From contig JAHBXN010000004.1 in the NCBI GenBank assembly GCA_019636475.1, forward strand, positions 310,001 to 374,000: DNA of 64,000 nt. The letters run 5' to 3'. The notes under the pieces are model-generated. The model was not told where the DNA came from and did not search any database. It saw only the letters and a list, made by a program, of their open reading frames with translations. This stretch comes from Phycisphaerae bacterium (lineage in GTDB: Bacteria; Planctomycetota; Phycisphaerae; UBA1845; UTPLA1). Each line of letters starts with the position of its first letter. Within the stretch, counting starts at the first letter, position 1. Below, piece by piece: positions 1-64,000 of this stretch. A program made the position numbers and the translations under genes.

Positions 1-2
1 TC

Positions 3-2054
3 TTCGAGGCATTGCATACACGCCGTCGGCTGTACTACACGACGCCGCTCATCGCACTGACCGACCAGAAATTCCGAGAATTGCAGCTCCTCGCTGAGAA
101 CTGGGGATTCAGCCGTGACGATGTCGGACTGATCACCGGCAATCGTCGCGTGAATCCGGACGCGCTGGTGCGCGTTGTGGTCGCGGAAATACTGCTGAAT
201 CATCTACTCTCCACGGATCCCGCCCTGGCGGACATGACGTATGTGGACGCCGTGGTGATGGACGAGTTCCACTCCTTCAATGACATGGAGCGCGGCATCG
301 TATGGGAGTTGTCCCTTGTGCTCCTGCCGGCACATGTCCGCGTGCTGCTCCTGTCCGCGACAGTCGGCAATCCGACAGAATTTGCCGCATGGTTGCGAAC
401 GTCGCATGGTCGCGCGATTCGGGTCGTTGTATCGAATGAACGCCGCGTCCCGCTTGAGTTTGTATGGATCGAGGACAAGCTGCTGACGGAGCAACTCGCG
501 GCGATGGTCTCGCCCGAAGACGAGCAGAATCGCTCGCCTGCGCTGGTGTTCTGCTTCAATCGCGACGAATGCTGGGAAACAGCCGAAAAGCTCAAGGGTC
601 TGTCGGTAATCGGCGCCGAAACACGAAAGGCGATTGAAACACAGCTCGACGAACGAATAGAAGATTTCAAGGAGGGCGTCGGTCCGAAGCTGCGACAGAT
701 GTTGATTCGCGGCGTCGGTGTTCACCACGCGGGCGTCCTGCCCAAACACAAGGAGATCGTTGAGGACCTGTTTCAGCAGAAGCTTGTGCCGTTTGTCATA
801 TGCACCGAAACGCTGGCGGCGGGCATCAATCTGCCCGCGCGATCGGTTGTCCTGAGCACGCTGCTCAAGGGGAAGCCTGGCGAACGCAAACTCATTCCTT
901 CGGCGTCGGCCCACCAGATATTCGGGCGAGCCGGACGGCCGCAGTTCGACTCCCGGGGCTTCGTGTTCGCATTGCCGCATGAGGATGACGTCAAAATTTT
1001 CAAATGGAAGTTGAAGTACGATCAGTTGGATCCGCGGTCGAAGGATCTCGGCATCATGAAGGCGCGGAAGGAACTGGAACGCAAACGCCCGACTCGCCGC
1101 AAGACCGAACAGTACTGGTCCCAAGGTCAACTCAAGACCCTGATCGAGGCCGGCCCGGCGAAACTATACAGCCGGTCGATGATTCCTTATTCGGTGCTCA
1201 TCTTTCTGCTGACGAAGACCGGCACCCTGCATGAGACGCGGGCCTTCGTGTCGAAGCGATTCAACGAACCCGGACGAATCGCCTCCTATCAGGAGCAACT
1301 TGATTTCATGGTTGGCAATCTGGCAGCGCTGGGCTATCTCACGCGCTCGGCCGATGGCGACCACGTGACTCTGCATGAAAGCATCTATCGGCTGCTAAAT
1401 TTTAGAGGCGTTGATCCCTTGTACGGGATGTACCTTGTAGAGCAACTGAATCGGGCCGATTACGCGGAAAAGCTGCTCGCGCTTGACTCCGTGCTGGAAG
1501 TGCCGCCGGTCATTCTGCGGAAGGTTCGAATTCCCGATCGCGAGGCGGGGCCGCTGGAACGCGACGTCATGGTTCCGCTGATGATTTCGATGGGCGTCGT
1601 GCTTACGAAGATGCCGTCGGCGGAGGGCGACGGCGGTGATGATGACGTTCGGTATCCGGAGGATGATCCGTGGTGGGACGGTGTATCCCGCAACCGGCCG
1701 CCCAATTTCCCGGAAATGCTCAAATTGGCGTTCGAAGCCCGTTTGACCGCGCCGGAGCCGGTCTTCGTTCAATCGAAGTTCATTGCGGGCGACGTGTTCG
1801 AGGATGAAGACTTCTACCGGTTTGTCCGCAATCGGGAATTGGTGAAGCAGGAAGGATTGATTCTGCGCCATCTGCTTCGACTTGTTACACTCTCGGAGGA
1901 GTTCTACGGAATGACCGAAGACCCGGATTATCAGCGCGTCAGCGAGTCCGCAACCAAGGTATGCCAGGCGGTCGATCCGCGGTACACAGACAAGTACCTG
2001 TCTGATCTGAAGGAGATTCGCAAGCTGGCCGCCGCCGAAATCAAGTTAAAGTGA
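3..2054 (+). CDS. Ski2-like DExH-box helicase, 5' end cut by window edge
   Basis: Superfamily 2 helicase that uses ATP to unwind RNA or DNA; the substrate cannot be told from sequence. The frame is open from base 3 (first codons F-E-A-L-H) without a start, so the N-terminus with the Walker A motif lies to the left. Visible motifs in order: YYTTPLIAL (motif Ia area), VVMDEFH (DExH, motif II), LLLSAT (motif III), GVGVHHAGVLPKHK, CTETLAAGINLPA (motif V) and QIFGRAGRP (motif VI, arginine fingers). DEFH and the HHAG block point to the Ski2-like group rather than to RecQ or the DEAD-box proteins. About 300 further residues after motif VI have no domain I recognise and contain an acidic patch (EGDGGDDD). 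The stop at 2052-2054 is followed by a short hairpin. Confidence 0.9.
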   Translation, partial: FEALHTRRRLYYTTPLIALTDQKFRELQLLAENWGFSRDDVGLITGNRRVNPDALVRVVVAEILLNHLLSTDPALADMTYVDAVVMDEFHSFNDMERGIVWELSLVLLPAHVRVLLLSATVGNPTEFAAWLRTSHGRAIRVVVSNERRVPLEFVWIEDKLLTEQLAAMVSPEDEQNRSPALVFCFNRDECWETAEKLKGLSVIGAETRKAIETQLDERIEDFKEGVGPKLRQMLIRGVGVHHAGVLPKHKEIVEDLFQQKLVPFVICTETLAAGINLPARSVVLSTLLKGKPGERKLIPSASAHQIFGRAGRPQFDSRGFVFALPHEDDVKIFKWKLKYDQLDPRSKDLGIMKARKELERKRPTRRKTEQYWSQGQLKTLIEAGPAKLYSRSMIPYSVLIFLLTKTGTLHETRAFVSKRFNEPGRIASYQEQLDFMVGNLAALGYLTRSADGDHVTLHESIYRLLNFRGVDPLYGMYLVEQLNRADYAEKLLALDSVLEVPPVILRKVRIPDREAGPLERDVMVPLMISMGVVLTKMPSAEGDGGDDDVRYPEDDPWWDGVSRNRPPNFPEMLKLAFEARLTAPEPVFVQSKFIAGDVFEDEDFYRFVRNRELVKQEGLILRHLLRLVTLSEEFYGMTEDPDYQRVSESATKVCQAVDPRYTDKYLSDLKEIRKLAAAEIKLK

Positions 2055-2071
2055 ATCATGCTGATTTCGAA

Positions 2072-2089
2072 GGACCGTGACGACGGTCC
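2072..2089 (+). terminator. hairpin after the helicase gene
   Basis: Perfect 7-bp inverted repeat GGACCGT / ACGGTCC around a GACG tetraloop, 17 bp after the helicase stop. No T-run follows, so it is only a candidate terminator or 3'-stabilising stem. Confidence 0.35.
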
Positions 2090-2113
2090 GTGTGCCAAAC
2101 AACGCGGGTCCAT

Positions 2114-2146
2114 AAAAAAAGCGCCGTCGTTATTCTCGACGGCGCC
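2114..2146 (-). terminator. Rho-independent terminator of the cold-shock gene
   Basis: Inverted repeat GCGCCGTCG / CGACGGCGC (2121-2129 and 2137-2145, 7-nt loop). On the minus strand it is followed directly by a run of seven T (the A-run at 2114-2120). It lies 34 bp past the csp stop codon and is a textbook intrinsic terminator. The same stem may also block helicase read-through from the other side. Confidence 0.85.
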
Positions 2147-2179
2147 CTGTTTCAGCGATCAAAGGGTGCGGATGGTGTA

Positions 2180-2383
2180 TCAGGCAACCGGGGCGACATT
2201 CGTCGCCTTCGGGCCTTTCGGACCCTGTGTAATTTCGAACTGGACCCGCGAGCCTTGGGCCAGCGTTCTGAATCCGTCCATCTTGATCTCGGTCTGATGG
2301 ACGAACACGTCCTGGCCGTCATCCGTCTGGATGAAGCCGAAGCCCTTGGAGTCGTTAAACCACTTCACAGTACCTTCGGACAT
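2180..2383 (-). CDS. cspA: cold-shock protein, CspA family
   Basis: A 67-residue single cold-shock domain, the normal length for the family. These small cytoplasmic proteins bind single-stranded RNA and DNA and act as RNA chaperones. The start [11 protein letters not shown], the RNP1 motif KGFGFI and the RNP2 motif VFVHQ are all present. It is a single-gene unit: a promoter about 105 nt upstream, a long leader, and an intrinsic terminator just after the stop. Long leaders are common in csp mRNAs, where they can fold in a temperature-dependent way; whether that applies here is inference. Family assignment is certain. The exact orthologue (cspA, cspC or cspE type) cannot be decided, so the symbol is generic. 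Confidence 0.95.
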
Positions 2384-2488
2384 GACACAAACCTCAAAAT
2401 CACGCGCCGCGGCGGGAGCCTGTTTGAAACGACAAAGCTTCGATTGAGGAACAAACCCCGAACGATCGACGGCGCAATGTCATCATTA

Positions 2489-2517
2489 AATATCGTCGTT
2501 GGATTTGTCGGTGTCAA
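2489..2517 (-). promoter_or_regulatory. sigma70-type promoter of the cold-shock gene
   Basis: On the minus strand a perfect -35 TTGACA (2512-2517) is followed after 17 bp by GATATT (2489-2494, four of six matches to TATAAT). Transcription would begin near 2482, giving a leader of about 100 nt before the ATG at 2383. Confidence 0.55.
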
Positions 2518-3164
2518 TCAAGTCGCGCACTCTGAGCGGCTAATCCGGTTCACGGAAAATCGACATGCCCGGCTTCTAACGGAGTGCAAAAAGGGGCCGC
2601 TCTGTGCCCTGGCGCCAAAACGCATCGGCTCTGGGGGGGGAAGGATTTGCGTTGTGCGCGCCGGGTACATCAGAGCGGCTTAGGGAGAGTAGGCAGGGAT
2701 TCAACGGCCGACAACCGCGGAGACGGCCTTCGATCCGGCTGCGCACGGCGGACCTCTAAAGTGCTTGCCGTGCTTCAGTTTGCCGAATTCATCGAAGTGG
2801 CGGGTCCGGCCGATATCTGAACGATTTTATCGCATCGGAATCGATTCAGTCAAGAAATATCCGGCGTAGCGGACTGGAATTCGGTCCGCATCCGCAATTG
2901 CTAACAAGCGCTCGCACTTAAGCCGTCGTGATTGGATTCTCGGAGCTTCAGCCGGTGACCACGCAGGGAGTTGGATGATGAGCCGGACGCTGTTCGCCCT
3001 TCGGGAGTCCATATTGTAATTTTAGGTTGCGACGTTTTCTCGCTGTGGCAGGACGAAGCCGGCGAAAGCGTCATGTCGAGGCGTCTGTAGACCCGCGGAC
3101 ACAGATCCACCTCGTTCGGGCTGACGATTCGACGCACTCCACCAATAATCGAACGGAGCGAGTC
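2518..3164. other. intergenic region without a recognised gene
   Basis: About 650 bp between the csp promoter and the small gene at 3165. Open frames here show no family features and no convincing ribosome site. It holds a run of eight G at 2633-2640. I see no tRNA, terminator with T-run, or repeat. Confidence 0.5.
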
Positions 3165-3488
3165 ATGTCCACGACACAGGCGGGCGACGGCGGGCCTATT
3201 TATCCTTGCAATTCGCCAATTCACAAGGGCATGGCCCTGCGGGACTGGTTTGCCGGCCAGGCGCTGGCGGGGTTCACGCGGGTTCGGGATGCCGAGATGT
3301 TCAACGAGCACACAACCCGATGGTATGCACGGGTGGCCTACGCGCTGGCCGACGCGATGCTGATCGAACGCGCCGAGCGGCTTGAGAAATCAGCGGTGGA
3401 AGGCGACGCGCCGCAAGCGCCATTTCGTGGCGACGTTCCGGATATCGCGATTTCGTCGCCGTGGCCCGTCGGGATCGGCGCCCATTGA
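3165..3488 (+). CDS. small phage-type protein of unknown function
   Basis: A 107-residue protein. The ATG at 3165 follows GGAGCGAG, and the frame upstream of it looks non-coding, so this start is preferred over 3027. The centre, GMALRDWFAGQALAGF followed by YALADAMLIERAERLE, resembles short proteins often annotated as hypothetical in prophages and phage islands of proteobacteria, which share the LRDWFAGQAL and YxxADAML blocks. Their function is unknown to me. There are no membrane segments or metal motifs. No other phage gene lies nearby, so it is an isolated copy. It converges on the glycogen debranching gene with 46 bp between stops. Real gene likely; function not assigned. Confidence 0.65.
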   Translation: MSTTQAGDGGPIYPCNSPIHKGMALRDWFAGQALAGFTRVRDAEMFNEHTTRWYARVAYALADAMLIERAERLEKSAVEGDAPQAPFRGDVPDIAISSPWPVGIGAH

Positions 3489-3534
3489 TCAGCTCGCATT
3501 GCGCCAGTGCAGTTCAGTTTAATGCCGCTCGCGG

Positions 3535-5640
3535 TCAGCGCACGCCGGTTGTTCCGGCCGGAACACGCTGCGGCGAGCTTGCGTCCTTGCGCGAGGGCTG
3601 CATCGGATGCGTGGCGAGGATGTCCTCGCAGAGCGCACGCAGCGGTTCCGCAACGCTCCACGCCTGCCAAGGGCAGCCTCCCGGCATATGCGGCGGATCG
3701 CCATCCGCCACTTCGCTGATGCTGCCGATGCCGGCTTCTTCGAGGTGGAATAGCAGGCCGTCGAGGAAAACACGTGCCTTTTTTCGTGCGGTCTCCAGGC
3801 CCTCGTAGGCGCGGATATAGGCCGTGACGAACGGTCCAAGCAGCCAGGGCCAGACGGTTCCCTGATGATAGGCTTCGTCACGCGCTTCCACGCTTCCTTG
3901 GTAATGCGCGCGATAGTTCGGATCGGATGGTGAAAGCGTTCGCAGACCCATTGGGGTCAGCAGATCGCGTTCGCACATTGCAACAACGGCTCGACGACGG
4001 GATTCTTCGAGCACCGGATAGGTCAGGCTGATGGCCATGAGTTGGTTCGGCCGTACGGATCCATCGGTTTCGCCCTGGCGTCCATTCACGTCCACCACAT
4101 CGTACAGACAGCAGAGATCACGTCGCCAGAACCGCTCATTAAACGACGCATGCGCCAGATCGGCCGTCGCGCGCCAGCGCTTTGCGCGGGCGGTGTCCTG
4201 CATTCGATCCGCGAAGGAAGCGGCTATGCGGAGTGCGTTGTACCATAGCGCACAGATTTCCACGGCCTTGCCGATGCGGGGAGTGATGGAGCGGTCCCCG
4301 AAACGAGCATCCATCCATGTTAGCGCATATCCTTCCTCACCGGAGAAAAGCAGGCCGTCCTCCGTCTGATGGATGCCGTGGCGCGTGCCCTTTTCGTGCC
4401 ATTCGATGATTTGCGTGACGACCGGATAAATCTCATTGGCGATAAAGCTCCAGTCACCGGAGTAGGCCAGATATCGGCCGATCGCATGAACGTACCACAG
4501 CGTGCCGTCGACCGTGTTGTAGGTCGGCGGCTCCCCGTAGGATGGAAACCGGTTGGGAATCATCCCCTGATCAACGTATCCGGCAAACGTCCTGATGATG
4601 TCGCGAGCCTGTTCGAATCGACCGGTTACAAGACATAGCCCAGGCAGCGAAATGAAAGTATCCCGACCCCAATCCTCGAACCACGGATAGCCGGCGATAA
4701 CGGTGTACAAGTCATCGCGGCGCACAATGAAATCGCCGCTCGCCCGTGCGAGTGCGGAGACGAGCGGTTCGGATTCAGGCGTCGCCGCAAGAATGTCTTC
4801 GTCGCGTTCGGCGGCGGCCGCAAAGGCGGATTCGTGCGCCTGCCAGGTTCTCTCGTGATGGGTCGATGCGGCGAAGATCATACCGTTCGCGTCGCCGCGC
4901 CGCAGCGTCATGGTGATCGGACCGGGCATGAATAGATCCTGGGCAAAGTCGTAGCCTCGGTCGCGCTCGGTCGCCAGTTCGAAATTGTAGTACCAGTCGG
5001 ACCGCGGGCGAAACTGGCCGTTATGCGACAGCCGCATGGAGGGCAATCCGTCGTCCCACTTGACGGTCAATCCGCCGGCATCGGCCTGGACTGTTGGTTC
5101 GCGTAAATCGGTTGCCCGCTTCAAATGATGAAAATGGCGGCTTGTGCAGAGTGGCCGAACCGTGAGTGTCACGGGCGTGTCGCCCTGAAGCAGCCGATAT
5201 CGAACATAGGTGGTATCCTCGCCTTCGACTGTGCAGAGCGATTGCTCAATCAGCGAATCCCCCACGCGCCATCGCCATGTGGGAAATGGGCGAAGTGAGA
5301 ACGAATCCAGCAGGCGATATCCATTGGGCGCGACGACTTCGGGGAAATCATTTGTGCCCAGTTCATACGTCAAGCCATCCACGACAGCCGTGGCTTCCAG
5401 CTTCGCGAGGAGGACATAGCGGCCCACCGGCGGTTCGACGGCCGCAACCAGCAAGCCATGATATCGTCGCGTCAGCATCTGATTGACGGCGGCGGACGCG
5501 TAACCACCGCGGCCGTTCACGACGATCCATTCGAGTTGGCGCCCGGCTTGAATATCACCACATCTCCGAGAGTCGATTCGGAAGTTCTGCGCGTTCAAAG
5601 TGATACCCTTCTTGTCATCTTGTCCGTTCGCGGCATCCAT
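3535..5640 (-). CDS. glycogen debranching enzyme (amylo-alpha-1,6-glucosidase type)
   Basis: Hydrolyses alpha-1,6 branch points of glycogen in the cytoplasm. About 701 residues from the ATG at 5640. The N-terminal beta-rich domain (about residues 15-230, including VVNGRGGYASAAVNQMLTRR and RRYHGLLVAA) matches the bacterial-type debranching N domain. The C-terminal (alpha/alpha)6 barrel carries YPWFEDWGRDTFISLPGL and EAYHQGTVWPWLLGP, where the family's catalytic acids lie. The frame stays open to an ATG at 5739, but the extra 33 residues look non-coding and neither start has a good ribosome site. The only other sugar gene close by is the phosphofructokinase 7 kb away. Family assignment is firm; the start is uncertain. 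Confidence 0.92.
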   Translation of the reverse strand: MDAANGQDDKKGITLNAQNFRIDSRRCGDIQAGRQLEWIVVNGRGGYASAAVNQMLTRRYHGLLVAAVEPPVGRYVLLAKLEATAVVDGLTYELGTNDFPEVVAPNGYRLLDSFSLRPFPTWRWRVGDSLIEQSLCTVEGEDTTYVRYRLLQGDTPVTLTVRPLCTSRHFHHLKRATDLREPTVQADAGGLTVKWDDGLPSMRLSHNGQFRPRSDWYYNFELATERDRGYDFAQDLFMPGPITMTLRRGDANGMIFAASTHHERTWQAHESAFAAAAERDEDILAATPESEPLVSALARASGDFIVRRDDLYTVIAGYPWFEDWGRDTFISLPGLCLVTGRFEQARDIIRTFAGYVDQGMIPNRFPSYGEPPTYNTVDGTLWYVHAIGRYLAYSGDWSFIANEIYPVVTQIIEWHEKGTRHGIHQTEDGLLFSGEEGYALTWMDARFGDRSITPRIGKAVEICALWYNALRIAASFADRMQDTARAKRWRATADLAHASFNERFWRRDLCCLYDVVDVNGRQGETDGSVRPNQLMAISLTYPVLEESRRRAVVAMCERDLLTPMGLRTLSPSDPNYRAHYQGSVEARDEAYHQGTVWPWLLGPFVTAYIRAYEGLETARKKARVFLDGLLFHLEEAGIGSISEVADGDPPHMPGGCPWQAWSVAEPLRALCEDILATHPMQPSRKDASSPQRVPAGTTGVR

Positions 5641-6011
5641 GCCACCCGCCCCGCAAGTTCCGCTCCGTGAACGCGGTCGGACAGTCTGTGTGATAGCGGG
5701 CGGAGTGCTGTCGCCCGCTATGATCAGATTGAACTCCAACTAATCCGGCGCGTCAAACCACGGCGACAGCGTTGCCGCGGTGACACATCTTGATTGTAGG
5801 CACTCGCGTTTCGGTCGGCATCCGATTTACTCGCAATGAGTTGAATTGAGCCGGCCGCACCGAGCGCCCATGTTTGCATCGACCGGCGCCGGACCGCTGC
5901 ATGAACCCGATCACCAGTTCAGCCGGCGATTTTACGTTGTACTTGCACGCTCGTCGCGATTCAATCCCTGAAACATCCGTAATGGAGGAGTTTGGCCGGA
6001 TCGCAAGTTGC
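5641..6011. other. gap between debranching enzyme and zinc-ribbon gene
   Basis: About 370 bp between two minus-strand genes. An overlapping frame (5753-6484) lacks any recognisable protein character. No strong promoter or terminator is visible; it presumably holds the leader of the debranching gene. Confidence 0.45.
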
Positions 6012-6773
6012 TCACGGGAGATGACGCAGGACCGCAAGTAGAATCGCGATTGACCCGCAGATAACCCCGGTGATTGAGGAACTCCGTCCCGCGCGTGATG
6101 CGCGGCGTGCCGATCGCCGCAGTGCGATCCATCCCAGGCCGATTGCGATGACGCCGAGAATCGGCAAATGAAATGTGGGGAGAGAAGCAAAACCCACCAG
6201 GAGGGCGGCGTACGCACAGCTGTTCGAGCGGGATGGCTGGAATCCGGCGAACGCCGATGCGCTGTCCAACGTGAATGGCGTGGCGCAGGTGTCGCAGATG
6301 TTTGCATCAACACGGCTGCGGCGCCGGCAACGGGGGCATTCAATCTCGTGCTCACCGTTTTCGAGGCGAATGAGCTTCGGAGCGTGACCGCCGGCACTTG
6401 CATAGGCGTGCAGCGGCGAATGCGGTCGATTGTCGTGCGGATAGATGGGCGGATGGGTGGCCGCGCCGGTGCGTGAATCAACATCGGGAATGATGAACAC
6501 CACGCCGCACGTGGGACATCTGCCTGGTTTCCCGCAGAATTGGCTCACGGATTCCATCGGCGTGCCACATCTGAGACACTGGAAGTAGAATCGAATCGCG
6601 CTGGCGTCGGGGTTCCTGGTCGACTCGCCGGGCTCAGTGACATTTCTCGCGACGCCGTTCAATGGCAGCGGAATGCGCGTCTCGCAATGGGGACATTCGA
6701 CGGTCCGATCGATTGTGACGTGTTCCGTCGAAACGGCCATGCTGCATACCGGGCATTCGACGACATGTGCCAT
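6012..6773 (-). CDS. zinc-ribbon protein with C-terminal membrane segments
   Basis: A 253-residue protein from the ATG at 6773 (MAHVVECPVC); this start avoids overlap with the dehydrogenase stop. Three zinc-ribbon-like CxxC pairs units are visible: CPVC/CPHC at residues 7-31, a CLRCG...CPTCG block near 68-92, and CPRC...CDTC near 145-160. The last about 80 residues hold two hydrophobic stretches (AALLVGFASLPTFHLPILGV and GVICGSIAILLAVL) with an RRSARRASRAGRSS loop between them, like DUF4190-type membrane tails. Such multi-ribbon membrane proteins are common in planctomycetes; their job is unknown. It lies 68 bp downstream of the alcohol dehydrogenase and may be cotranscribed with it. Confidence 0.7.
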   Translation of the reverse strand: MAHVVECPVCSMAVSTEHVTIDRTVECPHCETRIPLPLNGVARNVTEPGESTRNPDASAIRFYFQCLRCGTPMESVSQFCGKPGRCPTCGVVFIIPDVDSRTGAATHPPIYPHDNRPHSPLHAYASAGGHAPKLIRLENGEHEIECPRCRRRSRVDANICDTCATPFTLDSASAFAGFQPSRSNSCAYAALLVGFASLPTFHLPILGVIAIGLGWIALRRSARRASRAGRSSSITGVICGSIAILLAVLRHLP

Positions 6774-6841
6774 GATGCCAATTCCGTCGTTCGGGTGTCT
6801 GCATATCGTTCGAGTGGCGAACGGCCGCGGTTGATTTCTCA

Positions 6842-8083
6842 CTATTCGCGGGGATCAAAAACGACCTTCATGATTGGCCGACGCGATCGATTCAGCAGTG
6901 CTGCAAGGCCTTCCCGGTATCGGGACAACGGATAGCGCGCCTGAGGCAGCGCCGAAAGATCGAGTCGCCCGGACTGAAGCCACTCGAAAACCAGATCATA
7001 GGTGTGAATCCTCCGGCCATCGAGTTGTTCGATCTGTCGGCCGCTTGCGCCGATCACACTGAGTTCGTCGAACCAGATGGGCGTGGAGTCGTGCATCGCG
7101 ATGCCGGTTGTGCCGACGGCAACGAGCGTACCTCGGCCGCGCGTCCACATGAGCGCGTCCACCAGCCCCGCCGCGTTGCCCGAGCAGTCGTATGTCAATT
7201 CGTAGCCGCCGATCAGACTCTGATTCCCCATGCGTCCATCCATGCGGATGCCGTTCGTGTCGGCAGCAACGGCCTTGTATCGATCGATTCGTCGTGTCCG
7301 CCGCGGAAGAACGATCGCTTTGTCGGCTCCATATCGTCGCGCGAGTTCTCCCTGAAATTGATGCCTGACGATTGCTGTCACGCGGTTGTCATGACCCAGC
7401 GTGCGAATCGATGCAATCACGCCGATCGAGATAATCCCGGAGCCATGTACCAGTATGTCCTCGCCCGGTTGCGGCCGCCTTCGAAGCACGGCATGCGCTG
7501 CCGATGCGATGGGATCAACCAGAACGGCCGTTTCATCCGGAATGCCCTCGGGCGTGGCATGAAGTTGCGAGGCGTGCGCGACGAAATATTCCGCCCAGCT
7601 GCCGCCCGTGACCGAATTCAAGCCGAGCAATGCACGTGGTGGAAAGCCGTTTCCACCGGGCGACTCACAGACCGAGGGAACGCCATTCGTGCAAGCACGG
7701 CAGGGCGGACTGATCCCTCGTCCCTGGCAGCCGACCGCCGGGTCAACGCACACGCGTTGTCCAATGTGCCAACCGCTAACCGCCGATCCAATCTCGACAA
7801 TCTCAGCGACGTTTTCATGTCCGAGGACCGCGGGAAATGATGCATACTGCTGGAGTATGGTGTTGGGGTGGTTGCGCAGCGCGACGAGTGCAAGATCGGT
7901 CCCGCACACGCCCCCGAGGCGCGTTCGCAGTCTCACCCACTCCTGCCCTGGCAGCGTGGGTATCGGCCGCTCGACCCTGCGCAGGCCGCCGAGTTTCGAC
8001 AGCCAGGCCGACTTCCAAACCGTGCCAACGAGCTTGCACGCTATCCACCGTGCTGGCGTGATGTTGTAAACGAGTGCCTTCAC
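6842..8083 (-). CDS. zinc-dependent medium-chain alcohol dehydrogenase
   Basis: A 413-residue NAD(P)-dependent dehydrogenase of the medium-chain (MDR) superfamily, oxidising an alcohol or polyol that cannot be named from sequence. The N-terminal GroES-like domain has the catalytic zinc ligands GGVCGTD (Cys) and LGHENV (His-Glu). The structural zinc lobe is present but oddly spaced: CQGRGISPPCRACTNGVPSVC. The Rossmann domain has HGSGIISIG. At 413 residues it is longer than typical threonine or sorbitol dehydrogenases (about 345) because of an N-terminal extension (KLVGTVWKSAWLSKLGGLRR) and insertions around residue 240. It is divergently transcribed from the methyltransferase at 8284, and the zinc-ribbon gene follows it. 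Confidence 0.85.
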   Translation of the reverse strand: MKALVYNITPARWIACKLVGTVWKSAWLSKLGGLRRVERPIPTLPGQEWVRLRTRLGGVCGTDLALVALRNHPNTILQQYASFPAVLGHENVAEIVEIGSAVSGWHIGQRVCVDPAVGCQGRGISPPCRACTNGVPSVCESPGGNGFPPRALLGLNSVTGGSWAEYFVAHASQLHATPEGIPDETAVLVDPIASAAHAVLRRRPQPGEDILVHGSGIISIGVIASIRTLGHDNRVTAIVRHQFQGELARRYGADKAIVLPRRTRRIDRYKAVAADTNGIRMDGRMGNQSLIGGYELTYDCSGNAAGLVDALMWTRGRGTLVAVGTTGIAMHDSTPIWFDELSVIGASGRQIEQLDGRRIHTYDLVFEWLQSGRLDLSALPQARYPLSRYREGLAALLNRSRRPIMKVVFDPRE

Positions 8084-8283
8084 TGTTTGCGTAAGTATAT
8101 CGGGACGACGCCCCGATTGGCGATCGGCAAGAATTGCATGAACCCCCGGACTGGCGAACGAGTTGCAAATCTGAACGGGACGTTTCCGACGATGTTAGCT
8201 ATGCGGCGTGGTCTGCCCCGCGGCCGGATCGATCCGCCTGTTCGGTAGAAATTGCGTGCGCGCCGCATCCGGGAGACCGTTGC

Positions 8284-8961
8284 ATGTTGGCATTGTCAAG
8301 GAAAGTGATCGCCTATCAACGAGAGTTCGGTGTCGTTCGAACGGTCAAACATGCCGTACATCGACTCGCAGAGCAGTGGTACGAGCGGAGACTGGGAATT
8401 CGCTCCGCCGATTACATCCAATTGCCGGAACTGGGCATTCACAACGCGCAGTGCAAACCCTACGCGCCTGCCGAACATCGCACGCTGCGGCGGATCATGA
8501 ACAGTCTGGAGATCCGTCCCGGTGAGGACGTCTTCATCGATTTCGGGTCAGGAATGGGTCGCGTTGTTGTCGTGGCCGCAACCTATCCGTTCAAGCGCGT
8601 CATGGGAATCGAAATTGCGCCGCAACTGGACATCGTTGCCCGCGAGAATGTTCGTCGTGCTCGGCCGCACCTTCGATGCCACGATATCGAACTCATCGCG
8701 GCTGACGCGAACTCATTCGCGCTGCCTCATGACGTGAGCGTCATTTTCATCTATAACTCATTCGTGGGTCAGATCCTCTCAAACGTGCTGGATAATATCC
8801 GCCGTTCGATTGACGAGGCTCCGCGCCGAGTGACGCTTGTTTATGCAAATCCACGACACTTCGAGGCCGAACTCCAAGCGCGGCCATGGCTCCGCAAGAT
8901 GCGGGAATTGCGAGCTCCCTACACAGGTCAGCGCGTCTACGTCTGCGAGAACATCGGCTGA
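8284..8961 (+). CDS. class I SAM-dependent methyltransferase
   Basis: A 226-residue protein. The ATG at 8284 follows GGGAG at good spacing; the 50 open codons upstream look non-coding. Motif I is FIDFGSGMGR (about residues 84-93), followed by VMGIEIAP (acidic end of strand 2), LIAADANSF and IFIYNSFVG, the Rossmann pattern of class I methyltransferases. The N-terminal about 70 residues (YQREFGVVRTVKHAVHRLAEQW) are helical and basic. The fold resembles methyltransferases annotated in polysaccharide or DOT1-like groups, but no substrate can be assigned. It stands alone, divergent from the dehydrogenase and converging on the pseudoprotease gene 44 bp away. Confidence 0.8.
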   Translation: MLALSRKVIAYQREFGVVRTVKHAVHRLAEQWYERRLGIRSADYIQLPELGIHNAQCKPYAPAEHRTLRRIMNSLEIRPGEDVFIDFGSGMGRVVVVAATYPFKRVMGIEIAPQLDIVARENVRRARPHLRCHDIELIAADANSFALPHDVSVIFIYNSFVGQILSNVLDNIRRSIDEAPRRVTLVYANPRHFEAELQARPWLRKMRELRAPYTGQRVYVCENIG

Positions 8962-9005
8962 TCCGCACTGGGCAACTCATTCGACCGGATTTGCCCCACG
9001 CCGAT

Positions 9006-9851
9006 TTACTCGTCTTCCTCGCTCGAATCGGCCGTCGCATTCTCTTTCATGGCATGGTGCTTTTTCGCCTGCTCCGTCGCCTTTTTCAGCGATTCAGTCG
9101 GAAGCACCATGTATTCCGTATCGCTCCATTCGGACTCGCCCGCGTCCAGTGCGCCGGAGTCCGACGAGTGCATGACAAACATGCCGACTAGTCCGCCATT
9201 CGCCGCGAAGACCGGCATGCCGATATCGCTGAAAACACCACGGCTCGGCGCGACGAGGTCGCGCGGCTTCTTAAGAATGCCACCGACGCGGTCTTCACTG
9301 ATGATTGCTGCCCGGTCGTAGTACTTGCCCTTCTTTTCGATTGAGTAAATCCAGTCTCCCAGACGCGGCGTGGCTGAGCGATCGAACTTGATGCAGTTGT
9401 ATCCCTTCTTGTCGGGGTTTGTGATCTGCAGCCAGAGCAGGTCCAACTCGCTGTCTTTTGCGAGCACCTTTGCTTCAACACCTTCGGTGTCATCGCCGAT
9501 CAGAATCTTGATGTCTTTCGGGACCGACTGACCGCCCCAGCCGGACGACATCTGAGAGGCCGAACAGAGCACAAGGCCCGTCGGCTCGATCATCACGGCG
9601 TAGAACTCTTCATCGCTTTCGTCGGTCTCCTCGCCATAGCTCGTCTTGCTCACATATTTCACGGTCACGATCGCATGTTCAGCAAGGTCGAGTAGTTTCT
9701 CGAACTGGTTTCGATCCGCCTGGGGCTGCTCGCCGCCGATCGTCATGCGCCCGGCGACGGCCATGCCGATCGCAATCGCGATCAGAACGAGGCACACTAT
9801 CGGCTGGCTGCGAAGGTCCGCGAGGTGTCGTGGCATCCGTTTGCAAGTCAT
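9006..9851 (-). CDS. membrane-anchored trypsin-fold protein lacking catalytic His and Ser
   Basis: A 281-residue protein; the ATG at 9851 follows GGGAG. Residues 18-34 form a signal anchor (IVCLVLIAIAIGMAVAG), so the rest is probably outside the membrane. The pattern GLVLCSAS (residues 92-99), DLLWLQI (137-143) and SDIGMPVF (208-215) matches the HtrA/trypsin framework TNxH, DxAxLxI and GDSGGPVF. The His site has become Ser-Ala-Ser, the nucleophile Ser is Ile210, and only Asp137 remains. It is therefore probably a non-proteolytic binding or scaffold protein. The tail is acidic (ADSSEEDE). A promoter-like site lies about 70 bp upstream. Confidence 0.7.
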   Translation of the reverse strand: MTCKRMPRHLADLRSQPIVCLVLIAIAIGMAVAGRMTIGGEQPQADRNQFEKLLDLAEHAIVTVKYVSKTSYGEETDESDEEFYAVMIEPTGLVLCSASQMSSGWGGQSVPKDIKILIGDDTEGVEAKVLAKDSELDLLWLQITNPDKKGYNCIKFDRSATPRLGDWIYSIEKKGKYYDRAAIISEDRVGGILKKPRDLVAPSRGVFSDIGMPVFAANGGLVGMFVMHSSDSGALDAGESEWSDTEYMVLPTESLKKATEQAKKHHAMKENATADSSEEDE

Positions 9852-9918
9852 TGGCTGATCTCCCGAGAGGGAATTAAATCAAGCGGCGACGATCCATCGT
9901 GCCGTTGACCTCCGGGAA

Positions 9919-9947
9919 AGTATTCGCCGAATCTACAATTCAATCAA
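9919..9947 (-). promoter_or_regulatory. candidate promoter of the pseudoprotease gene
   Basis: On the minus strand TTGATT (9942-9947), 17 bp, AATACT (9919-9924); each box matches consensus at four of six bases. The predicted start of transcription, near 9912, gives a leader of about 60 nt with a GGGAG ribosome site. Confidence 0.4.
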
Positions 9948-10076
9948 GATGCATTCGTGATAGACCCAATGCGCAGTCGAGCCGACAGTTTGCCGTGCAA
10001 CCGAAAGGGTGGCCGGACCTCGCGCAATTGCGGGTTGACGTTCGAACGATCAGAGATGAGAAGCGGTTGGCCCGCC

Positions 10077-12002
10077 TCAGTTCGCCTTCTCCTGGAGATA
10101 GAGAAATGCCTGGATCGCCGCCTGGGCGTTCGGACTCTGCTCGCGACCCTGAACGACGCCCTTCAGCAGGGCGTAGGCCGCGTCCTGTTCGGTCCGGCGT
10201 TCATCGTCAGACGCCGCGAGCGATGCAAGCAACAGGTGCGCCGTCGCTTCGCCGATTTCAGACTGCCATTTCTGGTCCTTGCCTTGAATTGTGGCCGAGC
10301 CGATTTTCGACGATGAACCGGCAAGCGTCTTGCCGACTGATGCATAGATTTTCGCCGCCTCGGACGCCTTCGACATTGCCTTGACGCGAAGGTCCTCGTA
10401 CTTCGATTCCATGTCAATCGGCTCATCGCGGCCGGTGCGGCGCGAGATGCTCAGCCGGACTTCGTAGTCCGAGCGGATCCATTCATACTGATCGGCATGC
10501 GTGATGGCCAGCATCAAGAGGCTCTCCGCCCCGATGATCTCCGCGGCAGCCTTCATGTCGACATCCTCAGAGATCATCTTGATGCGGTCCTGGTCCATCT
10601 CCGTCGCTCCCGTCGCTTCGGAACGAGCGTCATTCTGTCGATTGGTCGCGCCGGTCACGGCCTTCACGGACCACAGCGCGCTTTGCTGCAGAGACTTCGC
10701 CGCCTCCACGGCAGCGCTGTCGGCAAGGCGAAGGTGTTTTTCGGCGATCGAGAGCAACTGATCGATCTGGCCCAGTTGCTCATCGGCGAACTGCAAGGCC
10801 GCCCGTGCTCGCGCTTTCATCTCATCGCGCTGCTTGACCATGTCCGCTTTGCGGGCGATCAAGGTCGCTTGAAACTTCTCGCGAGACGCCAGTTGCTCCT
10901 TTCGTTGCTGAACGCGATCAAGCAAATCCCGAATTCCCAGTTGCTGGTCGCCGCCCTCGTATTTCGTTTCGAGCATGTCACCGCCGGGAGGCGGAGATAC
11001 GACCTGGGCGTTCGCAATCGTGCCGTTGCGAAGGATATCGATTGCCGCTTCGGCATTTCGGGCGGCTTCCGAAAGGCGGCCGTACTCGCTGTCGGGTTCG
11101 TGAATCGGTGCACCCTGTGCTTCCAGTTCGCTCATCCGCCGGCGTGAAAGGACCGCCACTTCCTCCAGTTCGCCCACGCGACCTTCGGCCTGCGCGACCG
11201 CTTGCGCGATCTGCGCCACGGTCGACTTCAGACCCGTGATTTCCTTCTCCTGCTCCTCGATCTGACGGGTCAGATCGGCGATCACATCGTTGGGAGCTTC
11301 CGCCTCGAGTGAACCGGCGATTCGCTGAAGAAGCGTCACGGAGTCGACCAGCGAAGACGCCTGCTTTCGATAGACCTCGGCCTGCCAGGCTTCGAATGCG
11401 GCCCGATTGCGTTCAATGCGTCCCTTGGCCTGATCCAGAATCGCCTTGATGCGATTGGCCCCGAGCAGATTGGATGTATTTGCATCTCCGCCACGTGCGT
11501 TCTCAAGTTCGCGAACGGCCGTGGCTGCCTTGGTCAGCAGCTCTTTATGTGCGGCCACATATTTATTCTTCAATTCATTGGGAGCGGTGCGGAATTGCAA
11601 TTGGCCGGACTTGACGCTATCGCCGGCGATCGCCGTCCCGCGGTCGCGATCGGACTGTTCGATCGCCTGCATGGCCTGCGCGGACTGTGACAGCGCATCC
11701 AGCAGATCCTTCGCGACGAGCCCCTGCGACTGCTTCAGAATCTCGTCGATTCGCGACGTGTCGAGTCGGAGCTCCTGTTCGGATGCTGCCCGGGCGTCAG
11801 CCAACGCAACCAGGCTTTCGTCAAGGTTCAGCAGGACGCGCCGAATCTTTTCGATCGGGTCGGCAGCCGCCTTGGCGAGTAGTTGCTTCTCGCTCTGAAA
11901 GGGACTCAGGTACAAAGGGGACGCAACGAGCGCGCCGACAACCGCAAGTCCGACGGCTGCGCCGACGATTCCACCCACACCGAGACTGGGTCGCGTGGCC
12001 AA
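10077..12002 (-). CDS. large membrane-anchored coiled-coil protein, function unknown
   Basis: A 641-residue protein with one N-terminal membrane segment (residues 9-31, GGIVGAAVGLAVVGALVASP) and a long Ala/Glu/Gln/Lys-rich body. Heptad-like stretches are clear around residues 250-290 (DLTRQIEEQEKEITGLKST) and 350-420 (LLDRVQQRKEQLASREK). No enzyme motif, metal site or repeat is visible. The last 150 residues look helical and may form a TPR-like or alpha-solenoid part (LLLASLAASDDERRTEQDAA). It is probably anchored in the cytoplasmic membrane with a large soluble domain. It has its own strong promoter and leader of about 105 nt. I do not recognise the family. Confidence 0.75.
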   Translation of the reverse strand: MATRPSLGVGGIVGAAVGLAVVGALVASPLYLSPFQSEKQLLAKAAADPIEKIRRVLLNLDESLVALADARAASEQELRLDTSRIDEILKQSQGLVAKDLLDALSQSAQAMQAIEQSDRDRGTAIAGDSVKSGQLQFRTAPNELKNKYVAAHKELLTKAATAVRELENARGGDANTSNLLGANRIKAILDQAKGRIERNRAAFEAWQAEVYRKQASSLVDSVTLLQRIAGSLEAEAPNDVIADLTRQIEEQEKEITGLKSTVAQIAQAVAQAEGRVGELEEVAVLSRRRMSELEAQGAPIHEPDSEYGRLSEAARNAEAAIDILRNGTIANAQVVSPPPGGDMLETKYEGGDQQLGIRDLLDRVQQRKEQLASREKFQATLIARKADMVKQRDEMKARARAALQFADEQLGQIDQLLSIAEKHLRLADSAAVEAAKSLQQSALWSVKAVTGATNRQNDARSEATGATEMDQDRIKMISEDVDMKAAAEIIGAESLLMLAITHADQYEWIRSDYEVRLSISRRTGRDEPIDMESKYEDLRVKAMSKASEAAKIYASVGKTLAGSSSKIGSATIQGKDQKWQSEIGEATAHLLLASLAASDDERRTEQDAAYALLKGVVQGREQSPNAQAAIQAFLYLQEKAN

Positions 12003-12112
12003 GGCACTGTCTCCTTTGTGATTCCGTTACAACTGCGCTGGGGCGCAAGGCAGGCGGACCGAAGTCGTCCGGCCCCCCGGAAGGTATGACTTCAAGGCTT
12101 TGCCAATACAAT

Positions 12113-12141
12113 ATTTAACACCGATCTCCTCCCCTTGTCAA
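12113..12141 (-). promoter_or_regulatory. sigma70-type promoter of the coiled-coil protein gene
   Basis: On the minus strand a perfect TTGACA (12136-12141), 17 bp spacer, then TTAAAT (12113-12118). It lies in the gap downstream of the phosphofructokinase stop, so the two minus-strand genes can be transcribed separately. Confidence 0.55.
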
Positions 12142-12263
12142 TCGATTCCGGCGTTGTAACTTCGTGTCAGGCCCGACGAGGCTGCTGTTATCCGGGCATT
12201 GCGGAATATCGGGCTGCAAACCCGCATTTGCCGGAGAGCTGTCCGTCCGAGCGCCGGGTGGGC

Positions 12264-13367
12264 TTAATACCCGAGGCAGGTCCCGATCGACCGAGCAACT
12301 CGCAGCAATTCGTTTTCCGGCTCAATCGTTCGCTGGCGGCCCGCGACGTCTGCGATGGACACGCTGCCAGTCTGGCCATGCTGGATAACCACCATCCGAT
12401 TGAATTGACCGGTCGACAGCAGGTCGATCGCGGCATGGCCGAAACGCGTCGCCAGGACGCGATCCGCCGCGCAGGGCGTGCCGCCGCGCTGGACGTGGCC
12501 CAGCACCACGGCGCGGGACTCGATTCCGGAGCACATTTCGAGCTGTCGCGTCAGTACATGGGCGATGCCTCCGTATCGGACCGGGTCCGGGCTGTCGGCG
12601 ATCGTCTGCTGAATGACGGCCTGGCCGCCGAGTGGTTTCGCACCCTCCGACACGGCAACCAGGGTGCATGCCCGGTGCGTCTCCATGCGGTGCTTGCATA
12701 CTTCGCAAAGCACGCCGATATCATACGGAATTTCAGGAATCAGCACGATGTCACAGCCGCCTGCCAGGCCGGCGTGCAACGTAATCCAGCCGGCATTGCG
12801 GCCCATCAATTCGACGACGATGACACGGTGATGGCTTGCCGCGGTCGTGTGCAGTCGATCGATCGCTTCCGTGGCGATTTCAACGGCAGTCTGGAATCCG
12901 AACGTGGTGTTCGTATGCATCAGGTCGTTGTCAATCGTCTTTGGTACGCCGACACACCGAAATCCCATGCCTGTCAGGTTATTCGCGCATGTCATGGTCC
13001 CGTCACCACCGACCACGACAACGGCGTCTAGTTTATGAGCGTTGTAATTGGCCATCGCCCGGTCGCGGACATCCTTGAATATCGGCTGTCCCTGGTCATT
13101 CGTGCCGACCGCGAACCGTGCGGGGTCGGCTTTGTTGGATGTGCCCAGGACCGTGCCGCCCCGGGTGAGAATGTTGCTGACACTTTCCCAATCCATTGGA
13201 CGAATTCGATTCTCAATCAATCCCAGGAAACCGTCCTCGATACCGAATACCTCCCATTTGTGATCGAGTATGGCCGTCTTGGTGACGGCGCGGATCACGG
13301 CGTTCAGACCCGGGCAGTCGCCGCCGCCGGTGAGGATGCCGATGCGTTTGATAGTCGGTGTTGCCAT
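12264..13367 (-). CDS. pfkA: 6-phosphofructokinase (phosphofructokinase family A)
   Basis: Phosphorylates fructose 6-phosphate to the 1,6-bisphosphate, the committing step of glycolysis, in the cytoplasm. 367 residues from the ATG at 13367 (preceded by GGAGCGCTCC); the open frame upstream of it is not coding. Motifs: GILTGGGDCPGLNA (9-22), VVGGDGT (118-124), PKTIDND with the catalytic Asp (142-148), MGRNAGWI (188-195) and GHVQRGG. The two positions used to predict the phosphoryl donor are mixed: Gly123 in GGDG (ATP type) and Lys143 in PKTIDND (pyrophosphate type). ATP use is more likely because the Gly leaves room for the nucleotide, but this is inference. It is divergent from the glycosyltransferase gene. 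Confidence 0.93.
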   Translation of the reverse strand: MATPTIKRIGILTGGGDCPGLNAVIRAVTKTAILDHKWEVFGIEDGFLGLIENRIRPMDWESVSNILTRGGTVLGTSNKADPARFAVGTNDQGQPIFKDVRDRAMANYNAHKLDAVVVVGGDGTMTCANNLTGMGFRCVGVPKTIDNDLMHTNTTFGFQTAVEIATEAIDRLHTTAASHHRVIVVELMGRNAGWITLHAGLAGGCDIVLIPEIPYDIGVLCEVCKHRMETHRACTLVAVSEGAKPLGGQAVIQQTIADSPDPVRYGGIAHVLTRQLEMCSGIESRAVVLGHVQRGGTPCAADRVLATRFGHAAIDLLSTGQFNRMVVIQHGQTGSVSIADVAGRQRTIEPENELLRVARSIGTCLGY

Positions 13368-13511
13368 GGAGGAGCGCTCCGTGAATCGGCGTTGAAGAGG
13401 GGCGTGCCTGACAAATGGGTCGACGCGGCCTATCGGTTTGCACGCCACCGCCAGGGAGTTGCGCGGCGCGGTCAGTGTATGACTTGCACCGTGTAGCGTC
13501 CATTCATACGC

Positions 13512-14819
13512 TTGCAGGTCGTGGAGCAGACGCCATCGAACAGTGATGATTCCGCCTTGGGGGTGGAACGGCTTTCCGTCGGTTGGGCGTGTGCTTCGAT
13601 TGCACTGTTGATGCTCGGCCTTCGGATGCTGGTCTTGGAACATCCGCACCCGGTGCATCCCGATGAGATGGCTTTCATCGCCGGGATTGGGTATCCGGCC
13701 GATTACCCCGTGCATCATCCCGGCTACGCGCTATGGGTTGCACTGGGAATGTCGCTCGCCCGTTTCGGTGTCGAGCCGTATTGGGCTTTTGCAGTCTGGT
13801 CGTTGCTCGCTTCCGTGGTCTCACCGGCTGTCGCGTTTCTGATTTTTCGACGATTCATGTCGGGCTCGGTCGCCTTCTGGTCGGCACTGGCTTTCGGTGC
13901 GAGTCCGCTGATGTGGTTTTCGTCAGTCACGGCCCTGACCTATTGCACCTCAACGGCCCTGGGGTTGTTCATCGTCCTGGCATGCGTCCGCGCTGTATCG
14001 ACTGGGAGTCGGGCTTTGATTCTGGTCGCAGCCGCGCTGATGGCGCTGTCGTGCCTGTTGCGCGTCGACCTCGTCCTTTATCTTTTTCTGCTCGTATTGC
14101 TGTCGGAGCGATGGGTCGGTCGCAAGACTCTGCCAGCTTTGACGTTGGGGTTCACCCTGCTCGGTTTCGTGATGCTCTATGCTGCCGGCTGGTGGCTCTA
14201 CGGTCGTGGCGATCCCGCGTCCGCATCGGCGCGACTGGCGCACACCCGCGAAATTCTTTTCGGCCAGAGTGTGTTTCGGGCCGGTCTGGTTGACGGTCTG
14301 ATTCGAAACGCGGTCAAGATTCTGGTCAATCTGGGATGGAACTTCGCCGCGGCTCTTCCGGTATTGCTGGCGATCGCCGTATCGTCACGCCGGAGAATTC
14401 GCGGCGTGGACTTGCCTTCACCCGGCGCGGCTCCGACCGCCGGCTGGCTCACCGCATGTTGGGTCGGGCCGGGGCTCACGCTTTTGTTGCTGACCCATGT
14501 CGTTCAGGGCTACTTCCTGCCTCTGCTCGGGGCGGGCTACCTCGGCATCGGTGCGTACGTCAGCCGTCGCGTGGAACCCCGCCGGAGAACATGGGCCACG
14601 GCGACAGTCGCGATCCTCACAGCCGCGCAGTTCATTGTGTACCCCTGGTCGAGCGAAAGCGCGGGCTGGAAGCGCATCGTCGACGGAAAAATCGGATTTA
14701 TCAGCCGCGCGGGGCTGTTGCACATCGATCTGCGCGGTCGCATTCATGAGGATGGCGATTTCTGGCGCACCCCGGCGCATGATCTGACAAGGCCCGGCGA
14801 TCCACCACTGCGCTCTTAA
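13512..14819 (+). CDS. polytopic membrane glycosyltransferase-like protein (GT-C fold)
   Basis: A 435-residue very hydrophobic protein with about nine to eleven membrane segments. Just after the first segment (ASIALLMLGLRMLVLE) comes HPHPVHPDEMAF, whose Asp-Glu lies in the first outer loop, the position of the catalytic acids in GT-C enzymes (ArnT/PMT/GT39 group). These enzymes move sugars from polyprenyl-phosphate donors to acceptors outside the membrane. About 440 residues is short compared with ArnT (about 550), which fits the many uncharacterised bacterial GT39-like proteins. The TTG start at 13512 has no ribosome site; GTG codons at 13521 and 13563 are alternatives. A divergent phosphofructokinase lies upstream and polX follows. 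Confidence 0.7.
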   Translation: MQVVEQTPSNSDDSALGVERLSVGWACASIALLMLGLRMLVLEHPHPVHPDEMAFIAGIGYPADYPVHHPGYALWVALGMSLARFGVEPYWAFAVWSLLASVVSPAVAFLIFRRFMSGSVAFWSALAFGASPLMWFSSVTALTYCTSTALGLFIVLACVRAVSTGSRALILVAAALMALSCLLRVDLVLYLFLLVLLSERWVGRKTLPALTLGFTLLGFVMLYAAGWWLYGRGDPASASARLAHTREILFGQSVFRAGLVDGLIRNAVKILVNLGWNFAAALPVLLAIAVSSRRRIRGVDLPSPGAAPTAGWLTACWVGPGLTLLLLTHVVQGYFLPLLGAGYLGIGAYVSRRVEPRRRTWATATVAILTAAQFIVYPWSSESAGWKRIVDGKIGFISRAGLLHIDLRGRIHEDGDFWRTPAHDLTRPGDPPLRS

Positions 14820-14831
14820 ACCGGTCCGGTT
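14819..14831. repeat. short palindrome before polX promoter
   Basis: Perfect palindrome AACCGG-T-CCGGTT. It begins at the last base of the preceding stop codon and overlaps the -35 box of the polX promoter. It could be an operator, but nothing else supports that. Confidence 0.3.
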
Positions 14832-14857
14832 GAAACCTCTCCAGCGCTGACTATATT
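14830..14857 (+). promoter_or_regulatory. promoter of polX, placed for a leaderless transcript
   Basis: TTGAAA (14830-14835, five of six), 16-bp spacer, TATATT (14852-14857, five of six). A start of transcription 7 nt later falls at 14864-14865, exactly on the ATG at 14865. There is no Shine-Dalgarno sequence between. Confidence 0.55.
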
Positions 14858-14864
14858 GCAGAGT

Positions 14865-16595
14865 ATGAGAAACAAGGAAGTTTCTGCCGTTCTCGACGAC
14901 ATTGCCGACCTGCTCGAAATCACTGGCGAGCAGTCATTCCGGATCAATTCCTATCGCCGCGCCGCTCGCACCGTCAAAGATCTCACGCAGGATATCGAAG
15001 ACCTGGCTCGCGCCGGTGAGTTAGGAATGTTGCCGGGGATCGGCAAGGGGATGGCGTCGAAAATCGAAGAGTTTCTCGCCGACGGCCGCATCGGGATGCA
15101 CGATGAATTGCTCGCGACCGTGCCGTCCGGCTTGCCTGCGCTGCTGGGCATTTCCGGAATGGGACCCAAGAAGGTCGCGCTCGCATGGAAGCAGTTGGGA
15201 GTGACCTGCATAGGGGATCTGAAACGAGTCATTGCGTCCGGTGAATTTGTGAAGCTGAAGGGAATGGGGGCCAAAAGCGTCGATCAGATCGCTAAGGGCA
15301 TCGAGCTTCTGGAACGGACAAGCGGCCGGACACCTCTGGGAATCGCTTGGCCGTTGGCCGAGGAACTGGCCGGTGCGATGCGAGCGGTCAAGGGCGTTCG
15401 TCGCGTGGAAATTGCCGGCAGCCTGCGGCGCGGCTGCGAGACAATCGGCGATGTGGATCTGCTGTGCGAGGCGGACGATGGACCGTCAGTAGTTGGCGCG
15501 TTTGTCGCGTTGCCGCAAAGTCGTCGGGTGCTCGCTTCCGGTGATACGAAGGGATCGATCCTCGTGCAGCGGCGTGACGGCGCCGAAATCCAGGTCGATT
15601 GTCGAGTCGTGCCCGGAGAATCATTCGGTGCCGCGCTTCAGTATTTCACGGGCAACAAGGCGCATAACATTCGTTTGCGCGAGATGGCATCACGTCGCGG
15701 CTGGAAGCTCAACGAATGGGGCTTGTTCGATGGCGAAAAACGCCTCGCGGGCGCGGACGAGACTGGAATTTATGAGCGTCTCGGAGTCCTCTGCGTGCCG
15801 CCCGAGCAGCGAGAGGACCGCGGCGAGCTTGATCTGAAAGTGCCGACCGCACTGATCGAGCTGGCCGACATCCGCGGTGACCTGCATTGCCATACGACCG
15901 CCAGTGACGGAACCGCCGATGCCCAGACGATGGCATCGGCCGCCTGTGAACGCGGCTATCAGTACATCGCCATCACCGATCATTCGAAATCCAGCGCGAT
16001 CGCCAACGGACTGGCGATCGACCGCATGTGGCGTCAGATCGAGAAGATCAAATCGCTGAATCATGAGCACGATCGCATCACGGTGCTCGTCGGCTGTGAG
16101 TGCGACATCCTCGCGGATGGTTCGCTGGATTATCCAGATAATCTGCTTGCCGCCTGTGATTTTGTTGTCGCAAGTATTCACAACGCCATGAAGCAGGATC
16201 GCGATCGCGTTACCAAACGCATGCTCGACGCGATCGACCATCCGTGCGTGAATGTGATCGGCCATCCGACGACCCGTCTGATCGGTCGCCGCGAGGCGAT
16301 GGATATGGACATCGCTTCGATTGCCGCACGCGCCGCGGAGACAGGCACGGCGCTGGAGATCAACGCATCATGGCAGCGGCTCGACCTGTGCGACCTTCAT
16401 ATTCGCATCGCGATGGAGGCCGGGGCCCAATTTTGCATCAACACAGATGCGCATTCCATCGCGCAATTTGACCAGATGATCTACGGAATCAAGACGGCTC
16501 GTCGCGGCTGGGTTACGGCCCGGGATGTCGTTAACACGTTGCCGTTGCCGAGCTTGCGGAAATGGGTCGCCCGAAAGCGCAAGCGGTCTCAATAG
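14865..16595 (+). CDS. polX: DNA polymerase/3'-5' exonuclease PolX
   Basis: Family X gap-filling DNA polymerase fused to a PHP-type metal nuclease; acts in base-excision and other short-patch repair. 576 residues, normal for bacterial PolX. Helix-hairpin-helix regions lie at about 55-65 (LPGIGKGMASK) and 95-104. The polymerase palm has AGSLRRG (184-190), Asp196 and Asp198 in GDVDLL, and Asp245 in EIQVD, the three metal acids. The PHP domain begins at GDLHCHTTASDG (338-349) and continues with ITDHSKS, CECDI, HPTTR and NTDAHS, so the nuclease ligands look complete. ATG 14865 is chosen over TTG 14856 because the promoter sits 8 bp upstream of it. Confidence 0.95.
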   Translation: MRNKEVSAVLDDIADLLEITGEQSFRINSYRRAARTVKDLTQDIEDLARAGELGMLPGIGKGMASKIEEFLADGRIGMHDELLATVPSGLPALLGISGMGPKKVALAWKQLGVTCIGDLKRVIASGEFVKLKGMGAKSVDQIAKGIELLERTSGRTPLGIAWPLAEELAGAMRAVKGVRRVEIAGSLRRGCETIGDVDLLCEADDGPSVVGAFVALPQSRRVLASGDTKGSILVQRRDGAEIQVDCRVVPGESFGAALQYFTGNKAHNIRLREMASRRGWKLNEWGLFDGEKRLAGADETGIYERLGVLCVPPEQREDRGELDLKVPTALIELADIRGDLHCHTTASDGTADAQTMASAACERGYQYIAITDHSKSSAIANGLAIDRMWRQIEKIKSLNHEHDRITVLVGCECDILADGSLDYPDNLLAACDFVVASIHNAMKQDRDRVTKRMLDAIDHPCVNVIGHPTTRLIGRREAMDMDIASIAARAAETGTALEINASWQRLDLCDLHIRIAMEAGAQFCINTDAHSIAQFDQMIYGIKTARRGWVTARDVVNTLPLPSLRKWVARKRKRSQ

Positions 16596-16597
16596 CA

Positions 16598-16638
16598 GCC
16601 GAAACGGCAGGTGTTACGATCGCGCCTGCCGTTTCGGC
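16598..16638 (+). terminator. long perfect hairpin after polX
   Basis: Perfect 14-bp stem GCCGAAACGGCAGG / CCTGCCGTTTCGGC (16598-16611, 16625-16638) with a 13-nt loop, starting 3 bp after the polX stop. No T-run follows, so it may be a Rho-assisted terminator or an mRNA end stabiliser. Confidence 0.55.
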
Positions 16639-16943
16639 AGTCGAATTCACGTGGTGGCGCCAGTGGCCAAAATTTCTAACTTCTTATTTTAGATGACATT
16701 AGCACTTTCTGTCGTGCCGAGGCGATTCGGCATGGGGGTTGCCCTACGACCTGCCGGAGATTTTCTATCCGCGTTGCGGAAACGCGGAAGGCGTCAGGAA
16801 CGAAGGGTTTCATAGGCGCTTTTGTTGATTTCATCGTCTCGTTTGTCAATCTCGGCGGCGTTCGACTTCGGTCGATGGCCCGAGCTTTGGAACAGGCAAC
16901 GCAAGACTATTTCGGCAGAAAAGGCTACAGGAGGCATTGGCCC
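16639..16943. other. leader/promoter region of the groEL1 operon
   Basis: About 300 bp upstream of groEL1. It contains an AT-rich stretch (16670-16700) and TTAGCACTT at 16699-16707, which matches the left half of a CIRCE element, but the right half is absent. No good sigma70 or heat-shock promoter was identified. The ribosome site AGGAGG is at 16929-16934. Confidence 0.4.
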
Positions 16944-18656
<1,713 letters not shown>

Positions 18657-18672
18657 TCCCCCAGTGGGATTT

Positions 18673-18701
18673 CGCGAGGGTAGTTTGACGTGACTCTCGC
18701 G
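18673..18701 (+). other. hairpin between groEL1 and groES
   Basis: Stem CGCGAGGG / CTCTCGCG (one G-T pair) with a 13-nt loop, 17 bp past the groEL1 stop. It has no T-run and groES follows, so it could be a processing or attenuation element setting the GroEL:GroES ratio. Confidence 0.35.
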
Positions 18702-18785
18702 GTTTCGCTCGATTCTGATGTGTCAGTGATGGAATTCAAACGCGGCCCATCGGCCGCCTGAGATATGAAATCAGGAGTTACGACA

Positions 18786-19085
18786 ATGGCGAAGTTGAAT
18801 ATCACTCCGTTGGATGATCGCATCGTGGTGCAGCAGCATGAGGCCGAAGAGAAAACGGCCGGCGGCATTGTTCTGCCGGACAACGCGAAGGAAAAGCCGA
18901 CGCGCGGAACGGTCATGGCGACGGGTCCCGGGAAGATGCTCGATTCGGGCAATCGTGCGAAGCTGTCGGTCCGCATCGGCGACGAGGTGTTTTACGGAAA
19001 GTATTCCGGCACGGAAGTGTCACTGGACGGTAAGAAGTACACGGTGCTCCGTGAGCACGACGTGCTGGCGGTGATTGAGAAGTAA
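18786..19085 (+). CDS. groES: co-chaperonin GroES
   Basis: The 10-kDa lid of the chaperonin; heptameric, closes the GroEL cavity. 99 residues from ATG 18786, with AGGAG 8 bp upstream; the frame extends seven codons further but that start has no ribosome site. Features: NITPLDDRIVVQQHEAEEKT at the N-terminus, the mobile-loop segment EEKTAGGIVLPDNAKEKP with the hydrophobic IVL that contacts GroEL, then GDEVFYGKYSGTEV and the terminal DVLAVIEK. The order groEL-groES-groEL is unusual, since groES usually comes first. A single groES here would have to serve both GroELs, unless another copy exists elsewhere. Confidence 0.97.
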   Translation: MAKLNITPLDDRIVVQQHEAEEKTAGGIVLPDNAKEKPTRGTVMATGPGKMLDSGNRAKLSVRIGDEVFYGKYSGTEVSLDGKKYTVLREHDVLAVIEK

Positions 19086-19176
19086 GGCGATTGGATGGTC
19101 GTTCGCGCCGGCGGAGACTGCCGGTGTCGCCAGACAGAATTAGCGCCGCGAGACACGCGGAGATGAGGAAACAGTT

Positions 19177-20796
19177 ATGGCAGCAAAGCAGATGATGTTT
19201 GACCATTCGGCCGCCGAGAACGTGGTCGCCGGTCTTTCCAAGTTGGCGGCGGCGGTGAAAGTGACGCTGGGTCCGACCGGCCGCAACGTGTTGCTACAGA
19301 AGTCCTGGGGTTCGCCCCGGGTGACGAAGGACGGCGTTTCGGTTTCGAAGGAAATCGAACTGCCCCAGCCGTTCGAGAACATGGGCGCCAAGATGGTGAA
19401 CGAGGCCGCGAGCAAGACCTCGGACATTGCCGGCGACGGCACGACGACGGCCGTTGTGCTGGCCGAAGCCATCTTCAAGGAAGGCCTCAAGAATGTGGCG
19501 GCCGGGGCAAACCCGATGCTCCTGAAGCGTGGCATTGATCGTGCGGTCGATGTTGCGGTTGAGCAGATCAAGAAGATGTCGACTCCTGTGAAGGGATCAA
19601 GCGACATTGCGAAGGTTGGTACTGTCAGTGCGAATGGCGATGTGGAAATCGGCGCCATGCTGGCCGAGGCGATGGAGCAGGTCGGCAAGGAGGGCGTCGT
19701 CTCAATTGAAGAAGGCAAGAGCTTCGAGACCGAGAAGAAGGTCGTCGAGGGCATGCAGTTTGATAAGGGCTACATCTCTCCCTACTTCATCACGGACACG
19801 AGCGAAATGCAGTGCGTGCTTGAAGACGCGTACGTGCTCATCTACGAAAAGAAGATAAGCAGCGTTCGCGATATCGTTCCGCTGCTGGAGAAGGTCGTTA
19901 CATCATCGAAGCCGCTGCTCATTCTGGCGGAGGATGTCGATGGCGAAGCACTGGCCGCCCTCGTCGTGAATCGGCTTCGCGGCATTCTGAAGGTCTGTGC
20001 CGTCAAGGCTCCCGGCTTCGGTGATCGGCGCAAGGCCATGTTGGAGGACATCGCTGTCATTACAAACGGCGAATTCATCAGCGAGGATCGGGGCTTGAAG
20101 CTGGACAGCATCGAGCTGAACCAGCTCGGACGGGCCAAGAAGATCATCGTCGAGAAGGAGAATACGACGATCATCGAAGGCAGCGGCAAGAAGTCGGACG
20201 TGACGGCACGGGCGAACCAGATTCGTGCGCAAATCGAGCGCACCACGAGCGACTACGATCGCGAGAAGCTACAGGAGCGTCTGGCCAAGCTCACGGGCGG
20301 CGTTGCGGTCATTCGGGTTGGCGGCGCCACCGAGATCGAGGTGAAGGAGCGCAAGGACCTGGTCGATGACGCGTTTCATGCGACGCGAGCGGCGGTTGAG
20401 GAGGGTGTGGTGCCGGGCGGCGGCGTGGCTCTGCTTCGCTGCATCGATCCCATCAAGTCCGCAGCCAAGAAGGTGGACGGCGATGAGCAGACCGGCATGA
20501 TGATTGTCTCGCGGGCGCTGAGGTATCCGACGCGACAGATCGCCGAGAACGGCGGCAAGGATGGTTCGGTCGTCGTCGAGCAGATTCTTGAACAGTCGGG
20601 CAGCTATGGGTACGACGCCCGGAAGGACGCGTACTGCGACATGATCAAGGCCGGCATCATTGATCCGGCGAAGGTCGTCCGCTCGGCGTTGCAGAATGCG
20701 GCAAGCGTGGCAGGCACGCTGCTGATGAGCAATGTGATGGTCACGGAACTGAAGGACAAAGACAAGGATCATGCGATTCCTGGTTCGATCCGATAA
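19177..20796 (+). CDS. groEL: chaperonin GroEL, copy 2 (no GGM tail)
   Basis: 539-residue second 60-kDa chaperonin subunit, 91 bp after groES, with AGGA before the ATG. Conserved: [28 protein letters not shown] (catalytic Asp), [33 protein letters not shown] (second catalytic Asp), so it should hydrolyse ATP. Unlike copy 1 it ends [19 protein letters not shown], with no Gly-Met repeats; this type of tail loss is known in additional GroELs with specialised clients. The Ser/Gln-rich differences in the equatorial domain ([14 protein letters not shown]) look closer to the housekeeping GroEL consensus than copy 1 does. A strong terminator follows, so the chaperonin operon ends here. Confidence 0.96.
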
Positions 20797-20817
20797 AGGA
20801 ATATCCTGAAGTGAATT

Positions 20818-20860
20818 CGGCATCGGGGCCGGGGGATTGCCCCGCCCGATGCCGATTTTT
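20818..20860 (+). terminator. Rho-independent terminator of the groEL-groES-groEL operon
   Basis: Stem CGGCATCGGG / CCCGATGCCG (20818-20827, 20845-20854) with an inner CGGGG/CCCCG extension, followed by TTTTT at 20856-20860. It lies 21 bp after the groEL2 stop. Confidence 0.85.
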
Positions 20861-20976
20861 GTTGGAAGAATCAGGAGGCATCAGCCTCTGTCACCGGCTC
20901 TGACGACGGGGATCAGTTCACAGCCGACGGTCAAGCCGCGAACGCAGCGCCCTTTCGTTGCCTAGACACAGAAACG

Positions 20977-22107
20977 ATGAACGTGGCGGAAAAGCGCGAT
21001 TACTACGAAGTGCTCGAAATCGGCCGCGACGCGTCGCCGGATGAGATCAAGCGCGCCTTTCGCAAGGCGGCAATGAAGTATCATCCGGACCGCAGTTCGT
21101 CGGATCCCGGAGCGGACGAAAAATTCAAGGAGGCCTCGGAAGCCTACGAGGTGCTCTCCGATCCTGAACGCCGCACGCGATACGATCGACATGGACATGC
21201 CGGTCTGAGCGGTGTTGCGGGTCACGATTTTTCGCGGATGAACCCCAACGATATCTTCAGCATCTTCGGGGACATCTTCGGGGACGTGTTTGGGGGCGGC
21301 CGTCGTGCTTCGCGCGGCGTCGATCTGCAAACGGAGATCGTGCTGAAGCTCGAGGACGTCGCCCAGGCGACCGAACGCCAGATCGAATTCACCCGAAATG
21401 ACTACTGCGACACATGCGCCGGCAAGGGCGCCGAGCCGGGCAGCAAGGTTGTCGCGTGTGACACATGCGGCGGATATGGCCAGGTCGAGCGAACGAGCGG
21501 CGGCGGGTTTTTCTCGACGCGCGTAGTGACGGCTTGTCCTGTGTGTCATGGTCGTGGCAAGTCGATCACGAAGCCCTGCAAGAGTTGCAGTGGTTCCGGG
21601 CGGATGCCGAAGCGGCGCGTGGTGACGGTCAAGATTCCCGCCGGCATTCATGACGGTCAGGCGATTCGACTGCGTGGCGAGGGCGAGCCCGGCGATGACG
21701 GGACCTCTCGCGGCGATCTTCACTGTTATGTCAGTGTGAAGGAGCATCCATTCCTTCAGCGACATGGCAATGACCTCCTGTGCGAATTGCCGATCAGTTT
21801 TTCGCAGGCCGCACTCGGCGCGAAGATCGAAGTTCCGACGCTCAGGGGGCGCCACGAGGTGGTGATTCCCGCGGGCACGCAGCACGGCGAGCTGATCCGT
21901 CTGCATCGCATGGGGCTGCCGGACATTCGCAACGGACGGCTCGGTGATCAGGCGGTGCGCGTGCTGATTGAAATTCCGCGCAAGTTGAATGCACGACAGG
22001 AGGAATTGCTCCGGGAATTTGCTCAGACGGAAGATGCTCGCGTGATGCCGAACAGCCGCGGGTTCTTCGACAAATTGAAGGATTTCTTTGACGGTCGCAC
22101 CGGTTGA
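20977..22107 (+). CDS. dnaJ: chaperone protein DnaJ
   Basis: Hsp40 co-chaperone that delivers clients to DnaK and stimulates its ATPase. 376 residues with all parts of a type I DnaJ: J domain (about 8-73) with the HPD triplet in KYHPDRSS; a short glycine/phenylalanine region (FSIFGDIFGDVFGGG); four zinc-binding repeats CDTCAGKG, CDTCGGYG, CPVCHGRG and CKSCSGSG (about 148-210); then two beta-barrel C-terminal domains. The ribosome site is weak. A separate transcription unit from the groEL operon is likely because a strong terminator lies before it. grpE follows after 192 bp; dnaK is not in the window. Confidence 0.96.
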   Translation: MNVAEKRDYYEVLEIGRDASPDEIKRAFRKAAMKYHPDRSSSDPGADEKFKEASEAYEVLSDPERRTRYDRHGHAGLSGVAGHDFSRMNPNDIFSIFGDIFGDVFGGGRRASRGVDLQTEIVLKLEDVAQATERQIEFTRNDYCDTCAGKGAEPGSKVVACDTCGGYGQVERTSGGGFFSTRVVTACPVCHGRGKSITKPCKSCSGSGRMPKRRVVTVKIPAGIHDGQAIRLRGEGEPGDDGTSRGDLHCYVSVKEHPFLQRHGNDLLCELPISFSQAALGAKIEVPTLRGRHEVVIPAGTQHGELIRLHRMGLPDIRNGRLGDQAVRVLIEIPRKLNARQEELLREFAQTEDARVMPNSRGFFDKLKDFFDGRTG

Positions 22108-22299
22108 GCGGGCGGTGATCGAAGATGGGTGCTGCCCGGGTTGCGTTAGTCGGTGTGCATTGAACCGCTATTGAGAGATGCGGGGCGATTCCGGTCGGTG
22201 GAAATCGCAGACCCATTCCACCGAGCTGTGCCTCAGGAGTGATGCGACGACGGCCGTCGCCTCCCACAAGGAACAAATGAACTCGCAAAAGAACTGACC

Positions 22300-22938
22300 A
22301 TGGGAGACCAGACAGAAGACAACATGGCACGCAACGGCCTTGAAGAACTTGAAGGCACGACCTCAAACGGGCGTCCGGATGGTGTCGTGTCGGACGACGG
22401 CGCGCCGATCGGTTCCGGCGTCGCAGCCGGGCCGGAAGATGAGAAAGCCGCACTGGTGCGCGAGCGAGACGAACTGAAGGACAAGCTCCTGAGAGCGCAG
22501 GCGGAGTGCGCGAATATCGCGAAGCGCCTCAATCAGCAACATGCGACTTCGCTGCGACATGCGTCGTCCGGCTTCGCTCGAAGCATGCTGCCCATTCTGG
22601 ACGGCCTGGAGCGCACGCTGCAAAGCCTTGAGCCAGCTGATCGGAACGATCCGATTTACGAGGGCGTCATGCTGCTTCGTGACGAATTCATCAAGGCGCT
22701 TCGCTCGAACGCAGTGGAGCCGATTGAGTCGGTCGGTCGCCCGTTCGATCCCGCATTTCACGAAGCGCTCATGCAGGATACAAATTCAGATCTGTCTTCC
22801 GGCACGGTCTCCCAGGAATTCGAACGCGGTTACAAATTGCATGATCGCGTTCTTCGGCATGCGAAAGTCGCCGTTTCGGCAAAGCCTCGCGAAGGCGACG
22901 GCGTTGACGATGGCGTCGAGACCGTGTTGAAGTCGTGA
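22300..22938 (+). CDS. grpE: nucleotide exchange factor GrpE
   Basis: Releases ADP from DnaK. 212 residues: a disordered acidic N-terminus (1-50), a long coiled coil (about 48-90, EKAALVRERDELKDKLLRAQ then AECANIAKRL), the four-helix region LPILDGLERTLQSL, and the beta-wing with FDPAFHEALMQ and GYKLHDRVLRHAKVAVSA, the family signature. It follows dnaJ on the same strand and is likely part of the same unit, though the 192-bp gap could hold its own start of transcription. The start at 22300 has no clear Shine-Dalgarno site. The tail is slightly acidic (EGDGVDDGVETVLKS). Confidence 0.95.
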   Translation: MGDQTEDNMARNGLEELEGTTSNGRPDGVVSDDGAPIGSGVAAGPEDEKAALVRERDELKDKLLRAQAECANIAKRLNQQHATSLRHASSGFARSMLPILDGLERTLQSLEPADRNDPIYEGVMLLRDEFIKALRSNAVEPIESVGRPFDPAFHEALMQDTNSDLSSGTVSQEFERGYKLHDRVLRHAKVAVSAKPREGDGVDDGVETVLKS

Positions 22939-22991
22939 GCATTGGATTGAGTGCAGGCCGGACAGGTTCCGTTCGGTAGGAGCACGCAGAT

Positions 22992-23381
22992 ATGCCGACG
23001 TACGAGTATCAGTGCGAGGAATGTGGTTCCGTGTTCGACGTGTTTCAGTCGATCAAGGCATCCCCCCTCAAGAAAGCGGAGTGTGAAACCTGCGGCAAGT
23101 TGCGCCGGGTCAGTCGATTGATCGGCACCGGAGCGGCCGTGATTTTCAAGGGGGCGGGATTCTATCAGACCGACTATCGGAGCGAAAGCTATCGCAAGGC
23201 CGCGAAGTCAGACTCTGAAGCCGGTTCGGGCCAATCGGCGGAAAAGAGCGGCTCCGACGCCAAGTCAACATCGGAATCCAACTCCGCCGGGGCCTCGTCA
23301 TCCGGCGCGAAATCCGCTGAATCAAAGGCGCCCAAACCCGGTGGTGGCAAGCCGGGCAAGCAATCCAAATCTTCCAAATGA
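22992..23381 (+). CDS. FmdB-family zinc-ribbon protein
   Basis: 129 residues. The N-terminal half MPTYEYQCEECG...CETCGK binds one zinc through Cys8, Cys11, Cys31 and Cys34 and matches the FmdB/putative regulatory zinc-ribbon family, often annotated as a regulator though its role is not established. It continues with the family's KGAGFYQTDYR block. Residues 70-129 are low-complexity Ser/Lys/Gly/Ala, a common disordered tail. AGGAG lies 10 bp before the ATG. It follows grpE by 53 bp and is probably cotranscribed with dnaJ-grpE, an association seen in other planctomycete genomes by recollection only. Confidence 0.88.
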   Translation: MPTYEYQCEECGSVFDVFQSIKASPLKKAECETCGKLRRVSRLIGTGAAVIFKGAGFYQTDYRSESYRKAAKSDSEAGSGQSAEKSGSDAKSTSESNSAGASSSGAKSAESKAPKPGGGKPGKQSKSSK

Positions 23382-23423
23382 AGGCGGTGCAGATGCCGCG
23401 GCACGCACGGACCGATTGCCGTC

Positions 23424-23849
23424 TCATCCGTACCAACTGGGCGGCTGGGATTCTATCAGGCGGCACGCATCCGGGTGGTTGACGGCGAACTCCGCGCCGA
23501 TCAGGAATCCCTGTTGAGTGATCGTGCAGTGTCGGACGATCGCCGGCACCCGGTGCGCTTCGGTGTCAGACCAGAACAACTTCACCGCCAGAATCGAACC
23601 GACGCTCAGGCCGTGATCGCAGTAGAACGCCAGGCCGTCGCTGGAGACATCCTGGAGTGTGGCGGATTCGTCATGATGAGCGCCGGCATCGAGACGCGCG
23701 TACAGGATGGGCACAGCGCGATGATATCGCGTGGACGCTCGGCGGTTTCGATAAAGCGCGCTGCTCGAGATTTTTGCCGCGCGTTCGACAAAACGTTGAA
23801 TCTCGCGTTCCATGATGTGCGCAATCGGAGTTGGGGCCGTCTGGGTCAT
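23424..23849 (-). CDS. PilZ-domain protein
   Basis: A 141-residue protein with one PilZ domain, a typical receptor for cyclic di-GMP. The ligand motifs are present: RRASTRYHR (RxxxR, about residues 36-44) and DVSSDGLAFYC (D/NxSxxG, about 68-78). The first 35 residues are helical (IMEREIQRFVERAAKISSS). No output domain is fused, so it probably acts by binding a partner. It stands alone, converging on the FmdB gene and divergent from the LPP20-like/cyclase pair. The adjacent cyclase makes cAMP or cGMP by family, not c-di-GMP, so proximity alone does not link them. Confidence 0.85.
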   Translation of the reverse strand: MTQTAPTPIAHIMEREIQRFVERAAKISSSALYRNRRASTRYHRAVPILYARLDAGAHHDESATLQDVSSDGLAFYCDHGLSVGSILAVKLFWSDTEAHRVPAIVRHCTITQQGFLIGAEFAVNHPDACRLIESQPPSWYG

Positions 23850-24142
23850 AAGCTTCCTCTAATGGCCTTGGCGCGTCGCTGCCGATTGTTCCCACGCGCA
23901 TATGGTTTTCATCGCGCCGCGCATCTGCATCGCGGTCTTCGCGTGGATTATCCTACAATACAGTCTGCCTCCGTTGCGCGAGGCAGGGGCACTTCTCGGA
24001 CCCAGACCGCTCGGATCTCGGGTTGCCGCCTGGTTTTTCGGAGCCGCAGGGGAGTTCGCGATCGAATGGGCGGGCTGACAGTAGGGTCGGCGCGGCTGAT
24101 GAGCCATTCTGCGGCGATTCATTATTTCGTGTTCCGGTTCAC

Positions 24143-24171
24143 TTGTCTGTCATTGCATCGCGGCATAGAGT
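24143..24171 (+). promoter_or_regulatory. candidate promoter of the LPP20-like/cyclase pair
   Basis: TTGTCT (24143-24148), 17 bp, TAGAGT (24166-24171), both with four of six matches, about 95 bp upstream of the ATG at 24268. Weak evidence. Confidence 0.3.
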
Positions 24172-24267
24172 TTCTGTCGATTGTTGGCAGGCCTGTGCCA
24201 GGCAATCATTTCTAATTACGGAACTCCGAGTCACACCGCACCGCCGTCGGACCCGTGGAGAGGTGTT

Positions 24268-25395
24268 ATGAATTCTCGAATTCTCTTTCGCGCGGTGTGT
24301 TTACTCCCATTCGCTCTGGCCTTCGGTGTATTGGGCGCGATCTCGACGCCGCTCGGTGCACAGGAAGCGCTGCCGCCTGGACTGAAGCCACATAAGCGGC
24401 CCGCGGCCAATGGCGACATTGATTGGACGAACGGATTCGTGCAGGCGCGCGGATTCGGTCGAGCGAAGGGCCGCAGCCCCCAGGATCGGCAGATGGCAGA
24501 GCGTGCGGCGACGGTGGTCGCGGTGCGAAACGCGCTCGCATTGTCGATGGGTCTGAAGATCGACGACAAGGGTCGTCTCGGTGGCGTGCGGAACGGTGAG
24601 GTGCGCATTCGAGGCAAGGTGAAGGGATACAAAGTCTATCTTTCCGAGTGGCATCCCGACGAGCGGCCGCCACGATTCAAGGTGAAAGTTCGTGTGCCGA
24701 TCTGGGGATTGGAAGGGGTCAGCTCAGTCGTTTATGAGCGGAAACATCAGGAGGCGTCGCGCGGCGTCTCGCATGTCGCGCTGGTGCGTGAGCGGATCGA
24801 TGTGTCGGACTGCGTGCTGATTATTGACGCACGGGGTACGGGAATTGAGCCGTGCCTGTTTCCGTCAATCATTGATTCAAGTGGCCGCGTCATCTATGAC
24901 GTGAGCGTCATGCAGGCCGGGGTCGATCGTTGCGAGAGACCGCTGCGTTATGCCGAAACATCGATGTCTTCGGAGGAACTCAGGGCATGGGCGGAGATCT
25001 CGTGGGATGAAGCGCAGGTGGCATCGCTTCAGCAGGTTGGGGCGCCGCCGCAGTGGCCGGTCGAGCTGATGTTTGGATTTGAGGGCTCGGAGTCAGGAGT
25101 CATGGCCTTGGGGGTTGTGTCGGCGCCGCCGGCTGCTTCTCAACCCACGACGCAATCGAGCGGTCGACGCAGGAAACGTGTCATCCAGGCGGTGAAAACG
25201 CCGACTTCGGGTGACACGAAGATTGTGCTGACAAAGGCGGATGCGGAAGAACTGGCGAAGAGTGCGGAGGGGGCGAGCCTTATCCGAAGCGGCCGAGTGA
25301 TCGTGGTCGTCGACACGGTTGCGGCGGGTGTGCAAGGGCGTGGCGAATCGGCCGGAGACGACGCCTATCTGGCGACGGAGCAACCGTCGAATTGA
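24268..25395 (+). CDS. exported LPP20-like protein
   Basis: 375 residues; ATG 24268 follows GGAGAGG. A clear signal peptide (residues 1-28, FRAVCLLPFALAFGVLGAIS, cleaved near LGAQEA) sends it to the periplasm or outer membrane. Residues about 50-150 have the LPP20 pattern: ARGFGRAKGRSPQDRQMAER followed by AAxxAVRNALALSMGL and a strand-rich part ending KVKVRVPIWG. The middle (VLIIDARGTGIEPCLFPSI) is shared with proteins of the same type; the end is an Arg/Ser linker and a short GDTKIVLTKADAEE segment. The next gene's TTG overlaps its stop by 4 bp, so the two are translationally coupled, which suggests a joint function with the CHASE2 cyclase. I cannot give a biochemical role. Confidence 0.75.
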   Translation: MNSRILFRAVCLLPFALAFGVLGAISTPLGAQEALPPGLKPHKRPAANGDIDWTNGFVQARGFGRAKGRSPQDRQMAERAATVVAVRNALALSMGLKIDDKGRLGGVRNGEVRIRGKVKGYKVYLSEWHPDERPPRFKVKVRVPIWGLEGVSSVVYERKHQEASRGVSHVALVRERIDVSDCVLIIDARGTGIEPCLFPSIIDSSGRVIYDVSVMQAGVDRCERPLRYAETSMSSEELRAWAEISWDEAQVASLQQVGAPPQWPVELMFGFEGSESGVMALGVVSAPPAASQPTTQSSGRRRKRVIQAVKTPTSGDTKIVLTKADAEELAKSAEGASLIRSGRVIVVVDTVAAGVQGRGESAGDDAYLATEQPSN

Positions 25396-27326
25396 GCGAT
25401 CGGGATCGCGAAAGTCCGGCAGCCTATCTTCAGGATCGCCCGGTTCTTTCGCGGTCGGGGGCGTGGGTCTGCGTCGTCGTGGGGCCGCTGGCGACGGCGA
25501 TCATTGCGATCTGGCTGTGCAATCTTCCGGGAATCTCCCGGCTGGAAGGCGCGACGCTGGACTGGCGATTCCAATCTCGCAGCCCGCGCAGTTCCACCAC
25601 AAAACTGGTCATCATTGAAGTGGATGAGGACAGCCGGCGTGAATTGAAGCACGACGGTCTGGTTTTCAATTTGCGGGAACATCTTGCGAAGGCGATCGAC
25701 CATCTTGCGGAGGCCGGGGCACTCGTGGTCGGGCTGGATATCTGGCTTGAGGATCGGACGACGCCGGAAGTCGACGATGCGCTGGCGACAGCCATCGCTC
25801 GTTCGAATGTGGTGGTTGCGACGGTTTACAGCGATGGCGGCGTGATTCGTGCCGCCGATCTTTTTCTCGAAGCGGGCGCAGTCGAGGGAGTGATTTCGGT
25901 TGAGCCGGATCCAGGCGATAACGTGCTTCGGCGTGTGAATCCTTGCCTATTTCTGGATGTGCTGGTTGATGGCAGGCTTTCGGAGTCGTCGCGCCTTGCT
26001 CATTTCCCGCTGTCGCTTGCCTTGTTTGCGGTTCTGGATCAGGACGACCATGCGGCGATCTCGTTCAGTGATGATCGGGCGCTTGTCGGCCCGCATCAAC
26101 TGCGGGCCGGCGAACTGGTGGACTACGTCGCGGTGAAGCGAGGCGGTGATGGGGACGCTTTTCGGTGGCAGACCATGTCTCTCGCGGATGCGGTGCTGGC
26201 GCGATTTGATTCGAAATTGATAGATGGGGCGATCGTGATCATCGGTGAGTCAAGAATGGTGTCTGATTCGTTCAGGACCCCGTTGTCGTCGGAGCCGACG
26301 CCCGGCATCTATTACCATGCCAATGTAGTGGCACAGATACTCGAAGACCGGCATCTCGACGATTCATGGTGCAGGCCGTCGTCGGCCGAAGCGCTGGCCG
26401 GCGGTTCGGCGTGGGCGGCCGGAATTTTGGCGTGGATTCCGCTGGTTTATGGACGACGGCGCGGCCGATGGATTCAAGCTGCGTGGTTCGCCGTCCTAAG
26501 CGCGGGCCTTCTGCCGGGTCTTTGGATCGCGATGGCTCACTGGGCGTTTGATCAATCAATCGTGGTGCCGATGGTCGGTCCACTGCTGGGTATTGTCGTG
26601 GCGCTGGCAGTGGCTTACGGGGCGCGGTGGATTCTGGTTTCAATGGAGGCCGGGCGGCTGGCTGAGCGTGCCCGTCGCATTGAACGGTTGTTCAGCCGCA
26701 GCGTGTCCTCGCGGGTGCTGGAGGCAATCAAGGCGAATCCCGAGCGAATCGCGGCCACCGAGGTCCGCGACGTGACGATCCTGTTCTGTGACCTGCGCGA
26801 TTACACCAGACAGACGTACGACATGCCGCCGATGCGGGTGGCCGCGATGCTGAACGAGTATTACGAATATATCACGTCGGCCGTCTTCGAAGAGGACGGT
26901 TTTCTGGATAAGTTCGTGGGTGACGCGATGATGGCGGTTTTTTCAGCGCCGATTGAGCAGCCGGATCATGCGGCGCGCGCGGTCCGTGCGGCGATGGGGC
27001 TCAAGGCACGGCTGCTGGAACTCAATGCACATCGCACCTCGCGCGGCGAAGCCGCGTTGTCGTGCGGCATCGGGCTGCATTCGGGGCCTGCAGCGCTGGG
27101 GCATGTCGGGAGCGCGGAACGTTCGAACTATACGGTCGTCGGCGCGACGGTGAATCTCGCGTCGCGCATCGAGGGGCACACGCGCGGCGGAGAGATTCTG
27201 GCCAGTCAGGCTTTGTTCGATCGGCTGGATCCGTCGTTTCAGAAACGGGCCCGGCCGTTCGGCATGGTGGAACTACGCGGGGCGACCGGCAAACATGCGC
27301 TGTATGAAATTGTGATCCCAGCCTGA
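25392..27326 (+). CDS. CHASE2-domain class III adenylate/guanylate cyclase
   Basis: 644-residue membrane receptor that makes a cyclic nucleotide. Order: one N-terminal membrane segment (about 24-46), CHASE2 sensory domain outside the membrane (about 50-330; FQSRSPRSSTTKLVIIEVD and GALVVGLDIWLEDRTTPEVD are typical), three C-terminal membrane segments (about 330-420), then the cyclase (about 455-640). The catalytic domain shows VTILFCDLRDYT (first metal Asp), EDGFLDKFVGDAMMAVF (second Asp and KFxGD) and NYTVVGATVNLASRIE (Asn and Arg that stabilise the transition state). Start TTG 25392 overlaps the previous stop (TTGA). Substrate choice ATP versus GTP not certain; ATP is more common in this architecture. 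Its ligand is unknown; the LPP20-like partner may relay it. Confidence 0.9.
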   Translation: MSDRDRESPAAYLQDRPVLSRSGAWVCVVVGPLATAIIAIWLCNLPGISRLEGATLDWRFQSRSPRSSTTKLVIIEVDEDSRRELKHDGLVFNLREHLAKAIDHLAEAGALVVGLDIWLEDRTTPEVDDALATAIARSNVVVATVYSDGGVIRAADLFLEAGAVEGVISVEPDPGDNVLRRVNPCLFLDVLVDGRLSESSRLAHFPLSLALFAVLDQDDHAAISFSDDRALVGPHQLRAGELVDYVAVKRGGDGDAFRWQTMSLADAVLARFDSKLIDGAIVIIGESRMVSDSFRTPLSSEPTPGIYYHANVVAQILEDRHLDDSWCRPSSAEALAGGSAWAAGILAWIPLVYGRRRGRWIQAAWFAVLSAGLLPGLWIAMAHWAFDQSIVVPMVGPLLGIVVALAVAYGARWILVSMEAGRLAERARRIERLFSRSVSSRVLEAIKANPERIAATEVRDVTILFCDLRDYTRQTYDMPPMRVAAMLNEYYEYITSAVFEEDGFLDKFVGDAMMAVFSAPIEQPDHAARAVRAAMGLKARLLELNAHRTSRGEAALSCGIGLHSGPAALGHVGSAERSNYTVVGATVNLASRIEGHTRGGEILASQALFDRLDPSFQKRARPFGMVELRGATGKHALYEIVIPA

Positions 27327-27350
27327 CAATCGGCGTGGTTTTCGATTGTC
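27325..27350 (+). terminator. hairpin at the end of the cyclase gene
   Basis: Perfect 8-bp stem GACAATCG / CGATTGTC (27325-27332, 27343-27350) beginning inside the stop codon, 10-nt loop GCGTGGTTTT. No T-run follows the stem; terminator status tentative. Confidence 0.45.
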
Positions 27351-27487
27351 GCGACATGGTTGGTTTGAATGAAATAGACGATGGTATAAATGCGGGCATC
27401 GGCCACCGATCCGCGCGTGGTGGTCGGTGGAGGGTGTGTGCGGCATGTGGCTGGCCTGTGTTGCCTCTGCCAGCCGGCGCCATCGTA

Positions 27488-27516
27488 TTGAATCGCGCGA
27501 CGAGAATCAGTATATT
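27488..27516 (+). promoter_or_regulatory. promoter of the amidohydrolase cluster
   Basis: TTGAAT (27488-27493, four of six), exactly 17 bp, TATATT (27511-27516, five of six), in the 455-bp gap before the first amidohydrolase-like gene. The leader would be about 260 nt. The rest of the gap shows no gene. Confidence 0.5.
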
Positions 27517-27781
27517 CGAGCTAATTGTAAAGGTCTGTCCGGCCGAAATGCCAACCGCTGGGGCGGGTCGGCGGGATACGCGGCGCGTGTTTTGGGACGT
27601 TTCTGTTCCGAATTTAAGCGCTGCCGTCGCCCGAATCGGGCGATGAAATTTCAGGTTGGGCGGGGGCCTTCCAGAATCCGGGATACGCTGCCGGGATTTT
27701 GTGTGAGCGGCAGAGAATTAGCTCGTTTACAACATCGCCTTCCTGCCACCTCGGCGTGGGGAATCCTAGTCTAAAGTTGGG

Positions 27782-29671
27782 TTGGACAACGTGAAGTGGA
27801 AGCCTCGCACAGGTCTGGTTTGCTCCGCTGTCGCATTGACCGCGCTACTCGGATTGTTCGGCGCGGCCACCGAACGCCTCGGCGCGTCTGTGCATGACGA
27901 TCCTGTAAGTGGCCGTGACGAGTTTGCATCCGCGCTCGCTGAAGACGAACCAGCGACCACGCAGGCAGCCACCGAGCCGGCTGACGGAGTCGAGCAACCG
28001 GTCGTCGCCGTTGAATCCAACGAACCGACCACTCAGCCATCGTCAGCGCCGGCGGCGGAGCGTGGCGGGCGACGTGATCGCGGCGGACGTGGCGGGGGCG
28101 ATTCGGCTTCCCAGCCCACCCTCATCATCAGCAACGGCCGAATCCTGACCATGGATGCCGAGAATCGCGTGATCAACGGTACTGTCACGATCCGCGATGG
28201 CCAGATCGCCACGGTGTCCGAGGGCGGCGGCGGCGCGATGGGTGGGGGGCGACGACCGAATCCATTTCTAACGATCGTTGACGCCAAGGGCCGCTATGTG
28301 ACTCCCGGTTTGGTGGACGCGTGGAGTTCGGCCGGTGTAACGGCGGGTGGTCCATCGGGTGGGGGAAAGGCGTCGCTGGATGTTCGCGACGCGATCGATG
28401 GTTTTCGCACGAGTATGTTCAGCGAAGCCATTAAGCAGGGCGTTACCGCTTTGTGTGTCGAGCCATCTGGGCGGAGCGGTGTCGCGGGACTGGCCGCGTT
28501 GGTTCGTCTTCAGGATCTGAGCGATCCAGGCGCATTGACAACAGAACACACCTGTCTGGTGATTCGCGTCGGCATGGGCCGCGTCGGGCCTTTTGCGCGG
28601 CTCGGGGAGATGAAATCGCTCCGCGAGTTGTTCCGCAGCGCAAAAGAGTATCGCGAGGGATGGGAAGAGTATGACGAGGCGTTGGAGAAATACGAGAAGG
28701 ACTTGAAGTCCGGCAAAACGGTGAAACTGTCGGATGATGCCAAGCCCGCCGGACCAAAAACCACCGAGAAGCCTGAGCCTCCGCCATCCGGTCCCGAACC
28801 TCGCCGAGGCCGGCGACCGCGTCCACCGCGAGACGATTCGCACGAGGGCCATGATCACGGTCCGGTCGAAGTCGGCGACGGTGATTCGATTCCGAATGCG
28901 CCACGATGCCCGCAGCATCCTTGGGTGATTGTCGTGTGCTGCTGTCCGGAGGATCACAGCGGAGAGGCGAACTGCGAGCATGATCATCCTGAGACGCCTG
29001 AATTGCCCTCTTGGCTGACGCTTGATGTCGAGCCGGGAAAAACAGCGGATAAGAAGGATGGCAAGAAGGGCGACGAATTTAAGAAACCGGACAAGCCGGC
29101 CCGCGATCCGGATCAGGAAGTGCTGGTCAAGGCCTTGAAGCGCGAACTTCGCGTACGGTTCGAGGTGCACCGCCCCGCCGATATCCTGAACGTGATCGAC
29201 ATCGCAAAGGAATTCAACCTGGATGCGACGATCAGCGGCGGATCCGGGGCGGGATGGGTCGCGGAGCATCTGGCTGCCGCCGAATATCCCGTGCTTTTGT
29301 CCGAGTTCATTCCGAGTGCATCGGTTGATTTGACGCACACGCGCGATCTGTCGTCACACAATGTCGGCCGCCTTCGCGACGCCGGCGTGACACTTGTGAT
29401 CGGCAGCGGTGCGGTTGAGGGTGGGTCGAGATCCGCTTACCTGGCTCAGAACGCCGCGCTGGCGGCGGGCCAGGGCCTTCCTATGCAGTCCGCCCTTCGG
29501 GCGATCACGATCGATGCAGCGCGACTATGTGGGGTTGCCGATCGAATTGGAAGCATTGAAAAGGGAAAAGCCGGCGATGTCGTCATCTGGAAAGGGCACC
29601 CGCTCGCGCCTGATTCAGTCGTTGAGTACGTCTTTGTCGGCGGCAAGCGGGTGTATCCATCGGCGCCGTGA
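27782..29671 (+). CDS. exported amidohydrolase-like protein 1, metal ligands lost
   Basis: 629 residues; starts possible at TTG 27782 or GTG 27791, both just before a signal peptide (TGLVCSAVALTALLGLFGAA). After a Thr/Ala/Gly-rich linker comes the amidohydrolase beta-sandwich (TLIISNGRILTMDAENRV, then DGQIATVSEG), the strand-1 block RYVTPGLVDAWSSAG where HxH should stand but is absent, and the C-terminal barrel with RAITIDAARLCGVADRIGSI. The expected Asp of strand 8 reads VIGSGA and the strand-6 His reads ISGGSG. An insert at about residues 350-404 is Cys/His-rich (GHDHG, CPQHP, CCCPEDH, CEHDH). Probably not a hydrolase; could bind metal. First of eight tandem genes. Confidence 0.85.
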   Translation: MDNVKWKPRTGLVCSAVALTALLGLFGAATERLGASVHDDPVSGRDEFASALAEDEPATTQAATEPADGVEQPVVAVESNEPTTQPSSAPAAERGGRRDRGGRGGGDSASQPTLIISNGRILTMDAENRVINGTVTIRDGQIATVSEGGGGAMGGGRRPNPFLTIVDAKGRYVTPGLVDAWSSAGVTAGGPSGGGKASLDVRDAIDGFRTSMFSEAIKQGVTALCVEPSGRSGVAGLAALVRLQDLSDPGALTTEHTCLVIRVGMGRVGPFARLGEMKSLRELFRSAKEYREGWEEYDEALEKYEKDLKSGKTVKLSDDAKPAGPKTTEKPEPPPSGPEPRRGRRPRPPRDDSHEGHDHGPVEVGDGDSIPNAPRCPQHPWVIVVCCCPEDHSGEANCEHDHPETPELPSWLTLDVEPGKTADKKDGKKGDEFKKPDKPARDPDQEVLVKALKRELRVRFEVHRPADILNVIDIAKEFNLDATISGGSGAGWVAEHLAAAEYPVLLSEFIPSASVDLTHTRDLSSHNVGRLRDAGVTLVIGSGAVEGGSRSAYLAQNAALAAGQGLPMQSALRAITIDAARLCGVADRIGSIEKGKAGDVVIWKGHPLAPDSVVEYVFVGGKRVYPSAP

Positions 29672-29680
29672 GGAATTTCG

Positions 29681-30928
29681 TTGAATCGTTTGCCGCACAA
29701 CTCGATCAAGCTTGGGGTGGCGCGAACAGGTGACCAGACTACTCGCTGCGCGCATCGCGTGGATTGGCGTTTGGGTAAGTATCTTGTAACGCTTGTCGCG
29801 GTACTCTCGTGTCTGGTCTCTGCGTCATTCGCCGAGGAATTGACGTATTCGGTTCGGGCCAAGGGCTATCTCGATCCTGACGGCGAATTGGTAAAAAACG
29901 TCACACTCGTCGTACAGGACGGTCGAATCAAGAAAATCGGAAAGCGTGTTCAGCCGCCCGATGGCGCGGTTGTTCTCGATCGTTCGACCAGCTTCATCGG
30001 CCCCGGGTTGATCGACATACACGTGATGCTGGGCACGATGGGACGCACCGGCGAGTCGTCCCGCGCGATCGAGCCGAACGCACACGCCGTGGACCTTGTG
30101 AACGCGAGCCATCCTGACTTTCTCAGGGCGGCGTCGGCTGGTGTGACAACGGTTGTTTTGTCGCCATCAAGTGTGAACATTGTCGGCGGTGCGACTTACG
30201 TGCTGAAGACCGGCGACGGTGAGGCATCATCGCGGCAACTTGGCGATGGTCCGCTTTATCTGTCATTTGCGTCACGAGCTTTCGCTGCCGATCGAACACC
30301 GACGTCGCTTCAGGGCGCCTTGGATGAACTGCGACGCCGACTTGTTTCGACGCGCGGTGACCAGAAAGACGAATCAGCGTTCGCGAAGTGGGCCAGGTCG
30401 GAGCGAGCGGCGTTTGTCGAAGTGGACGACGCGGCCGCAATGTCGTCGCTCGCACGTTTTGCGAAAGAGGAGGGCTTGAAGTGCATTCCGGTTCATGCGA
30501 ATTATGCCGCCGAGCGGCTTGAGGATGCCAGGTCCTTCAATCAGCCGATCGTACTGGGCGTCTACGAATTCAGCGATCCGTTTCGGTTCACGCGTGCTCC
30601 GGCGATTCTCGAATCGGTTGGCGTGCCGGTGGCGTTAACGAGTCAGCCGCCGAGGTACGCGCCGGAACTGCTGCGGGTCGGAGCGGCCATCGCGATGCGC
30701 CAGGGGCTTTCCAGGAAGGCGGCGCTGGCTTCCATCACGACCATTCCGGCGGAGATTCTGGGATTGCAGCAACGCATCGGGAAAATCGCGCCGGGCATGG
30801 ACGCGGACTTTGTTCTCTATGACGGAGATCCGATGCGTTTGAGCTCTCGCATTGAAGCGGTCTTTATCGGGGGCCGCATGGTTTACTCGCGCAAGCACAC
30901 CAACTCGGAATCGGAGGTGGTTCGGTGA
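29681..30928 (+). CDS. exported amidohydrolase-like protein 2, metal ligands mostly lost
   Basis: 415 residues from TTG 29681, preceded by GAGGA and 9 bp after gene 1. Signal peptide at about 28-50 (YLVTLVAVLSCLVSASFAEE). Fold hallmarks: VRAKGYLDPDGELVKNVTLV, DGRIKKIGKRV, GPGLIDIHVMLG (a single His where the family has HxH), ITTIPAEILGLQQRIGKI and DADFVLYDGDPM. Strand 5 keeps a His in PVHANYAAE, but strand 8 reads ALTSQPP instead of a TDxP motif. The substrate site of a true amidohydrolase cannot be built from these residues. Its stop overlaps the next start by 4 bp (GTGA), so the products are made in a coupled way. Function unknown. Confidence 0.85.
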   Translation: MNRLPHNSIKLGVARTGDQTTRCAHRVDWRLGKYLVTLVAVLSCLVSASFAEELTYSVRAKGYLDPDGELVKNVTLVVQDGRIKKIGKRVQPPDGAVVLDRSTSFIGPGLIDIHVMLGTMGRTGESSRAIEPNAHAVDLVNASHPDFLRAASAGVTTVVLSPSSVNIVGGATYVLKTGDGEASSRQLGDGPLYLSFASRAFAADRTPTSLQGALDELRRRLVSTRGDQKDESAFAKWARSERAAFVEVDDAAAMSSLARFAKEEGLKCIPVHANYAAERLEDARSFNQPIVLGVYEFSDPFRFTRAPAILESVGVPVALTSQPPRYAPELLRVGAAIAMRQGLSRKAALASITTIPAEILGLQQRIGKIAPGMDADFVLYDGDPMRLSSRIEAVFIGGRMVYSRKHTNSESEVVR

Positions 30929-32253
30929 CCAGACCGCGACTTTCGATGAGGGTGTGCCACGCCGGCGTCATGGCACTGATGATGATGGCTGCGGTTTCGC
31001 CACTGTTTGGTCAGACTGAACGGGTGCCGGCCGCCGATTCGAAATCTGCCCCGGCGTCTGAGCCAGCTGATACGGTCGTACTCAAAGTCGGCAAACTCTA
31101 TGAAAAGCCCACGAAGCCGCTGATCGACTCGATACTTGTTGTTCGCGACGGGGAAGTGGTTGATTTCGGTCGCGACATTGATGTGCCGGCTGGTGCTCGC
31201 GTGATTGAATTGCCGAACGCTGTCATCACGGCTGGCTTGATCGACGCCTGCATTTCGGCGGCTGCATTTCAGAATTACAAAGGTCCGGAAAACGAGACGG
31301 AGTGCACGCCGCAGCTTCGTGTGCTTGACAGCATTGATCTGCGCGATGAATCCTTGCGCCAGCTCGCAGAGTCAGGCGTTACGGCAATTCATGTAACCGC
31401 TGAGCCGGTCGCAGTGATCGGACCGCGCGGCGCTACGCTGCGGACGAGTGGTCCGATCGGCGCCCGCACCATCAAACCGGCCGACGCATTGAAGGTGACC
31501 ATCGGACGGGAGCCGATGTATCGACGCGGCTGGAACCGCGGTCCCTGGGGCGATGTGTCTTTCATGACGCGGCGCCCCACGACCCGGATGGGCCTCATCT
31601 GGACTCTTCGGAAATCATTTCACGACGCCTCCGCGGCGATTCGGGGCGAAAGTCCGGGCACCCACGGCGACAGTTCGCCATCGGAAAATGCGCTTCCGCT
31701 CCTTGAGCGTGCACTCAAAGGCGAAATTCCGATTCGAATTCAGGCCAGGCAGCAACTGGATATCCTGGCGGCGCTGCGCGTCGCGAAAGAGTTCGGCTTC
31801 GATTTTGTCCTTGAAGAAGGCACGGATGCGGCACGGTGCGCCGCGGAGTTGAAGGCTGCGGGAGTGCCGGTGATATACGGCCCGATTTTCGATTACCCAA
31901 CCGGATTTCGCGCCGGCTCGGGCGAAGTGAATCGTGCGCGTTACAGCACGCCGGCCGAGCTGGTGCGATCGGGAATCACGCTGGCGTTGACGGCCAGTGA
32001 TCTGTCGGGCGAGGCCTCGCTCGCAATGCAGGCCTCGTATGCGATGCGGTTCGGGCTGACTCGCGAACAGGCTCTGGCGGCGGTGACGACGACGCCGGCG
32101 AAGTTGCTTGGGATCGAGGACGTTGCAGGGGAGATCGGAAGGAATCGGCCGGCCGATCTGGTTGTCTGGTCCGGTGAGCCGTTTGAATTGACGTCGCGAC
32201 CGGTCATGGTGATTGTCGGCGGCGAGATTGTGCTGGATCGGACAGCGGAATGA
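30925..32253 (+). CDS. exported amidohydrolase-like protein 3, metal ligands lost
   Basis: 442 residues; GTG start at 30925 overlapping the previous stop, with GGAGG at 30913-30917 in ideal position. Signal peptide RVCHAGVMALMMMAAVSPLFG. Family features: LKVGKLYEKPTKPLIDSILV, DGEVVDFGRDID, ITAGLIDACISAAAF (no HxH), VTTTPAKLLGIEDVAGEIG and PADLVVWSGEPF. Strand 5, usually xHAHR, reads RIQARQQLDI, with Gln for His; strand 8 reads ALTASDLSG. The middle has an Arg/Trp/Gly segment (RRGWNRGPWGDV) not seen in the neighbours. Likely pseudoenzyme. It overlaps gene 4 by 4 bp (ATGA). Confidence 0.85.
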   Translation: MTRPRLSMRVCHAGVMALMMMAAVSPLFGQTERVPAADSKSAPASEPADTVVLKVGKLYEKPTKPLIDSILVVRDGEVVDFGRDIDVPAGARVIELPNAVITAGLIDACISAAAFQNYKGPENETECTPQLRVLDSIDLRDESLRQLAESGVTAIHVTAEPVAVIGPRGATLRTSGPIGARTIKPADALKVTIGREPMYRRGWNRGPWGDVSFMTRRPTTRMGLIWTLRKSFHDASAAIRGESPGTHGDSSPSENALPLLERALKGEIPIRIQARQQLDILAALRVAKEFGFDFVLEEGTDAARCAAELKAAGVPVIYGPIFDYPTGFRAGSGEVNRARYSTPAELVRSGITLALTASDLSGEASLAMQASYAMRFGLTREQALAAVTTTPAKLLGIEDVAGEIGRNRPADLVVWSGEPFELTSRPVMVIVGGEIVLDRTAE

Positions 32254-33830
32254 GGCGGACGCGAGGACTGTCGATGAGGAATCAAGAACAACGTGGCGCG
32301 GGCGGCTGTCGGTCCCGACGTATGGTGTCGCCGGCCGGGAGTTACTGCTTAGGGAGGCGGTCATTGATCGCTGTCGCCGTGCTGGCGTTCGCAATCGCTC
32401 CGTCGGCTCGAGCGCAGACGGTGCTGCTGGAAGGCGCGGCCATCGTTCCGGTCGTTGGCAACCCGATCAAGAAGGGGAGCATTCTGATCAAAGACGGCCG
32501 AATCGCGGCGATCGGACAGACCGTCGAGGCGCCATTTGATGCGAAAGTCATTGATTGCGGCGGCAGGACGCTCTTTCCGGGAATGGTTGATGTCCATACA
32601 TCGCGCGGAATCGACGTGCCGAATGAGTCGCCGCCGGTCACACCGTACCTGAACGTGTACGATGCCATCGATCCGTCACAACTGTTTTATGAGGATTCCC
32701 TGCGTGACGGCGTTACGTCGATTCATGTGATTCACGGCAATGATTGCGTCATCGGCGGCATGTCGCGCGTGGTGCATCCGATCGGCATGACGCCGGAACA
32801 GATGACGACGCTGCCGGATGCAGCGATGAAGCTGAGCCTGAGTCCCAAAGGCGGCTACGACCGCATGTTGCAGCTTGCGACGCTTCGCGAGGCGTTCGCG
32901 AAGCTGGACGAAGACATGAAGAAACTTGCCGAGCAGCGATACGAGGCCAGACTGCGCGAGGAGGGCAAGGATCTCGATGTACCGCCCGAAGAGGAGCAGA
33001 AACGTGGAAAGGAACTGATCCGCGAAGAGGACATTGATGAGAAAAACCGCAACCTGCTGCTGCTCACCCAGGGCAGGATTCGGGCGTTCATCTATTGCGG
33101 AAATGCGATGGATGTCGCGCCGGCGGTGCGAATTGCCAGATCGCATGGCTTCGTCGATCAGGCCGTTCTGGTTCTTGGTTCCGAGTGCTTCAAGGCCGTC
33201 AGCGAACTGAAAAAGGCAGGTTTGCCGGTCGTGTTGGATTCGACGCTGGTTCATATCGAGACCGATCCAATCACCGGCGAAGAGAAGGAGACCTTTGTCC
33301 CGAAGGTCATCTCGAAAGCGGGATTGAAATTCGCCCTTCAGCGGAAGACCGGGTCTTCGCTTGGAGAACGATATCTCTGGTTTCAGGCCGCGCGATGCAT
33401 TCGCGAGGGGATTTCGCGAGACGATGCGCTCAAGTCGATTACGCTCTGGCCGGCGGAGATGCTGGGCCTGGGCGATCGGCTTGGTTCGCTGGAGGTCGGC
33501 AAGGAGGCGAACATCCTGGTGCTGACGGGCGATCCGCTCGACGCGCAGACCTGGGTTGAAAAAGTGTTCATTCAAGGCGAGCAGGTATACGAGCGGGCGG
33601 ACGACATTCGACTTCGCGAACTGTTCAGTACCCCCGCGGAAGAAGCGGGACCGAGCAGCTCGACCGAGCCCGTGCCAACGACGACCAAGGCCGACGAATC
33701 TTCCGAAGAGCGAGAAATGCGCACGCCCTCGGAAGATCGGCCTCGCGGTGAGCGACGCCCCCGAGGCGATGGCCCGCCGCGGCGGCGCGGACCGCGTCCA
33801 CCGAGTCCGTCCGGCGACAAAGTCGAATGA
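32250..33830 (+). CDS. exported amidohydrolase-like protein 4, metal ligands lost
   Basis: 526 residues; ATG 32250 overlaps the previous stop. A second ATG at 32274 sits closer to the signal peptide (GRRSLIAVAVLAFAIAPSARAQ). Family features: LLEGAAIVPVVGNPIKKGSI, DGRIAAIGQTVE, LFPGMVDVHTSRGID (HTS, so the second His is lost), ITLWPAEMLGLGDRLGSLEV and EANILVLTGDPL. Residues 215-265 form a highly charged helical insert (EEGKDLDVPPEEEQKRGKEL). The C-terminus is a disordered Arg/Pro/Gly tail (RPRGERRPRGDG, then PPRRRGPRPPSP). The strand 5-8 ligands are not recognisable. A 108-bp gap, the largest in the cluster, separates it from gene 5. Confidence 0.85.
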   Translation: MRRTRGLSMRNQEQRGAGGCRSRRMVSPAGSYCLGRRSLIAVAVLAFAIAPSARAQTVLLEGAAIVPVVGNPIKKGSILIKDGRIAAIGQTVEAPFDAKVIDCGGRTLFPGMVDVHTSRGIDVPNESPPVTPYLNVYDAIDPSQLFYEDSLRDGVTSIHVIHGNDCVIGGMSRVVHPIGMTPEQMTTLPDAAMKLSLSPKGGYDRMLQLATLREAFAKLDEDMKKLAEQRYEARLREEGKDLDVPPEEEQKRGKELIREEDIDEKNRNLLLLTQGRIRAFIYCGNAMDVAPAVRIARSHGFVDQAVLVLGSECFKAVSELKKAGLPVVLDSTLVHIETDPITGEEKETFVPKVISKAGLKFALQRKTGSSLGERYLWFQAARCIREGISRDDALKSITLWPAEMLGLGDRLGSLEVGKEANILVLTGDPLDAQTWVEKVFIQGEQVYERADDIRLRELFSTPAEEAGPSSSTEPVPTTTKADESSEEREMRTPSEDRPRGERRPRGDGPPRRRGPRPPSPSGDKVE

Positions 33831-33938
33831 GGGAGATTTCGGTCGCTGCCGTCCGGCTTCGCTTGAGGGCGCGCGGGTTGCGGTCGGCAGTGATGTAGCA
33901 ACGCATGCCGGCGTCGTCAGTGAGAGAGTGAATCAGTA

Positions 33939-36791
33939 ATGCGTCGAACGAATGACATTTCACGAGCCAACCATCCTGTCGCAAGGCGACGCGCCTCCGT
34001 TACGCGCGCGACGGCATGGACGCTCTTTGCCGTGTTATTTGGTTCGTCCGGAATTGTTTACGCCGAAGGTCCGACGTTTCTGATCAAGGCCGGCCGTGTT
34101 TACACAATGGCGGGAGGCGACGCCTGGTGCATCGATGGCGGCAGGATTCTCGTCAAGGACGGGAAGATCGTGTCGGTCGGGGCCGAGATTGTTCCGCCGC
34201 CGTTCACGGAGGTGATCGAGCTTCCGGATTCCATCATCGTGCCCGGTCTGGTGTCGGCCGATTCGTGGCTTTCTCGGCGGCATATGGGTCAGGAGTCCGT
34301 CGGAGCCCAGTATCGAGCGGTCGATGCGTTCGATCCCTATGCGAATCTTGATCGCCTGTTGGCCGGAGGCGTCACAACAGCCTATCTGAATCCCGGGCGT
34401 CACCGCCTTGTCAGCGGCGTCGGTGGCGTTGTCAAGCTCGGTGCGCGGCCCGGGGATTCGGTTCTGCTTGAAGAGTCCGATCTTGTGATCAACCTCGGCG
34501 AGGCGGCGTTCGATCCTCCGAAAAAGGAGAACTGGCTGATCCCGCCGTCCTCGGACTTGCAGATCATGCCGAGCGAGGCTCAGCGACCTTCGTCGCGATT
34601 GACTCAGCTCTTGCAGTTGAATGAGTCGTTTGAGGCGGCGCTTCGGTATGCCGCCGATCGTCAAAAGCCTCATGCGAATGAGCGGCCGCTTTTTGATGCG
34701 TCGATGGAGGCACTCGCGGAGCGTGTTCGCGCGAAGTCGCTGCTGCGAATACATGCGGATCGTGCGGTTGATATTGAACAAGCCGTCGCCTTCTGCCGGA
34801 ATCGCAAACATGCTTTCCTCTTGACGGGCGCTCGCGAGGCATCGGCCGTCGCGGGGCTTCTGGCTGAAGCCGGAGCGCCAATCGTTTTTGAATTGCCGGT
34901 GAATCCCGTTTCTCCAGGCTGGGATCTTGGCGCGGGACCCGATTTGCTGACCGAAAATGTCAGGATTCCGCCAGAGCTTCATTCGCTGCCGATTGCGGTG
35001 GTCGGTCCGGAAGGCGCGCCGCATGGCGACTTGCTTCTTTATGCATCGCTTGCAAGGCGGAGCGGTCTGTCCGATCGCAAGGCGCTGGCTTCTGTAACAT
35101 CGGACGCCGCGCGAGTACTGGGCGTTGATGGGCGCGTCGGTTCGATTCAGCCTGGCCGCGATGCGGATTTTGTCGTGCTGGCGGGCGAGCCACTGGCTGC
35201 AAACTCACAGGTTCGCCGCGTCTATGTCAACGGCCGTATCGCATTTGATGCAGATCGGGTCGCGGAAGATCGGCTCATTGTGCGTGCCGGCCGGGTCTGG
35301 ACCGGCGATCGCTGGGTCGAGAAGGGAGCGGTGCTGATTGAGCGGGGCCGAGTGACGGCCGTCGGAGAAACCACTCCCGTGCCGCCGTTCAGTCGGATCG
35401 TCGATGCGGGTCCGAATGCGGTCGTCACGCCGGGTTTCATCGACGCTCGCGGGCATCTGGGCTGTGAGGGCGACCGTTCCTCGGCTGCGGCGGACCTTTC
35501 GATCGCCAGGGCTTTGTTCCAGGCGCTACCTGAGTTTGAGCGTGTGTGTCGCGCAGGTGTCACCACGGTGCTGACCTCGCCCTATCGTCCCGGCGGCAAC
35601 GGCGCCCGCGTGGCGGCGATCCACACGGCCGGCGACGACCGGAACGCGCTGATCGTCAAGGAGACAGCCGGGATTATGCTGTCACTTCGTGGTCAGGATT
35701 CCGAGGCGGCGGTAAACCGGCTTCGGGCGGCGCTTGCGGCGGGCAGGAAGTACGACGAGGCCTGGGCCAAGTATGAAAAGGAACTGGCCGAATACAAGGC
35801 CAAGGGTGCTCCCGCGTCGAAGGAAACGGAACTCGAGAAAAAGCCGGACGAGGTGGTCACCGAGAAGCCGCCGGAAGATCCCGTAACCGGAACGTGGGAA
35901 GGTGAAGTGTCCGGTGGTCCATTGCCCGAACCGCAGCAATTTGTGCTCAAGATGAAGCTGACCGGCGAAGAAGTCGTCGGGAGCATCGAGACGATCATTG
36001 GCGGAGGCGAGAGCGTCGGAGTTCGCGGAACCCTCAAGGACAAGCATCTGTCACTCGAGGTTGAAGTGGAGATCCCCATCGGCAAGGCGATGGTCGAGGT
36101 GGATATCGACCGTGACGATCATTTCACAGGCTATCTGGATGTTGCCGGGCGGTTCCGATTCGACGTGGAGGGCAACCGAACCGAGAAGACCGTGCCTGAG
36201 ATCAAGGTGACGCGCCGGCGCGCGAAAAAATCCGAAGGCGGCCCCGAGGCGCCAAAGAAGGACGAGGCGTTGGAACCGTATCGGGATTTGTTCGCAAGTC
36301 GCATCGCGATCGTGATTGATGTCGATACGAGCCGGGTGATCGAGGCGATCCTGCCCATCTTTGAGAAGGATTTCAAGGTGCCGTTTGTCCTGCTCAACGC
36401 GGACGGTGCGATCAAAGTGACGGAACCGATTATCAAAGCCGGCACCGGCGTGATCCTGAAAACTCAGCTCACGGAACTGATCAATCGCCGCGAAAGTGTG
36501 CAGGGCGTTGAACTTTCCCGCGCGGGAGTGACCGTCGCGTTTCAGAGCGATGCCGAAGATGCCGCGAGGCAGATTCCGCTCCGAGCGATCTATGCCATTC
36601 GCAAGGGCATGGATCCGACGGTCGCGCTTCGATCGCTGACCGGTGATCCCGCACGCCTGATGCGGTGCGACGACGTCGTCGGATTTCTGAAGCCCGGATG
36701 CCGTGGAGACGTGCTCATATTCGATGGCTCGCCCCTGGAGCCGGGCACGCGGCTGCTGCGGGTGTTCGTGGACGGCAAGGAGGTACGGTGA
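33939..36791 (+). CDS. exported double amidohydrolase-like protein 5 with inserted beta domain
   Basis: 950 residues with a signal peptide (TAWTLFAVLFGSSGIVYAEG). It contains two complete amidohydrolase-like copies: copy A about 45-440 (IKAGRVYTMAGGDAWCIDGG, VPGLVSADSWLS, ASVTSDAARVLGVDGRVGSI) and copy B about 443-950 (VRAGRVWTGDRW, VTPGFIDARGHLGC, RSLTGDPARLMRCDDVVGFL). Neither has HxH. Copy A keeps RIHADRAVDI, with one strand-5 His. Inside copy B, at about 648-752, sits a separate beta-rich domain (GTWEGEVSGG, QFVLKMKLTGEEVVGSI, HFTGYLDVAGRF) that looks like a small beta-barrel of the kind found C-terminally in secreted amidohydrolases. It overlaps gene 6's leader: AAGGAGGT for gene 6 lies inside its last codons. 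Confidence 0.85.
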   Translation: MRRTNDISRANHPVARRRASVTRATAWTLFAVLFGSSGIVYAEGPTFLIKAGRVYTMAGGDAWCIDGGRILVKDGKIVSVGAEIVPPPFTEVIELPDSIIVPGLVSADSWLSRRHMGQESVGAQYRAVDAFDPYANLDRLLAGGVTTAYLNPGRHRLVSGVGGVVKLGARPGDSVLLEESDLVINLGEAAFDPPKKENWLIPPSSDLQIMPSEAQRPSSRLTQLLQLNESFEAALRYAADRQKPHANERPLFDASMEALAERVRAKSLLRIHADRAVDIEQAVAFCRNRKHAFLLTGAREASAVAGLLAEAGAPIVFELPVNPVSPGWDLGAGPDLLTENVRIPPELHSLPIAVVGPEGAPHGDLLLYASLARRSGLSDRKALASVTSDAARVLGVDGRVGSIQPGRDADFVVLAGEPLAANSQVRRVYVNGRIAFDADRVAEDRLIVRAGRVWTGDRWVEKGAVLIERGRVTAVGETTPVPPFSRIVDAGPNAVVTPGFIDARGHLGCEGDRSSAAADLSIARALFQALPEFERVCRAGVTTVLTSPYRPGGNGARVAAIHTAGDDRNALIVKETAGIMLSLRGQDSEAAVNRLRAALAAGRKYDEAWAKYEKELAEYKAKGAPASKETELEKKPDEVVTEKPPEDPVTGTWEGEVSGGPLPEPQQFVLKMKLTGEEVVGSIETIIGGGESVGVRGTLKDKHLSLEVEVEIPIGKAMVEVDIDRDDHFTGYLDVAGRFRFDVEGNRTEKTVPEIKVTRRRAKKSEGGPEAPKKDEALEPYRDLFASRIAIVIDVDTSRVIEAILPIFEKDFKVPFVLLNADGAIKVTEPIIKAGTGVILKTQLTELINRRESVQGVELSRAGVTVAFQSDAEDAARQIPLRAIYAIRKGMDPTVALRSLTGDPARLMRCDDVVGFLKPGCRGDVLIFDGSPLEPGTRLLRVFVDGKEVR

Positions 36792-36793
36792 GT

Positions 36794-38098
36794 ATGCACA
36801 GCCTTCGCAATCATCGAAGTCGGATTCTCACCGCTTTGGGCTGCCTTCTGATGGTTCAGGCTTCGATGGCTGCGCCAACGCGCGCCTCGGAGGCGACGGC
36901 ATCCGGAGGGAATTCGTCGCCCGATTCCGCCGCGACGCGGCTTGCAATCAAGGCTCCGAAAATTATCACCGTTGACGCCCGGGATACGATCATCAACAAC
37001 GGCGTTTTGCTGATCGAAGATGGCAAGATCAAGGCCGTGGGCAAGGCATCGGAAATTGTGATTCCGGAGGGATTCAAACTCATCGAGCACGACGGTTGGC
37101 TCCTTCCGGGCTTGGTTGACGCGCACAATCACATTGCCGGTTCGCTTGCCGATCTGAACGATGGCGTGTATCTGACCAACCCCGGCCTGCGAACACTTGA
37201 TGTCGTCGATCCTCGTAATACGAATCTCGAAAACGCCCTGTCCGGCGGTGTCACGACGGTGCTGCTGATTCCCGGTTCCGGCAACAACATGTCGGGTTTC
37301 GGCACCATCACCAAGACATTCGGCAACTCGACCGACGAGATGGTTATCCGCTCGCCGGGCTCACTGAAGATTGCACAGGCGGGAAATCCGGAGCGATACT
37401 GGTACGGCGTCGGCCGGACCTTCATGAACTGGAACACGAGGTACACGCTTGAGAAGGCGCTGAAGTACCACAAGGATCGCACGGAATACGAAAAAGGCGG
37501 CATGAAAGACGGTCCCGCCTACGACATCACCTGGGAGGATTTCCGCGGGATGTTTGAGCGGAAGTACCCCGTGTCGGTGCATACGCAGATCTATCAGGTT
37601 TACATGACCACCATCACCATGCTCCGAGATCATTTCGGACTCGATGTGATGACCGACCATTCAACGTTTGATTCCTTCAAGCTCGCCAGCTTCATCAAGG
37701 AACGGAACATGATTCCGGTGGTCGGGCCGCGGCAGTTCCATTTCGACGGCCGCGATCGAACGATTCATGGCTGCGCTGCCCGATTCTGGGAACAGGGTGT
37801 GCCCAAAATCGGCATCAACACCGACGCTCCCGTCATCCCGCAGGAGGATCTGAACTTTCAGGCGACGATGGCGTGCTGGTATGGCATGAACGACGAATAT
37901 GCGGCGATCAAGGGACTGACGCGTTATCCCGCCGAGGCGATGAATATTCTGTCCATGACGGGCAGCATCGAAGTCGGAAAGGACGCGGACATCACGCTTT
38001 GGACGGGTAGCCCGATTGATCCCCGCCAGTCGTGCAAAATGACCATCGTGAATGGCAGAATTGCATACGATGCGAAAGTGAGACGGCGCACGCGATGA
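36794..38098 (+). CDS. exported metal-dependent amidohydrolase 6, active site intact
   Basis: 434 residues. ATG 36794 is chosen because the perfect Shine-Dalgarno AAGGAGGT (36777-36784) lies 9 nt upstream; GTG 36788 would be too close. A signal peptide follows (ILTALGCLLMVQASMAAP). All expected ligands are present: His111 and His113 in LPGLVDAHNHIAG, Lys192 in SLKIAQAGNPER (the Lys that is carboxylated in this group), His263 in SVHTQ, His289 in TDHS and Asp344 in NTDAPVIP. It is therefore a binuclear or mononuclear metal hydrolase acting in the periplasm on a C-N bond; the substrate is unknown. It belongs to the imidazolonepropionase-like branch. It is the only apparently catalytic member of the eight-gene cluster, and it overlaps gene 7 (ATGA). 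Confidence 0.9.
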   Translation: MHSLRNHRSRILTALGCLLMVQASMAAPTRASEATASGGNSSPDSAATRLAIKAPKIITVDARDTIINNGVLLIEDGKIKAVGKASEIVIPEGFKLIEHDGWLLPGLVDAHNHIAGSLADLNDGVYLTNPGLRTLDVVDPRNTNLENALSGGVTTVLLIPGSGNNMSGFGTITKTFGNSTDEMVIRSPGSLKIAQAGNPERYWYGVGRTFMNWNTRYTLEKALKYHKDRTEYEKGGMKDGPAYDITWEDFRGMFERKYPVSVHTQIYQVYMTTITMLRDHFGLDVMTDHSTFDSFKLASFIKERNMIPVVGPRQFHFDGRDRTIHGCAARFWEQGVPKIGINTDAPVIPQEDLNFQATMACWYGMNDEYAAIKGLTRYPAEAMNILSMTGSIEVGKDADITLWTGSPIDPRQSCKMTIVNGRIAYDAKVRRRTR

Positions 38099-39546
38099 GA
38101 CACCTCGCGACCAATCAATTCAGACACAGATTCGAACGCCTGCGCGGTCGCGCCGCAAATCCGGCGCCGAATGCGGATCGCGGCGATCGAGCGACGGCCG
38201 CGCGGCCGCCCGCGGTGAACCGCCGGCGATTGTCTTGCTTCCCGGCATTGGCCTTGTCGATTGCCGTGCTCGTCGGTTCAGCGGCATCGGGGTTCGCTGA
38301 TGATTCGTATGTGGTGCTCAAAGCGAAGAAAGTCATCACCATCACCGGAGAAGAGATCAGCGATGCGATGATCGTCATCTCCGGCGGCAAGATCGAGGCG
38401 GTCGGCAAGAAAGTCGATTATCCATCCGAGAGCCGAGTGATCGATGTTTCGAATCTGACGGTGATGCCCGGCATGATCAGTCCGCATTCAGCGATCGGCC
38501 TGCCTCCCGCGAATCGGAACGGCAATCAGTCGCACCGCAGGGTTTCGAGCGATTTCCTCCCGCCCGATGACGACACCTATTCCAGGCTGCTTCAGGCGGG
38601 GTACACGATGTTGGGACTGTATCCGCCGGGCGGAGGCATGCCGGGCCAGAAATTGGTGCAGACGACCTCGCAGCCGCAGAAGCGGGCGGGGCTTAAGGAA
38701 GAGGGCCTTATTCGCGTCAGTTTCACCCGGCCAGCGACGGACAAGCGACTTCTTCGCGACACCATCAAGCAGGCCCAGGCGGTGATCGACAAGGAAAACG
38801 AGGCAACATCCAAGTCCGCGACGTCGCGTCCTGCTGCGGAATCCCGTCCCACGAGCCAACCGACGTCCGTTCCGGCGTCGGGTCCGTCGTCACAGCCCGC
38901 GACCACCCGTCCTGCCACTGCGTCGGCACCTGTTGCTCCGCCGCCTCGCCCTGAACTGGAACCCTGGCTGTCGCTGCTGAAGAAGAAGGAAGGATTCGTC
39001 GCGCAGATCGAGCTTGCCAGGGCGTCGGACATCATCCATCTGGCGGATGTGTTGAAGGATGCCGATTTCGCACGGCACTTCGTCGTCAGCGGGTGGGAGA
39101 TTGGCGACATGCATCAGGTCGTCGCCCATGATCTCCTGGGTCATGCCAAGGCGCTGGTCGCCATTACTCCGACTCTCCCAAACATGCCGCTGACCATGAA
39201 TCCTTACAACCTTGCCCAGCGGTTCATCAATGCAGGGGCGACCGTCGCAATCTTCCCGCTTTCCGATACCGTTGAAGAGTACGGCAACATCCGCGAACGG
39301 CTCGCAATGCTCGTGCGAGCAGGCCTTGACCGCAAGGATGCCCTCAAAGCGGTGACATTGAACGCAGCCAGGTTCCTGTTGATGGACAAGGAATATGGAT
39401 CGATTGAAAAGGACAAGTGGGCGGATTTGATCCTGCTCGACGGCGATCCTCTCGATCCGGCCAGCAAAGTCCGACGTGTCATGATTCACGGTGAGTTCGT
39501 GTTCGATCTGGATAAGAAGGATTCGAAGCAACCGCCTCGGCTGTAG
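38095..39546 (+). CDS. exported amidohydrolase-like protein 7, metal ligands lost
   Basis: 483 residues from ATG 38095, overlapping the previous stop by 4 bp. A basic N-terminus precedes the signal segment (FPALALSIAVLVGSAASGFA), so the targeting sequence is long. Family hallmarks: VLKAKKVITITGEEISDAMI, GGKIEAVGKKVD, VMPGMISPHSAIGLP (PHSA, no HxH), VTLNAARFLLMDKEYGSI and DLILLDGDPLDP. A Thr/Ser/Pro/Gln linker (about 245-285, SRPTSQPTSVPASG...) splits the barrel. Strand-8 Asp is replaced (IFPLSDTVEEYG keeps an Asp nearby, so I cannot exclude a shifted ligand). Likely a pseudoenzyme. Confidence 0.85.
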   Translation: MRHLATNQFRHRFERLRGRAANPAPNADRGDRATAARPPAVNRRRLSCFPALALSIAVLVGSAASGFADDSYVVLKAKKVITITGEEISDAMIVISGGKIEAVGKKVDYPSESRVIDVSNLTVMPGMISPHSAIGLPPANRNGNQSHRRVSSDFLPPDDDTYSRLLQAGYTMLGLYPPGGGMPGQKLVQTTSQPQKRAGLKEEGLIRVSFTRPATDKRLLRDTIKQAQAVIDKENEATSKSATSRPAAESRPTSQPTSVPASGPSSQPATTRPATASAPVAPPPRPELEPWLSLLKKKEGFVAQIELARASDIIHLADVLKDADFARHFVVSGWEIGDMHQVVAHDLLGHAKALVAITPTLPNMPLTMNPYNLAQRFINAGATVAIFPLSDTVEEYGNIRERLAMLVRAGLDRKDALKAVTLNAARFLLMDKEYGSIEKDKWADLILLDGDPLDPASKVRRVMIHGEFVFDLDKKDSKQPPRL

Positions 39547-39569
39547 GAGTTTCGCGAGAGTACACTAAA

Positions 39570-41030
39570 ATGCGGCGTTTCGTACTTGTCATTCTGGGTC
39601 TCACGATTCTCGCGCCGACGCTTGGTTTTACGCCGGCGTGGGATGACGGAGTTGACTCGTTGGCGGCGACTGCGCCGGCCACCGCACCGTCGGCACAGCC
39701 GGCCACCCAGCCTGCAACACAGCCGACGACCGAACCAACCACGACTTCGGCGGCCACTGCCCCCGCGAGCCAGCCGACCACGAAGCCGGCCAAGCCCAAG
39801 GACCGCTATCTGGCCGTGATCGGAGGAACGGTTCATCCCGTATCCGGAGCCGACTTGACTGGAGTGACCATTCTTTGCAAGAACGGCCGAATTCAGTCAA
39901 TCAGTCGTTCTCCGAAACTGCCCGACGATGCCCAGGTGCTTGATGCGACGGGCTATCACGTGTATCCCGGACTGATTGCCAGCAATACACGCAATGTGGT
40001 CGGCTCTGAACCGCCGGAGGACACGACCAATGTCTTTGCAACGTCCATGCGCCTCGCCAATGCCGGTGGCATCACGACCGCCATTGTCGGCAACACAGCC
40101 GCAAAAGTGTCTTATGGCAGCGTTGAAGGCCTGACACTGCGCAAAGACCTGTTTGTCGGGCTGCGATATCGTTCGCCTGCGGAAAAGCGGTCGCTACGTG
40201 AGTCGCTCGACAAAGTGCGAGACTATTTGCGCGACAAAGATGATTTCGAACGCCGGAAGGCCGAAGGTGACAAGGAAGCCAAACCCCCGGATGAATCGCC
40301 GGTCACGGGCGGGAATGCCCGATTTCTTCAACTGATCAAAAAGGAAAAAGCGGCCGTCTTCTCTGCTGATTCCCGCAGCGAACTCGATGCAATCTGCGAA
40401 TTGGTCGAGACCTACGGTATTCGCGCCGTGGTGCGCGGCGCGGTCGAAGGCTGGACGATACCCGACCGAATGGGCCGCGCGGGAATTCAGGCGATCGTCA
40501 CACCGCGTCGGCAGACCGAACGCGACCAACAACTGAATCACCCGCAGGGCGGCTCCATTGAAAACGCCGCAATTCTCTACAGTCGCGGCGTGGAGATTGC
40601 CATCACACCCGGCGCCGTCGATGCGAGCCTCGGCGGTCTGGCCGGACGCGATTTGCAGCATATCCCAATGGAAGCGGCATTGGCCGTGAGTGGCGGATTG
40701 CCGGAAAAGGCGGCGATCGAATCGATCACACTGACTGCCGCTCGCATTCACGGCATTGCGGATCGGGTCGGTTCCATCGAAGTCGGCAAAGACGCGGATT
40801 TCATCATATGCAGCGGCAGATTGCTCGAATTTTTCACGATGGTGGAATGGACAGTCGTGAATGGCCGAATAGTCTATGACAAGCAGGCCGATACGCTCTT
40901 TGCTGACATTCGGCCCCGAACGCCCACGACGCAGCCGGCGCGATACAAATTCTGGCCCCGTCCGTTTAAGCCGCGTCCCGCGCCGCAACCAGGCGAAGGC
41001 GGCCGTTATGGCAGGTCTCCCCTCGAATAA
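39570..41030 (+). CDS. exported amidohydrolase-like protein 8, metal ligands lost
   Basis: 486 residues from ATG 39570, last gene of the cluster. Signal peptide LVILGLTILAPTLGFTPAW, then a Thr/Gln/Pro linker (about 33-70, PATQPATQPTTEPTTT). Family blocks: AVIGGTVHPVSGADLTGVTI, NGRIQSISRSPK, VYPGLIASNTRNVVG (no His at all), ITLTAARIHGIADRVGSI and DADFIICSGRLL. A charged insert (RDKDDFERRKAEGDKEAKPP) occurs around residues 222-245, at the same place as in proteins 1, 4 and 5. Strand 8 reads AITPGAVDAS. The tail is Pro/Arg-rich. Likely pseudoenzyme; no terminator with T-run follows. Confidence 0.85.
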   Translation: MRRFVLVILGLTILAPTLGFTPAWDDGVDSLAATAPATAPSAQPATQPATQPTTEPTTTSAATAPASQPTTKPAKPKDRYLAVIGGTVHPVSGADLTGVTILCKNGRIQSISRSPKLPDDAQVLDATGYHVYPGLIASNTRNVVGSEPPEDTTNVFATSMRLANAGGITTAIVGNTAAKVSYGSVEGLTLRKDLFVGLRYRSPAEKRSLRESLDKVRDYLRDKDDFERRKAEGDKEAKPPDESPVTGGNARFLQLIKKEKAAVFSADSRSELDAICELVETYGIRAVVRGAVEGWTIPDRMGRAGIQAIVTPRRQTERDQQLNHPQGGSIENAAILYSRGVEIAITPGAVDASLGGLAGRDLQHIPMEAALAVSGGLPEKAAIESITLTAARIHGIADRVGSIEVGKDADFIICSGRLLEFFTMVEWTVVNGRIVYDKQADTLFADIRPRTPTTQPARYKFWPRPFKPRPAPQPGEGGRYGRSPLE

Positions 41031-41500
41031 CTAAGTTGACGGTTACCCTCGTCGCCGAGATGGTGCTTCGCATCGTCCCGATTCGCGTGCCAATTGTCGC
41101 ACTTACCGTCCCGGCCGGCGAACTGCCGATGTGTTCCGGTTCATGTCACTGCCGAGCTCTGCCGAGGCGCTCCGGTCTGAAATTAGCAATCCCAATCATG
41201 CCATCATGGTTCATGTGCGGGAAATTCCGTTGCACGGTCGAGGTACCTGATACCGTATGCAAACAAAATAGCGGTCATTCCGACATGCTGCGACGAACAT
41301 TTACGCGGTCAAACTGAATCCACAATAGTTGCCGGGTGTCTCAGTTCCGCGACTGCATTGATCAGTAGGGGTTATGCACTACTTGCGAAACGCCAATTCT
41401 CCGGCTACGCTCTCATTGATGTGGCAGTTGGTGTACGACTACCCAATCTCTGAGTTAATAGCAGCCGGCGAGTGGAGAATGCAAGTCTGGAGCACTGTAA
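41031..41500. other. gap between the amidohydrolase cluster and the zinc-finger gene
   Basis: About 470 bp. No gene recognised. AT content rises towards 41500, and GGAG sits 9 bp before the ATG at 41501. No clear promoter boxes or terminator identified. Confidence 0.45.
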
Positions 41501-41794
41501 ATGGCCAAGTCGTCTTTTTCTTGTGATGTCTGTGGACGCGGTTTTCGTATGCCCGCTCACCTCGCCCGCCATATGTCAGTTCACAACGGAACCTCAAAAA
41601 AAGCATCAGTAAAGGGTAAGAAAGCGTCTCACATGGGCGCAGCGGTTGTCGGCCGACGGCGTGGGCGACTGCCCGCCGCGGTCGCAAAAATGAATCTCGG
41701 CGCGATGTCCGCCGAGGAACTGGGGCAGATTCTGATCGCAACCCGGGCAGAGATTTCGAGTCGAATTTCCCAGTTGCAAAACGTCATTAACTGA
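41501..41794 (+). CDS. small C2H2 zinc-finger protein
   Basis: 97 residues with a classical C2H2 finger at the N-terminus: Cys8-x2-Cys11-x12-His24-x3-His28 within FSCDVCGRGFRMPAHLARHM. Spacing and the Phe/Leu core are those of the eukaryotic-type TFIIIA finger, not of the bacterial Ros/MucR type. After a Lys/Ser/Gly linker comes GRRRGRLP, an AT-hook-like basic patch that could contact the DNA minor groove, and then a helix (MSAEELGQILIATRAEISSRISQLQNVI) suited to dimerisation. The whole suggests a small DNA-binding regulator or nucleoid protein. GGAG precedes the ATG. Its target is unknown; it could regulate nearby genes. Confidence 0.82.
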   Translation: MAKSSFSCDVCGRGFRMPAHLARHMSVHNGTSKKASVKGKKASHMGAAVVGRRRGRLPAAVAKMNLGAMSAEELGQILIATRAEISSRISQLQNVIN

Positions 41795-41851
41795 TCCGTA
41801 AGTCGTCGGGCGCGGTTCAATTCTCATCCTGACCGAAGATAATCGGTGGTT

Positions 41852-41873
41852 GGCGCAGCAGGGGGTCTGCGCC
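41852..41873. terminator. hairpin between convergent genes
   Basis: Perfect 7-bp stem GGCGCAG / CTGCGCC with an 8-nt loop, between the zinc-finger gene (+) and the AAA ATPase gene (-). No T-run on either side, so a bidirectional terminator is possible but weak. Confidence 0.35.
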
Positions 41874-41944
41874 GACTACCCGGTTCTCTCGTTTGCCCAT
41901 TGAGTGACGACTGCAAACCGTGTTTCGACTGTCGCAGGTCCGAT

Positions 41945-43444
41945 TTAGTCGGCCGGCAGGCACCGCGCGGATGCCCACGCTCGCAAGTCGGCGACGCGCT
42001 CCATTTGAATGACCGACAGGGGCGGTGACATCTGCAATGCCGTGACGACTCGCCCCGTGTCAATTTCCTTTTTCGCGGCGAAAGCCTCGTGCAATGCGGA
42101 GACGATTGCCTGTTCGATCTCCGCGCCGGTGTACCCTTCCGACGCATTGATCAGTGCGTCCATGTCGAATTGGTTGGGATCCCGGCCGCGACGGCGGAGA
42201 TGGATTGCAAGTATTTCCCGCCGCGTGTCGGGCGAAGGCAAGTCCACGAAGAAGATCTCGTCGAATCGTCCCTTTCGCAGCAATTCCGGCGGAAGCGCCT
42301 CGATGTCATTGGCCGTCGCCACAAGGAAAACCGGCGCGCGGTGTTCCTGCATCCAAGTGAGTAATGCGCCGAACATCCTTTGCGACAGGCCGCCGTCCGC
42401 GCTCCGACTGGCCGCCGAGGCAAATGCCTTCTCGACTTCGTCGATCCACAGAATGATCGGCGACATCATCTCGGCTTGATGCAGTGCGTCGCGCAGGTTG
42501 CGCTCCGATTCGCCGATGAAGCGATCGTACAGCGAACCGACATCCAGCCGAAGCAGCGGCCGCTTCCACGCGGTTGCAATGGCCTTCGCGCAGAAGCTCT
42601 TTCCCGCGCCTTGCACCCCAAGCAGCAGAATGCCTCGTGGCGCGGTAAGTCCGAATCGAGATGCTTCATCCGTAAACACCTCTCGACGAATTTCGAGCCA
42701 GCGCTTGAGCCGCTTCAGTCCACCGATTGCGGACAGGTCTTCCGGCGTTTCGATGAATTCCAGCAGCCCACGGCCCTGCACCGCCTGTCGTTTCCGCGCA
42801 AGGATCAATGCAAGGTCGTCGGCATCGAAGCGGCGGTCCTCGACCACGGTCTCTTGAATGATCTGCCGAATCTGGCGACGCGTGAGGCCCCGAAGATTTC
42901 TGAGAATCAGTTGAAGCGTACGGCGGTTGAGATCGACTTCAATGCGATCCTGCATGTTCGCTTGCCGCAGCGACTCGCGCAGCAGCGATTCGATCTCAGC
43001 GGAATCAGGAAGGCTGATCTCAAAGCGCGTAGCGACGGATTCAATCACAAGGGGCAACTCGCCATTGTGATCAACCAGAATGACCATGCCGCGCTGGTTG
43101 CGGCAGTGTTCCACGACCTCACGTAGCAGCCGCATGGTACGATCATCTCGAAGGTGGGCGGCGAGATCGAGAAAGACATTGATTCCGGGGTTTTCCTGTC
43201 GGAGAAGGTAATAGAGCGCCCCGGAGGGATGGACTGTTTCGGGAATGGGGGTCTGATCCGCAACCAATCCGTCGCGCAATCCATCGACGATTGTCCAGAT
43301 GTTCAAGAAGCTGGGCGTGCGAATCACGGCCTCGCGGATGGTCGAAAGCGCGTGATCTTCCTCGACGGTGCCGATCACCACGCATGGATACATGCCCCGA
43401 ATGAGTTGCTCGAGTCGGGCGCTGTCCTCTTTCTGACCAGTCAT
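41945..43444 (-). CDS. Ycf46-like AAA ATPase
   Basis: 499 residues from ATG 43444, which overlaps the aat stop (ATGA). The N-terminal half (1-220) is a degenerate AAA-like domain without Walker motifs (VILVDHNGELPLVIESVATR). The C-terminal AAA domain has Walker A GVQGAGKS (276-283), RPLLRLDVGSLYDRFIGESE, Walker B ILWIDE (331-336), sensor 1 VATAND and an arginine-finger region LLRKGRFDEIFF. This arrangement and the RLDVGxLxxxxVGESExxxR block match Ycf46 of cyanobacteria and plastids, linked in cyanobacteria to CO2 uptake, but the family's function elsewhere is unsettled. The Cys in GAGKSFCAKAIA is unusual. Cotranscribed with aat. Confidence 0.88.
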   Translation of the reverse strand: MTGQKEDSARLEQLIRGMYPCVVIGTVEEDHALSTIREAVIRTPSFLNIWTIVDGLRDGLVADQTPIPETVHPSGALYYLLRQENPGINVFLDLAAHLRDDRTMRLLREVVEHCRNQRGMVILVDHNGELPLVIESVATRFEISLPDSAEIESLLRESLRQANMQDRIEVDLNRRTLQLILRNLRGLTRRQIRQIIQETVVEDRRFDADDLALILARKRQAVQGRGLLEFIETPEDLSAIGGLKRLKRWLEIRREVFTDEASRFGLTAPRGILLLGVQGAGKSFCAKAIATAWKRPLLRLDVGSLYDRFIGESERNLRDALHQAEMMSPIILWIDEVEKAFASAASRSADGGLSQRMFGALLTWMQEHRAPVFLVATANDIEALPPELLRKGRFDEIFFVDLPSPDTRREILAIHLRRRGRDPNQFDMDALINASEGYTGAEIEQAIVSALHEAFAAKKEIDTGRVVTALQMSPPLSVIQMERVADLRAWASARCLPAD

Positions 43445-44031
43445 TCCGCATCGGCCTCCGCGAATCGGCAGCTCTGCTGAAGCGCAGCCGCGAGTCGTAG
43501 AAGATACTCGTCGCGGGCGATTTCGACTACTCCGAACCGGCGCAGGTGCGGCGTGCTGAATTGTACATCCAGCAGTGAGAATCCCCGTGCCGTCAATGTC
43601 TCCACGAGCCGGACGAGTGCAACCTTGCTGGCGTCCCGAACAATATGAAACATGCTCTCGCCGAAGAATGCGCCACCCAGTGCGACGCCATACAGCCCGC
43701 CCGCGAGATTGCCATCGTGCCACGCCTCAACGCTGTGTGCGAAGCCGGCCCTGTGCAGGCTGCAATAGGCCGCGACGATCGGTGCCGTGATCCAGGTCCC
43801 GTCCGGACGTTGACCGCAGGCGCGGATCACTTCTTCGAACGCGGAGTTCAGGCGGATCTCGAATTTCGCGCTGCGATAGGTCTGGCGAAGGCTCTGTGGT
43901 ATGTGAAACCCGTCAAGCGGCAGAATTGCGCGCGGATCAGGCGAGTACCAGCGAATGGTCTTGCCGTGCCCCATCGGAAAGACGGATTGGGCGTACGCGG
44001 ACAGCAGCAATTCCGGCGTTAGAGGTTCCAT
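43441..44031 (-). CDS. aat: leucyl/phenylalanyl-tRNA-protein transferase
   Basis: 196 residues. Transfers Leu or Phe from tRNA to N-terminal Arg or Lys of proteins, making them ClpS/ClpAP substrates (N-end rule) in the cytoplasm. Family sequence runs throughout: SAYAQSVFPMGHGKTIRWYS, PDPRAILPLDGFHIPQSLRQ, the GGLYGVALGGAFFGESMF block, and LLDVQFSTPHLRRFGVVEI. The catalytic-region residues are present and length is normal (about 200-230). It is the first gene of a two-gene unit with the AAA ATPase, and divergent from the ACT protein. The link to AAA is a hint that the ATPase may act on N-end-rule proteins, but it is inference. Confidence 0.93.
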   Translation of the reverse strand: MEPLTPELLLSAYAQSVFPMGHGKTIRWYSPDPRAILPLDGFHIPQSLRQTYRSAKFEIRLNSAFEEVIRACGQRPDGTWITAPIVAAYCSLHRAGFAHSVEAWHDGNLAGGLYGVALGGAFFGESMFHIVRDASKVALVRLVETLTARGFSLLDVQFSTPHLRRFGVVEIARDEYLLRLAAALQQSCRFAEADAE

Positions 44032-44152
44032 TCAGCGTAATATATCGCGTCTGGCCCGTCTGGCGCGCGGTGACGGGGTGGGCAAGGGAAGGTATAGTAC
44101 CGGCCGTCAAGAGTTGAAGGGGTGTGCTGTGAGGATCGGCTCGGAGGGTGCC

Positions 44153-44587
44153 ATGTCATATACCGTGAAAAAAGTGGATGTCTGGGCCGGCGACGTCATG
44201 AACCGCCCCGAAAAGCTGGCACGCGTGCTGGAAGCGCTCACTGCCGCCGGTGCGCAGTTGGAGTTTCTGGTTGCGCGCCGGGTTTCGCAGAACACATCCC
44301 GAATTTTTGTCGCGCCGCTCAAATCGAAGAAGGAGCGGCAGGCGGCTTCAGATGTCGGCCTCGTCTCCGCGGCCGGTATGCACTCGATTCGGATCGACGG
44401 TCCCGATCGGGCCGGTCTCGGAGCGGATATCGCGAGAGCCGTGGCAGCCGCTGGAATCAATGTCCGCGGCGCGTCGGCGGCCACGATCGGCAAAAAGAAT
44501 GTGTTCTGGCTGGCATTCGCCGAATCCGGTGAAGCCGATGCCGCCATCAAGATCATCAAGAAGAAACTGGCGGGTAAAAAAAAGTAA
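44153..44587 (+). CDS. ACT-domain protein
   Basis: 144 residues; ATG 44153 with CGGAGGG just upstream, so the longer open frame from 43955 is rejected. Two ACT-like units are visible: MSYTVKKVDVWAGDVMNRPE and KLARVLEALTAAGAQLEFLV at the N-terminus, and HSIRIDGPDRAGLGADIARA, VAAAGINVRGASAATIGKK at the C-terminus. ACT domains bind amino acids and regulate enzymes. No catalytic domain is fused, so it is a stand-alone ACT protein, of the type seen as a small regulator next to unrelated genes. The end is Lys-rich (KIIKKKLAGKKK). Ligand unknown. Confidence 0.85.
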   Translation: MSYTVKKVDVWAGDVMNRPEKLARVLEALTAAGAQLEFLVARRVSQNTSRIFVAPLKSKKERQAASDVGLVSAAGMHSIRIDGPDRAGLGADIARAVAAAGINVRGASAATIGKKNVFWLAFAESGEADAAIKIIKKKLAGKKK

Positions 44588-44649
44588 GCAGGTCGGGCGG
44601 CGGTCGCGCTCCGATTCCCTCGGGTTTTGCGGAGACCGACCGGCCCAAG

Positions 44650-46257
44650 CTACTTGACCTGGATGATGGCCGTGAATTCCGCGGTCCGCCACTTCACCCT
44701 GAGGCGCACGCCCTTGGCGATGGCATCGGGGCTTAGCTCTTGTTCGAGCTGCCGAACATTGTCGATTCGCCGATCGTTGGCCTGAGTAATCGTATGGCCG
44801 GCGCGAATGCCCGCGGCAAATGCTTCGCTCGTGGGGTCGACATAAGTCACGACCGCGCCTGTCAGCATGTCTTCGTCCAGCTTGTATCGTTCCGCGAGCG
44901 CGGGTGACATCGTCGCCGCTTCCATGCCGATCAGATCGAACTTCACTCCGGATTCAGCAGTCGGTTCGGAGCCATCCGACGAGATCGGCTCGTTTCGCGG
45001 ACCGCGGCGGCGGGACTCGTTTCGGTTGGATTCCGGACGGTTCTTGTCGCCGGACTTGGGTTCGGATTCGGGCTTTAGCAAGTCGCGAAGTGCTCCGGTC
45101 GTTGAGAAGCCTTCAGGCTGCGCGCCGATCTTTACCTTCAGGGACCGGCGTTCGCCTTTTCGCCAGATGATCATGTCGACTGACTGATTCGGCTCGGATG
45201 TTGCAATGAAGTGTTGCAGTTCATCGGTGTTCATGACATCCGTGCCGTTGATGGAAAGAATGATGTCTTCCGGCTTCATCCCTGAGGCCGCGGCCGGGGA
45301 ACCCGAGCCTATTTGCTCCACAAGCACGCCGTGCGACTCATCAAGTCCATATGCCGATGCGACCTGCGGGTCCACCGATTTGATTCCAACTCCCAGATAG
45401 CCTCGAACGATTTTCTGGCCGGTCTTCAGCTTTGCGGCGATCGTCTGAACCACCTTCGACGGAATCGCGAATGCGACGCCTTGATTGCCACCTGATTCAG
45501 TCGCAATGGCCGTATTAATGCCGATGACTTCGCCGCGGGCGTTGATCAGCGGTCCGCCCGAATTGCCGGGGTTGATGGGCGCGTCGGTTTGAATCCAGTT
45601 TTGATAGTCGATATCGACCGCCACATTCGATCGGCCGATCGCGCTGACGATTCCGTGTGAGACGCTGTGGCCCAGCCGGAAGGGGCTGCCGATCGCAAGC
45701 ACAATGTTGCCGACCCGCAGCGCGGACGAGTCTCCGAACCGGGCGGGATGCACGCGATCCGCGTGGATCTTCAGAACGGCGATATCCGTCTTGGGATCCT
45801 TGCCGACGATTTCCGCGCGGTACCGCCTGCCGTCCGAGAGCATCACGCGAACCGCGTCGGCGTCTGCCACAACGTGATTGTTCGTGACGATGTAGCCGTC
45901 TTCGTCGACAATGACGCCGCTGCCGGTACCGGTGCTGGGTTCGGGCTGAAAATTGCGGCGGCCGAACAATTCCTGGAGTTGCTTGTTGACCGCGGTGTTC
46001 TCGCTGATGGCCTCAACGTAAACGACCGAGGGCTTCACTGCTTCGGCGATCACGCTGAAGGCGTGTGAGACCTGTTCCAGCGGCGCCAGTTCCTTCAGGT
46101 CGATCGACTGAAGGTGGTCGAGGTCGGCCTGAAGTCGGCCCTTCTCAACGGCATAGGACACACGACCGGGCAGGTCGAGGTGAATGGCCAAGGCCAGCAT
46201 GGCCACGGCCGTGATCGATGTCAGGACCAGATAGGGTAGACCGCGTCGATGTCGCAT
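44650..46257 (-). CDS. HtrA/DegQ-type periplasmic serine protease
   Basis: 535 residues from ATG 46257, with GGAGG upstream. A signal anchor (LPYLVLTSITAVAMLALAIH) places it on the outer side of the membrane. The trypsin-type domain has the full triad: His128 in TNNHVV, Asp158 in KTDIAVL and Ser233 in NPGNSGGPL, so it should cleave and refold misfolded envelope proteins. Two PDZ domains follow (about 300-390, GYLGVGIKSVDPQVASAYGL; about 440-535, LIGMEAATMSPALAERYKL), joined by a charged disordered linker (ESEPKSGDKNRPESNRNESR) that is longer than usual for DegQ. Divergently placed from the ACT gene; the lipoprotein gene lies behind it. Confidence 0.95.
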   Translation of the reverse strand: MRHRRGLPYLVLTSITAVAMLALAIHLDLPGRVSYAVEKGRLQADLDHLQSIDLKELAPLEQVSHAFSVIAEAVKPSVVYVEAISENTAVNKQLQELFGRRNFQPEPSTGTGSGVIVDEDGYIVTNNHVVADADAVRVMLSDGRRYRAEIVGKDPKTDIAVLKIHADRVHPARFGDSSALRVGNIVLAIGSPFRLGHSVSHGIVSAIGRSNVAVDIDYQNWIQTDAPINPGNSGGPLINARGEVIGINTAIATESGGNQGVAFAIPSKVVQTIAAKLKTGQKIVRGYLGVGIKSVDPQVASAYGLDESHGVLVEQIGSGSPAAASGMKPEDIILSINGTDVMNTDELQHFIATSEPNQSVDMIIWRKGERRSLKVKIGAQPEGFSTTGALRDLLKPESEPKSGDKNRPESNRNESRRRGPRNEPISSDGSEPTAESGVKFDLIGMEAATMSPALAERYKLDEDMLTGAVVTYVDPTSEAFAAGIRAGHTITQANDRRIDNVRQLEQELSPDAIAKGVRLRVKWRTAEFTAIIQVK

Positions 46258-46638
46258 GTCAGGTCAACCTCCATGGAATCAGCTTCGCTATGCGTTACTA
46301 CGCGAGCGAGCCTTCACTGGATTGATAATTAATAGGGGAGAGTCGCCGCCCGTGGTTTCTGATCTCGGCGCCGAGCTTGCAACCCCTGTACGGTTGCCCG
46401 GCGGCCTCGTCGAGGATTTCGGATCGGCGGCATCGGGCACGAGCATACAGCCTAAATCGGATTGAGGTGGTCAGAACCCCACGAGTTTCACAGCCTGCGC
46501 CCGCAGAGGCCAACCACTCCACAAGTCCGTATTATATTAACGCGTTATTATAGGATCGGTCACGGTTAATTCTTGACGATGGGTGGGGCCGAAATGTCGG
46601 ATCGGTCAGATCAAAACCGCTGGTTTCATGCCGGAAGG
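46258..46638. other. htrA upstream region with twin TATAAT motifs
   Basis: About 380 bp. On the minus strand, two perfect TATAAT hexamers occur at 46547-46552 and 46531-46536, in an AT-rich stretch around the palindrome TAACGCGTTA (46538-46547). Good -35 boxes are lacking, so promoter calls for htrA are tentative. Leader length would be about 270 nt. Confidence 0.4.
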
Positions 46639-47529
46639 CTAATTCACGACAACCAACTGTCCGACCGCATTGACCGTGACGGGATCGTTAACGCCATCAT
46701 CGATCACCGCGAACAGGTTGTATGTGTCTGATGGGACGGAATCGCCGTTTTCATCGACGAAATTGAACACGAACGATCCGCTTGCGCCGTTCTCGCTTAG
46801 GGGTTGCGCGCTGACCAGCGTGATCTCATTTCCGTTATTGTGATTGGTATCCAGATCAAGTTTGATTGAAACAAGGGCATCGGGGTTCTGTGGCCCGTTG
46901 TCCGTCCACATGATGGTGAAGGGCGTCGGAGCCGTCACAGTTACGTCGGCGTTACCTGGATCAGTGAACGACAAGGTCGGGACAGGCAGCGCGGTCGTGA
47001 CGACGATCGTCCCGTTTGTGCCGCGGTCAGCGTCGCGCGATTGAACCGTCCGGGTCTCACCATCCGGCGATTCGATGGTCGCGATGATGACGTAGGTCCC
47101 CACCCGAACGCCGGCCACGTCCCATTGGAAGATGTCGTTGTCGCCGTCAGCCAACGCATCGCGGCCTGATCCGGTCGTGCCGTCCCCGACGAGATGAATC
47201 GGATCGGCCGTGTCTTCGTCATCGATGTTACGTCGCTGTGCCGTGATGCGGACAACCGTGCCTTCGATGCTCGCGATGTCAGCCCATCGAATGGGGGTGA
47301 GCACGCCGGCCGACGCATTGACCTGCGCGTTGGGCTCCGCGATGGCGATTCCCAGTTTGATCGAGTTGTTGTTATTTTGATTTCCGAGCCCCAGCAGGGG
47401 GCCGAGAAAAAGATCAATCCCCGTGCAGCCGGACACAATCAGCGCGGCGACCGCGGTAAAGGTCGTCACGCGTCCCAACGAAATCCGGAAATTGACGTTT
47501 TGTTCGTTTGGTCGCGACGGCTTCTGCAT
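46639..47529 (-). CDS. lipoprotein with poly-Asn linker, function unknown
   Basis: 296 residues. The N-terminus carries a lipobox, VTTFTAVAALIVSGC, so Cys35 is the likely lipid-attached residue after cleavage. Shortly after comes LGLGNQNNNNSIKLG, a run of Asn. The rest is beta-rich with two Ig-like or fibronectin-like parts: one about 55-170 (ITAQRRNIDDEDTADPIHLV, DVAGVRVGTYVIIATIESPD) and one about 178-296 (PVPTLSFTDPGNADVTVTAP, TFNFVDENGDSVPSDTYNL). Strand spacing and Asp/Asn-rich loops suggest Ca2+ binding; this is inference. The family is not recognised. Codes on the minus strand with its promoter towards 47.6 kb. Confidence 0.75.
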   Translation of the reverse strand: MQKPSRPNEQNVNFRISLGRVTTFTAVAALIVSGCTGIDLFLGPLLGLGNQNNNNSIKLGIAIAEPNAQVNASAGVLTPIRWADIASIEGTVVRITAQRRNIDDEDTADPIHLVGDGTTGSGRDALADGDNDIFQWDVAGVRVGTYVIIATIESPDGETRTVQSRDADRGTNGTIVVTTALPVPTLSFTDPGNADVTVTAPTPFTIMWTDNGPQNPDALVSIKLDLDTNHNNGNEITLVSAQPLSENGASGSFVFNFVDENGDSVPSDTYNLFAVIDDGVNDPVTVNAVGQLVVVN

Positions 47530-47693
47530 GGAAACTCACTTACATCGACGGCCTGAAATTCAGATATCAGAGCACCCTTTTGTGCGATCAGATACACCCA
47601 TTGTAGGGCATCAGAATCGGACCGATCGCATTGTAATTCATCGTCGCCCCCGCGAAGCCGGCTCAAGTTCCGAATAAGAAAGGAGCGGTGCAG

Positions 47694-47801
47694 ATGTGCT
47701 GTGTCTTCTGTGTGCTGTTGCGCCGGGGCGGCACATTTTGCCGCCTGGGCGTACGGGAGCGGTCGAGCGATCGCATTGACCTCGGGTTTCCGGAAATCTA
47801 G
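47694..47801 (+). CDS. possible 35-residue cysteine-rich micro-protein
   Basis: ATG 47694 has a near-ideal ribosome site, AAGGAG at 47680-47685, and the frame encodes 35 residues beginning MCCVFCVLL with Cys at 2, 3, 6 and 16, then Arg/Gly-rich sequence to the TAG at 47799. It lies in the otherwise empty 510-bp divergent gap. No homologue is known to me; it may be a leader peptide for the downstream gene or a chance frame. Confidence 0.25.
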   Translation: MCCVFCVLLRRGGTFCRLGVRERSSDRIDLGFPEI

Positions 47802-47804
47802 ACT
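47776..47804 (+). promoter_or_regulatory. candidate promoter of the DsbA-like gene
   Basis: TTGACC (47776-47781, five of six), 17 bp, TAGACT (47799-47804, four of six), about 230 bp before the ATG at 48038. It overlaps the end of the possible micro-gene. Confidence 0.35.
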
Positions 47805-48037
47805 CCAAGCAATGCCGTTTTCAGCGATGGGTCATAAATAAATTTGCATCCGATCCCCGTCGGCGGGCACCAGGTGGCGGCATAAAATGGCATGAAAGTG
47901 TTCAATATTGCGATCCGCGACTTCAAGGCCAACCACGGTGGGCCACTTAATGAGCGGGTCTGAACACTGGTTCGCGGAGCGTGGGATCGCATTGATACCC
48001 GCATGAAACGCAGTAAATCTCGCATGAAAGGTGGATC

Positions 48038-48763
48038 ATGAGTCGAGTTCGCACGTCTTGTTCGCGCCGGAATATGATTGCACGCCGTTGGGTCGGCTCG
48101 TTCGCAAGGCTAACCTTCGCGGCGTTGGGATTCTTCGTCGTGTCAGGCATGGACAGTGCGTCGTGCAATGGTGGCCCGTCGGGAAACAATAACAATAACA
48201 ACAACAGCACGGGACAGAAGCCGAATGTCGATGCCTCGCGAGATCATATCCTCGTTGCGAACGGTGCGACGCCGACAATCACGGTCGTGGAATATGCCGA
48301 TTTGCAGTGTCCTGCCTGCGGGTCATTTGCACGAAATCACTTCGATCGGCTGGTTTCTGATTACGTCGATACCGGCAAAATTCGCTATGTCTACCGGCAT
48401 TATCCGCTGAACTCGCACCCCCGCGCGATTCCGCTCGCCGAAGCGGGTGAGTGCATCGCGAACGAGAGCGAAAGCGCCTTTTTCGCGTATGTTAAGGAGA
48501 TTTTCTCGGATCAGTCGGATTTGTCGGATGCACGCGCTCGCGAAATCGCGGATTCGCTTGGCATCGATCTCGATGCCTATGACGACTGCATCGCCGGAGA
48601 TTCGGAAATCCTTCGCGTGAACGAGGATCGCACGTCCGGCGACGCGCTCGGTGTGCAAGTTACGCCGACTTTCTTCGTCGAGGATGAACGAATCGGCCGT
48701 TCCGGCCAGACCCTGAATCAGATCGCCGAATCACTCTTCCAGGCGATCGATCGCCGTCTGTGA
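48038..48763 (+). CDS. exported DsbA-like thioredoxin-fold protein
   Basis: 241 residues. A basic start and hydrophobic segment (FARLTFAALGFFVVSGM) export it; the cleavage is followed by Cys43 and a run of seven Asn (residues 50-56). The thioredoxin-4/DsbA domain spans about 68-240: active-site Cys91-Pro-Ala-Cys94 in YADLQCPACGSF, cis-Pro in VQVTPTFFVED, and a helical insert between. It probably forms or shuffles disulfide bonds in secreted proteins. CPAC is a less common DsbA motif, as in BdbD/DsbA-like thiol oxidoreductases. No DsbB-type partner occurs in the window. Possible lipoprotein, but the lipobox is weak. Confidence 0.87.
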   Translation: MSRVRTSCSRRNMIARRWVGSFARLTFAALGFFVVSGMDSASCNGGPSGNNNNNNNSTGQKPNVDASRDHILVANGATPTITVVEYADLQCPACGSFARNHFDRLVSDYVDTGKIRYVYRHYPLNSHPRAIPLAEAGECIANESESAFFAYVKEIFSDQSDLSDARAREIADSLGIDLDAYDDCIAGDSEILRVNEDRTSGDALGVQVTPTFFVEDERIGRSGQTLNQIAESLFQAIDRRL

Positions 48764-48830
48764 GACAGAAGGCGCATTCCGCCACAATCTGGGTGGGGCG
48801 GGAGAACCGGCGGAGCGGCCGGGCCATTCG

Positions 48831-48856
48831 GCAATTCCTGCGCGGGTTGGAATTGC
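48831..48856 (+). other. hairpin after the DsbA-like gene
   Basis: Perfect 8-bp stem GCAATTCC / GGAATTGC with a 10-nt loop, 68 bp after the stop. A second short stem AAAACC/GGTTTT lies at 48861-48877. No proper T-run; terminator possible. Confidence 0.35.
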
Positions 48857-48877
48857 GGCAAAACCCGTCGTGGTTTT

Positions 48878-48908
48878 ACGCTGCTGACTTGACGCTGCTG
48901 ACTTGACG
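48878..48908 (+). repeat. two-copy 14-bp tandem repeat
   Basis: ACGCTGCTGACTTG occurs twice in direct succession (48878-48891 and 48892-48905), followed by ACG. Each copy carries TTGACG, so it duplicates a -35-like box upstream of the gene at 48984. Likely a slippage duplication. Confidence 0.85.
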
Positions 48909-48983
48909 GAGCTGCCGATTCGTGCCGATTGAGTTAGTTGACGGGCGCGCCGGGTCACGAGTCGCGGCGATTCGGCCGTTCGG

Positions 48984-49751
48984 ATGTCCCCTCGCTCAAT
49001 CGGAGTCTTTCGAGACATGGTGAATTTTCGCAGCCCAGTTGATGCTTCCTCGAATTCGTCCCTTGTCAGACATGAAACGCCATTGGGCGACGGCGCTCCG
49101 GTCGATGCTCGTTCAAGCCGGGTGCGTCGCGTTTTTCGCTCGTTTGGAACATGCATCGCGGCGTCGGTGAGTTGCGGGCTTCTTGCAGTGGGCGCGACTT
49201 CGTGCGGTCTCGACGCAATCGGGAACCTGACGTCCGCAACTTCTGATCTGGGGCCTGGCGGACAGATTATTCCGCGGGTACTCCGCATCGCGTTCATCAA
49301 CAACACGAACTTTCGTGCGATTTTCACCTTCGGCAGCTACGACCAGCTAAATCAAGAGACGATTCCGACCAATATCGGGCAGGTTCGGCTCGAAGCAAAC
49401 TCAACGAGTACGACGTTCACTCAGCCTTGCCGTCGGACCTTTTCGGTCGGCGGCGCGGAACTCATCCGGTTGATCAAGGAGAATCGCAACAGCCCGCAGG
49501 TGAACATCATTGATGAGCGCGCGTTGATTGTCGGCGTGAATTTCTCGGGGGCTGCGCTGGGGGATCCCTTGGAGGCGGAGCCGACGGAGGGAACGGCGAC
49601 CGGCAGCGTCAAGCTGGTTGGTGTTGACTACACCTGTGCCCGAAACGACATTCGGCAACAGACCGGCACGGGCCTGCTTGTCTTCACGTTCGAGCCCGAC
49701 GGGGCCGCACCCGGCGGCTTCCGAATCGACTACCAATTCTTCGAGCAGTGA
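48984..49751 (+). CDS. exported protein of unknown function
   Basis: 255 residues; the start may also be ATG 49018-frame neighbours, since 48984 lacks a clear ribosome site. A hydrophobic segment (FGTCIAASVSCGLLAVGATS) with Cys at the end suggests lipoprotein-like export, but the lipobox is poor. The mature part begins PRVLRIAFINNTNFRAIFTF and runs through QPCRRTFSVGGAELIRLIKE to VGVDYTCARNDIRQQTGTGL, beta-rich with two conserved-looking Cys that could pair. I have no family for it. It shares the export/Cys style of the two proteins nearby (46639 and 48038), so these may serve the envelope together. Confidence 0.6.
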   Translation: MSPRSIGVFRDMVNFRSPVDASSNSSLVRHETPLGDGAPVDARSSRVRRVFRSFGTCIAASVSCGLLAVGATSCGLDAIGNLTSATSDLGPGGQIIPRVLRIAFINNTNFRAIFTFGSYDQLNQETIPTNIGQVRLEANSTSTTFTQPCRRTFSVGGAELIRLIKENRNSPQVNIIDERALIVGVNFSGAALGDPLEAEPTEGTATGSVKLVGVDYTCARNDIRQQTGTGLLVFTFEPDGAAPGGFRIDYQFFEQ

Positions 49752-50267
49752 GGCCGCGCGTGGACCGGGCGCTGTTCCGACGACCGGCGCATCGGTCGCG
49801 GCGGCGACAGCGACAGTTTGTCTCAATTTCGAGACAAGAGCCTGACACATCACGATTGCTTCTCGTTCGTTGCTTCAGCGTCTTCCTGTGATTTGAGAAG
49901 CGACGGATCCCGCAATCGCGCGGCCTGGCGTTTCGATTTGGCTAAATGGCGAGCCGCGCTCCGGCTGCCTGGTCGAATTCAATTGATCGGGTCGCGGAAT
50001 CCTGTTTTCATTCGGATCGGGCCAGATTATGATGAGGGGGGTTGCGGGCGTCAGGCGATGTGTCCGGTGCGACGATCGGATTCAAATCGGGTTCTTCGCG
50101 GACTGCGAGGGTCCATGCGACTAATTGGACTGATTCTGGTCCACCGGAGCGACTGGTCGTCGTGTCGCATCGAGTCGTGTCGCTGACATCGGGTTCAATC
50201 ACGGTCACCGGGTCGCGCTTGTTTCCGGGCACTGATCGAGAGGCCTGAGCAATAGCATTCGATCAAT
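49752..50267. other. gap before the response-regulator gene
   Basis: About 515 bp. Open frames here lack features of coding sequence. One promoter-like site at 50005-50033 is listed separately. No terminator with T-run was found after 49751. Confidence 0.45.
50005..50033 (+). promoter_or_regulatory. candidate promoter of the response-regulator gene
   Basis: TTTTCA (50005-50010, four of six), 17 bp, TATGAT (50028-50033, five of six), about 235 bp before the start codon at 50268. Confidence 0.35.
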
Positions 50268-50933
50268 ATGAGTGAGCACATTTCGCCAAAGCCTACCGTG
50301 TTTTTCGTGGACGATGATGCCGACATTCGCGCACTCCTCGGCCAGATTGTCGCGACACGCGGGCTGGCGTCGGTCGGATTCGAGCGCGCTCAGGAATTTC
50401 TCGATGCATTCAAGCCAGGGGCCGCTGGGTGCCTTATTCTTGACATTCAGCTCCCGGGAATGAGCGGGCTGGAGCTTCAGCACGAACTACGCGTCCGCCG
50501 GATTGACATTCCGATCATCATTATTACAGGCGCTGGTGACATCGAGATGGCGCGGAACGCATTCAAGTCGGGCGTCGTGGACTTCGTGACGAAGCCGTTT
50601 CGTCCGGCCGAGTTGCTGGAATCGATTGATCGCGCGTTGGCGCGTGACGCGGAAAATCGGCGCGTTCGAGAGGTTGTCGTAGAGGCCGAGCGCCGGTTTT
50701 CAAAGCTCAGTGCTCGCGAACGCGAGGTGGTCGATCTTCTCGTGGCCGGCAAGAGCACGAAGGAAATTGCATATCACCTTTCGCTGAGCCCCAAGACCGT
50801 CGACGTTCATCGCGCCAACAGCATGCGAAAAATTGGTGTGGGTTCAATCGCGGAATTGGTGCACCTGGCGGTATCACTTGCACCCGGACAGTCGAAAACG
50901 GGGCCGCACCGGCCGACTCCTTCGAATTCTTAG
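50268..50933 (+). CDS. FixJ/NarL-type response regulator
   Basis: 221 residues. The receiver domain (about 9-125) has the acidic pair Asp15-Asp16 region in FFVDDDADI, phospho-acceptor Asp59 in LILDIQLPG, Thr87 in IITGAGD and Lys109 in VTKPF, so it should accept phosphate from a histidine kinase. The LuxR-type helix-turn-helix (about 142-205) contains LSAREREVVDLLVAGKSTKE and KTVDVHRANSMRKIG. Sequence is closest to FixJ/StyR-type regulators. No kinase is adjacent; its cognate must be elsewhere. Start 50268 has a weak ribosome site. The next small frame begins 3 bp after the stop. Confidence 0.92.
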   Translation: MSEHISPKPTVFFVDDDADIRALLGQIVATRGLASVGFERAQEFLDAFKPGAAGCLILDIQLPGMSGLELQHELRVRRIDIPIIIITGAGDIEMARNAFKSGVVDFVTKPFRPAELLESIDRALARDAENRRVREVVVEAERRFSKLSAREREVVDLLVAGKSTKEIAYHLSLSPKTVDVHRANSMRKIGVGSIAELVHLAVSLAPGQSKTGPHRPTPSNS

Positions 50934-50936
50934 CCC

Positions 50937-51125
50937 ATGACTGCTCGCCGACTGGCGGACACGCTTCGCAATGTGGGGTTGTGGGATGGTCGCGAGCTGA
51001 ATTATATCGAGGCCGAGGTTGGGGTACATCATGAAGACGGGTGGACGGCGCGGATGTTGGATGTCCTGCTGTTCGTTTGGACCGATCCAGCGGATCCGGA
51101 TGGGCCTTCGTCCGATTCGCGTTGA
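50937..51125 (+). CDS. possible small protein after the response regulator
   Basis: 62 residues beginning 3 bp after the regulator's stop, in a position that allows translational coupling. Sequence MTARRLADTLRNVGLWDGRE, then acidic (EAEVGVHHEDG) and a Pro/Asp-rich end. No family, signal peptide or motif. It could be a real short gene or chance. Confidence 0.35.
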   Translation: MTARRLADTLRNVGLWDGRELNYIEAEVGVHHEDGWTARMLDVLLFVWTDPADPDGPSSDSR

Positions 51126-51161
51126 TCGAGCGAAGCCGACCGGGTGAAAGTGAACGCAACC

Positions 51162-51677
51162 ATGTCCGACGTGCTACAGTCCATACGCCGTTTTCTCACG
51201 GAGAATCGGATCACCTTTCGCGAAGTGCATCATGGTCCGACGCGAACCAGCGAGGAATCCGCACGCGCGCGCGGCGAGCCCATCGAAATCGGCGGCAAGG
51301 CGCTCGTCGTGAAGGTGGGGGACCATTTTTTCGTTTTCGTCATGAGCGCCGCGCGAAAGCTTGATTCGGCGGCCCTTCGCGATCGCTTCAATGCGAAGAA
51401 GGCGCGATTTGCCACCCCCGACGAATTAAAGGCGCTCACGGGATTGACGCCAGGCTGCGTTCCGCCGTTCGGCCGTCCGATACTGCAATTTGATCTGTAT
51501 GTGGATGAGTCGATTACGCATAATGAGAGAATCGCGTTCAACGCCGGGAGCCTGACGGACTCGATCATCATGTCGGTCGCGGATTACCTGCGGGTTGCCC
51601 ATCCGGCGGGTTTTTTTTCGTTCAGCCTGCCCGGCGACGATACTGATTCGCGCAATGGTTCTCCGGCTGCATCATGA
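51162..51677 (+). CDS. YbaK/ProRS-associated deacylase-type protein
   Basis: 171 residues from ATG 51162 (GTG 51144 also possible). The YbaK/EbsC domain hydrolyses mischarged aminoacyl-tRNA; family members act in trans on Cys-, Ala- or related mischarged tRNAPro. Recognisable: IGGKALVVKVGDHFFVFVMS, the conserved Lys in KALV, ALTGLTPGCVPPFG (the GxxPG-like loop with Gly-Cys-Val-Pro-Pro), FDLYVDESITHNERIAFNAG, and LTDSIIMSVADYLRV. It is a single-domain protein with an acidic tail. Substrate tRNA or amino acid cannot be named. It stands after the small frame and converges on the GHMP kinase. Confidence 0.87.
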   Translation: MSDVLQSIRRFLTENRITFREVHHGPTRTSEESARARGEPIEIGGKALVVKVGDHFFVFVMSAARKLDSAALRDRFNAKKARFATPDELKALTGLTPGCVPPFGRPILQFDLYVDESITHNERIAFNAGSLTDSIIMSVADYLRVAHPAGFFSFSLPGDDTDSRNGSPAAS

Positions 51678-51770
51678 AAGCGCAGCAGTTGGGATTCAAC
51701 CGCGCGGTGACCCACCGGGCCCAACGAGCTGAAGGGTAATGCAACGGGTTTGTGAATGGTTGGGGCCGTA

Positions 51771-53204
51771 TCAGGTAGGGCTGACCGCAGCGGGGGACCG
51801 ATGTGCGTCAGATGCCGGCTGGGAGCGCGGCGTTTCGATTCGCATCGCCTCAAACACCGCAACGGCCTGTCCCGATGCCTGCGCCGCCTTTGCGACCGCA
51901 TCAGCGAGAGCGGCATCGGCCGCCGGATCATCGCGCATGAGGACGACCATTTCTCCGCCTTGACCGCCGGCGGTGACCTTGGCGCCGAAAAGGCCGGCAT
52001 CATGGCCCAACTCGCGTACGGCATTGACAAGACGATCCGTTTCGACGCCTCCGATACCGCAGCGTTGACTGTGGCTCCAATGTGAGGCGTACATGAGATC
52101 GCCCGCGGCGATCAGCGCTTCGGGTGACGTACTCCGCCGGGCACGAACAATATTGGTTGAGAAGTCGTGCACGCGGCGGTTTTCGTAGATGTGGTGTTCG
52201 GCTCTGGAGCGAATCTTGAAATAGTCCTTTGGTCCCGCGCCAGTTTCGGTGAGACCGCGGACCTCGCCGAACTTTGTCATAAATTGCTGCTGGGTGATTT
52301 TGGAGGGCATCCGGTCCCGGAATTTTTCAACGAATTCGCTGGGGGTGATGGACGCCAGACGCGTCGGCCGGCCGTCGATGGGCTGGCCGTCGAGCTTCTG
52401 GAGGTATTGGATGACGCGATGCCCCATTTCTGAGCAGACACGCGTTTCGATGAGGCGCTTCGTTGTCGTCGGGCGAGAGAGCCTGGTGGCGACCGCCTTG
52501 AATACAATTCCCTGGGGCAGTTCGAGCAAATCCCACGTTGCATTCGGATGGAAGGTCATTTGCAGGAGCGATCGTCTGGCGGGTGCGACGATCGCAGTCA
52601 TTGTTTTGCGAAGTTCGTGGAGGTTGAGCAAATCGCTGACGACGGAAGCCGCAGCCTGGGCGAGGCGCAGCGGGTCGATCTCCATCGCGTTGAGGTCGCG
52701 ATAGGCCACGGCAGCGGACGCGGCCTGCGAAGGCATGCGGCCGAGATCGGCATTGGCTGAGAAATCGTGCTCGATGAAGATCGCGAGGCCGGCTGACGGC
52801 GGGGGTGCGATTTCATCCGCGATCATGCGATGAATGGCGAGCAGCGTCGGCGCGGCCCACTCGGCATCTGCACAAAGCGCTTTGATTTTTTCGACATCGG
52901 CATTGAGGAACGCCGAAGCGGGAATCTCATGCTCGAGCGGTTCGTTATTGCGGCAGTCGGCATGTAGGGTGAGGTGAATGCGGTCGCGGGCGATGGGCCA
53001 GACGGCCGTGTGATGTGAGAGGGCGGTCGTCGCGGTGAGGACGAGGGAACCTGCGTCCTCGCCAATGCCGCCCATGACATCAAACACGCCCGGCGCTTTG
53101 GCGAAACCGACTCGCGTTCCGGCATTTGGCCGCTCGCGCATTGCGGCGTCGAGTCGTGCGGCGAAACCATTCGACGATGGATCGTGATCGCGTGAAGCGT
53201 TCAT
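51771..53204 (-). CDS. GHMP-family sugar kinase-like protein (L-arabinokinase/galactokinase group)
   Basis: 477 residues from ATG 53204 (TTG 53219 is an alternative). The N-terminal block AKAPGVFDVMGGIGEDAGSL resembles plant L-arabinokinase and galacturonokinase, which read DVMGGIADYSGS, more than galactokinase itself. The C-terminal GHMP motif LFGAKVTAGGQGGEMVVL is intact. The central ATP-binding motif, normally PxxxGLSSSAA, is degenerate: NADLGRMPSQAASAAVAY. So either the nucleotide is bound differently or the activity is lost. Predicted to phosphorylate a sugar at C1 if active. It follows the bifunctional-nuclease domain gene in the same orientation (46 bp). Confidence 0.82.
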   Translation of the reverse strand: MNASRDHDPSSNGFAARLDAAMRERPNAGTRVGFAKAPGVFDVMGGIGEDAGSLVLTATTALSHHTAVWPIARDRIHLTLHADCRNNEPLEHEIPASAFLNADVEKIKALCADAEWAAPTLLAIHRMIADEIAPPPSAGLAIFIEHDFSANADLGRMPSQAASAAVAYRDLNAMEIDPLRLAQAAASVVSDLLNLHELRKTMTAIVAPARRSLLQMTFHPNATWDLLELPQGIVFKAVATRLSRPTTTKRLIETRVCSEMGHRVIQYLQKLDGQPIDGRPTRLASITPSEFVEKFRDRMPSKITQQQFMTKFGEVRGLTETGAGPKDYFKIRSRAEHHIYENRRVHDFSTNIVRARRSTSPEALIAAGDLMYASHWSHSQRCGIGGVETDRLVNAVRELGHDAGLFGAKVTAGGQGGEMVVLMRDDPAADAALADAVAKAAQASGQAVAVFEAMRIETPRSQPASDAHRSPAAVSPT

Positions 53205-53250
53205 TTCTTGCTGGCTCAATCTATGAAAAATCGAAAGGCGGCCCCGAACA

Positions 53251-53652
53251 TCATGCCTGACGGCACACCTCTCGAAGAACGTGTTCTGCCACGAAAATCG
53301 GCGTCCCGCTAGCTACGCCCAATGCAATCGCATCGGACGGACGCGAATCGACCTCGATGAGGCCGCTTTGCATGCGGATGACCAATGTTGCGTAAAACGT
53401 ATGGTTTTTCAAGTCGTTGATTACTATTTTCTCAAGTTCGCCGTGTAGTTTTTCTATCACGTCGGCCAGGAGGTCATGCGTCATCGGGCGGGCCTTTTTG
53501 TAGCCCTTCAGACGACGATCGATGGCGAGTGCTTCCGCGTCGCCGATGACGATAGGGAATTCCCGCTCGCCTCCATGCTCGCGAAGGAAGATGATTTGCT
53601 GGTCGCTCGTGTCCTGTATCACGATGCGAGACAGATCGACAGGCACTTCCAT
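53251..53652 (-). CDS. bifunctional nuclease (BFN/DUF151) domain protein
   Basis: 133 residues from ATG 53652, with GGAGGACG upstream; the 17 residues before it are not needed. The domain matches the BFN/DUF151 family: GEREFPIVIGDAEALAIDRR, RPMTHDLLADVIEKLHGELE, LVIRMQSGLIEVDSRPSDAI and ALGVASGTPIFVAEHVL. The family has been reported with nuclease activity in plants and archaea/bacteria, but the biological role in bacteria is open. Stand-alone form, normal length (about 130-160). It is upstream of the GHMP kinase-like gene and probably cotranscribed. Confidence 0.9.
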   Translation of the reverse strand: MEVPVDLSRIVIQDTSDQQIIFLREHGGEREFPIVIGDAEALAIDRRLKGYKKARPMTHDLLADVIEKLHGELEKIVINDLKNHTFYATLVIRMQSGLIEVDSRPSDAIALGVASGTPIFVAEHVLREVCRQA

Positions 53653-53854
53653 CGCCTCGTCCTCCGTTCGGTAGAGCCTACTCGCATGCCTGAGTAATTT
53701 CAACCCGCGCCGTATTCGGCAAATTTAGAAACGGCCGGAAATTGTACATCGCGGAATTCGTCTCCAGCCCGTTCAAATCAAAAGGAAGTCCGGACAAGCC
53801 AATGGGTGAGATTTGTGGATTTTGAATCCGATCATTCGCGGCCCGGTTCACATT

Positions 53855-55048
53855 TCACAAGCCAGACTCGGACTCGGCGGCCAACGAATCGCCGGCATGC
53901 CCAGAAGAGCTCATCAGTTCAAGCTCCTGTTCAAGACGTTCGGCCTCGCTGCGGTGCGATTCGGCCTGATCCGGATAAAGCACCGAACATGATCTGTGAG
54001 CCTGAGCCCTCGCGAACAGCACGATGGGATCGCAAGGTGAGAGCTCATCCGCCTGCTGGAGAACGCCGAGTGCCGTCTCAAAGTCACCTTCCGCTCGATA
54101 GGCTTCCGCCAGATTGACGTAGCCGTCCACGTCAGACGGATCGATCATGATGACAAACGAGAAGCAGCGCGCCGCCTGTGTCGGATCGCCGTAATCCATG
54201 TAAACGATGCCCAGGTTGAACCAGCCGGCCGCGACGGAAGGCTGCAAGGACGTGAACGCTTCCCAGCCCTGGCGGGCTTCGGCAAGCCGTCCGTCCCGCT
54301 GGGCCAAACTGGCGAGATTGAACCAGGCGCGGACATGGCGAGGCTCCAACTCCACCGCTTTGCGAAAATGTTCGGCGGATTCGGCCAGCCTGCCAAGTCG
54401 GCTTTCGATCACACCCAGGTTGAAATGAGCGGTCGCGTCGCCGGGTTCCTGATTCAGCAGATCGCGGTAGGCCTCACGGGCTTCAGTCAGTCGGCGCGAT
54501 GCGATCAGCGCTGCGGCTCGACCGTGACGGGCGGCGAGGTGGTGTGGCTCGTGGCGCAGCGCTCGGTCGAAAAATTCGATGGCCCGCTGCGGCCGCGGTG
54601 TTTCCAGCAGATGCCATCCTGCGGCGACGCGCCAGGCCGTGGTACCCTCGATATTACTTTTCCATTGAACGACCTGATCGTCGAACTGACGCAGGCGTTT
54701 TTGCGCGTCCGCCAGGACGACGCAGATTTGGTCGCGAAAGCGGCGAGGGATCGATTTTCGTGGGGCGACTTGATCCCGCTGAGGGTTCGGCAAGGAGCGA
54801 CGCGCCGAAGCGCCGGCAACGATCGAGCGTGTTTCATCGGGGCGCGGCTGAGCGGGATTCGCGAATTTTCGAGTGACTCGCTCCGGGGTGGGTGTCGGCA
54901 GATCAAAGGGATCGTCGATTCTTACGACCGTGGGGAGGGGCGGTGCGTCGGTGTCTGCCAGGCGCAAATAGAGCCAGAGGCTTGCCATTGCCGCTCCAAA
55001 CCCGAACAACGTCAGCGGAATCAGCCAGCTCTGCCTCATGGCGTGCAT
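53855..55048 (-). CDS. membrane-anchored TPR-repeat protein
   Basis: 397 residues from ATG 55048 (a second ATG at 55039 is possible). Residues about 5-27 form a membrane segment (LIPLTLFGFGAAMASLWLYL), then a Pro/Arg-rich linker. From about 140 on, six or seven tetratricopeptide-like repeats follow: AIEFFDRALRHEPHHLAARH, AREAYRDLLNQEPGDATAHF, SAEHFRKAVELEPRHVRAWF and WFNLGIVYMDYGDPTQAARC. These repeats build protein-binding surfaces; the N-terminal anchor suggests assembly of an envelope complex. The tail is acidic. Faces divergently from selB with a 360-bp gap. Confidence 0.85.
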   Translation of the reverse strand: MHAMRQSWLIPLTLFGFGAAMASLWLYLRLADTDAPPLPTVVRIDDPFDLPTPTPERVTRKFANPAQPRPDETRSIVAGASARRSLPNPQRDQVAPRKSIPRRFRDQICVVLADAQKRLRQFDDQVVQWKSNIEGTTAWRVAAGWHLLETPRPQRAIEFFDRALRHEPHHLAARHGRAAALIASRRLTEAREAYRDLLNQEPGDATAHFNLGVIESRLGRLAESAEHFRKAVELEPRHVRAWFNLASLAQRDGRLAEARQGWEAFTSLQPSVAAGWFNLGIVYMDYGDPTQAARCFSFVIMIDPSDVDGYVNLAEAYRAEGDFETALGVLQQADELSPCDPIVLFARAQAHRSCSVLYPDQAESHRSEAERLEQELELMSSSGHAGDSLAAESESGL

Positions 55049-55162
55049 CGTGTGAACCTGACGGCAATCTGTCAACGCATCCGCGTCACGGCTGATTTGC
55101 CTGCTTTTTACCCCGGGTATTCGTGGGCGACCCATGCCGCGCCGGAGCGCCGGGCAAGACGA

Positions 55163-55213
55163 TGCAAGGAGCATGTTCGGGCGAGTGAGAAACTCGAACC
55201 GCTGCTCCTTGCA
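55163..55213 (+). promoter_or_regulatory. long hairpin in the selB leader
   Basis: Perfect 11-bp stem TGCAAGGAGCA / TGCTCCTTGCA (55163-55173, 55203-55213) closing a 29-nt interior that itself can pair (GTTCG/CGAAC or CGAGT/ACTCG). It lies about 200 nt upstream of the selB ATG. In E. coli a SECIS-like element in the selAB leader binds SelB and represses the operon; this could be an analogue, which is inference. Confidence 0.5.
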
Positions 55214-55409
55214 ATCCTCTTCCCCACGGGCGGCCGGAACTCCCGGCGATGTGCCGTCGATCAGCCGCCGTGTCCGCGATAGGATATTCGGTTTATGGCC
55301 GTGGGTCACGAGCGCCGGGCAGCCCAGGAAGCTGAAGTCGCATGATCGTTCACCCGCCGCCGAATGCGACATCGACCGCGCAGACGCTAAGCAGGGCTCT
55401 AAATCCGCG

Positions 55410-57335
55410 ATGGCAGGACGCTTTTTCATTCTGGGGACGGCCGGTCACATCGATCATGGCAAATCTTCGCTGGTGAAAGCGCTGACCGGAACCGACCCGG
55501 ACCGCCTCCCCGAAGAGAAGGTCCGCGGGATGACCATCGAGTTGGGCTTCGCCCGGCTTGCGATCGATGATCCCTCTCATGGCGAGTCGATTGAGATCGG
55601 CGTGGTGGATGTGCCGGGGCACGAGCGATTTGTTCGCACGATGGTGGCTGGCGCGAACGGTATCGATGTCGCAATGCTGGTGGTTGCGGCCGATGATGGC
55701 GTGATGCCGCAGACCCGCGAGCACATTGAGATCCTTGAGCTTCTGGCAATTCCGCGCGGGTTGATCGTGCTATCCAAGAAAGACCTTGTGTCGGCCGAGC
55801 GTCTCGGGATCATTCGAGCGCAAATCGCCGATGCGGTGCGCGGGACCTGTCTTGCCGACTGGCCGATGATTGATGCGTCGGCCCGTACGCTCGAGGGATT
55901 GGACGCGATTCGCACGACGCTCGGCGGTTTGACGACGCTGAGCGCTCCGCGCCGGAAATCGGCGGTTTTTCGCCTGGCCATCGATCGCGTCTTCACGATT
56001 CATGGACGAGGGACTGTTGTGACGGGCTCTGTTTTGTCCGGGGAGATTGCACCTGGGGCGGTATTGGAGCTGATGCCTGCCGGAGCGACCTGTCGTGTGC
56101 GTGAGGTGCAATCGCATGGATCCGTTGTCGATGGGGCGGGCAGCGGACAGCGCGCGGCGCTCAATCTGACGGGCGCTGAGAAGTCGGCGGTCGAGCGCGG
56201 CATGGAGTTGGCCACGCCGGGTTATTTGTGCCCGACGCGCTATGTCGATGCGCGCGTTCGGGTGTTGGCGAGGCATGAGAAGCCGGTTGCCTCACATTCA
56301 AATGTGCGAGTTTCAATTGGCACGGTGGAAGCCATGGCGAGACTTGTCGGGATCGGCTGTGATGGGATCGCGCCGGGTGGGACCGGATTTGTCCAGCTTC
56401 GCTTTCATTCTCCGGTCGTCGCGGCATTCGGACAGCGGTTCATCATCCGGAATGAGTCGGCCCGCACGACGATCGGCGGCGGCGAGGTTGTCCGGCCGGT
56501 TAGTCGACGGGTGCGACCGATGCATGGGGACACGCTTGCGGCGATTCAGCGAGCCGCATCGGCAGATTCGCTGGATCGCACTCGGGAAGCCGTTCGACGC
56601 GCCGGATTCGCGGCTTGGTCGTCCTTGCGACTTGCGTGCGAAGTCGGCGTCGAGCCATCAGACGTGCCGGCGATGATTTCGCAACTATCGGCCGCCGGCG
56701 AGCTCGTTTCCATCGGCGGACGTGACGTGCACCGCGAGGTCATCCTGGAAATTGAACGGCGCGTCGAGGCCTACCTGCGGCGACATCATGCGCTCCGGCC
56801 GGGAGAGCCCGGCGTGGCGAAGGATCGATTGACGGGCTGGATCGGCATGAAGTCGTCGCCCGGCGTCGGCCGTGAAATTGTCTCTCGGATGGAAGCAGCC
56901 GGCATCATTGCCATTCGCGGCCCTTATGCGGCGCACCGCGATTTTCGTCCCGCGCTGTCCGCGGAAGATGCCGCAATTATGGCACAACTGGTCAAGGAGA
57001 TCGGGGAGGCCGGCTTCGATCCACCGGAGTGGAGCAAACTAAGGACGATCGCACCGCTGTCCCGGCAGCGGGCGCGGGCGCTCGAAGACCTGGCCAAGAC
57101 CGAACCGGGGCTGATCATGTACGGAGCCGGCGCGTTTATTTCCACCGCCGCGTTTGTACGGTTTCGGGACGCTGTACGGGAACTCAGCGCGAAGAATAAG
57201 CGGTTCAAGCTGGCGGACGTCCGCGATCGGCTGGGACTGACACGGCGTGTCGTTCAGCCGCTCCTCGAACATCTCGATCGATTGCAGTTGACGCGGCGAG
57301 TCGGGGATGAACGGGAATGGGTGGGTGGAACATGA
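55410..57335 (+). CDS. selB: selenocysteine-specific elongation factor SelB
   Basis: 641 residues from ATG 55410. Carries selenocysteyl-tRNA(Sec) to UGA codons next to a SECIS element on the ribosome. GTPase motifs: GHIDHGKSS (12-20), the [10 protein letters not shown] switch I, DVPGHE, and SKKDL (usual NKxD; Ser for Asn is common in SelB). Domains II and III follow, then winged-helix repeats (about 430-640; [40 protein letters not shown]) that bind SECIS RNA. The open frame upstream to 55134 is not part of the gene. selA overlaps its end by 4 bp. selC and selD are not in the window. Confidence 0.94.
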
Positions 57336-58825
57336 CGCCTCGACGAAAGAAGACGATGCGCAAGTCGAATTCATCGAAGGCGAGGCCGGCACGGCTTGCG
57401 CGAGCGGACAAAAAAAATAACCGCTCCTCGCGTTTATCGCGCATTCCATCAATGACCGATCTGCTGAGCGCCGTCGCGGCTGACCCGCAGTGGGCGAATG
57501 TGCCGCCGGCCGTCGCGACCTGCGCGCTTCGCGAAACGGTCGCTGAGTTACGCGCGAGGCTGACCTCGTCGGCTACCGCGAAGGATGCCGCTGTCACATC
57601 GGTGGCGGACCTGATACGGGCTGCATGGGCGCGCATTGCGACCCGTCGCGCGCGACGGCTTTCCCGCGTCATCAATGCGACCGGCATCGCGCTTCACACG
57701 GGACTTGGCCGCAGCGTGCTGCCGCGAGAGGCGATTGACCGCATTGCATGCGTGGCCGCCGGCTATTGCAGTCTCGAGATTGACATCGAATCGGGAGAGC
57801 GCGGCCTGCGGGGCGGTTACGTTGAGGAGCTGCTGCGCGAGTTGACGGGCGCCGAGGCGGCGCTGGTCGTTAATAACAATGCGGCGGCGACCGTGCTGAC
57901 GATTCGGGCGATCGCCCATGGGCGGGAGGTCGTCGTCTCTCGCGGGCAACTGATCGAAATCGGCGGATCGTATCGATTGCCGGATGTCATGTCGGCTGGC
58001 GGCGTGACACTGCGCGAAGTCGGCACGACCAACAAGACTCATCTGCGGGATTACGAATCTGCGATCAATGAGCGTACGGCGATGCTGATGCACGTGCATA
58101 CGAGCAATTATCGCGTCGTGGGCTTCTCGGAATGTCCGGCGATCGCCGATCTGGCGAAGCTGGCTCATCGCCGGAAGCTTCCATTGTTCGACGATCTCGG
58201 GAGCGGAGCATTGAACGATGACGCGATCTGGGCTGAGGCGCAAGAGCCAACGGCCGCGGCGAGCCTTCGCTGCGGCGCGGACATCGTGGCGTTCAGCGGT
58301 GACAAGCTCCTTGGGGGGCCGCAGGCCGGCATCCTGCTGGGCCGACGCCGGTTCATTGAGCGATTGCGGCGTGATCCGATGGCGCGGGCGCTTCGTGTCG
58401 GGAAGCTGACGCTGGCTGCGCTGGAAGCCGTGCTTGAACTGTACCACGATCAGGCGGTGGCGAGGCGCCGAATTCCGTTGCTTGCGATGCTCAGTGAAAG
58501 CATGGAATCGCTGACGAACCGCGCGGAGAATCTGGCTCGATCACTGATGGAGGTCGTTCCCGGGGATTCGGTGGAGGTTCGAGAGGATTCAAGCTATGCC
58601 GGAGGCGGATCGCTCCCGGCCTGGCCCCTGCGAACGATGACCGTCCGATGGAAACCGGCGCGAGCCGGTATCGATGCGACGGCCCGGGCGCTTCGCGTCG
58701 GCGAGCCAAGCATTTTGGCACGCGTGAAACGCGGAGCGATCCTGTTTGATGTCAGAACGCTCGGCGAAGAGGAATGCAGTGAAATCGTCGCCTGCATCAG
58801 GCGACTTCAGGCCGGCGGAAGTTAG
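57332..58825 (+). CDS. selA: L-seryl-tRNA(Sec) selenium transferase SelA
   Basis: 497 residues from ATG 57332, which overlaps the selB stop (ATGA); ATG 57317 gives five extra residues. A PLP enzyme that turns seryl-tRNA(Sec) into selenocysteyl-tRNA using selenophosphate. Features: RVINATGIALHTGLGRSVLP, ALVVNNNAAATVLTIRA, EVGTTNKTHLRDYESAI, LMHVHTSNYRVVGFSE, DDLGSGAL, and the PLP-binding Lys325 in AFSGDKLLGGPQAG. Length is slightly over E. coli SelA (463) because of a Lys/Arg/Ser-rich N-terminal extension of about 35 residues. Its stop codon shares four bases with that of the convergent gene. Confidence 0.95.
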   Translation: MTPRRKKTMRKSNSSKARPARLARADKKNNRSSRLSRIPSMTDLLSAVAADPQWANVPPAVATCALRETVAELRARLTSSATAKDAAVTSVADLIRAAWARIATRRARRLSRVINATGIALHTGLGRSVLPREAIDRIACVAAGYCSLEIDIESGERGLRGGYVEELLRELTGAEAALVVNNNAAATVLTIRAIAHGREVVVSRGQLIEIGGSYRLPDVMSAGGVTLREVGTTNKTHLRDYESAINERTAMLMHVHTSNYRVVGFSECPAIADLAKLAHRRKLPLFDDLGSGALNDDAIWAEAQEPTAAASLRCGADIVAFSGDKLLGGPQAGILLGRRRFIERLRRDPMARALRVGKLTLAALEAVLELYHDQAVARRRIPLLAMLSESMESLTNRAENLARSLMEVVPGDSVEVREDSSYAGGGSLPAWPLRTMTVRWKPARAGIDATARALRVGEPSILARVKRGAILFDVRTLGEEECSEIVACIRRLQAGGS

Positions 58826-60198
58826 TCGTCATCATCATCATCCTTGTCTTTGCTCTTTCGCTTCTTCTTATCCTTGTCATTGCCGTCGCCGTCGTCGCTG
58901 GCACTAAGGAGGCCGCCGGACAGTCGCCGATCCTGGATCGGAATGATTCGATCCATGTGGGCGTTGAGGCGATCCTTGGCGGCGATATAAGTCTCCAGCT
59001 TGTCCTCGTCGACCTTTCGCGCGCTGACGCACTGCCGGTAGATATCAAGCGCTCGTGTGCGGTCGCCGATCATTTCGTGGATCAGGCCAAGAGTGAACAG
59101 CAAGTCCGTTTCCTTTTGTTTCTTCTCATAGGCTCGTTCGAGAACCCGGATAGCGCCGTCATAGTCGTCGGCCCGCATCATCCGAATGGCCGGCTCCGCA
59201 TCCTTGCCGCGAATCTCCACGGGATAGATGTAAGTTGCGCGAACCGGCGCGATCATGCTGACGAACTCGCGCGACGCCCGCTCAATCAACTCGCCGATGA
59301 AATGGTCAACGGGGTCGAGGTCCGCTGCGTCCATCCGGCTGCCAAACATGAATTGCGGTTTCGATTTGTCGCGCTTCTGGAAAACTGGCGGCGTGTGCCG
59401 AACCAGGGCTTCTCCGGTTCGGGCATCGACGAGCGTGTATGAACACTGGACGGTCAAATCGCGGCAGATCTCCTCGATTGTCTTGCGCGGGAATTCCGGC
59501 CCGCCTCGAACCGGCATTGGCCGAGCGCGATAGGGATTGTTCGGCCCTCGATGGTAGGGGCTCCGATACTGGCGAGGCGGCCCGGCGGGCCCGCCCCCGA
59601 GAATTCCGCCCCAGTCGACCTTTGTTGTTCGCGTTCGCCTGTAGTCGATGGAGATCTTGATTCGGCTCATGATCAGCGCGTCGACGGCGAGCAATTTGCC
59701 GGCTGTCGCCGCGGAATCGCCTTCCACGATGCCGACGAGCTGCATATCCTTCTCGGCCAGAATCGGCCGCGTCGAACGCCGGTCAACGACTCTCAACGCA
59801 CCGATTGCCGGATTGCCTCCGGTCTCATTGGAGCCGCTTTGCACCATGGACTCGATCATGTCCGCGGCGATCTGTTGCCACTTTCGCTCGCGCGCATCGC
59901 GGCGCTCCTCGTCGCACTCAACACCGACATCCATGACTGCCACGGTTCTGACATATTCCGGTGGCGGGCGTGACGGCGCGAGCAGATAGGAAATCGCCAT
60001 TCGCTGCCGCTCTCCAGCCTGGACCGTCGGGGTTTCGACCTTCTCAGCGGCCACCGCCGCGAGCGCGACCCACAGAAGCGCGGAGCTGTTCCCGCGGCGC
60101 TGCCGGGCGGCCGCGGTATCGGCGTTGAGACGATGAATATCCTGATTTGCCGGCAAATACTCGCGTTCAAGCCGCTGGGGTATTTTTTTACGCGTCAT
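58822..60198 (-). CDS. CsgG-like domain protein with TPR and acidic tail
   Basis: 458 residues from ATG 60198; a stretch at 37-53 (SSALLWVALAAVAAE) may be a weak membrane segment. The domain about 85-210 resembles CsgG/LpoB/FlgO-like periplasmic proteins: VRTVAVMDVGVECDEERRDA then WQQIAADMIESMVQSG, ALRVVDRRSTRPILAEKDMQ and GKLLAVDALIMSRIKISI. A Pro/Arg/Gly loop (PPRQYRSPYHRGPNNPYRAR) follows, then a short TPR region (about 365-425, AIRVLERAYEKKQKETDLLF). The C-terminus is KDKKKRKSKDKDDDDDD, highly charged. Likely an envelope assembly factor. It converges on selA with a shared TTAG at the stops. Confidence 0.75.
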   Translation of the reverse strand: MTRKKIPQRLEREYLPANQDIHRLNADTAAARQRRGNSSALLWVALAAVAAEKVETPTVQAGERQRMAISYLLAPSRPPPEYVRTVAVMDVGVECDEERRDARERKWQQIAADMIESMVQSGSNETGGNPAIGALRVVDRRSTRPILAEKDMQLVGIVEGDSAATAGKLLAVDALIMSRIKISIDYRRTRTTKVDWGGILGGGPAGPPRQYRSPYHRGPNNPYRARPMPVRGGPEFPRKTIEEICRDLTVQCSYTLVDARTGEALVRHTPPVFQKRDKSKPQFMFGSRMDAADLDPVDHFIGELIERASREFVSMIAPVRATYIYPVEIRGKDAEPAIRMMRADDYDGAIRVLERAYEKKQKETDLLFTLGLIHEMIGDRTRALDIYRQCVSARKVDEDKLETYIAAKDRLNAHMDRIIPIQDRRLSGGLLSASDDGDGNDKDKKKRKSKDKDDDDDD

Positions 60199-60337
60199 AA
60201 GTACCGCCTTGTCATGGGTTCTATAGATTTCAATTGTCGGACCATTCCAAATCGACCCGCCGGAACAGGCATCCGATCCACCGCGCTCACCGAAGTTTAC
60301 TCTATCCATGACAGCCCGGCCTCAACGAGGTTGGCGA

Positions 60338-61870
60338 TCAATCAGGGTCTTCGAGGTCCTTGGCGCCCGGATTGTCGAATTCGTTCGAGTCACTGCCCTT
60401 TGCGGCCATGGATTTGCCTCGGGAAAGTTCCCGGAGCCGACGGCATTCGGCGACATACGCTCGCGTCACCGGTGTGGTTTCGCCGCTCATGCGAATGCGA
60501 CCTTCGTCGATCCAGATCGCGCGCGTCGCAACCTGTCGGATAAGGTCCATGCTGTGGCTCGCGATCACGACCGTTTTGTTTGCCTTCTGGAAGCGATCGA
60601 GAATCGAGCCGGCTTTTTTCTGAAAGTAATCGTCACCCACCGTCAGAACCTCATCGAGGATGAGTACATCGGGATCGATGTTTACCGCGATCGAGAACCC
60701 AAGCCTTCCACGCATTCCGGCGGAATACGTGCGCACGGGGGCGTCGATGAATTCGCCCAATTCGCTGAATGCAATGATCTGATCGAGGCGCTGAGCGATC
60801 TCCCGCTCTGACAGACCCAGTATCGAGCCGTTCAGGAATATATTCTCGCGCCCGCTGAGCTGAGAGTTGAATCCCACGCCAAAGCTCAGAAGGCATCCGA
60901 CCTTGCCTTTGACGGCGATACGCCCGCGATCCGGCGTGAGAATGCCAGCAAGGGATTTCAGCAGCGTGGTCTTGCCCGAACCGTTGCGACCGATCACGCC
61001 GATCGTGTCGCCGGGATAGGCTGCGAAGTCAATCCCTCGAAGCGCCCAGAACTCGCGACGCAGCGAATTGCCGCCTTTGGAGAAACCCGCGCGCAGCGCG
61101 GTCGAGATGCCCTCTCGCAAGGTCGCCTGCCTTCGATGAAAGCGAATCAGGAATCGGACCCATGCATTCTGAGCCACGATGACGGGAGGCAGAAGAAAAC
61201 GGCGGATGAATGCCGGACAAGTTGTTTTCGCGGCGTTCGCACCGGACGTGATGAAATCCAGCATGTCGTAGTAGCACGCACGACGCGATATCTGGCCCGT
61301 CAGACACTCAGGATCTTCGAGTGCGATCTGTACAAAACCGGGGACCGATCTGGAACCGTTTGCCGAACGCCAACCCTCGATGAACCGGATCAGCGCCGTA
61401 TGTTTGTCGTGGGAAGACAGTTCATAACGCTGCGTTGTTGACGAGCCGTCGGTTGCGTCGGATTTGTTACTGTTCAATGCCGCGAGCGCGCAGTAGATCG
61501 CCAGGCTTCGCAGGAGGATCCGAATGCGGTCGGTCTGCATCGCGCCGGAGGCCGATTGGGCAGCGGACGCATCCAGCTCACGCGCTTGCACGGCGATGTC
61601 GCGCAGCAGCAATCGTGCGGTGGCCCAGTTGATTGACAAACTCGACATGTCGGGGGACTTCGCCGGCCAGTTCTCACCGCGATAGATCGACTCCAGCCAG
61701 TTTCTGAGCGACCCCACTTCGGGTTTGTCAGCAGTCGGTGCAGGGCTGGACAGATGGGTCTCAACCTCATCAAGCAGTTGTTCAAGGGTGCGTGGCGACG
61801 GACTCGTGGAAGCCGATTGCGGCTCAGTCGGCACGATGAGGTCCGATGGGTTGGTGGAGTCGCCGGTCAT
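60338..61870 (-). CDS. ABC transporter ATP-binding protein, polysaccharide export type
   Basis: 510 residues from ATG 61870; longer frames upstream look non-coding. The ATPase domain (about 275-480) has Walker A GRNGSGKTTLL (294-304), GKVGCLLSFGVGFNSQLSGR, the signature TYSAGMRGRL, Walker B VLILDE and the H-loop IASHSMD. This pattern and the G(V/I)GFxxxLSGxENI block match Wzt/TagH/KpsT-like ATPases that export O-antigen, teichoic acid or capsule. Unusually, about 240 residues precede the ATPase (LLDEVETHLSSPAPT... and ARLLLRDIAVQARELD), without a recognised domain. No permease is adjacent. It is divergent from the heparinase-like gene. Confidence 0.88.
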   Translation of the reverse strand: MTGDSTNPSDLIVPTEPQSASTSPSPRTLEQLLDEVETHLSSPAPTADKPEVGSLRNWLESIYRGENWPAKSPDMSSLSINWATARLLLRDIAVQARELDASAAQSASGAMQTDRIRILLRSLAIYCALAALNSNKSDATDGSSTTQRYELSSHDKHTALIRFIEGWRSANGSRSVPGFVQIALEDPECLTGQISRRACYYDMLDFITSGANAAKTTCPAFIRRFLLPPVIVAQNAWVRFLIRFHRRQATLREGISTALRAGFSKGGNSLRREFWALRGIDFAAYPGDTIGVIGRNGSGKTTLLKSLAGILTPDRGRIAVKGKVGCLLSFGVGFNSQLSGRENIFLNGSILGLSEREIAQRLDQIIAFSELGEFIDAPVRTYSAGMRGRLGFSIAVNIDPDVLILDEVLTVGDDYFQKKAGSILDRFQKANKTVVIASHSMDLIRQVATRAIWIDEGRIRMSGETTPVTRAYVAECRRLRELSRGKSMAAKGSDSNEFDNPGAKDLEDPD

Positions 61871-62009
61871 AGGATTGCGGAAAACAGGATAGGTCAGGTG
61901 GTGATGATTCGCCAGTGCTCGATGGTCCAAAGTGATGGCAACGGCCGCCCATCTTTTTCCGGAATATTCACTCGCTCCCATCCGGCGCCGTGGCGCCTGC
62001 CATTGAGTG

Positions 62010-62038
62010 TTGCCCGACATGCCGCCCAGTTATAGAAT
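62010..62038 (+). promoter_or_regulatory. promoter of the heparinase-like gene
   Basis: TTGCCC (62010-62015, four of six), 17 bp, TAGAAT (62033-62038, five of six). Transcription near 62045 would give a leader of about 48 nt to the ATG at 62093. Confidence 0.45.
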
Positions 62039-62092
62039 CGGAGGCGGTGTCCAGCACATTCGAGAGTCCGCCGAACCGAATTTTAAGCATTG

Positions 62093-64000
62093 ATGTCCGA
62101 GCCATCCGATCACATGGCGGAAAGGCCCCGTCCGGCGGCGCGAATCGACCACGGCGGCCTCCGCCAGCGTCGGTCGTCATTCGACGACACCCGGGCCGGC
62201 GGATGGATCGTTAACGCCACGCAGGGACGGAGGAACGGGATGGCTTTCGTCAGTGGAGCATGGAGCCGGTTGCTCGGCGATCTTCAGATCTCCGAATGGC
62301 TGGAGGCGCCGTCGCGCGCCGTAATCCATGCTTTCCGGCCGCCGTCGCCGGTGATTGAACTTTGCGACGACATCCTCCATCAGAACACATATCGCCTGCA
62401 TCATCACCCGGCAGTGACTTTGCCCTCGCCCTTCACCTGGGACGAGGATCCGCTTGGCGACCGGAACTGGCAGATGTGGCATCATTCGCTGCTGCACGTC
62501 AGTTACCTTGTGCAGGCCCACAGAATGGGCGGCAGCCTCGCCTACCTCGATCGGGCCGCGGCAATTGTCGAATCATGGATTCAGTCGTTCATCCACGAAG
62601 GGCGCGAACACCCGATGGCATGGCACGACCATGCCATCGCCCAGCGGACGCTCGTCCTGCTCGAATTTGCCGAATCATGGCGGCGGTCCCATGCGATGGA
62701 CATACCGGCCGCCCGTCGACTGCTGGGTGCGCTGTATCACCACGGCGCATTGCTGACAGAACCGCATGTCTATCGGCTTCGACACAATCATGGTATCGAA
62801 CAGGATCGCGCGCTGCTTGAACTGGCGATTCTGGTGCCGCAATGGCCCGAATCGGAGGCCTGGCGACAACTTGCCTGGTCGCGTTTGCTTGAACAGGTTC
62901 GCGCTGCCATCTCGCTGGAGGGCATTTTTTTCGAGCATTCGCCAAATTACGAGGGCGCCGTCTGCCTGATGCTCTCGCAGACGCGAGACTTTCTGGCCGC
63001 ACACGGCCGGCCGCACGACGAAATTACTCACGCGATCGAGAGCCTCGCTGAAAAGATCGCGTTTTCCGTCCGGCCTGACGGGACGTGGCCGCCCATCGGA
63101 GATTCGGTGTCCGATCGCAGTGATGAACTCGTGGAGTATTTGCGCCGCAATCCCTCCCACGGTGAACACGCGCTCTACGCGCTGACGGGCGGGAGCGAGG
63201 GTGCAGCACCGACATCGACTCATCTGATCCTTCCGACGGACGGCTGCGCGATCATACGCGAGCGATGGGACCGCGAGGCATTGTGCGATTCGATTCATTG
63301 CTATTTCACTGCCGCATTCAACACGCGGACGCACAAGCATCATGATGACCTTTCATTCACGCTCTTTGCTTTTGGTCGCGAAATCCTGACTGACGCCGGT
63401 CGCCATTCCTACAATTATGCCGATCCGCATCGACGCTACTGCGAGTCGGTATTCGGTCACAACGTGGTAATCGTCGATCAGGCCGATACCGATACCCGGC
63501 GGCTGAACATCGGGAAGTCGGGCATCACATCGACTTTTACAGGCAGGAATCTTGTCGGTGTTGACGCGGTCCACTATCTCTATCGAAATGTGGAGTGCCG
63601 TCGCTTACTGCTTTACTTTCGGCCCAATGTGCTGGTCGTCTTTGATCGGCTGAATTCGAGCGATGAGATCACGGCCACGCAGCAGTTTCTCTTCTCTCCA
63701 GAATGGCGGGTGGAGGCATTCGGCGACAGTTGCGAAATTCGTGCGACCCCGATCGACTCCAGCGGTCCGACGCCGTTGGTGCGCATGTTTCAATTGCAGG
63801 CGGACGCGGGCGCGCCGTGCGTAATTCGTGGTCGGAGTGACCCGCTCATCGGCTGGGTCTCACGACGCCATGGCGAGTTCGAGCCGACTGACGCCGTGCA
63901 TTCACGGTCGCGCGGCGCCGCGCCGGCGTTTGTGACGGCATTCGTGCTGGATCCGGATGAGCGAAATGCAAAATCCGTCTCGGGTCAGTCGAACTGGAAT
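62093..64000 (+). CDS. heparinase II/III-family protein, cut by right window edge
   Basis: The frame runs from ATG 62093 (stop TAA in frame at 62084; TTG 62090 also possible) to the end of the window, at least 636 residues. The N-terminal alpha/alpha toroid includes HHSLLHVSYLVQAHRMGGSL, AWHDHAIAQRTLVLLEFAES and RHNHGIEQDRALLELA with the catalytic-region Asn-His. The C-terminal beta-sandwich begins near FNTRTHKHHDDLSFTLFAFG, the conserved HxHxD(D)L block of heparinase II/III-like proteins, then REILTDAGRHSYNY. These enzymes eliminate uronic-acid polysaccharides (heparin, alginate, ulvan-like). The substrate here is unknown. Together with the ABC ATPase it suggests polysaccharide handling. The 3' end is missing. 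Confidence 0.88.
   Translation, partial: MSEPSDHMAERPRPAARIDHGGLRQRRSSFDDTRAGGWIVNATQGRRNGMAFVSGAWSRLLGDLQISEWLEAPSRAVIHAFRPPSPVIELCDDILHQNTYRLHHHPAVTLPSPFTWDEDPLGDRNWQMWHHSLLHVSYLVQAHRMGGSLAYLDRAAAIVESWIQSFIHEGREHPMAWHDHAIAQRTLVLLEFAESWRRSHAMDIPAARRLLGALYHHGALLTEPHVYRLRHNHGIEQDRALLELAILVPQWPESEAWRQLAWSRLLEQVRAAISLEGIFFEHSPNYEGAVCLMLSQTRDFLAAHGRPHDEITHAIESLAEKIAFSVRPDGTWPPIGDSVSDRSDELVEYLRRNPSHGEHALYALTGGSEGAAPTSTHLILPTDGCAIIRERWDREALCDSIHCYFTAAFNTRTHKHHDDLSFTLFAFGREILTDAGRHSYNYADPHRRYCESVFGHNVVIVDQADTDTRRLNIGKSGITSTFTGRNLVGVDAVHYLYRNVECRRLLLYFRPNVLVVFDRLNSSDEITATQQFLFSPEWRVEAFGDSCEIRATPIDSSGPTPLVRMFQLQADAGAPCVIRGRSDPLIGWVSRRHGEFEPTDAVHSRSRGAAPAFVTAFVLDPDERNAKSVSGQSNWN

What the first reader, a model, noticed from the sequence alone, without database searches (positions are those of the whole stretch)
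27782..41030. Eight tandem exported amidohydrolase-fold genes, only one with an intact active site
Nine amidohydrolase-like domains lie in eight consecutive same-strand genes, with 4-bp overlaps between several. All carry export signals and the family's beta-sandwich and C-terminal motifs (IT..AA..LG...R.GSI, DADxxxxxGxPL). Yet at the strand-1 site, proteins 1, 3, 5A, 5B, 7 and 8 have no HxH, and 2 and 4 have a single His. Only protein 6 has HNH, Lys, His, His and Asp together. A cluster of one enzyme and seven pseudoenzyme paralogues suggests a hetero-oligomeric periplasmic complex or a set of ligand-binding proteins. It is the best candidate here for an undescribed system.
Basis: partly seen in the sequence, partly recalled or inferred. 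Interest (0 to 1): 0.78.

Follow-up and report, generated by a model that had tools for sequence, protein, structure and literature searches.

The report
One enzyme, eight dead look-alike domains
An eight-gene operon kept in the same order across many uncultured Planctomycetota makes nine apparently exported amidohydrolase-fold domains of which only one keeps a complete active site, which suggests an undescribed multi-part enzyme built mostly from catalytically dead relatives.

Summary
Eight co-directional genes (27782-41030) encode nine amidohydrolase-superfamily domains with export-like N-termini. The cluster is not local: 12 of 60 relatives carry it, and all 80 named species loci examined keep the order P1-P2-P3-P4-P5-P6-P7-P8 as far as their contigs reach; two exceptions followed up look like split operons. 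P6 keeps His, His, Lys, His, His, Asp in 78 of 78 sequences; none of 517 sequences of the other eight domains does (maximum 4 of 6). dN/dS is low in all eight genes, each paralogue is one old clade, P4 and P6 co-occur across 392 genomes, and no flanking gene is widely conserved. Predicted models show that both dead P5 domains keep the fold. Simpler systems in the same phylum also couple an intact domain to a dead one (11 of 11 pairs, 8 of 8 fused proteins examined); the tree weakly places P6 near the intact and P8 near the dead partners. Best explanation: an exported hetero-oligomeric metallo-hydrolase in which P6 is the catalyst and the other barrels are structural or regulatory subunits. Export, assembly, activity and substrate are inferred, not shown. 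Eight searches of the held papers listed no description.

The parts
27782..29671 (+). P1: amidohydrolase-fold pseudoenzyme with export-like N-terminus (start codon uncertain)
   Evidence: ORF; Pfam; in 57 sequences at most 1 of 6 sites kept
29681..30928 (+). P2: amidohydrolase-fold pseudoenzyme with export-like N-terminus
   Evidence: 58 sequences, at most 3 of 6 sites
30925..32253 (+). P3: amidohydrolase-fold pseudoenzyme; Gln, Glu and Ala mostly replace the ligands of strands 5, 6 and 8
   Evidence: Q273 48 of 58, E298 43 of 58, A357 50 of 58; at most 2 of 6 sites
32250..33830 (+). P4: amidohydrolase-fold pseudoenzyme, among the most conserved dead members; keeps the strand-4 Lys
   Evidence: 63 sequences, at most 3 sites, one site unmapped; K194 58 of 63
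33939..35267 (+). P5A: first domain of the two-domain P5
   Evidence: model of whole P5, mean pLDDT 88.5; 3ooq Z 43.5 over model residues 45-439; 66 sequences, at most 3 sites, one unmapped
35268..36791 (+). P5B: second domain of P5; keeps only parts of the site (H506 55 of 66, D871 25 of 66)
35871..36194 (+). beta-barrel insert inside P5B (residues about 645-752), found in no other paralogue group
   Evidence: strands in the model; insert profile hits 72 P5 ORFs and no ORF assigned to another group among the ORFs searched
36794..38098 (+). P6: the one member with a complete metal-site residue set; likely catalytic subunit
   Evidence: 6 of 6 sites in 78 of 78 sequences; model pLDDT 88.8, pTM 0.86; 3ooq Z 45.3, rmsd 2.5 over 365 residues
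37124..37132 (+). P6 strand-1 HNH (H154, H156)
   Evidence: 78 of 78
37367..37369 (+). P6 strand-4 Lys (K235), candidate bridging carboxylysine (role recalled)
   Evidence: 78 of 78
37580..37582 (+). P6 strand-5 His (H306)
   Evidence: 78 of 78
37658..37660 (+). P6 strand-6 His (H332)
   Evidence: 78 of 78
37823..37825 (+). P6 strand-8 Asp (D387)
   Evidence: 78 of 78
38095..39546 (+). P7: amidohydrolase-fold pseudoenzyme; ATGA overlap with P6
   Evidence: 77 sequences, at most 3 sites, one site unmapped
39570..41030 (+). P8: amidohydrolase-fold pseudoenzyme; tree position near the dead last domain of the fused systems (87) and, weakly, the dead gene of the pairs (40)
   Evidence: 72 sequences, at most 1 site, one site unmapped; tree

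Best explanation
The operon encodes one exported, hetero-oligomeric metal-dependent hydrolase. P6 is the catalyst: a metal centre held by H154, H156, K235, H306 and H332, with D387 as general base (roles recalled for the superfamily), hydrolyses an amide, lactam, ester or similar bond of a still unknown small molecule or peptide outside the cytoplasmic membrane. The other eight barrels lost the catalytic residues long ago and serve as structural or regulatory subunits. The likely core is the P6-P8 pair, equivalent to the intact-plus-dead pair seen alone in simpler systems; P1-P5 and P7 add specific positions around it. Shown: gene set, order, co-inheritance, loss of site residues, purifying selection, predicted fold retention in P5 and P6. 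Inferred: export, physical assembly, catalysis by P6, metal identity, substrate, and the P6-P8 core.
For: In two loci with missing genes, strong P3 matches (and for L079 P4) lie elsewhere in the same genomes. P6 6 of 6 sites in 78 of 78; 0 of 517 other domain sequences. Low dN/dS in all eight genes. P4 and P6 together in 95 of 392 genomes, P4 alone 3, P6 alone 13, neither 281 at the strict cut (Fisher p 3e-72, not corrected for kinship). No flanking family in more than 9 loci (62 loci with a 3' flank over 1.5 kb, 29 with a 5' flank). Tight spacing, e.g. 4-base overlap of P5/P6 in 55 of 63. P1-P4, P5A, P5B, P7 and P8 are each one side of a branch in a 130-domain tree. Simpler systems couple intact and dead: 11 of 11 pairs, 8 of 8 fused proteins examined. 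In two loci four P6-type copies, each with the strand-1 HxH motif, stand beside single P1-P5, P7 and P8 (L168, L170). Fold kept in P5A and P5B.
Against: No interaction, complex structure, activity or expression was tested. P6 copy number varies from 1 to 4, which argues against one rigid nine-position ring. Pocket columns of P1 and P3 are nearly as enriched in conservation as those of P6 under narrow definitions (P1 1.19-1.32, P3 1.13-1.27, P6 1.29-1.86), and the site columns of P4 too (1.31), so some dead barrels may still bind a ligand. P5B keeps 4 of 6 sites in 4 of 66 species. P4 and P8 have many conserved Asp, Glu, Lys or Arg, so an acidic metal site is not excluded. Deep branches of the tree are weak (P6 with the intact partners 32, P8 plus the dead partners 40). 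The P6 cut of E 1e-60 lets in some pair-type or fused proteins (seen for G157 and G265).
Confidence: 0.62

Rival explanations
1. The dead members are separate exported ligand-binding or sensor proteins that share an operon with P6 but do not assemble with it.
For: All groups have N-terminal export-like segments; some ligand sites have fixed replacements (G486 55 of 57 in P1, Q273 48 of 58 in P3) and P1 and P3 have mildly conserved pockets (ratios 1.13-1.32).
Against: With the broad pocket definition the dead groups give 0.88-1.09 (p 0.06-0.98) against 1.39 in P6. No gene family of any kind travels widely with the operon. Intact and dead domains are fused in one chain in 8 of 8 fused relatives examined.
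Confidence: 0.15
2. The apparently dead members are enzymes with relocated ligands or different chemistry.
For: P4 is about as conserved as P6 within the order (103 invariant residues in 12 sequences against 100 in 13), keeps K194 in 58 of 63 sequences and has eleven conserved Asp or Glu; P5B keeps part of the site.
Against: No dead group has more than one His conserved in 90% or more of sequences (only H336 of P7), against four in P6. At most 4 of 6 canonical sites in any of 517 sequences.
Confidence: 0.1
3. Neutral ratchet: the dead subunits are kept only because interface changes made each paralogue indispensable for assembly, with no gain in function.
For: Each paralogue is old, purifying selection is general, and neutral rise of heteromers after duplication has been modelled (PMC11066126, start of abstract seen in the listing).
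Against: Compatible with the best explanation; it differs only in why the subunits exist. An insert seen only in P5 and the pair and fused forms hint at added function.
Confidence: 0.1
4. Decaying tandem duplicates: one enzyme with pseudogenes on the way out.
For: Tandem paralogues are common (general knowledge).
Against: Intact reading frames with dN/dS (YN00) mostly 0.02-0.13, highest 0.21; fixed order and one-to-one orthology in the 80 loci.
Confidence: 0.01

Closest known systems
TM0814-type amidohydrolase (PDB 3ooq, Thermotoga maritima; the gene name is recalled)
   Same: Closest solved structure to P6 by sequence (E 1.4e-40) and fold (Z 45.3, rmsd 2.5, 365 residues); also closest to P5A (Z 43.5) and to the P4 and P5 profiles (E 3.7e-62 and 8.6e-71)
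   Different: Deposited as one protein; nothing in these calls gives its substrate or any dead partner
Collapsin response mediator proteins (CRMPs)
   Same: Amidohydrolase-superfamily proteins without observed dihydropyrimidinase activity that form homo- and heterotetramers of paralogues (passages of PMC4051505)
   Different: Cytosolic human or animal proteins of five members; the passages describe no catalytic member in the tetramer
S-adenosylmethionine decarboxylase and prozyme of Trypanosoma brucei
   Same: A catalyst that needs a dead paralogue to be active (PMC5201418, start of abstract seen)
   Different: Another enzyme family with one dead partner
Two-gene and fused intact-plus-dead amidohydrolases of Planctomycetota (own genome L051, L052)
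   Same: Same fold; intact HHKHHD or HHKHQD next to a dead domain
   Different: Two or three domains only; present in relatives that lack a P6 orthologue
Inactive dihydroorotase-like subunit (PyrC') of some aspartate transcarbamoylases, and plastid ClpP/ClpR (both recalled, no call)
   Same: Dead paralogues kept as assembly subunits
   Different: One kind of dead subunit, or an unrelated fold; not exported

Membership tests
Amidohydrolase superfamily (Pfam Amidohydro_1 / Amidohydro_3) | Sequence match over the curated cut-off | tested here: met
   All eight proteins; the matches cover mainly the C-terminal part
Amidohydrolase superfamily (Pfam Amidohydro_1 / Amidohydro_3) | TIM barrel with flanking beta-sandwich | tested here: met
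   P6 and both P5 domains by model and structural alignment; P1-P4, P7 and P8 only by profile alignment to P6
Amidohydrolase superfamily, catalytic (HxH, Lys, His, His, Asp; subtype recalled) | Six ligand and catalytic residues in P6 | tested here: met
   78 of 78
Amidohydrolase superfamily, catalytic (HxH, Lys, His, His, Asp; subtype recalled) | Six residues in P1-P5, P7, P8 | tested here: not met
   0 of 517 domain sequences; maximum 4 of 6; one site could not be mapped in P4, P5A, P7 and P8
Amidohydrolase superfamily, catalytic (HxH, Lys, His, His, Asp; subtype recalled) | Hydrolytic activity and bound metal | not testable with these tools
   Needs purified protein
Xaa-Pro dipeptidase, imidazolonepropionase and other named NCBIfam families | Score over the curated cut-off of the model | tested here: not met
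   Scores far under the cut-offs in the rows shown (best 25 per protein), e.g. 86 bits against 500 for Xaa-Pro dipeptidase
CRMP-like hetero-oligomer of pseudo-amidohydrolases | Hetero-oligomer of paralogues | not testable with these tools
   Only single chains could be predicted
CRMP-like hetero-oligomer of pseudo-amidohydrolases | Closest relation to the dihydropyrimidinase lineage | tested here: not met
   3ooq is far ahead of the CRMP entries for P4, P5 and P6; other members not tested
Exported proteins | N-terminal signal peptide | tested here: inconclusive
   Hydrophobic N-terminal segment in 88-94% of members per group, 3-9% in interior control stretches; crude hydropathy test only

The most novel reading that the evidence does not exclude
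A Planctomycetota-specific exported enzyme assembly built from nine different barrels of one superfamily, with one catalytic position and eight dead ones (more catalytic copies in some clades): a degree of subunit diversification of one fold not known to me in any exported bacterial enzyme, in which dead barrels position, gate or tune the single active barrel.
Probability: 0.35. Interest if true: 0.87.

Novelty: new variant of a known kind. Interest (0 to 1): 0.75.

Why it matters
Enzyme plus dead-paralogue complexes are known, in the cases I know of with one or few dead partners. Here a bacterial operon has kept eight dead domains beside one complete active site, in fixed order, in many lineages of a phylum, and my searches listed no description. 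It offers a natural series (pair, fused triple, eight-gene operon, eight-gene operon with up to four P6 copies) to test how heteromeric complexity grows, and it points to an unknown exported chemistry in organisms that, in the 80 named loci, are known only from metagenomes or as uncultured.

Tried and rejected
Neutral decay: rejected by dN/dS (11 species pairs run, of which L101/L106 gave no YN00 values, L133/L134 only P3 because of N letters, and some further values failed). Moved His-based metal site: no conserved His set in the dead groups. True loss in L099 and L079: made unlikely, since P3 (L099, with a P4 fragment and further matches beside it) and P3 and P4 (L079) lie elsewhere in the same genomes; P1 and P2 were not searched there by name. 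L085 has only 0.76 kb upstream of P6, without a P5 end, and was not followed up; L130 starts inside the cluster. Fixed ring of nine: weakened by one to four P6 copies. Functional hint from neighbours: none. Named enzyme family: no NCBIfam cut-off reached in the rows shown. Promoter and terminator scan: fewer sites than the mean of shuffled sequence, uninformative. Pocket conservation depends on the definition: with the broad one no dead group stands out, with narrow ones P1, P3 and, for the bare sites, P4 are above average; the broad definition was drawn around P6's own motifs. The scan used two peptide patterns of P6 near the active site; they do not contain the six site residues, but they favour well-kept P6. 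Left out of the 517: sequences cut by contig ends or too short, and three second copies of P1 or P3. Of 12 extra P6 copies 11 show HHKHHD and one, with an unreadable letter, HLKHHD. Papers: eight searches of the held PMC library listed no description of such a cluster in the rows shown; only PMC4051505 was opened, as passages. The best 80 of 122 loci were used. The tree is a quick search with LG+G4 on 12 chosen species per group, and its outgroup was not one side of a branch.
Full report
WHAT IS THERE. Eight + strand ORFs lie at 27782-41030. All eight pass the Pfam cut-offs for Amidohydro_1 and Amidohydro_3, and P5 has two domains. P6 most likely starts at the ATG at 36794, 2 bases after the P5 stop, and P7 at the ATG at 38095, which overlaps the P6 stop by 4 bases (read). 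Upstream is a CHASE2-cyclase gene, downstream an AAA ATPase on the other strand.

CONSERVATION OF THE CLUSTER. A search of 61 genomes (own plus 60 relatives) found strong P6 orthologues (E 3e-61 or better) in 12 relatives of three families. In 11 of these 12 the whole series P1-P8 is present on one strand in the same order with one-to-one best matches; the twelfth contig starts inside P5. Of the 80, 72 are labelled Planctomycetota, 5 have no phylum and 3 have odd labels. All 80 keep the order; 55 show all eight genes, most of the other 25 are cut by contig ends. Two exceptions with enough sequence, L099 and L079, were followed up: P3 lies at another place of each genome, in L079 together with P4, so the operon looks split rather than lost. 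In the order, 34 of 114 genomes have P6. In a sample of 392 genomes of the phylum, 108 have a P6 match at E 1e-60 and 98 a P4 match at E 1e-90; 95 have both, 3 P4 only, 13 P6 only, 281 neither. At E 1e-50 for P4, 107 of the 108 have it, and 15 genomes have a P4-like match without P6. The P6 cut is not perfect: in G265 and G157 the place looked at holds a fused or paired system, not the operon. No flanking family is in more than 9 loci.

ACTIVE SITES. The six amidohydrolase positions were mapped from P6 onto every other domain by profile-profile alignment. In the 13 P6 orthologues of the order they are H, H, K, H, H, D in 13 of 13; among 78 sequences (window and 77 loci; 3 loci with P6 at a contig end left out) in 78 of 78. 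Of 517 sequences of the other eight domains none has the set; the best is 4 of 6, in 4 of 66 P5B sequences. One position could not be mapped in P4, P5A, P7 and P8. A motif test that depends less on the mapping finds HxH near strand 1 in 78 of 78 P6, 16 of 66 P5B, 4 of 77 P7, 3 of 63 P4, 2 of 66 P5A and none in P1, P2, P3 and P8. His conserved in at least 90% of sequences: four in P6, one in P7 (H336), none elsewhere, so a moved His-based metal site is unlikely; conserved acidic residues in P4 and P8 leave other sites possible.

SELECTION AND AGE. In close species pairs dN/dS (YN00) is 0.005-0.21 over the eight genes where it could be computed; for L057/L058 it is 0.048-0.088. The counting method gives higher values for some pairs (up to 0.36, P6 of L115/L117). 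In a tree of 130 domains P1-P4, P5A, P5B, P7 and P8 are each one side of a branch, and P6 with its own duplicates is one group, so the set was in place before these lineages parted.

RELATED ARCHITECTURES. Elsewhere in the same genomes are two-gene pairs and fused proteins of about 1400 aa. In 11 of 11 distinct pairs examined the first gene has HHKHHD and the second is degenerate; in 8 of 8 distinct fused proteins the middle domain has HHKHHD (3) or HHKHQD (5) and the last is degenerate, while the first was matched only in part. The tree joins P6, P8 and these intact and dead partners in one group (97); inside it P8 sits with the last fused domain (87), but P8 with the pair's dead gene (40) and P6 with the intact partners (32) are weak. 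In some clades P6 is repeated: 11 of 12 extra copies show HHKHHD and one, partly unreadable, HLKHHD; L168 and L170 have four P6-type copies with the HxH motif next to single P1-P5, P7 and P8.

STRUCTURE. AlphaFold2 models: P5 pLDDT 88.5, pTM 0.75; P6 pLDDT 88.8, pTM 0.86. The P6 sites fall at or just after strands of the model, as expected for a barrel active site. Closest solved fold is 3ooq: P6 Z 45.3, P5A Z 43.5; P5B matches many amidohydrolases at Z about 22-24. So both dead P5 domains are predicted to keep the fold; the other dead members were not modelled. P5B carries a beta-barrel insert seen in no other group.

POCKETS. With a broad pocket definition, P6 pocket columns are more conserved than the rest (ratio 1.39, none of 5000 permutations), the dead domains are not (0.88-1.09; p 0.06-0.98). 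Part of the P6 result is by choice of columns. With narrow definitions P6 is 1.29-1.86, P1 1.19-1.32, P3 1.13-1.27, P4 0.88-1.31, the others 0.63-1.09. This favours roles outside the pocket for most dead domains, not for all.

HOW IT MAY WORK. Hydrophobic N-terminal segments occur in 88-94% of members of each group against 3-9% in control stretches, so all parts probably meet outside the cytoplasm. P6 would hydrolyse the substrate with a metal centre; the dead barrels would form the frame, gate or regulator. The same principle in miniature is the intact-plus-dead pair. Assembly, catalysis and substrate are inferences.

WHAT IS KNOWN. CRMPs show that dead amidohydrolase paralogues can form hetero-oligomers (PMC4051505, passages), and the trypanosome prozyme that a dead paralogue can switch on a catalyst (PMC5201418, start of abstract). 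Eight searches listed no description of this operon; they cover open-licence PMC papers only.

VERDICT. Observation confirmed, interpretation partly supported. A real, conserved system for which I found no description; the mechanism is a supported guess.

Noticed in passing
L051 (own genome C15), 8047-10886: A two-gene amidohydrolase pair: first gene HHKHHD, second degenerate; same type at 10 further places in relatives.
   Followed up: partly
L052 (own genome C6), 5888-10219: A fused protein of about 1440 aa: middle amidohydrolase domain HHKHHD, last domain degenerate, first domain matched only in part.
   Followed up: partly
window 35871-36194: Beta-barrel insert within P5B, with near-invariant Gly and Trp, in no other paralogue group.
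   Followed up: partly
L168 and L170: Eight-gene operon with four tandem P6-type copies, each with a PGxxDxHxH motif.
   Followed up: partly
L173: Divergent version of the cluster: two P2-like genes and a P3-like gene, then a P5A-like domain fused to a P1-like one, before P6-P7-P8.
   Followed up: no
L095, L100, L105: Two P1-like or P3-like matches in a row; could be duplicates or frame-split genes.
   Followed up: no
window 41945-44031 (-): A leucyl/phenylalanyl-tRNA protein transferase gene (43441-44031) overlaps the start of the long AAA ATPase ORF, whose real start is probably further in.
   Followed up: no
window 24181-25395, 46639-47529, 48984-49751, 51771-53219: ORFs of 255-482 aa without any Pfam match at E 0.001.
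   Followed up: no
L099, L102, L115: MAG records labelled Gemmatimonadota, Bacillota and Vicinamibacteraceae carry this operon or parts of it; the labels are probably wrong.
   Followed up: no
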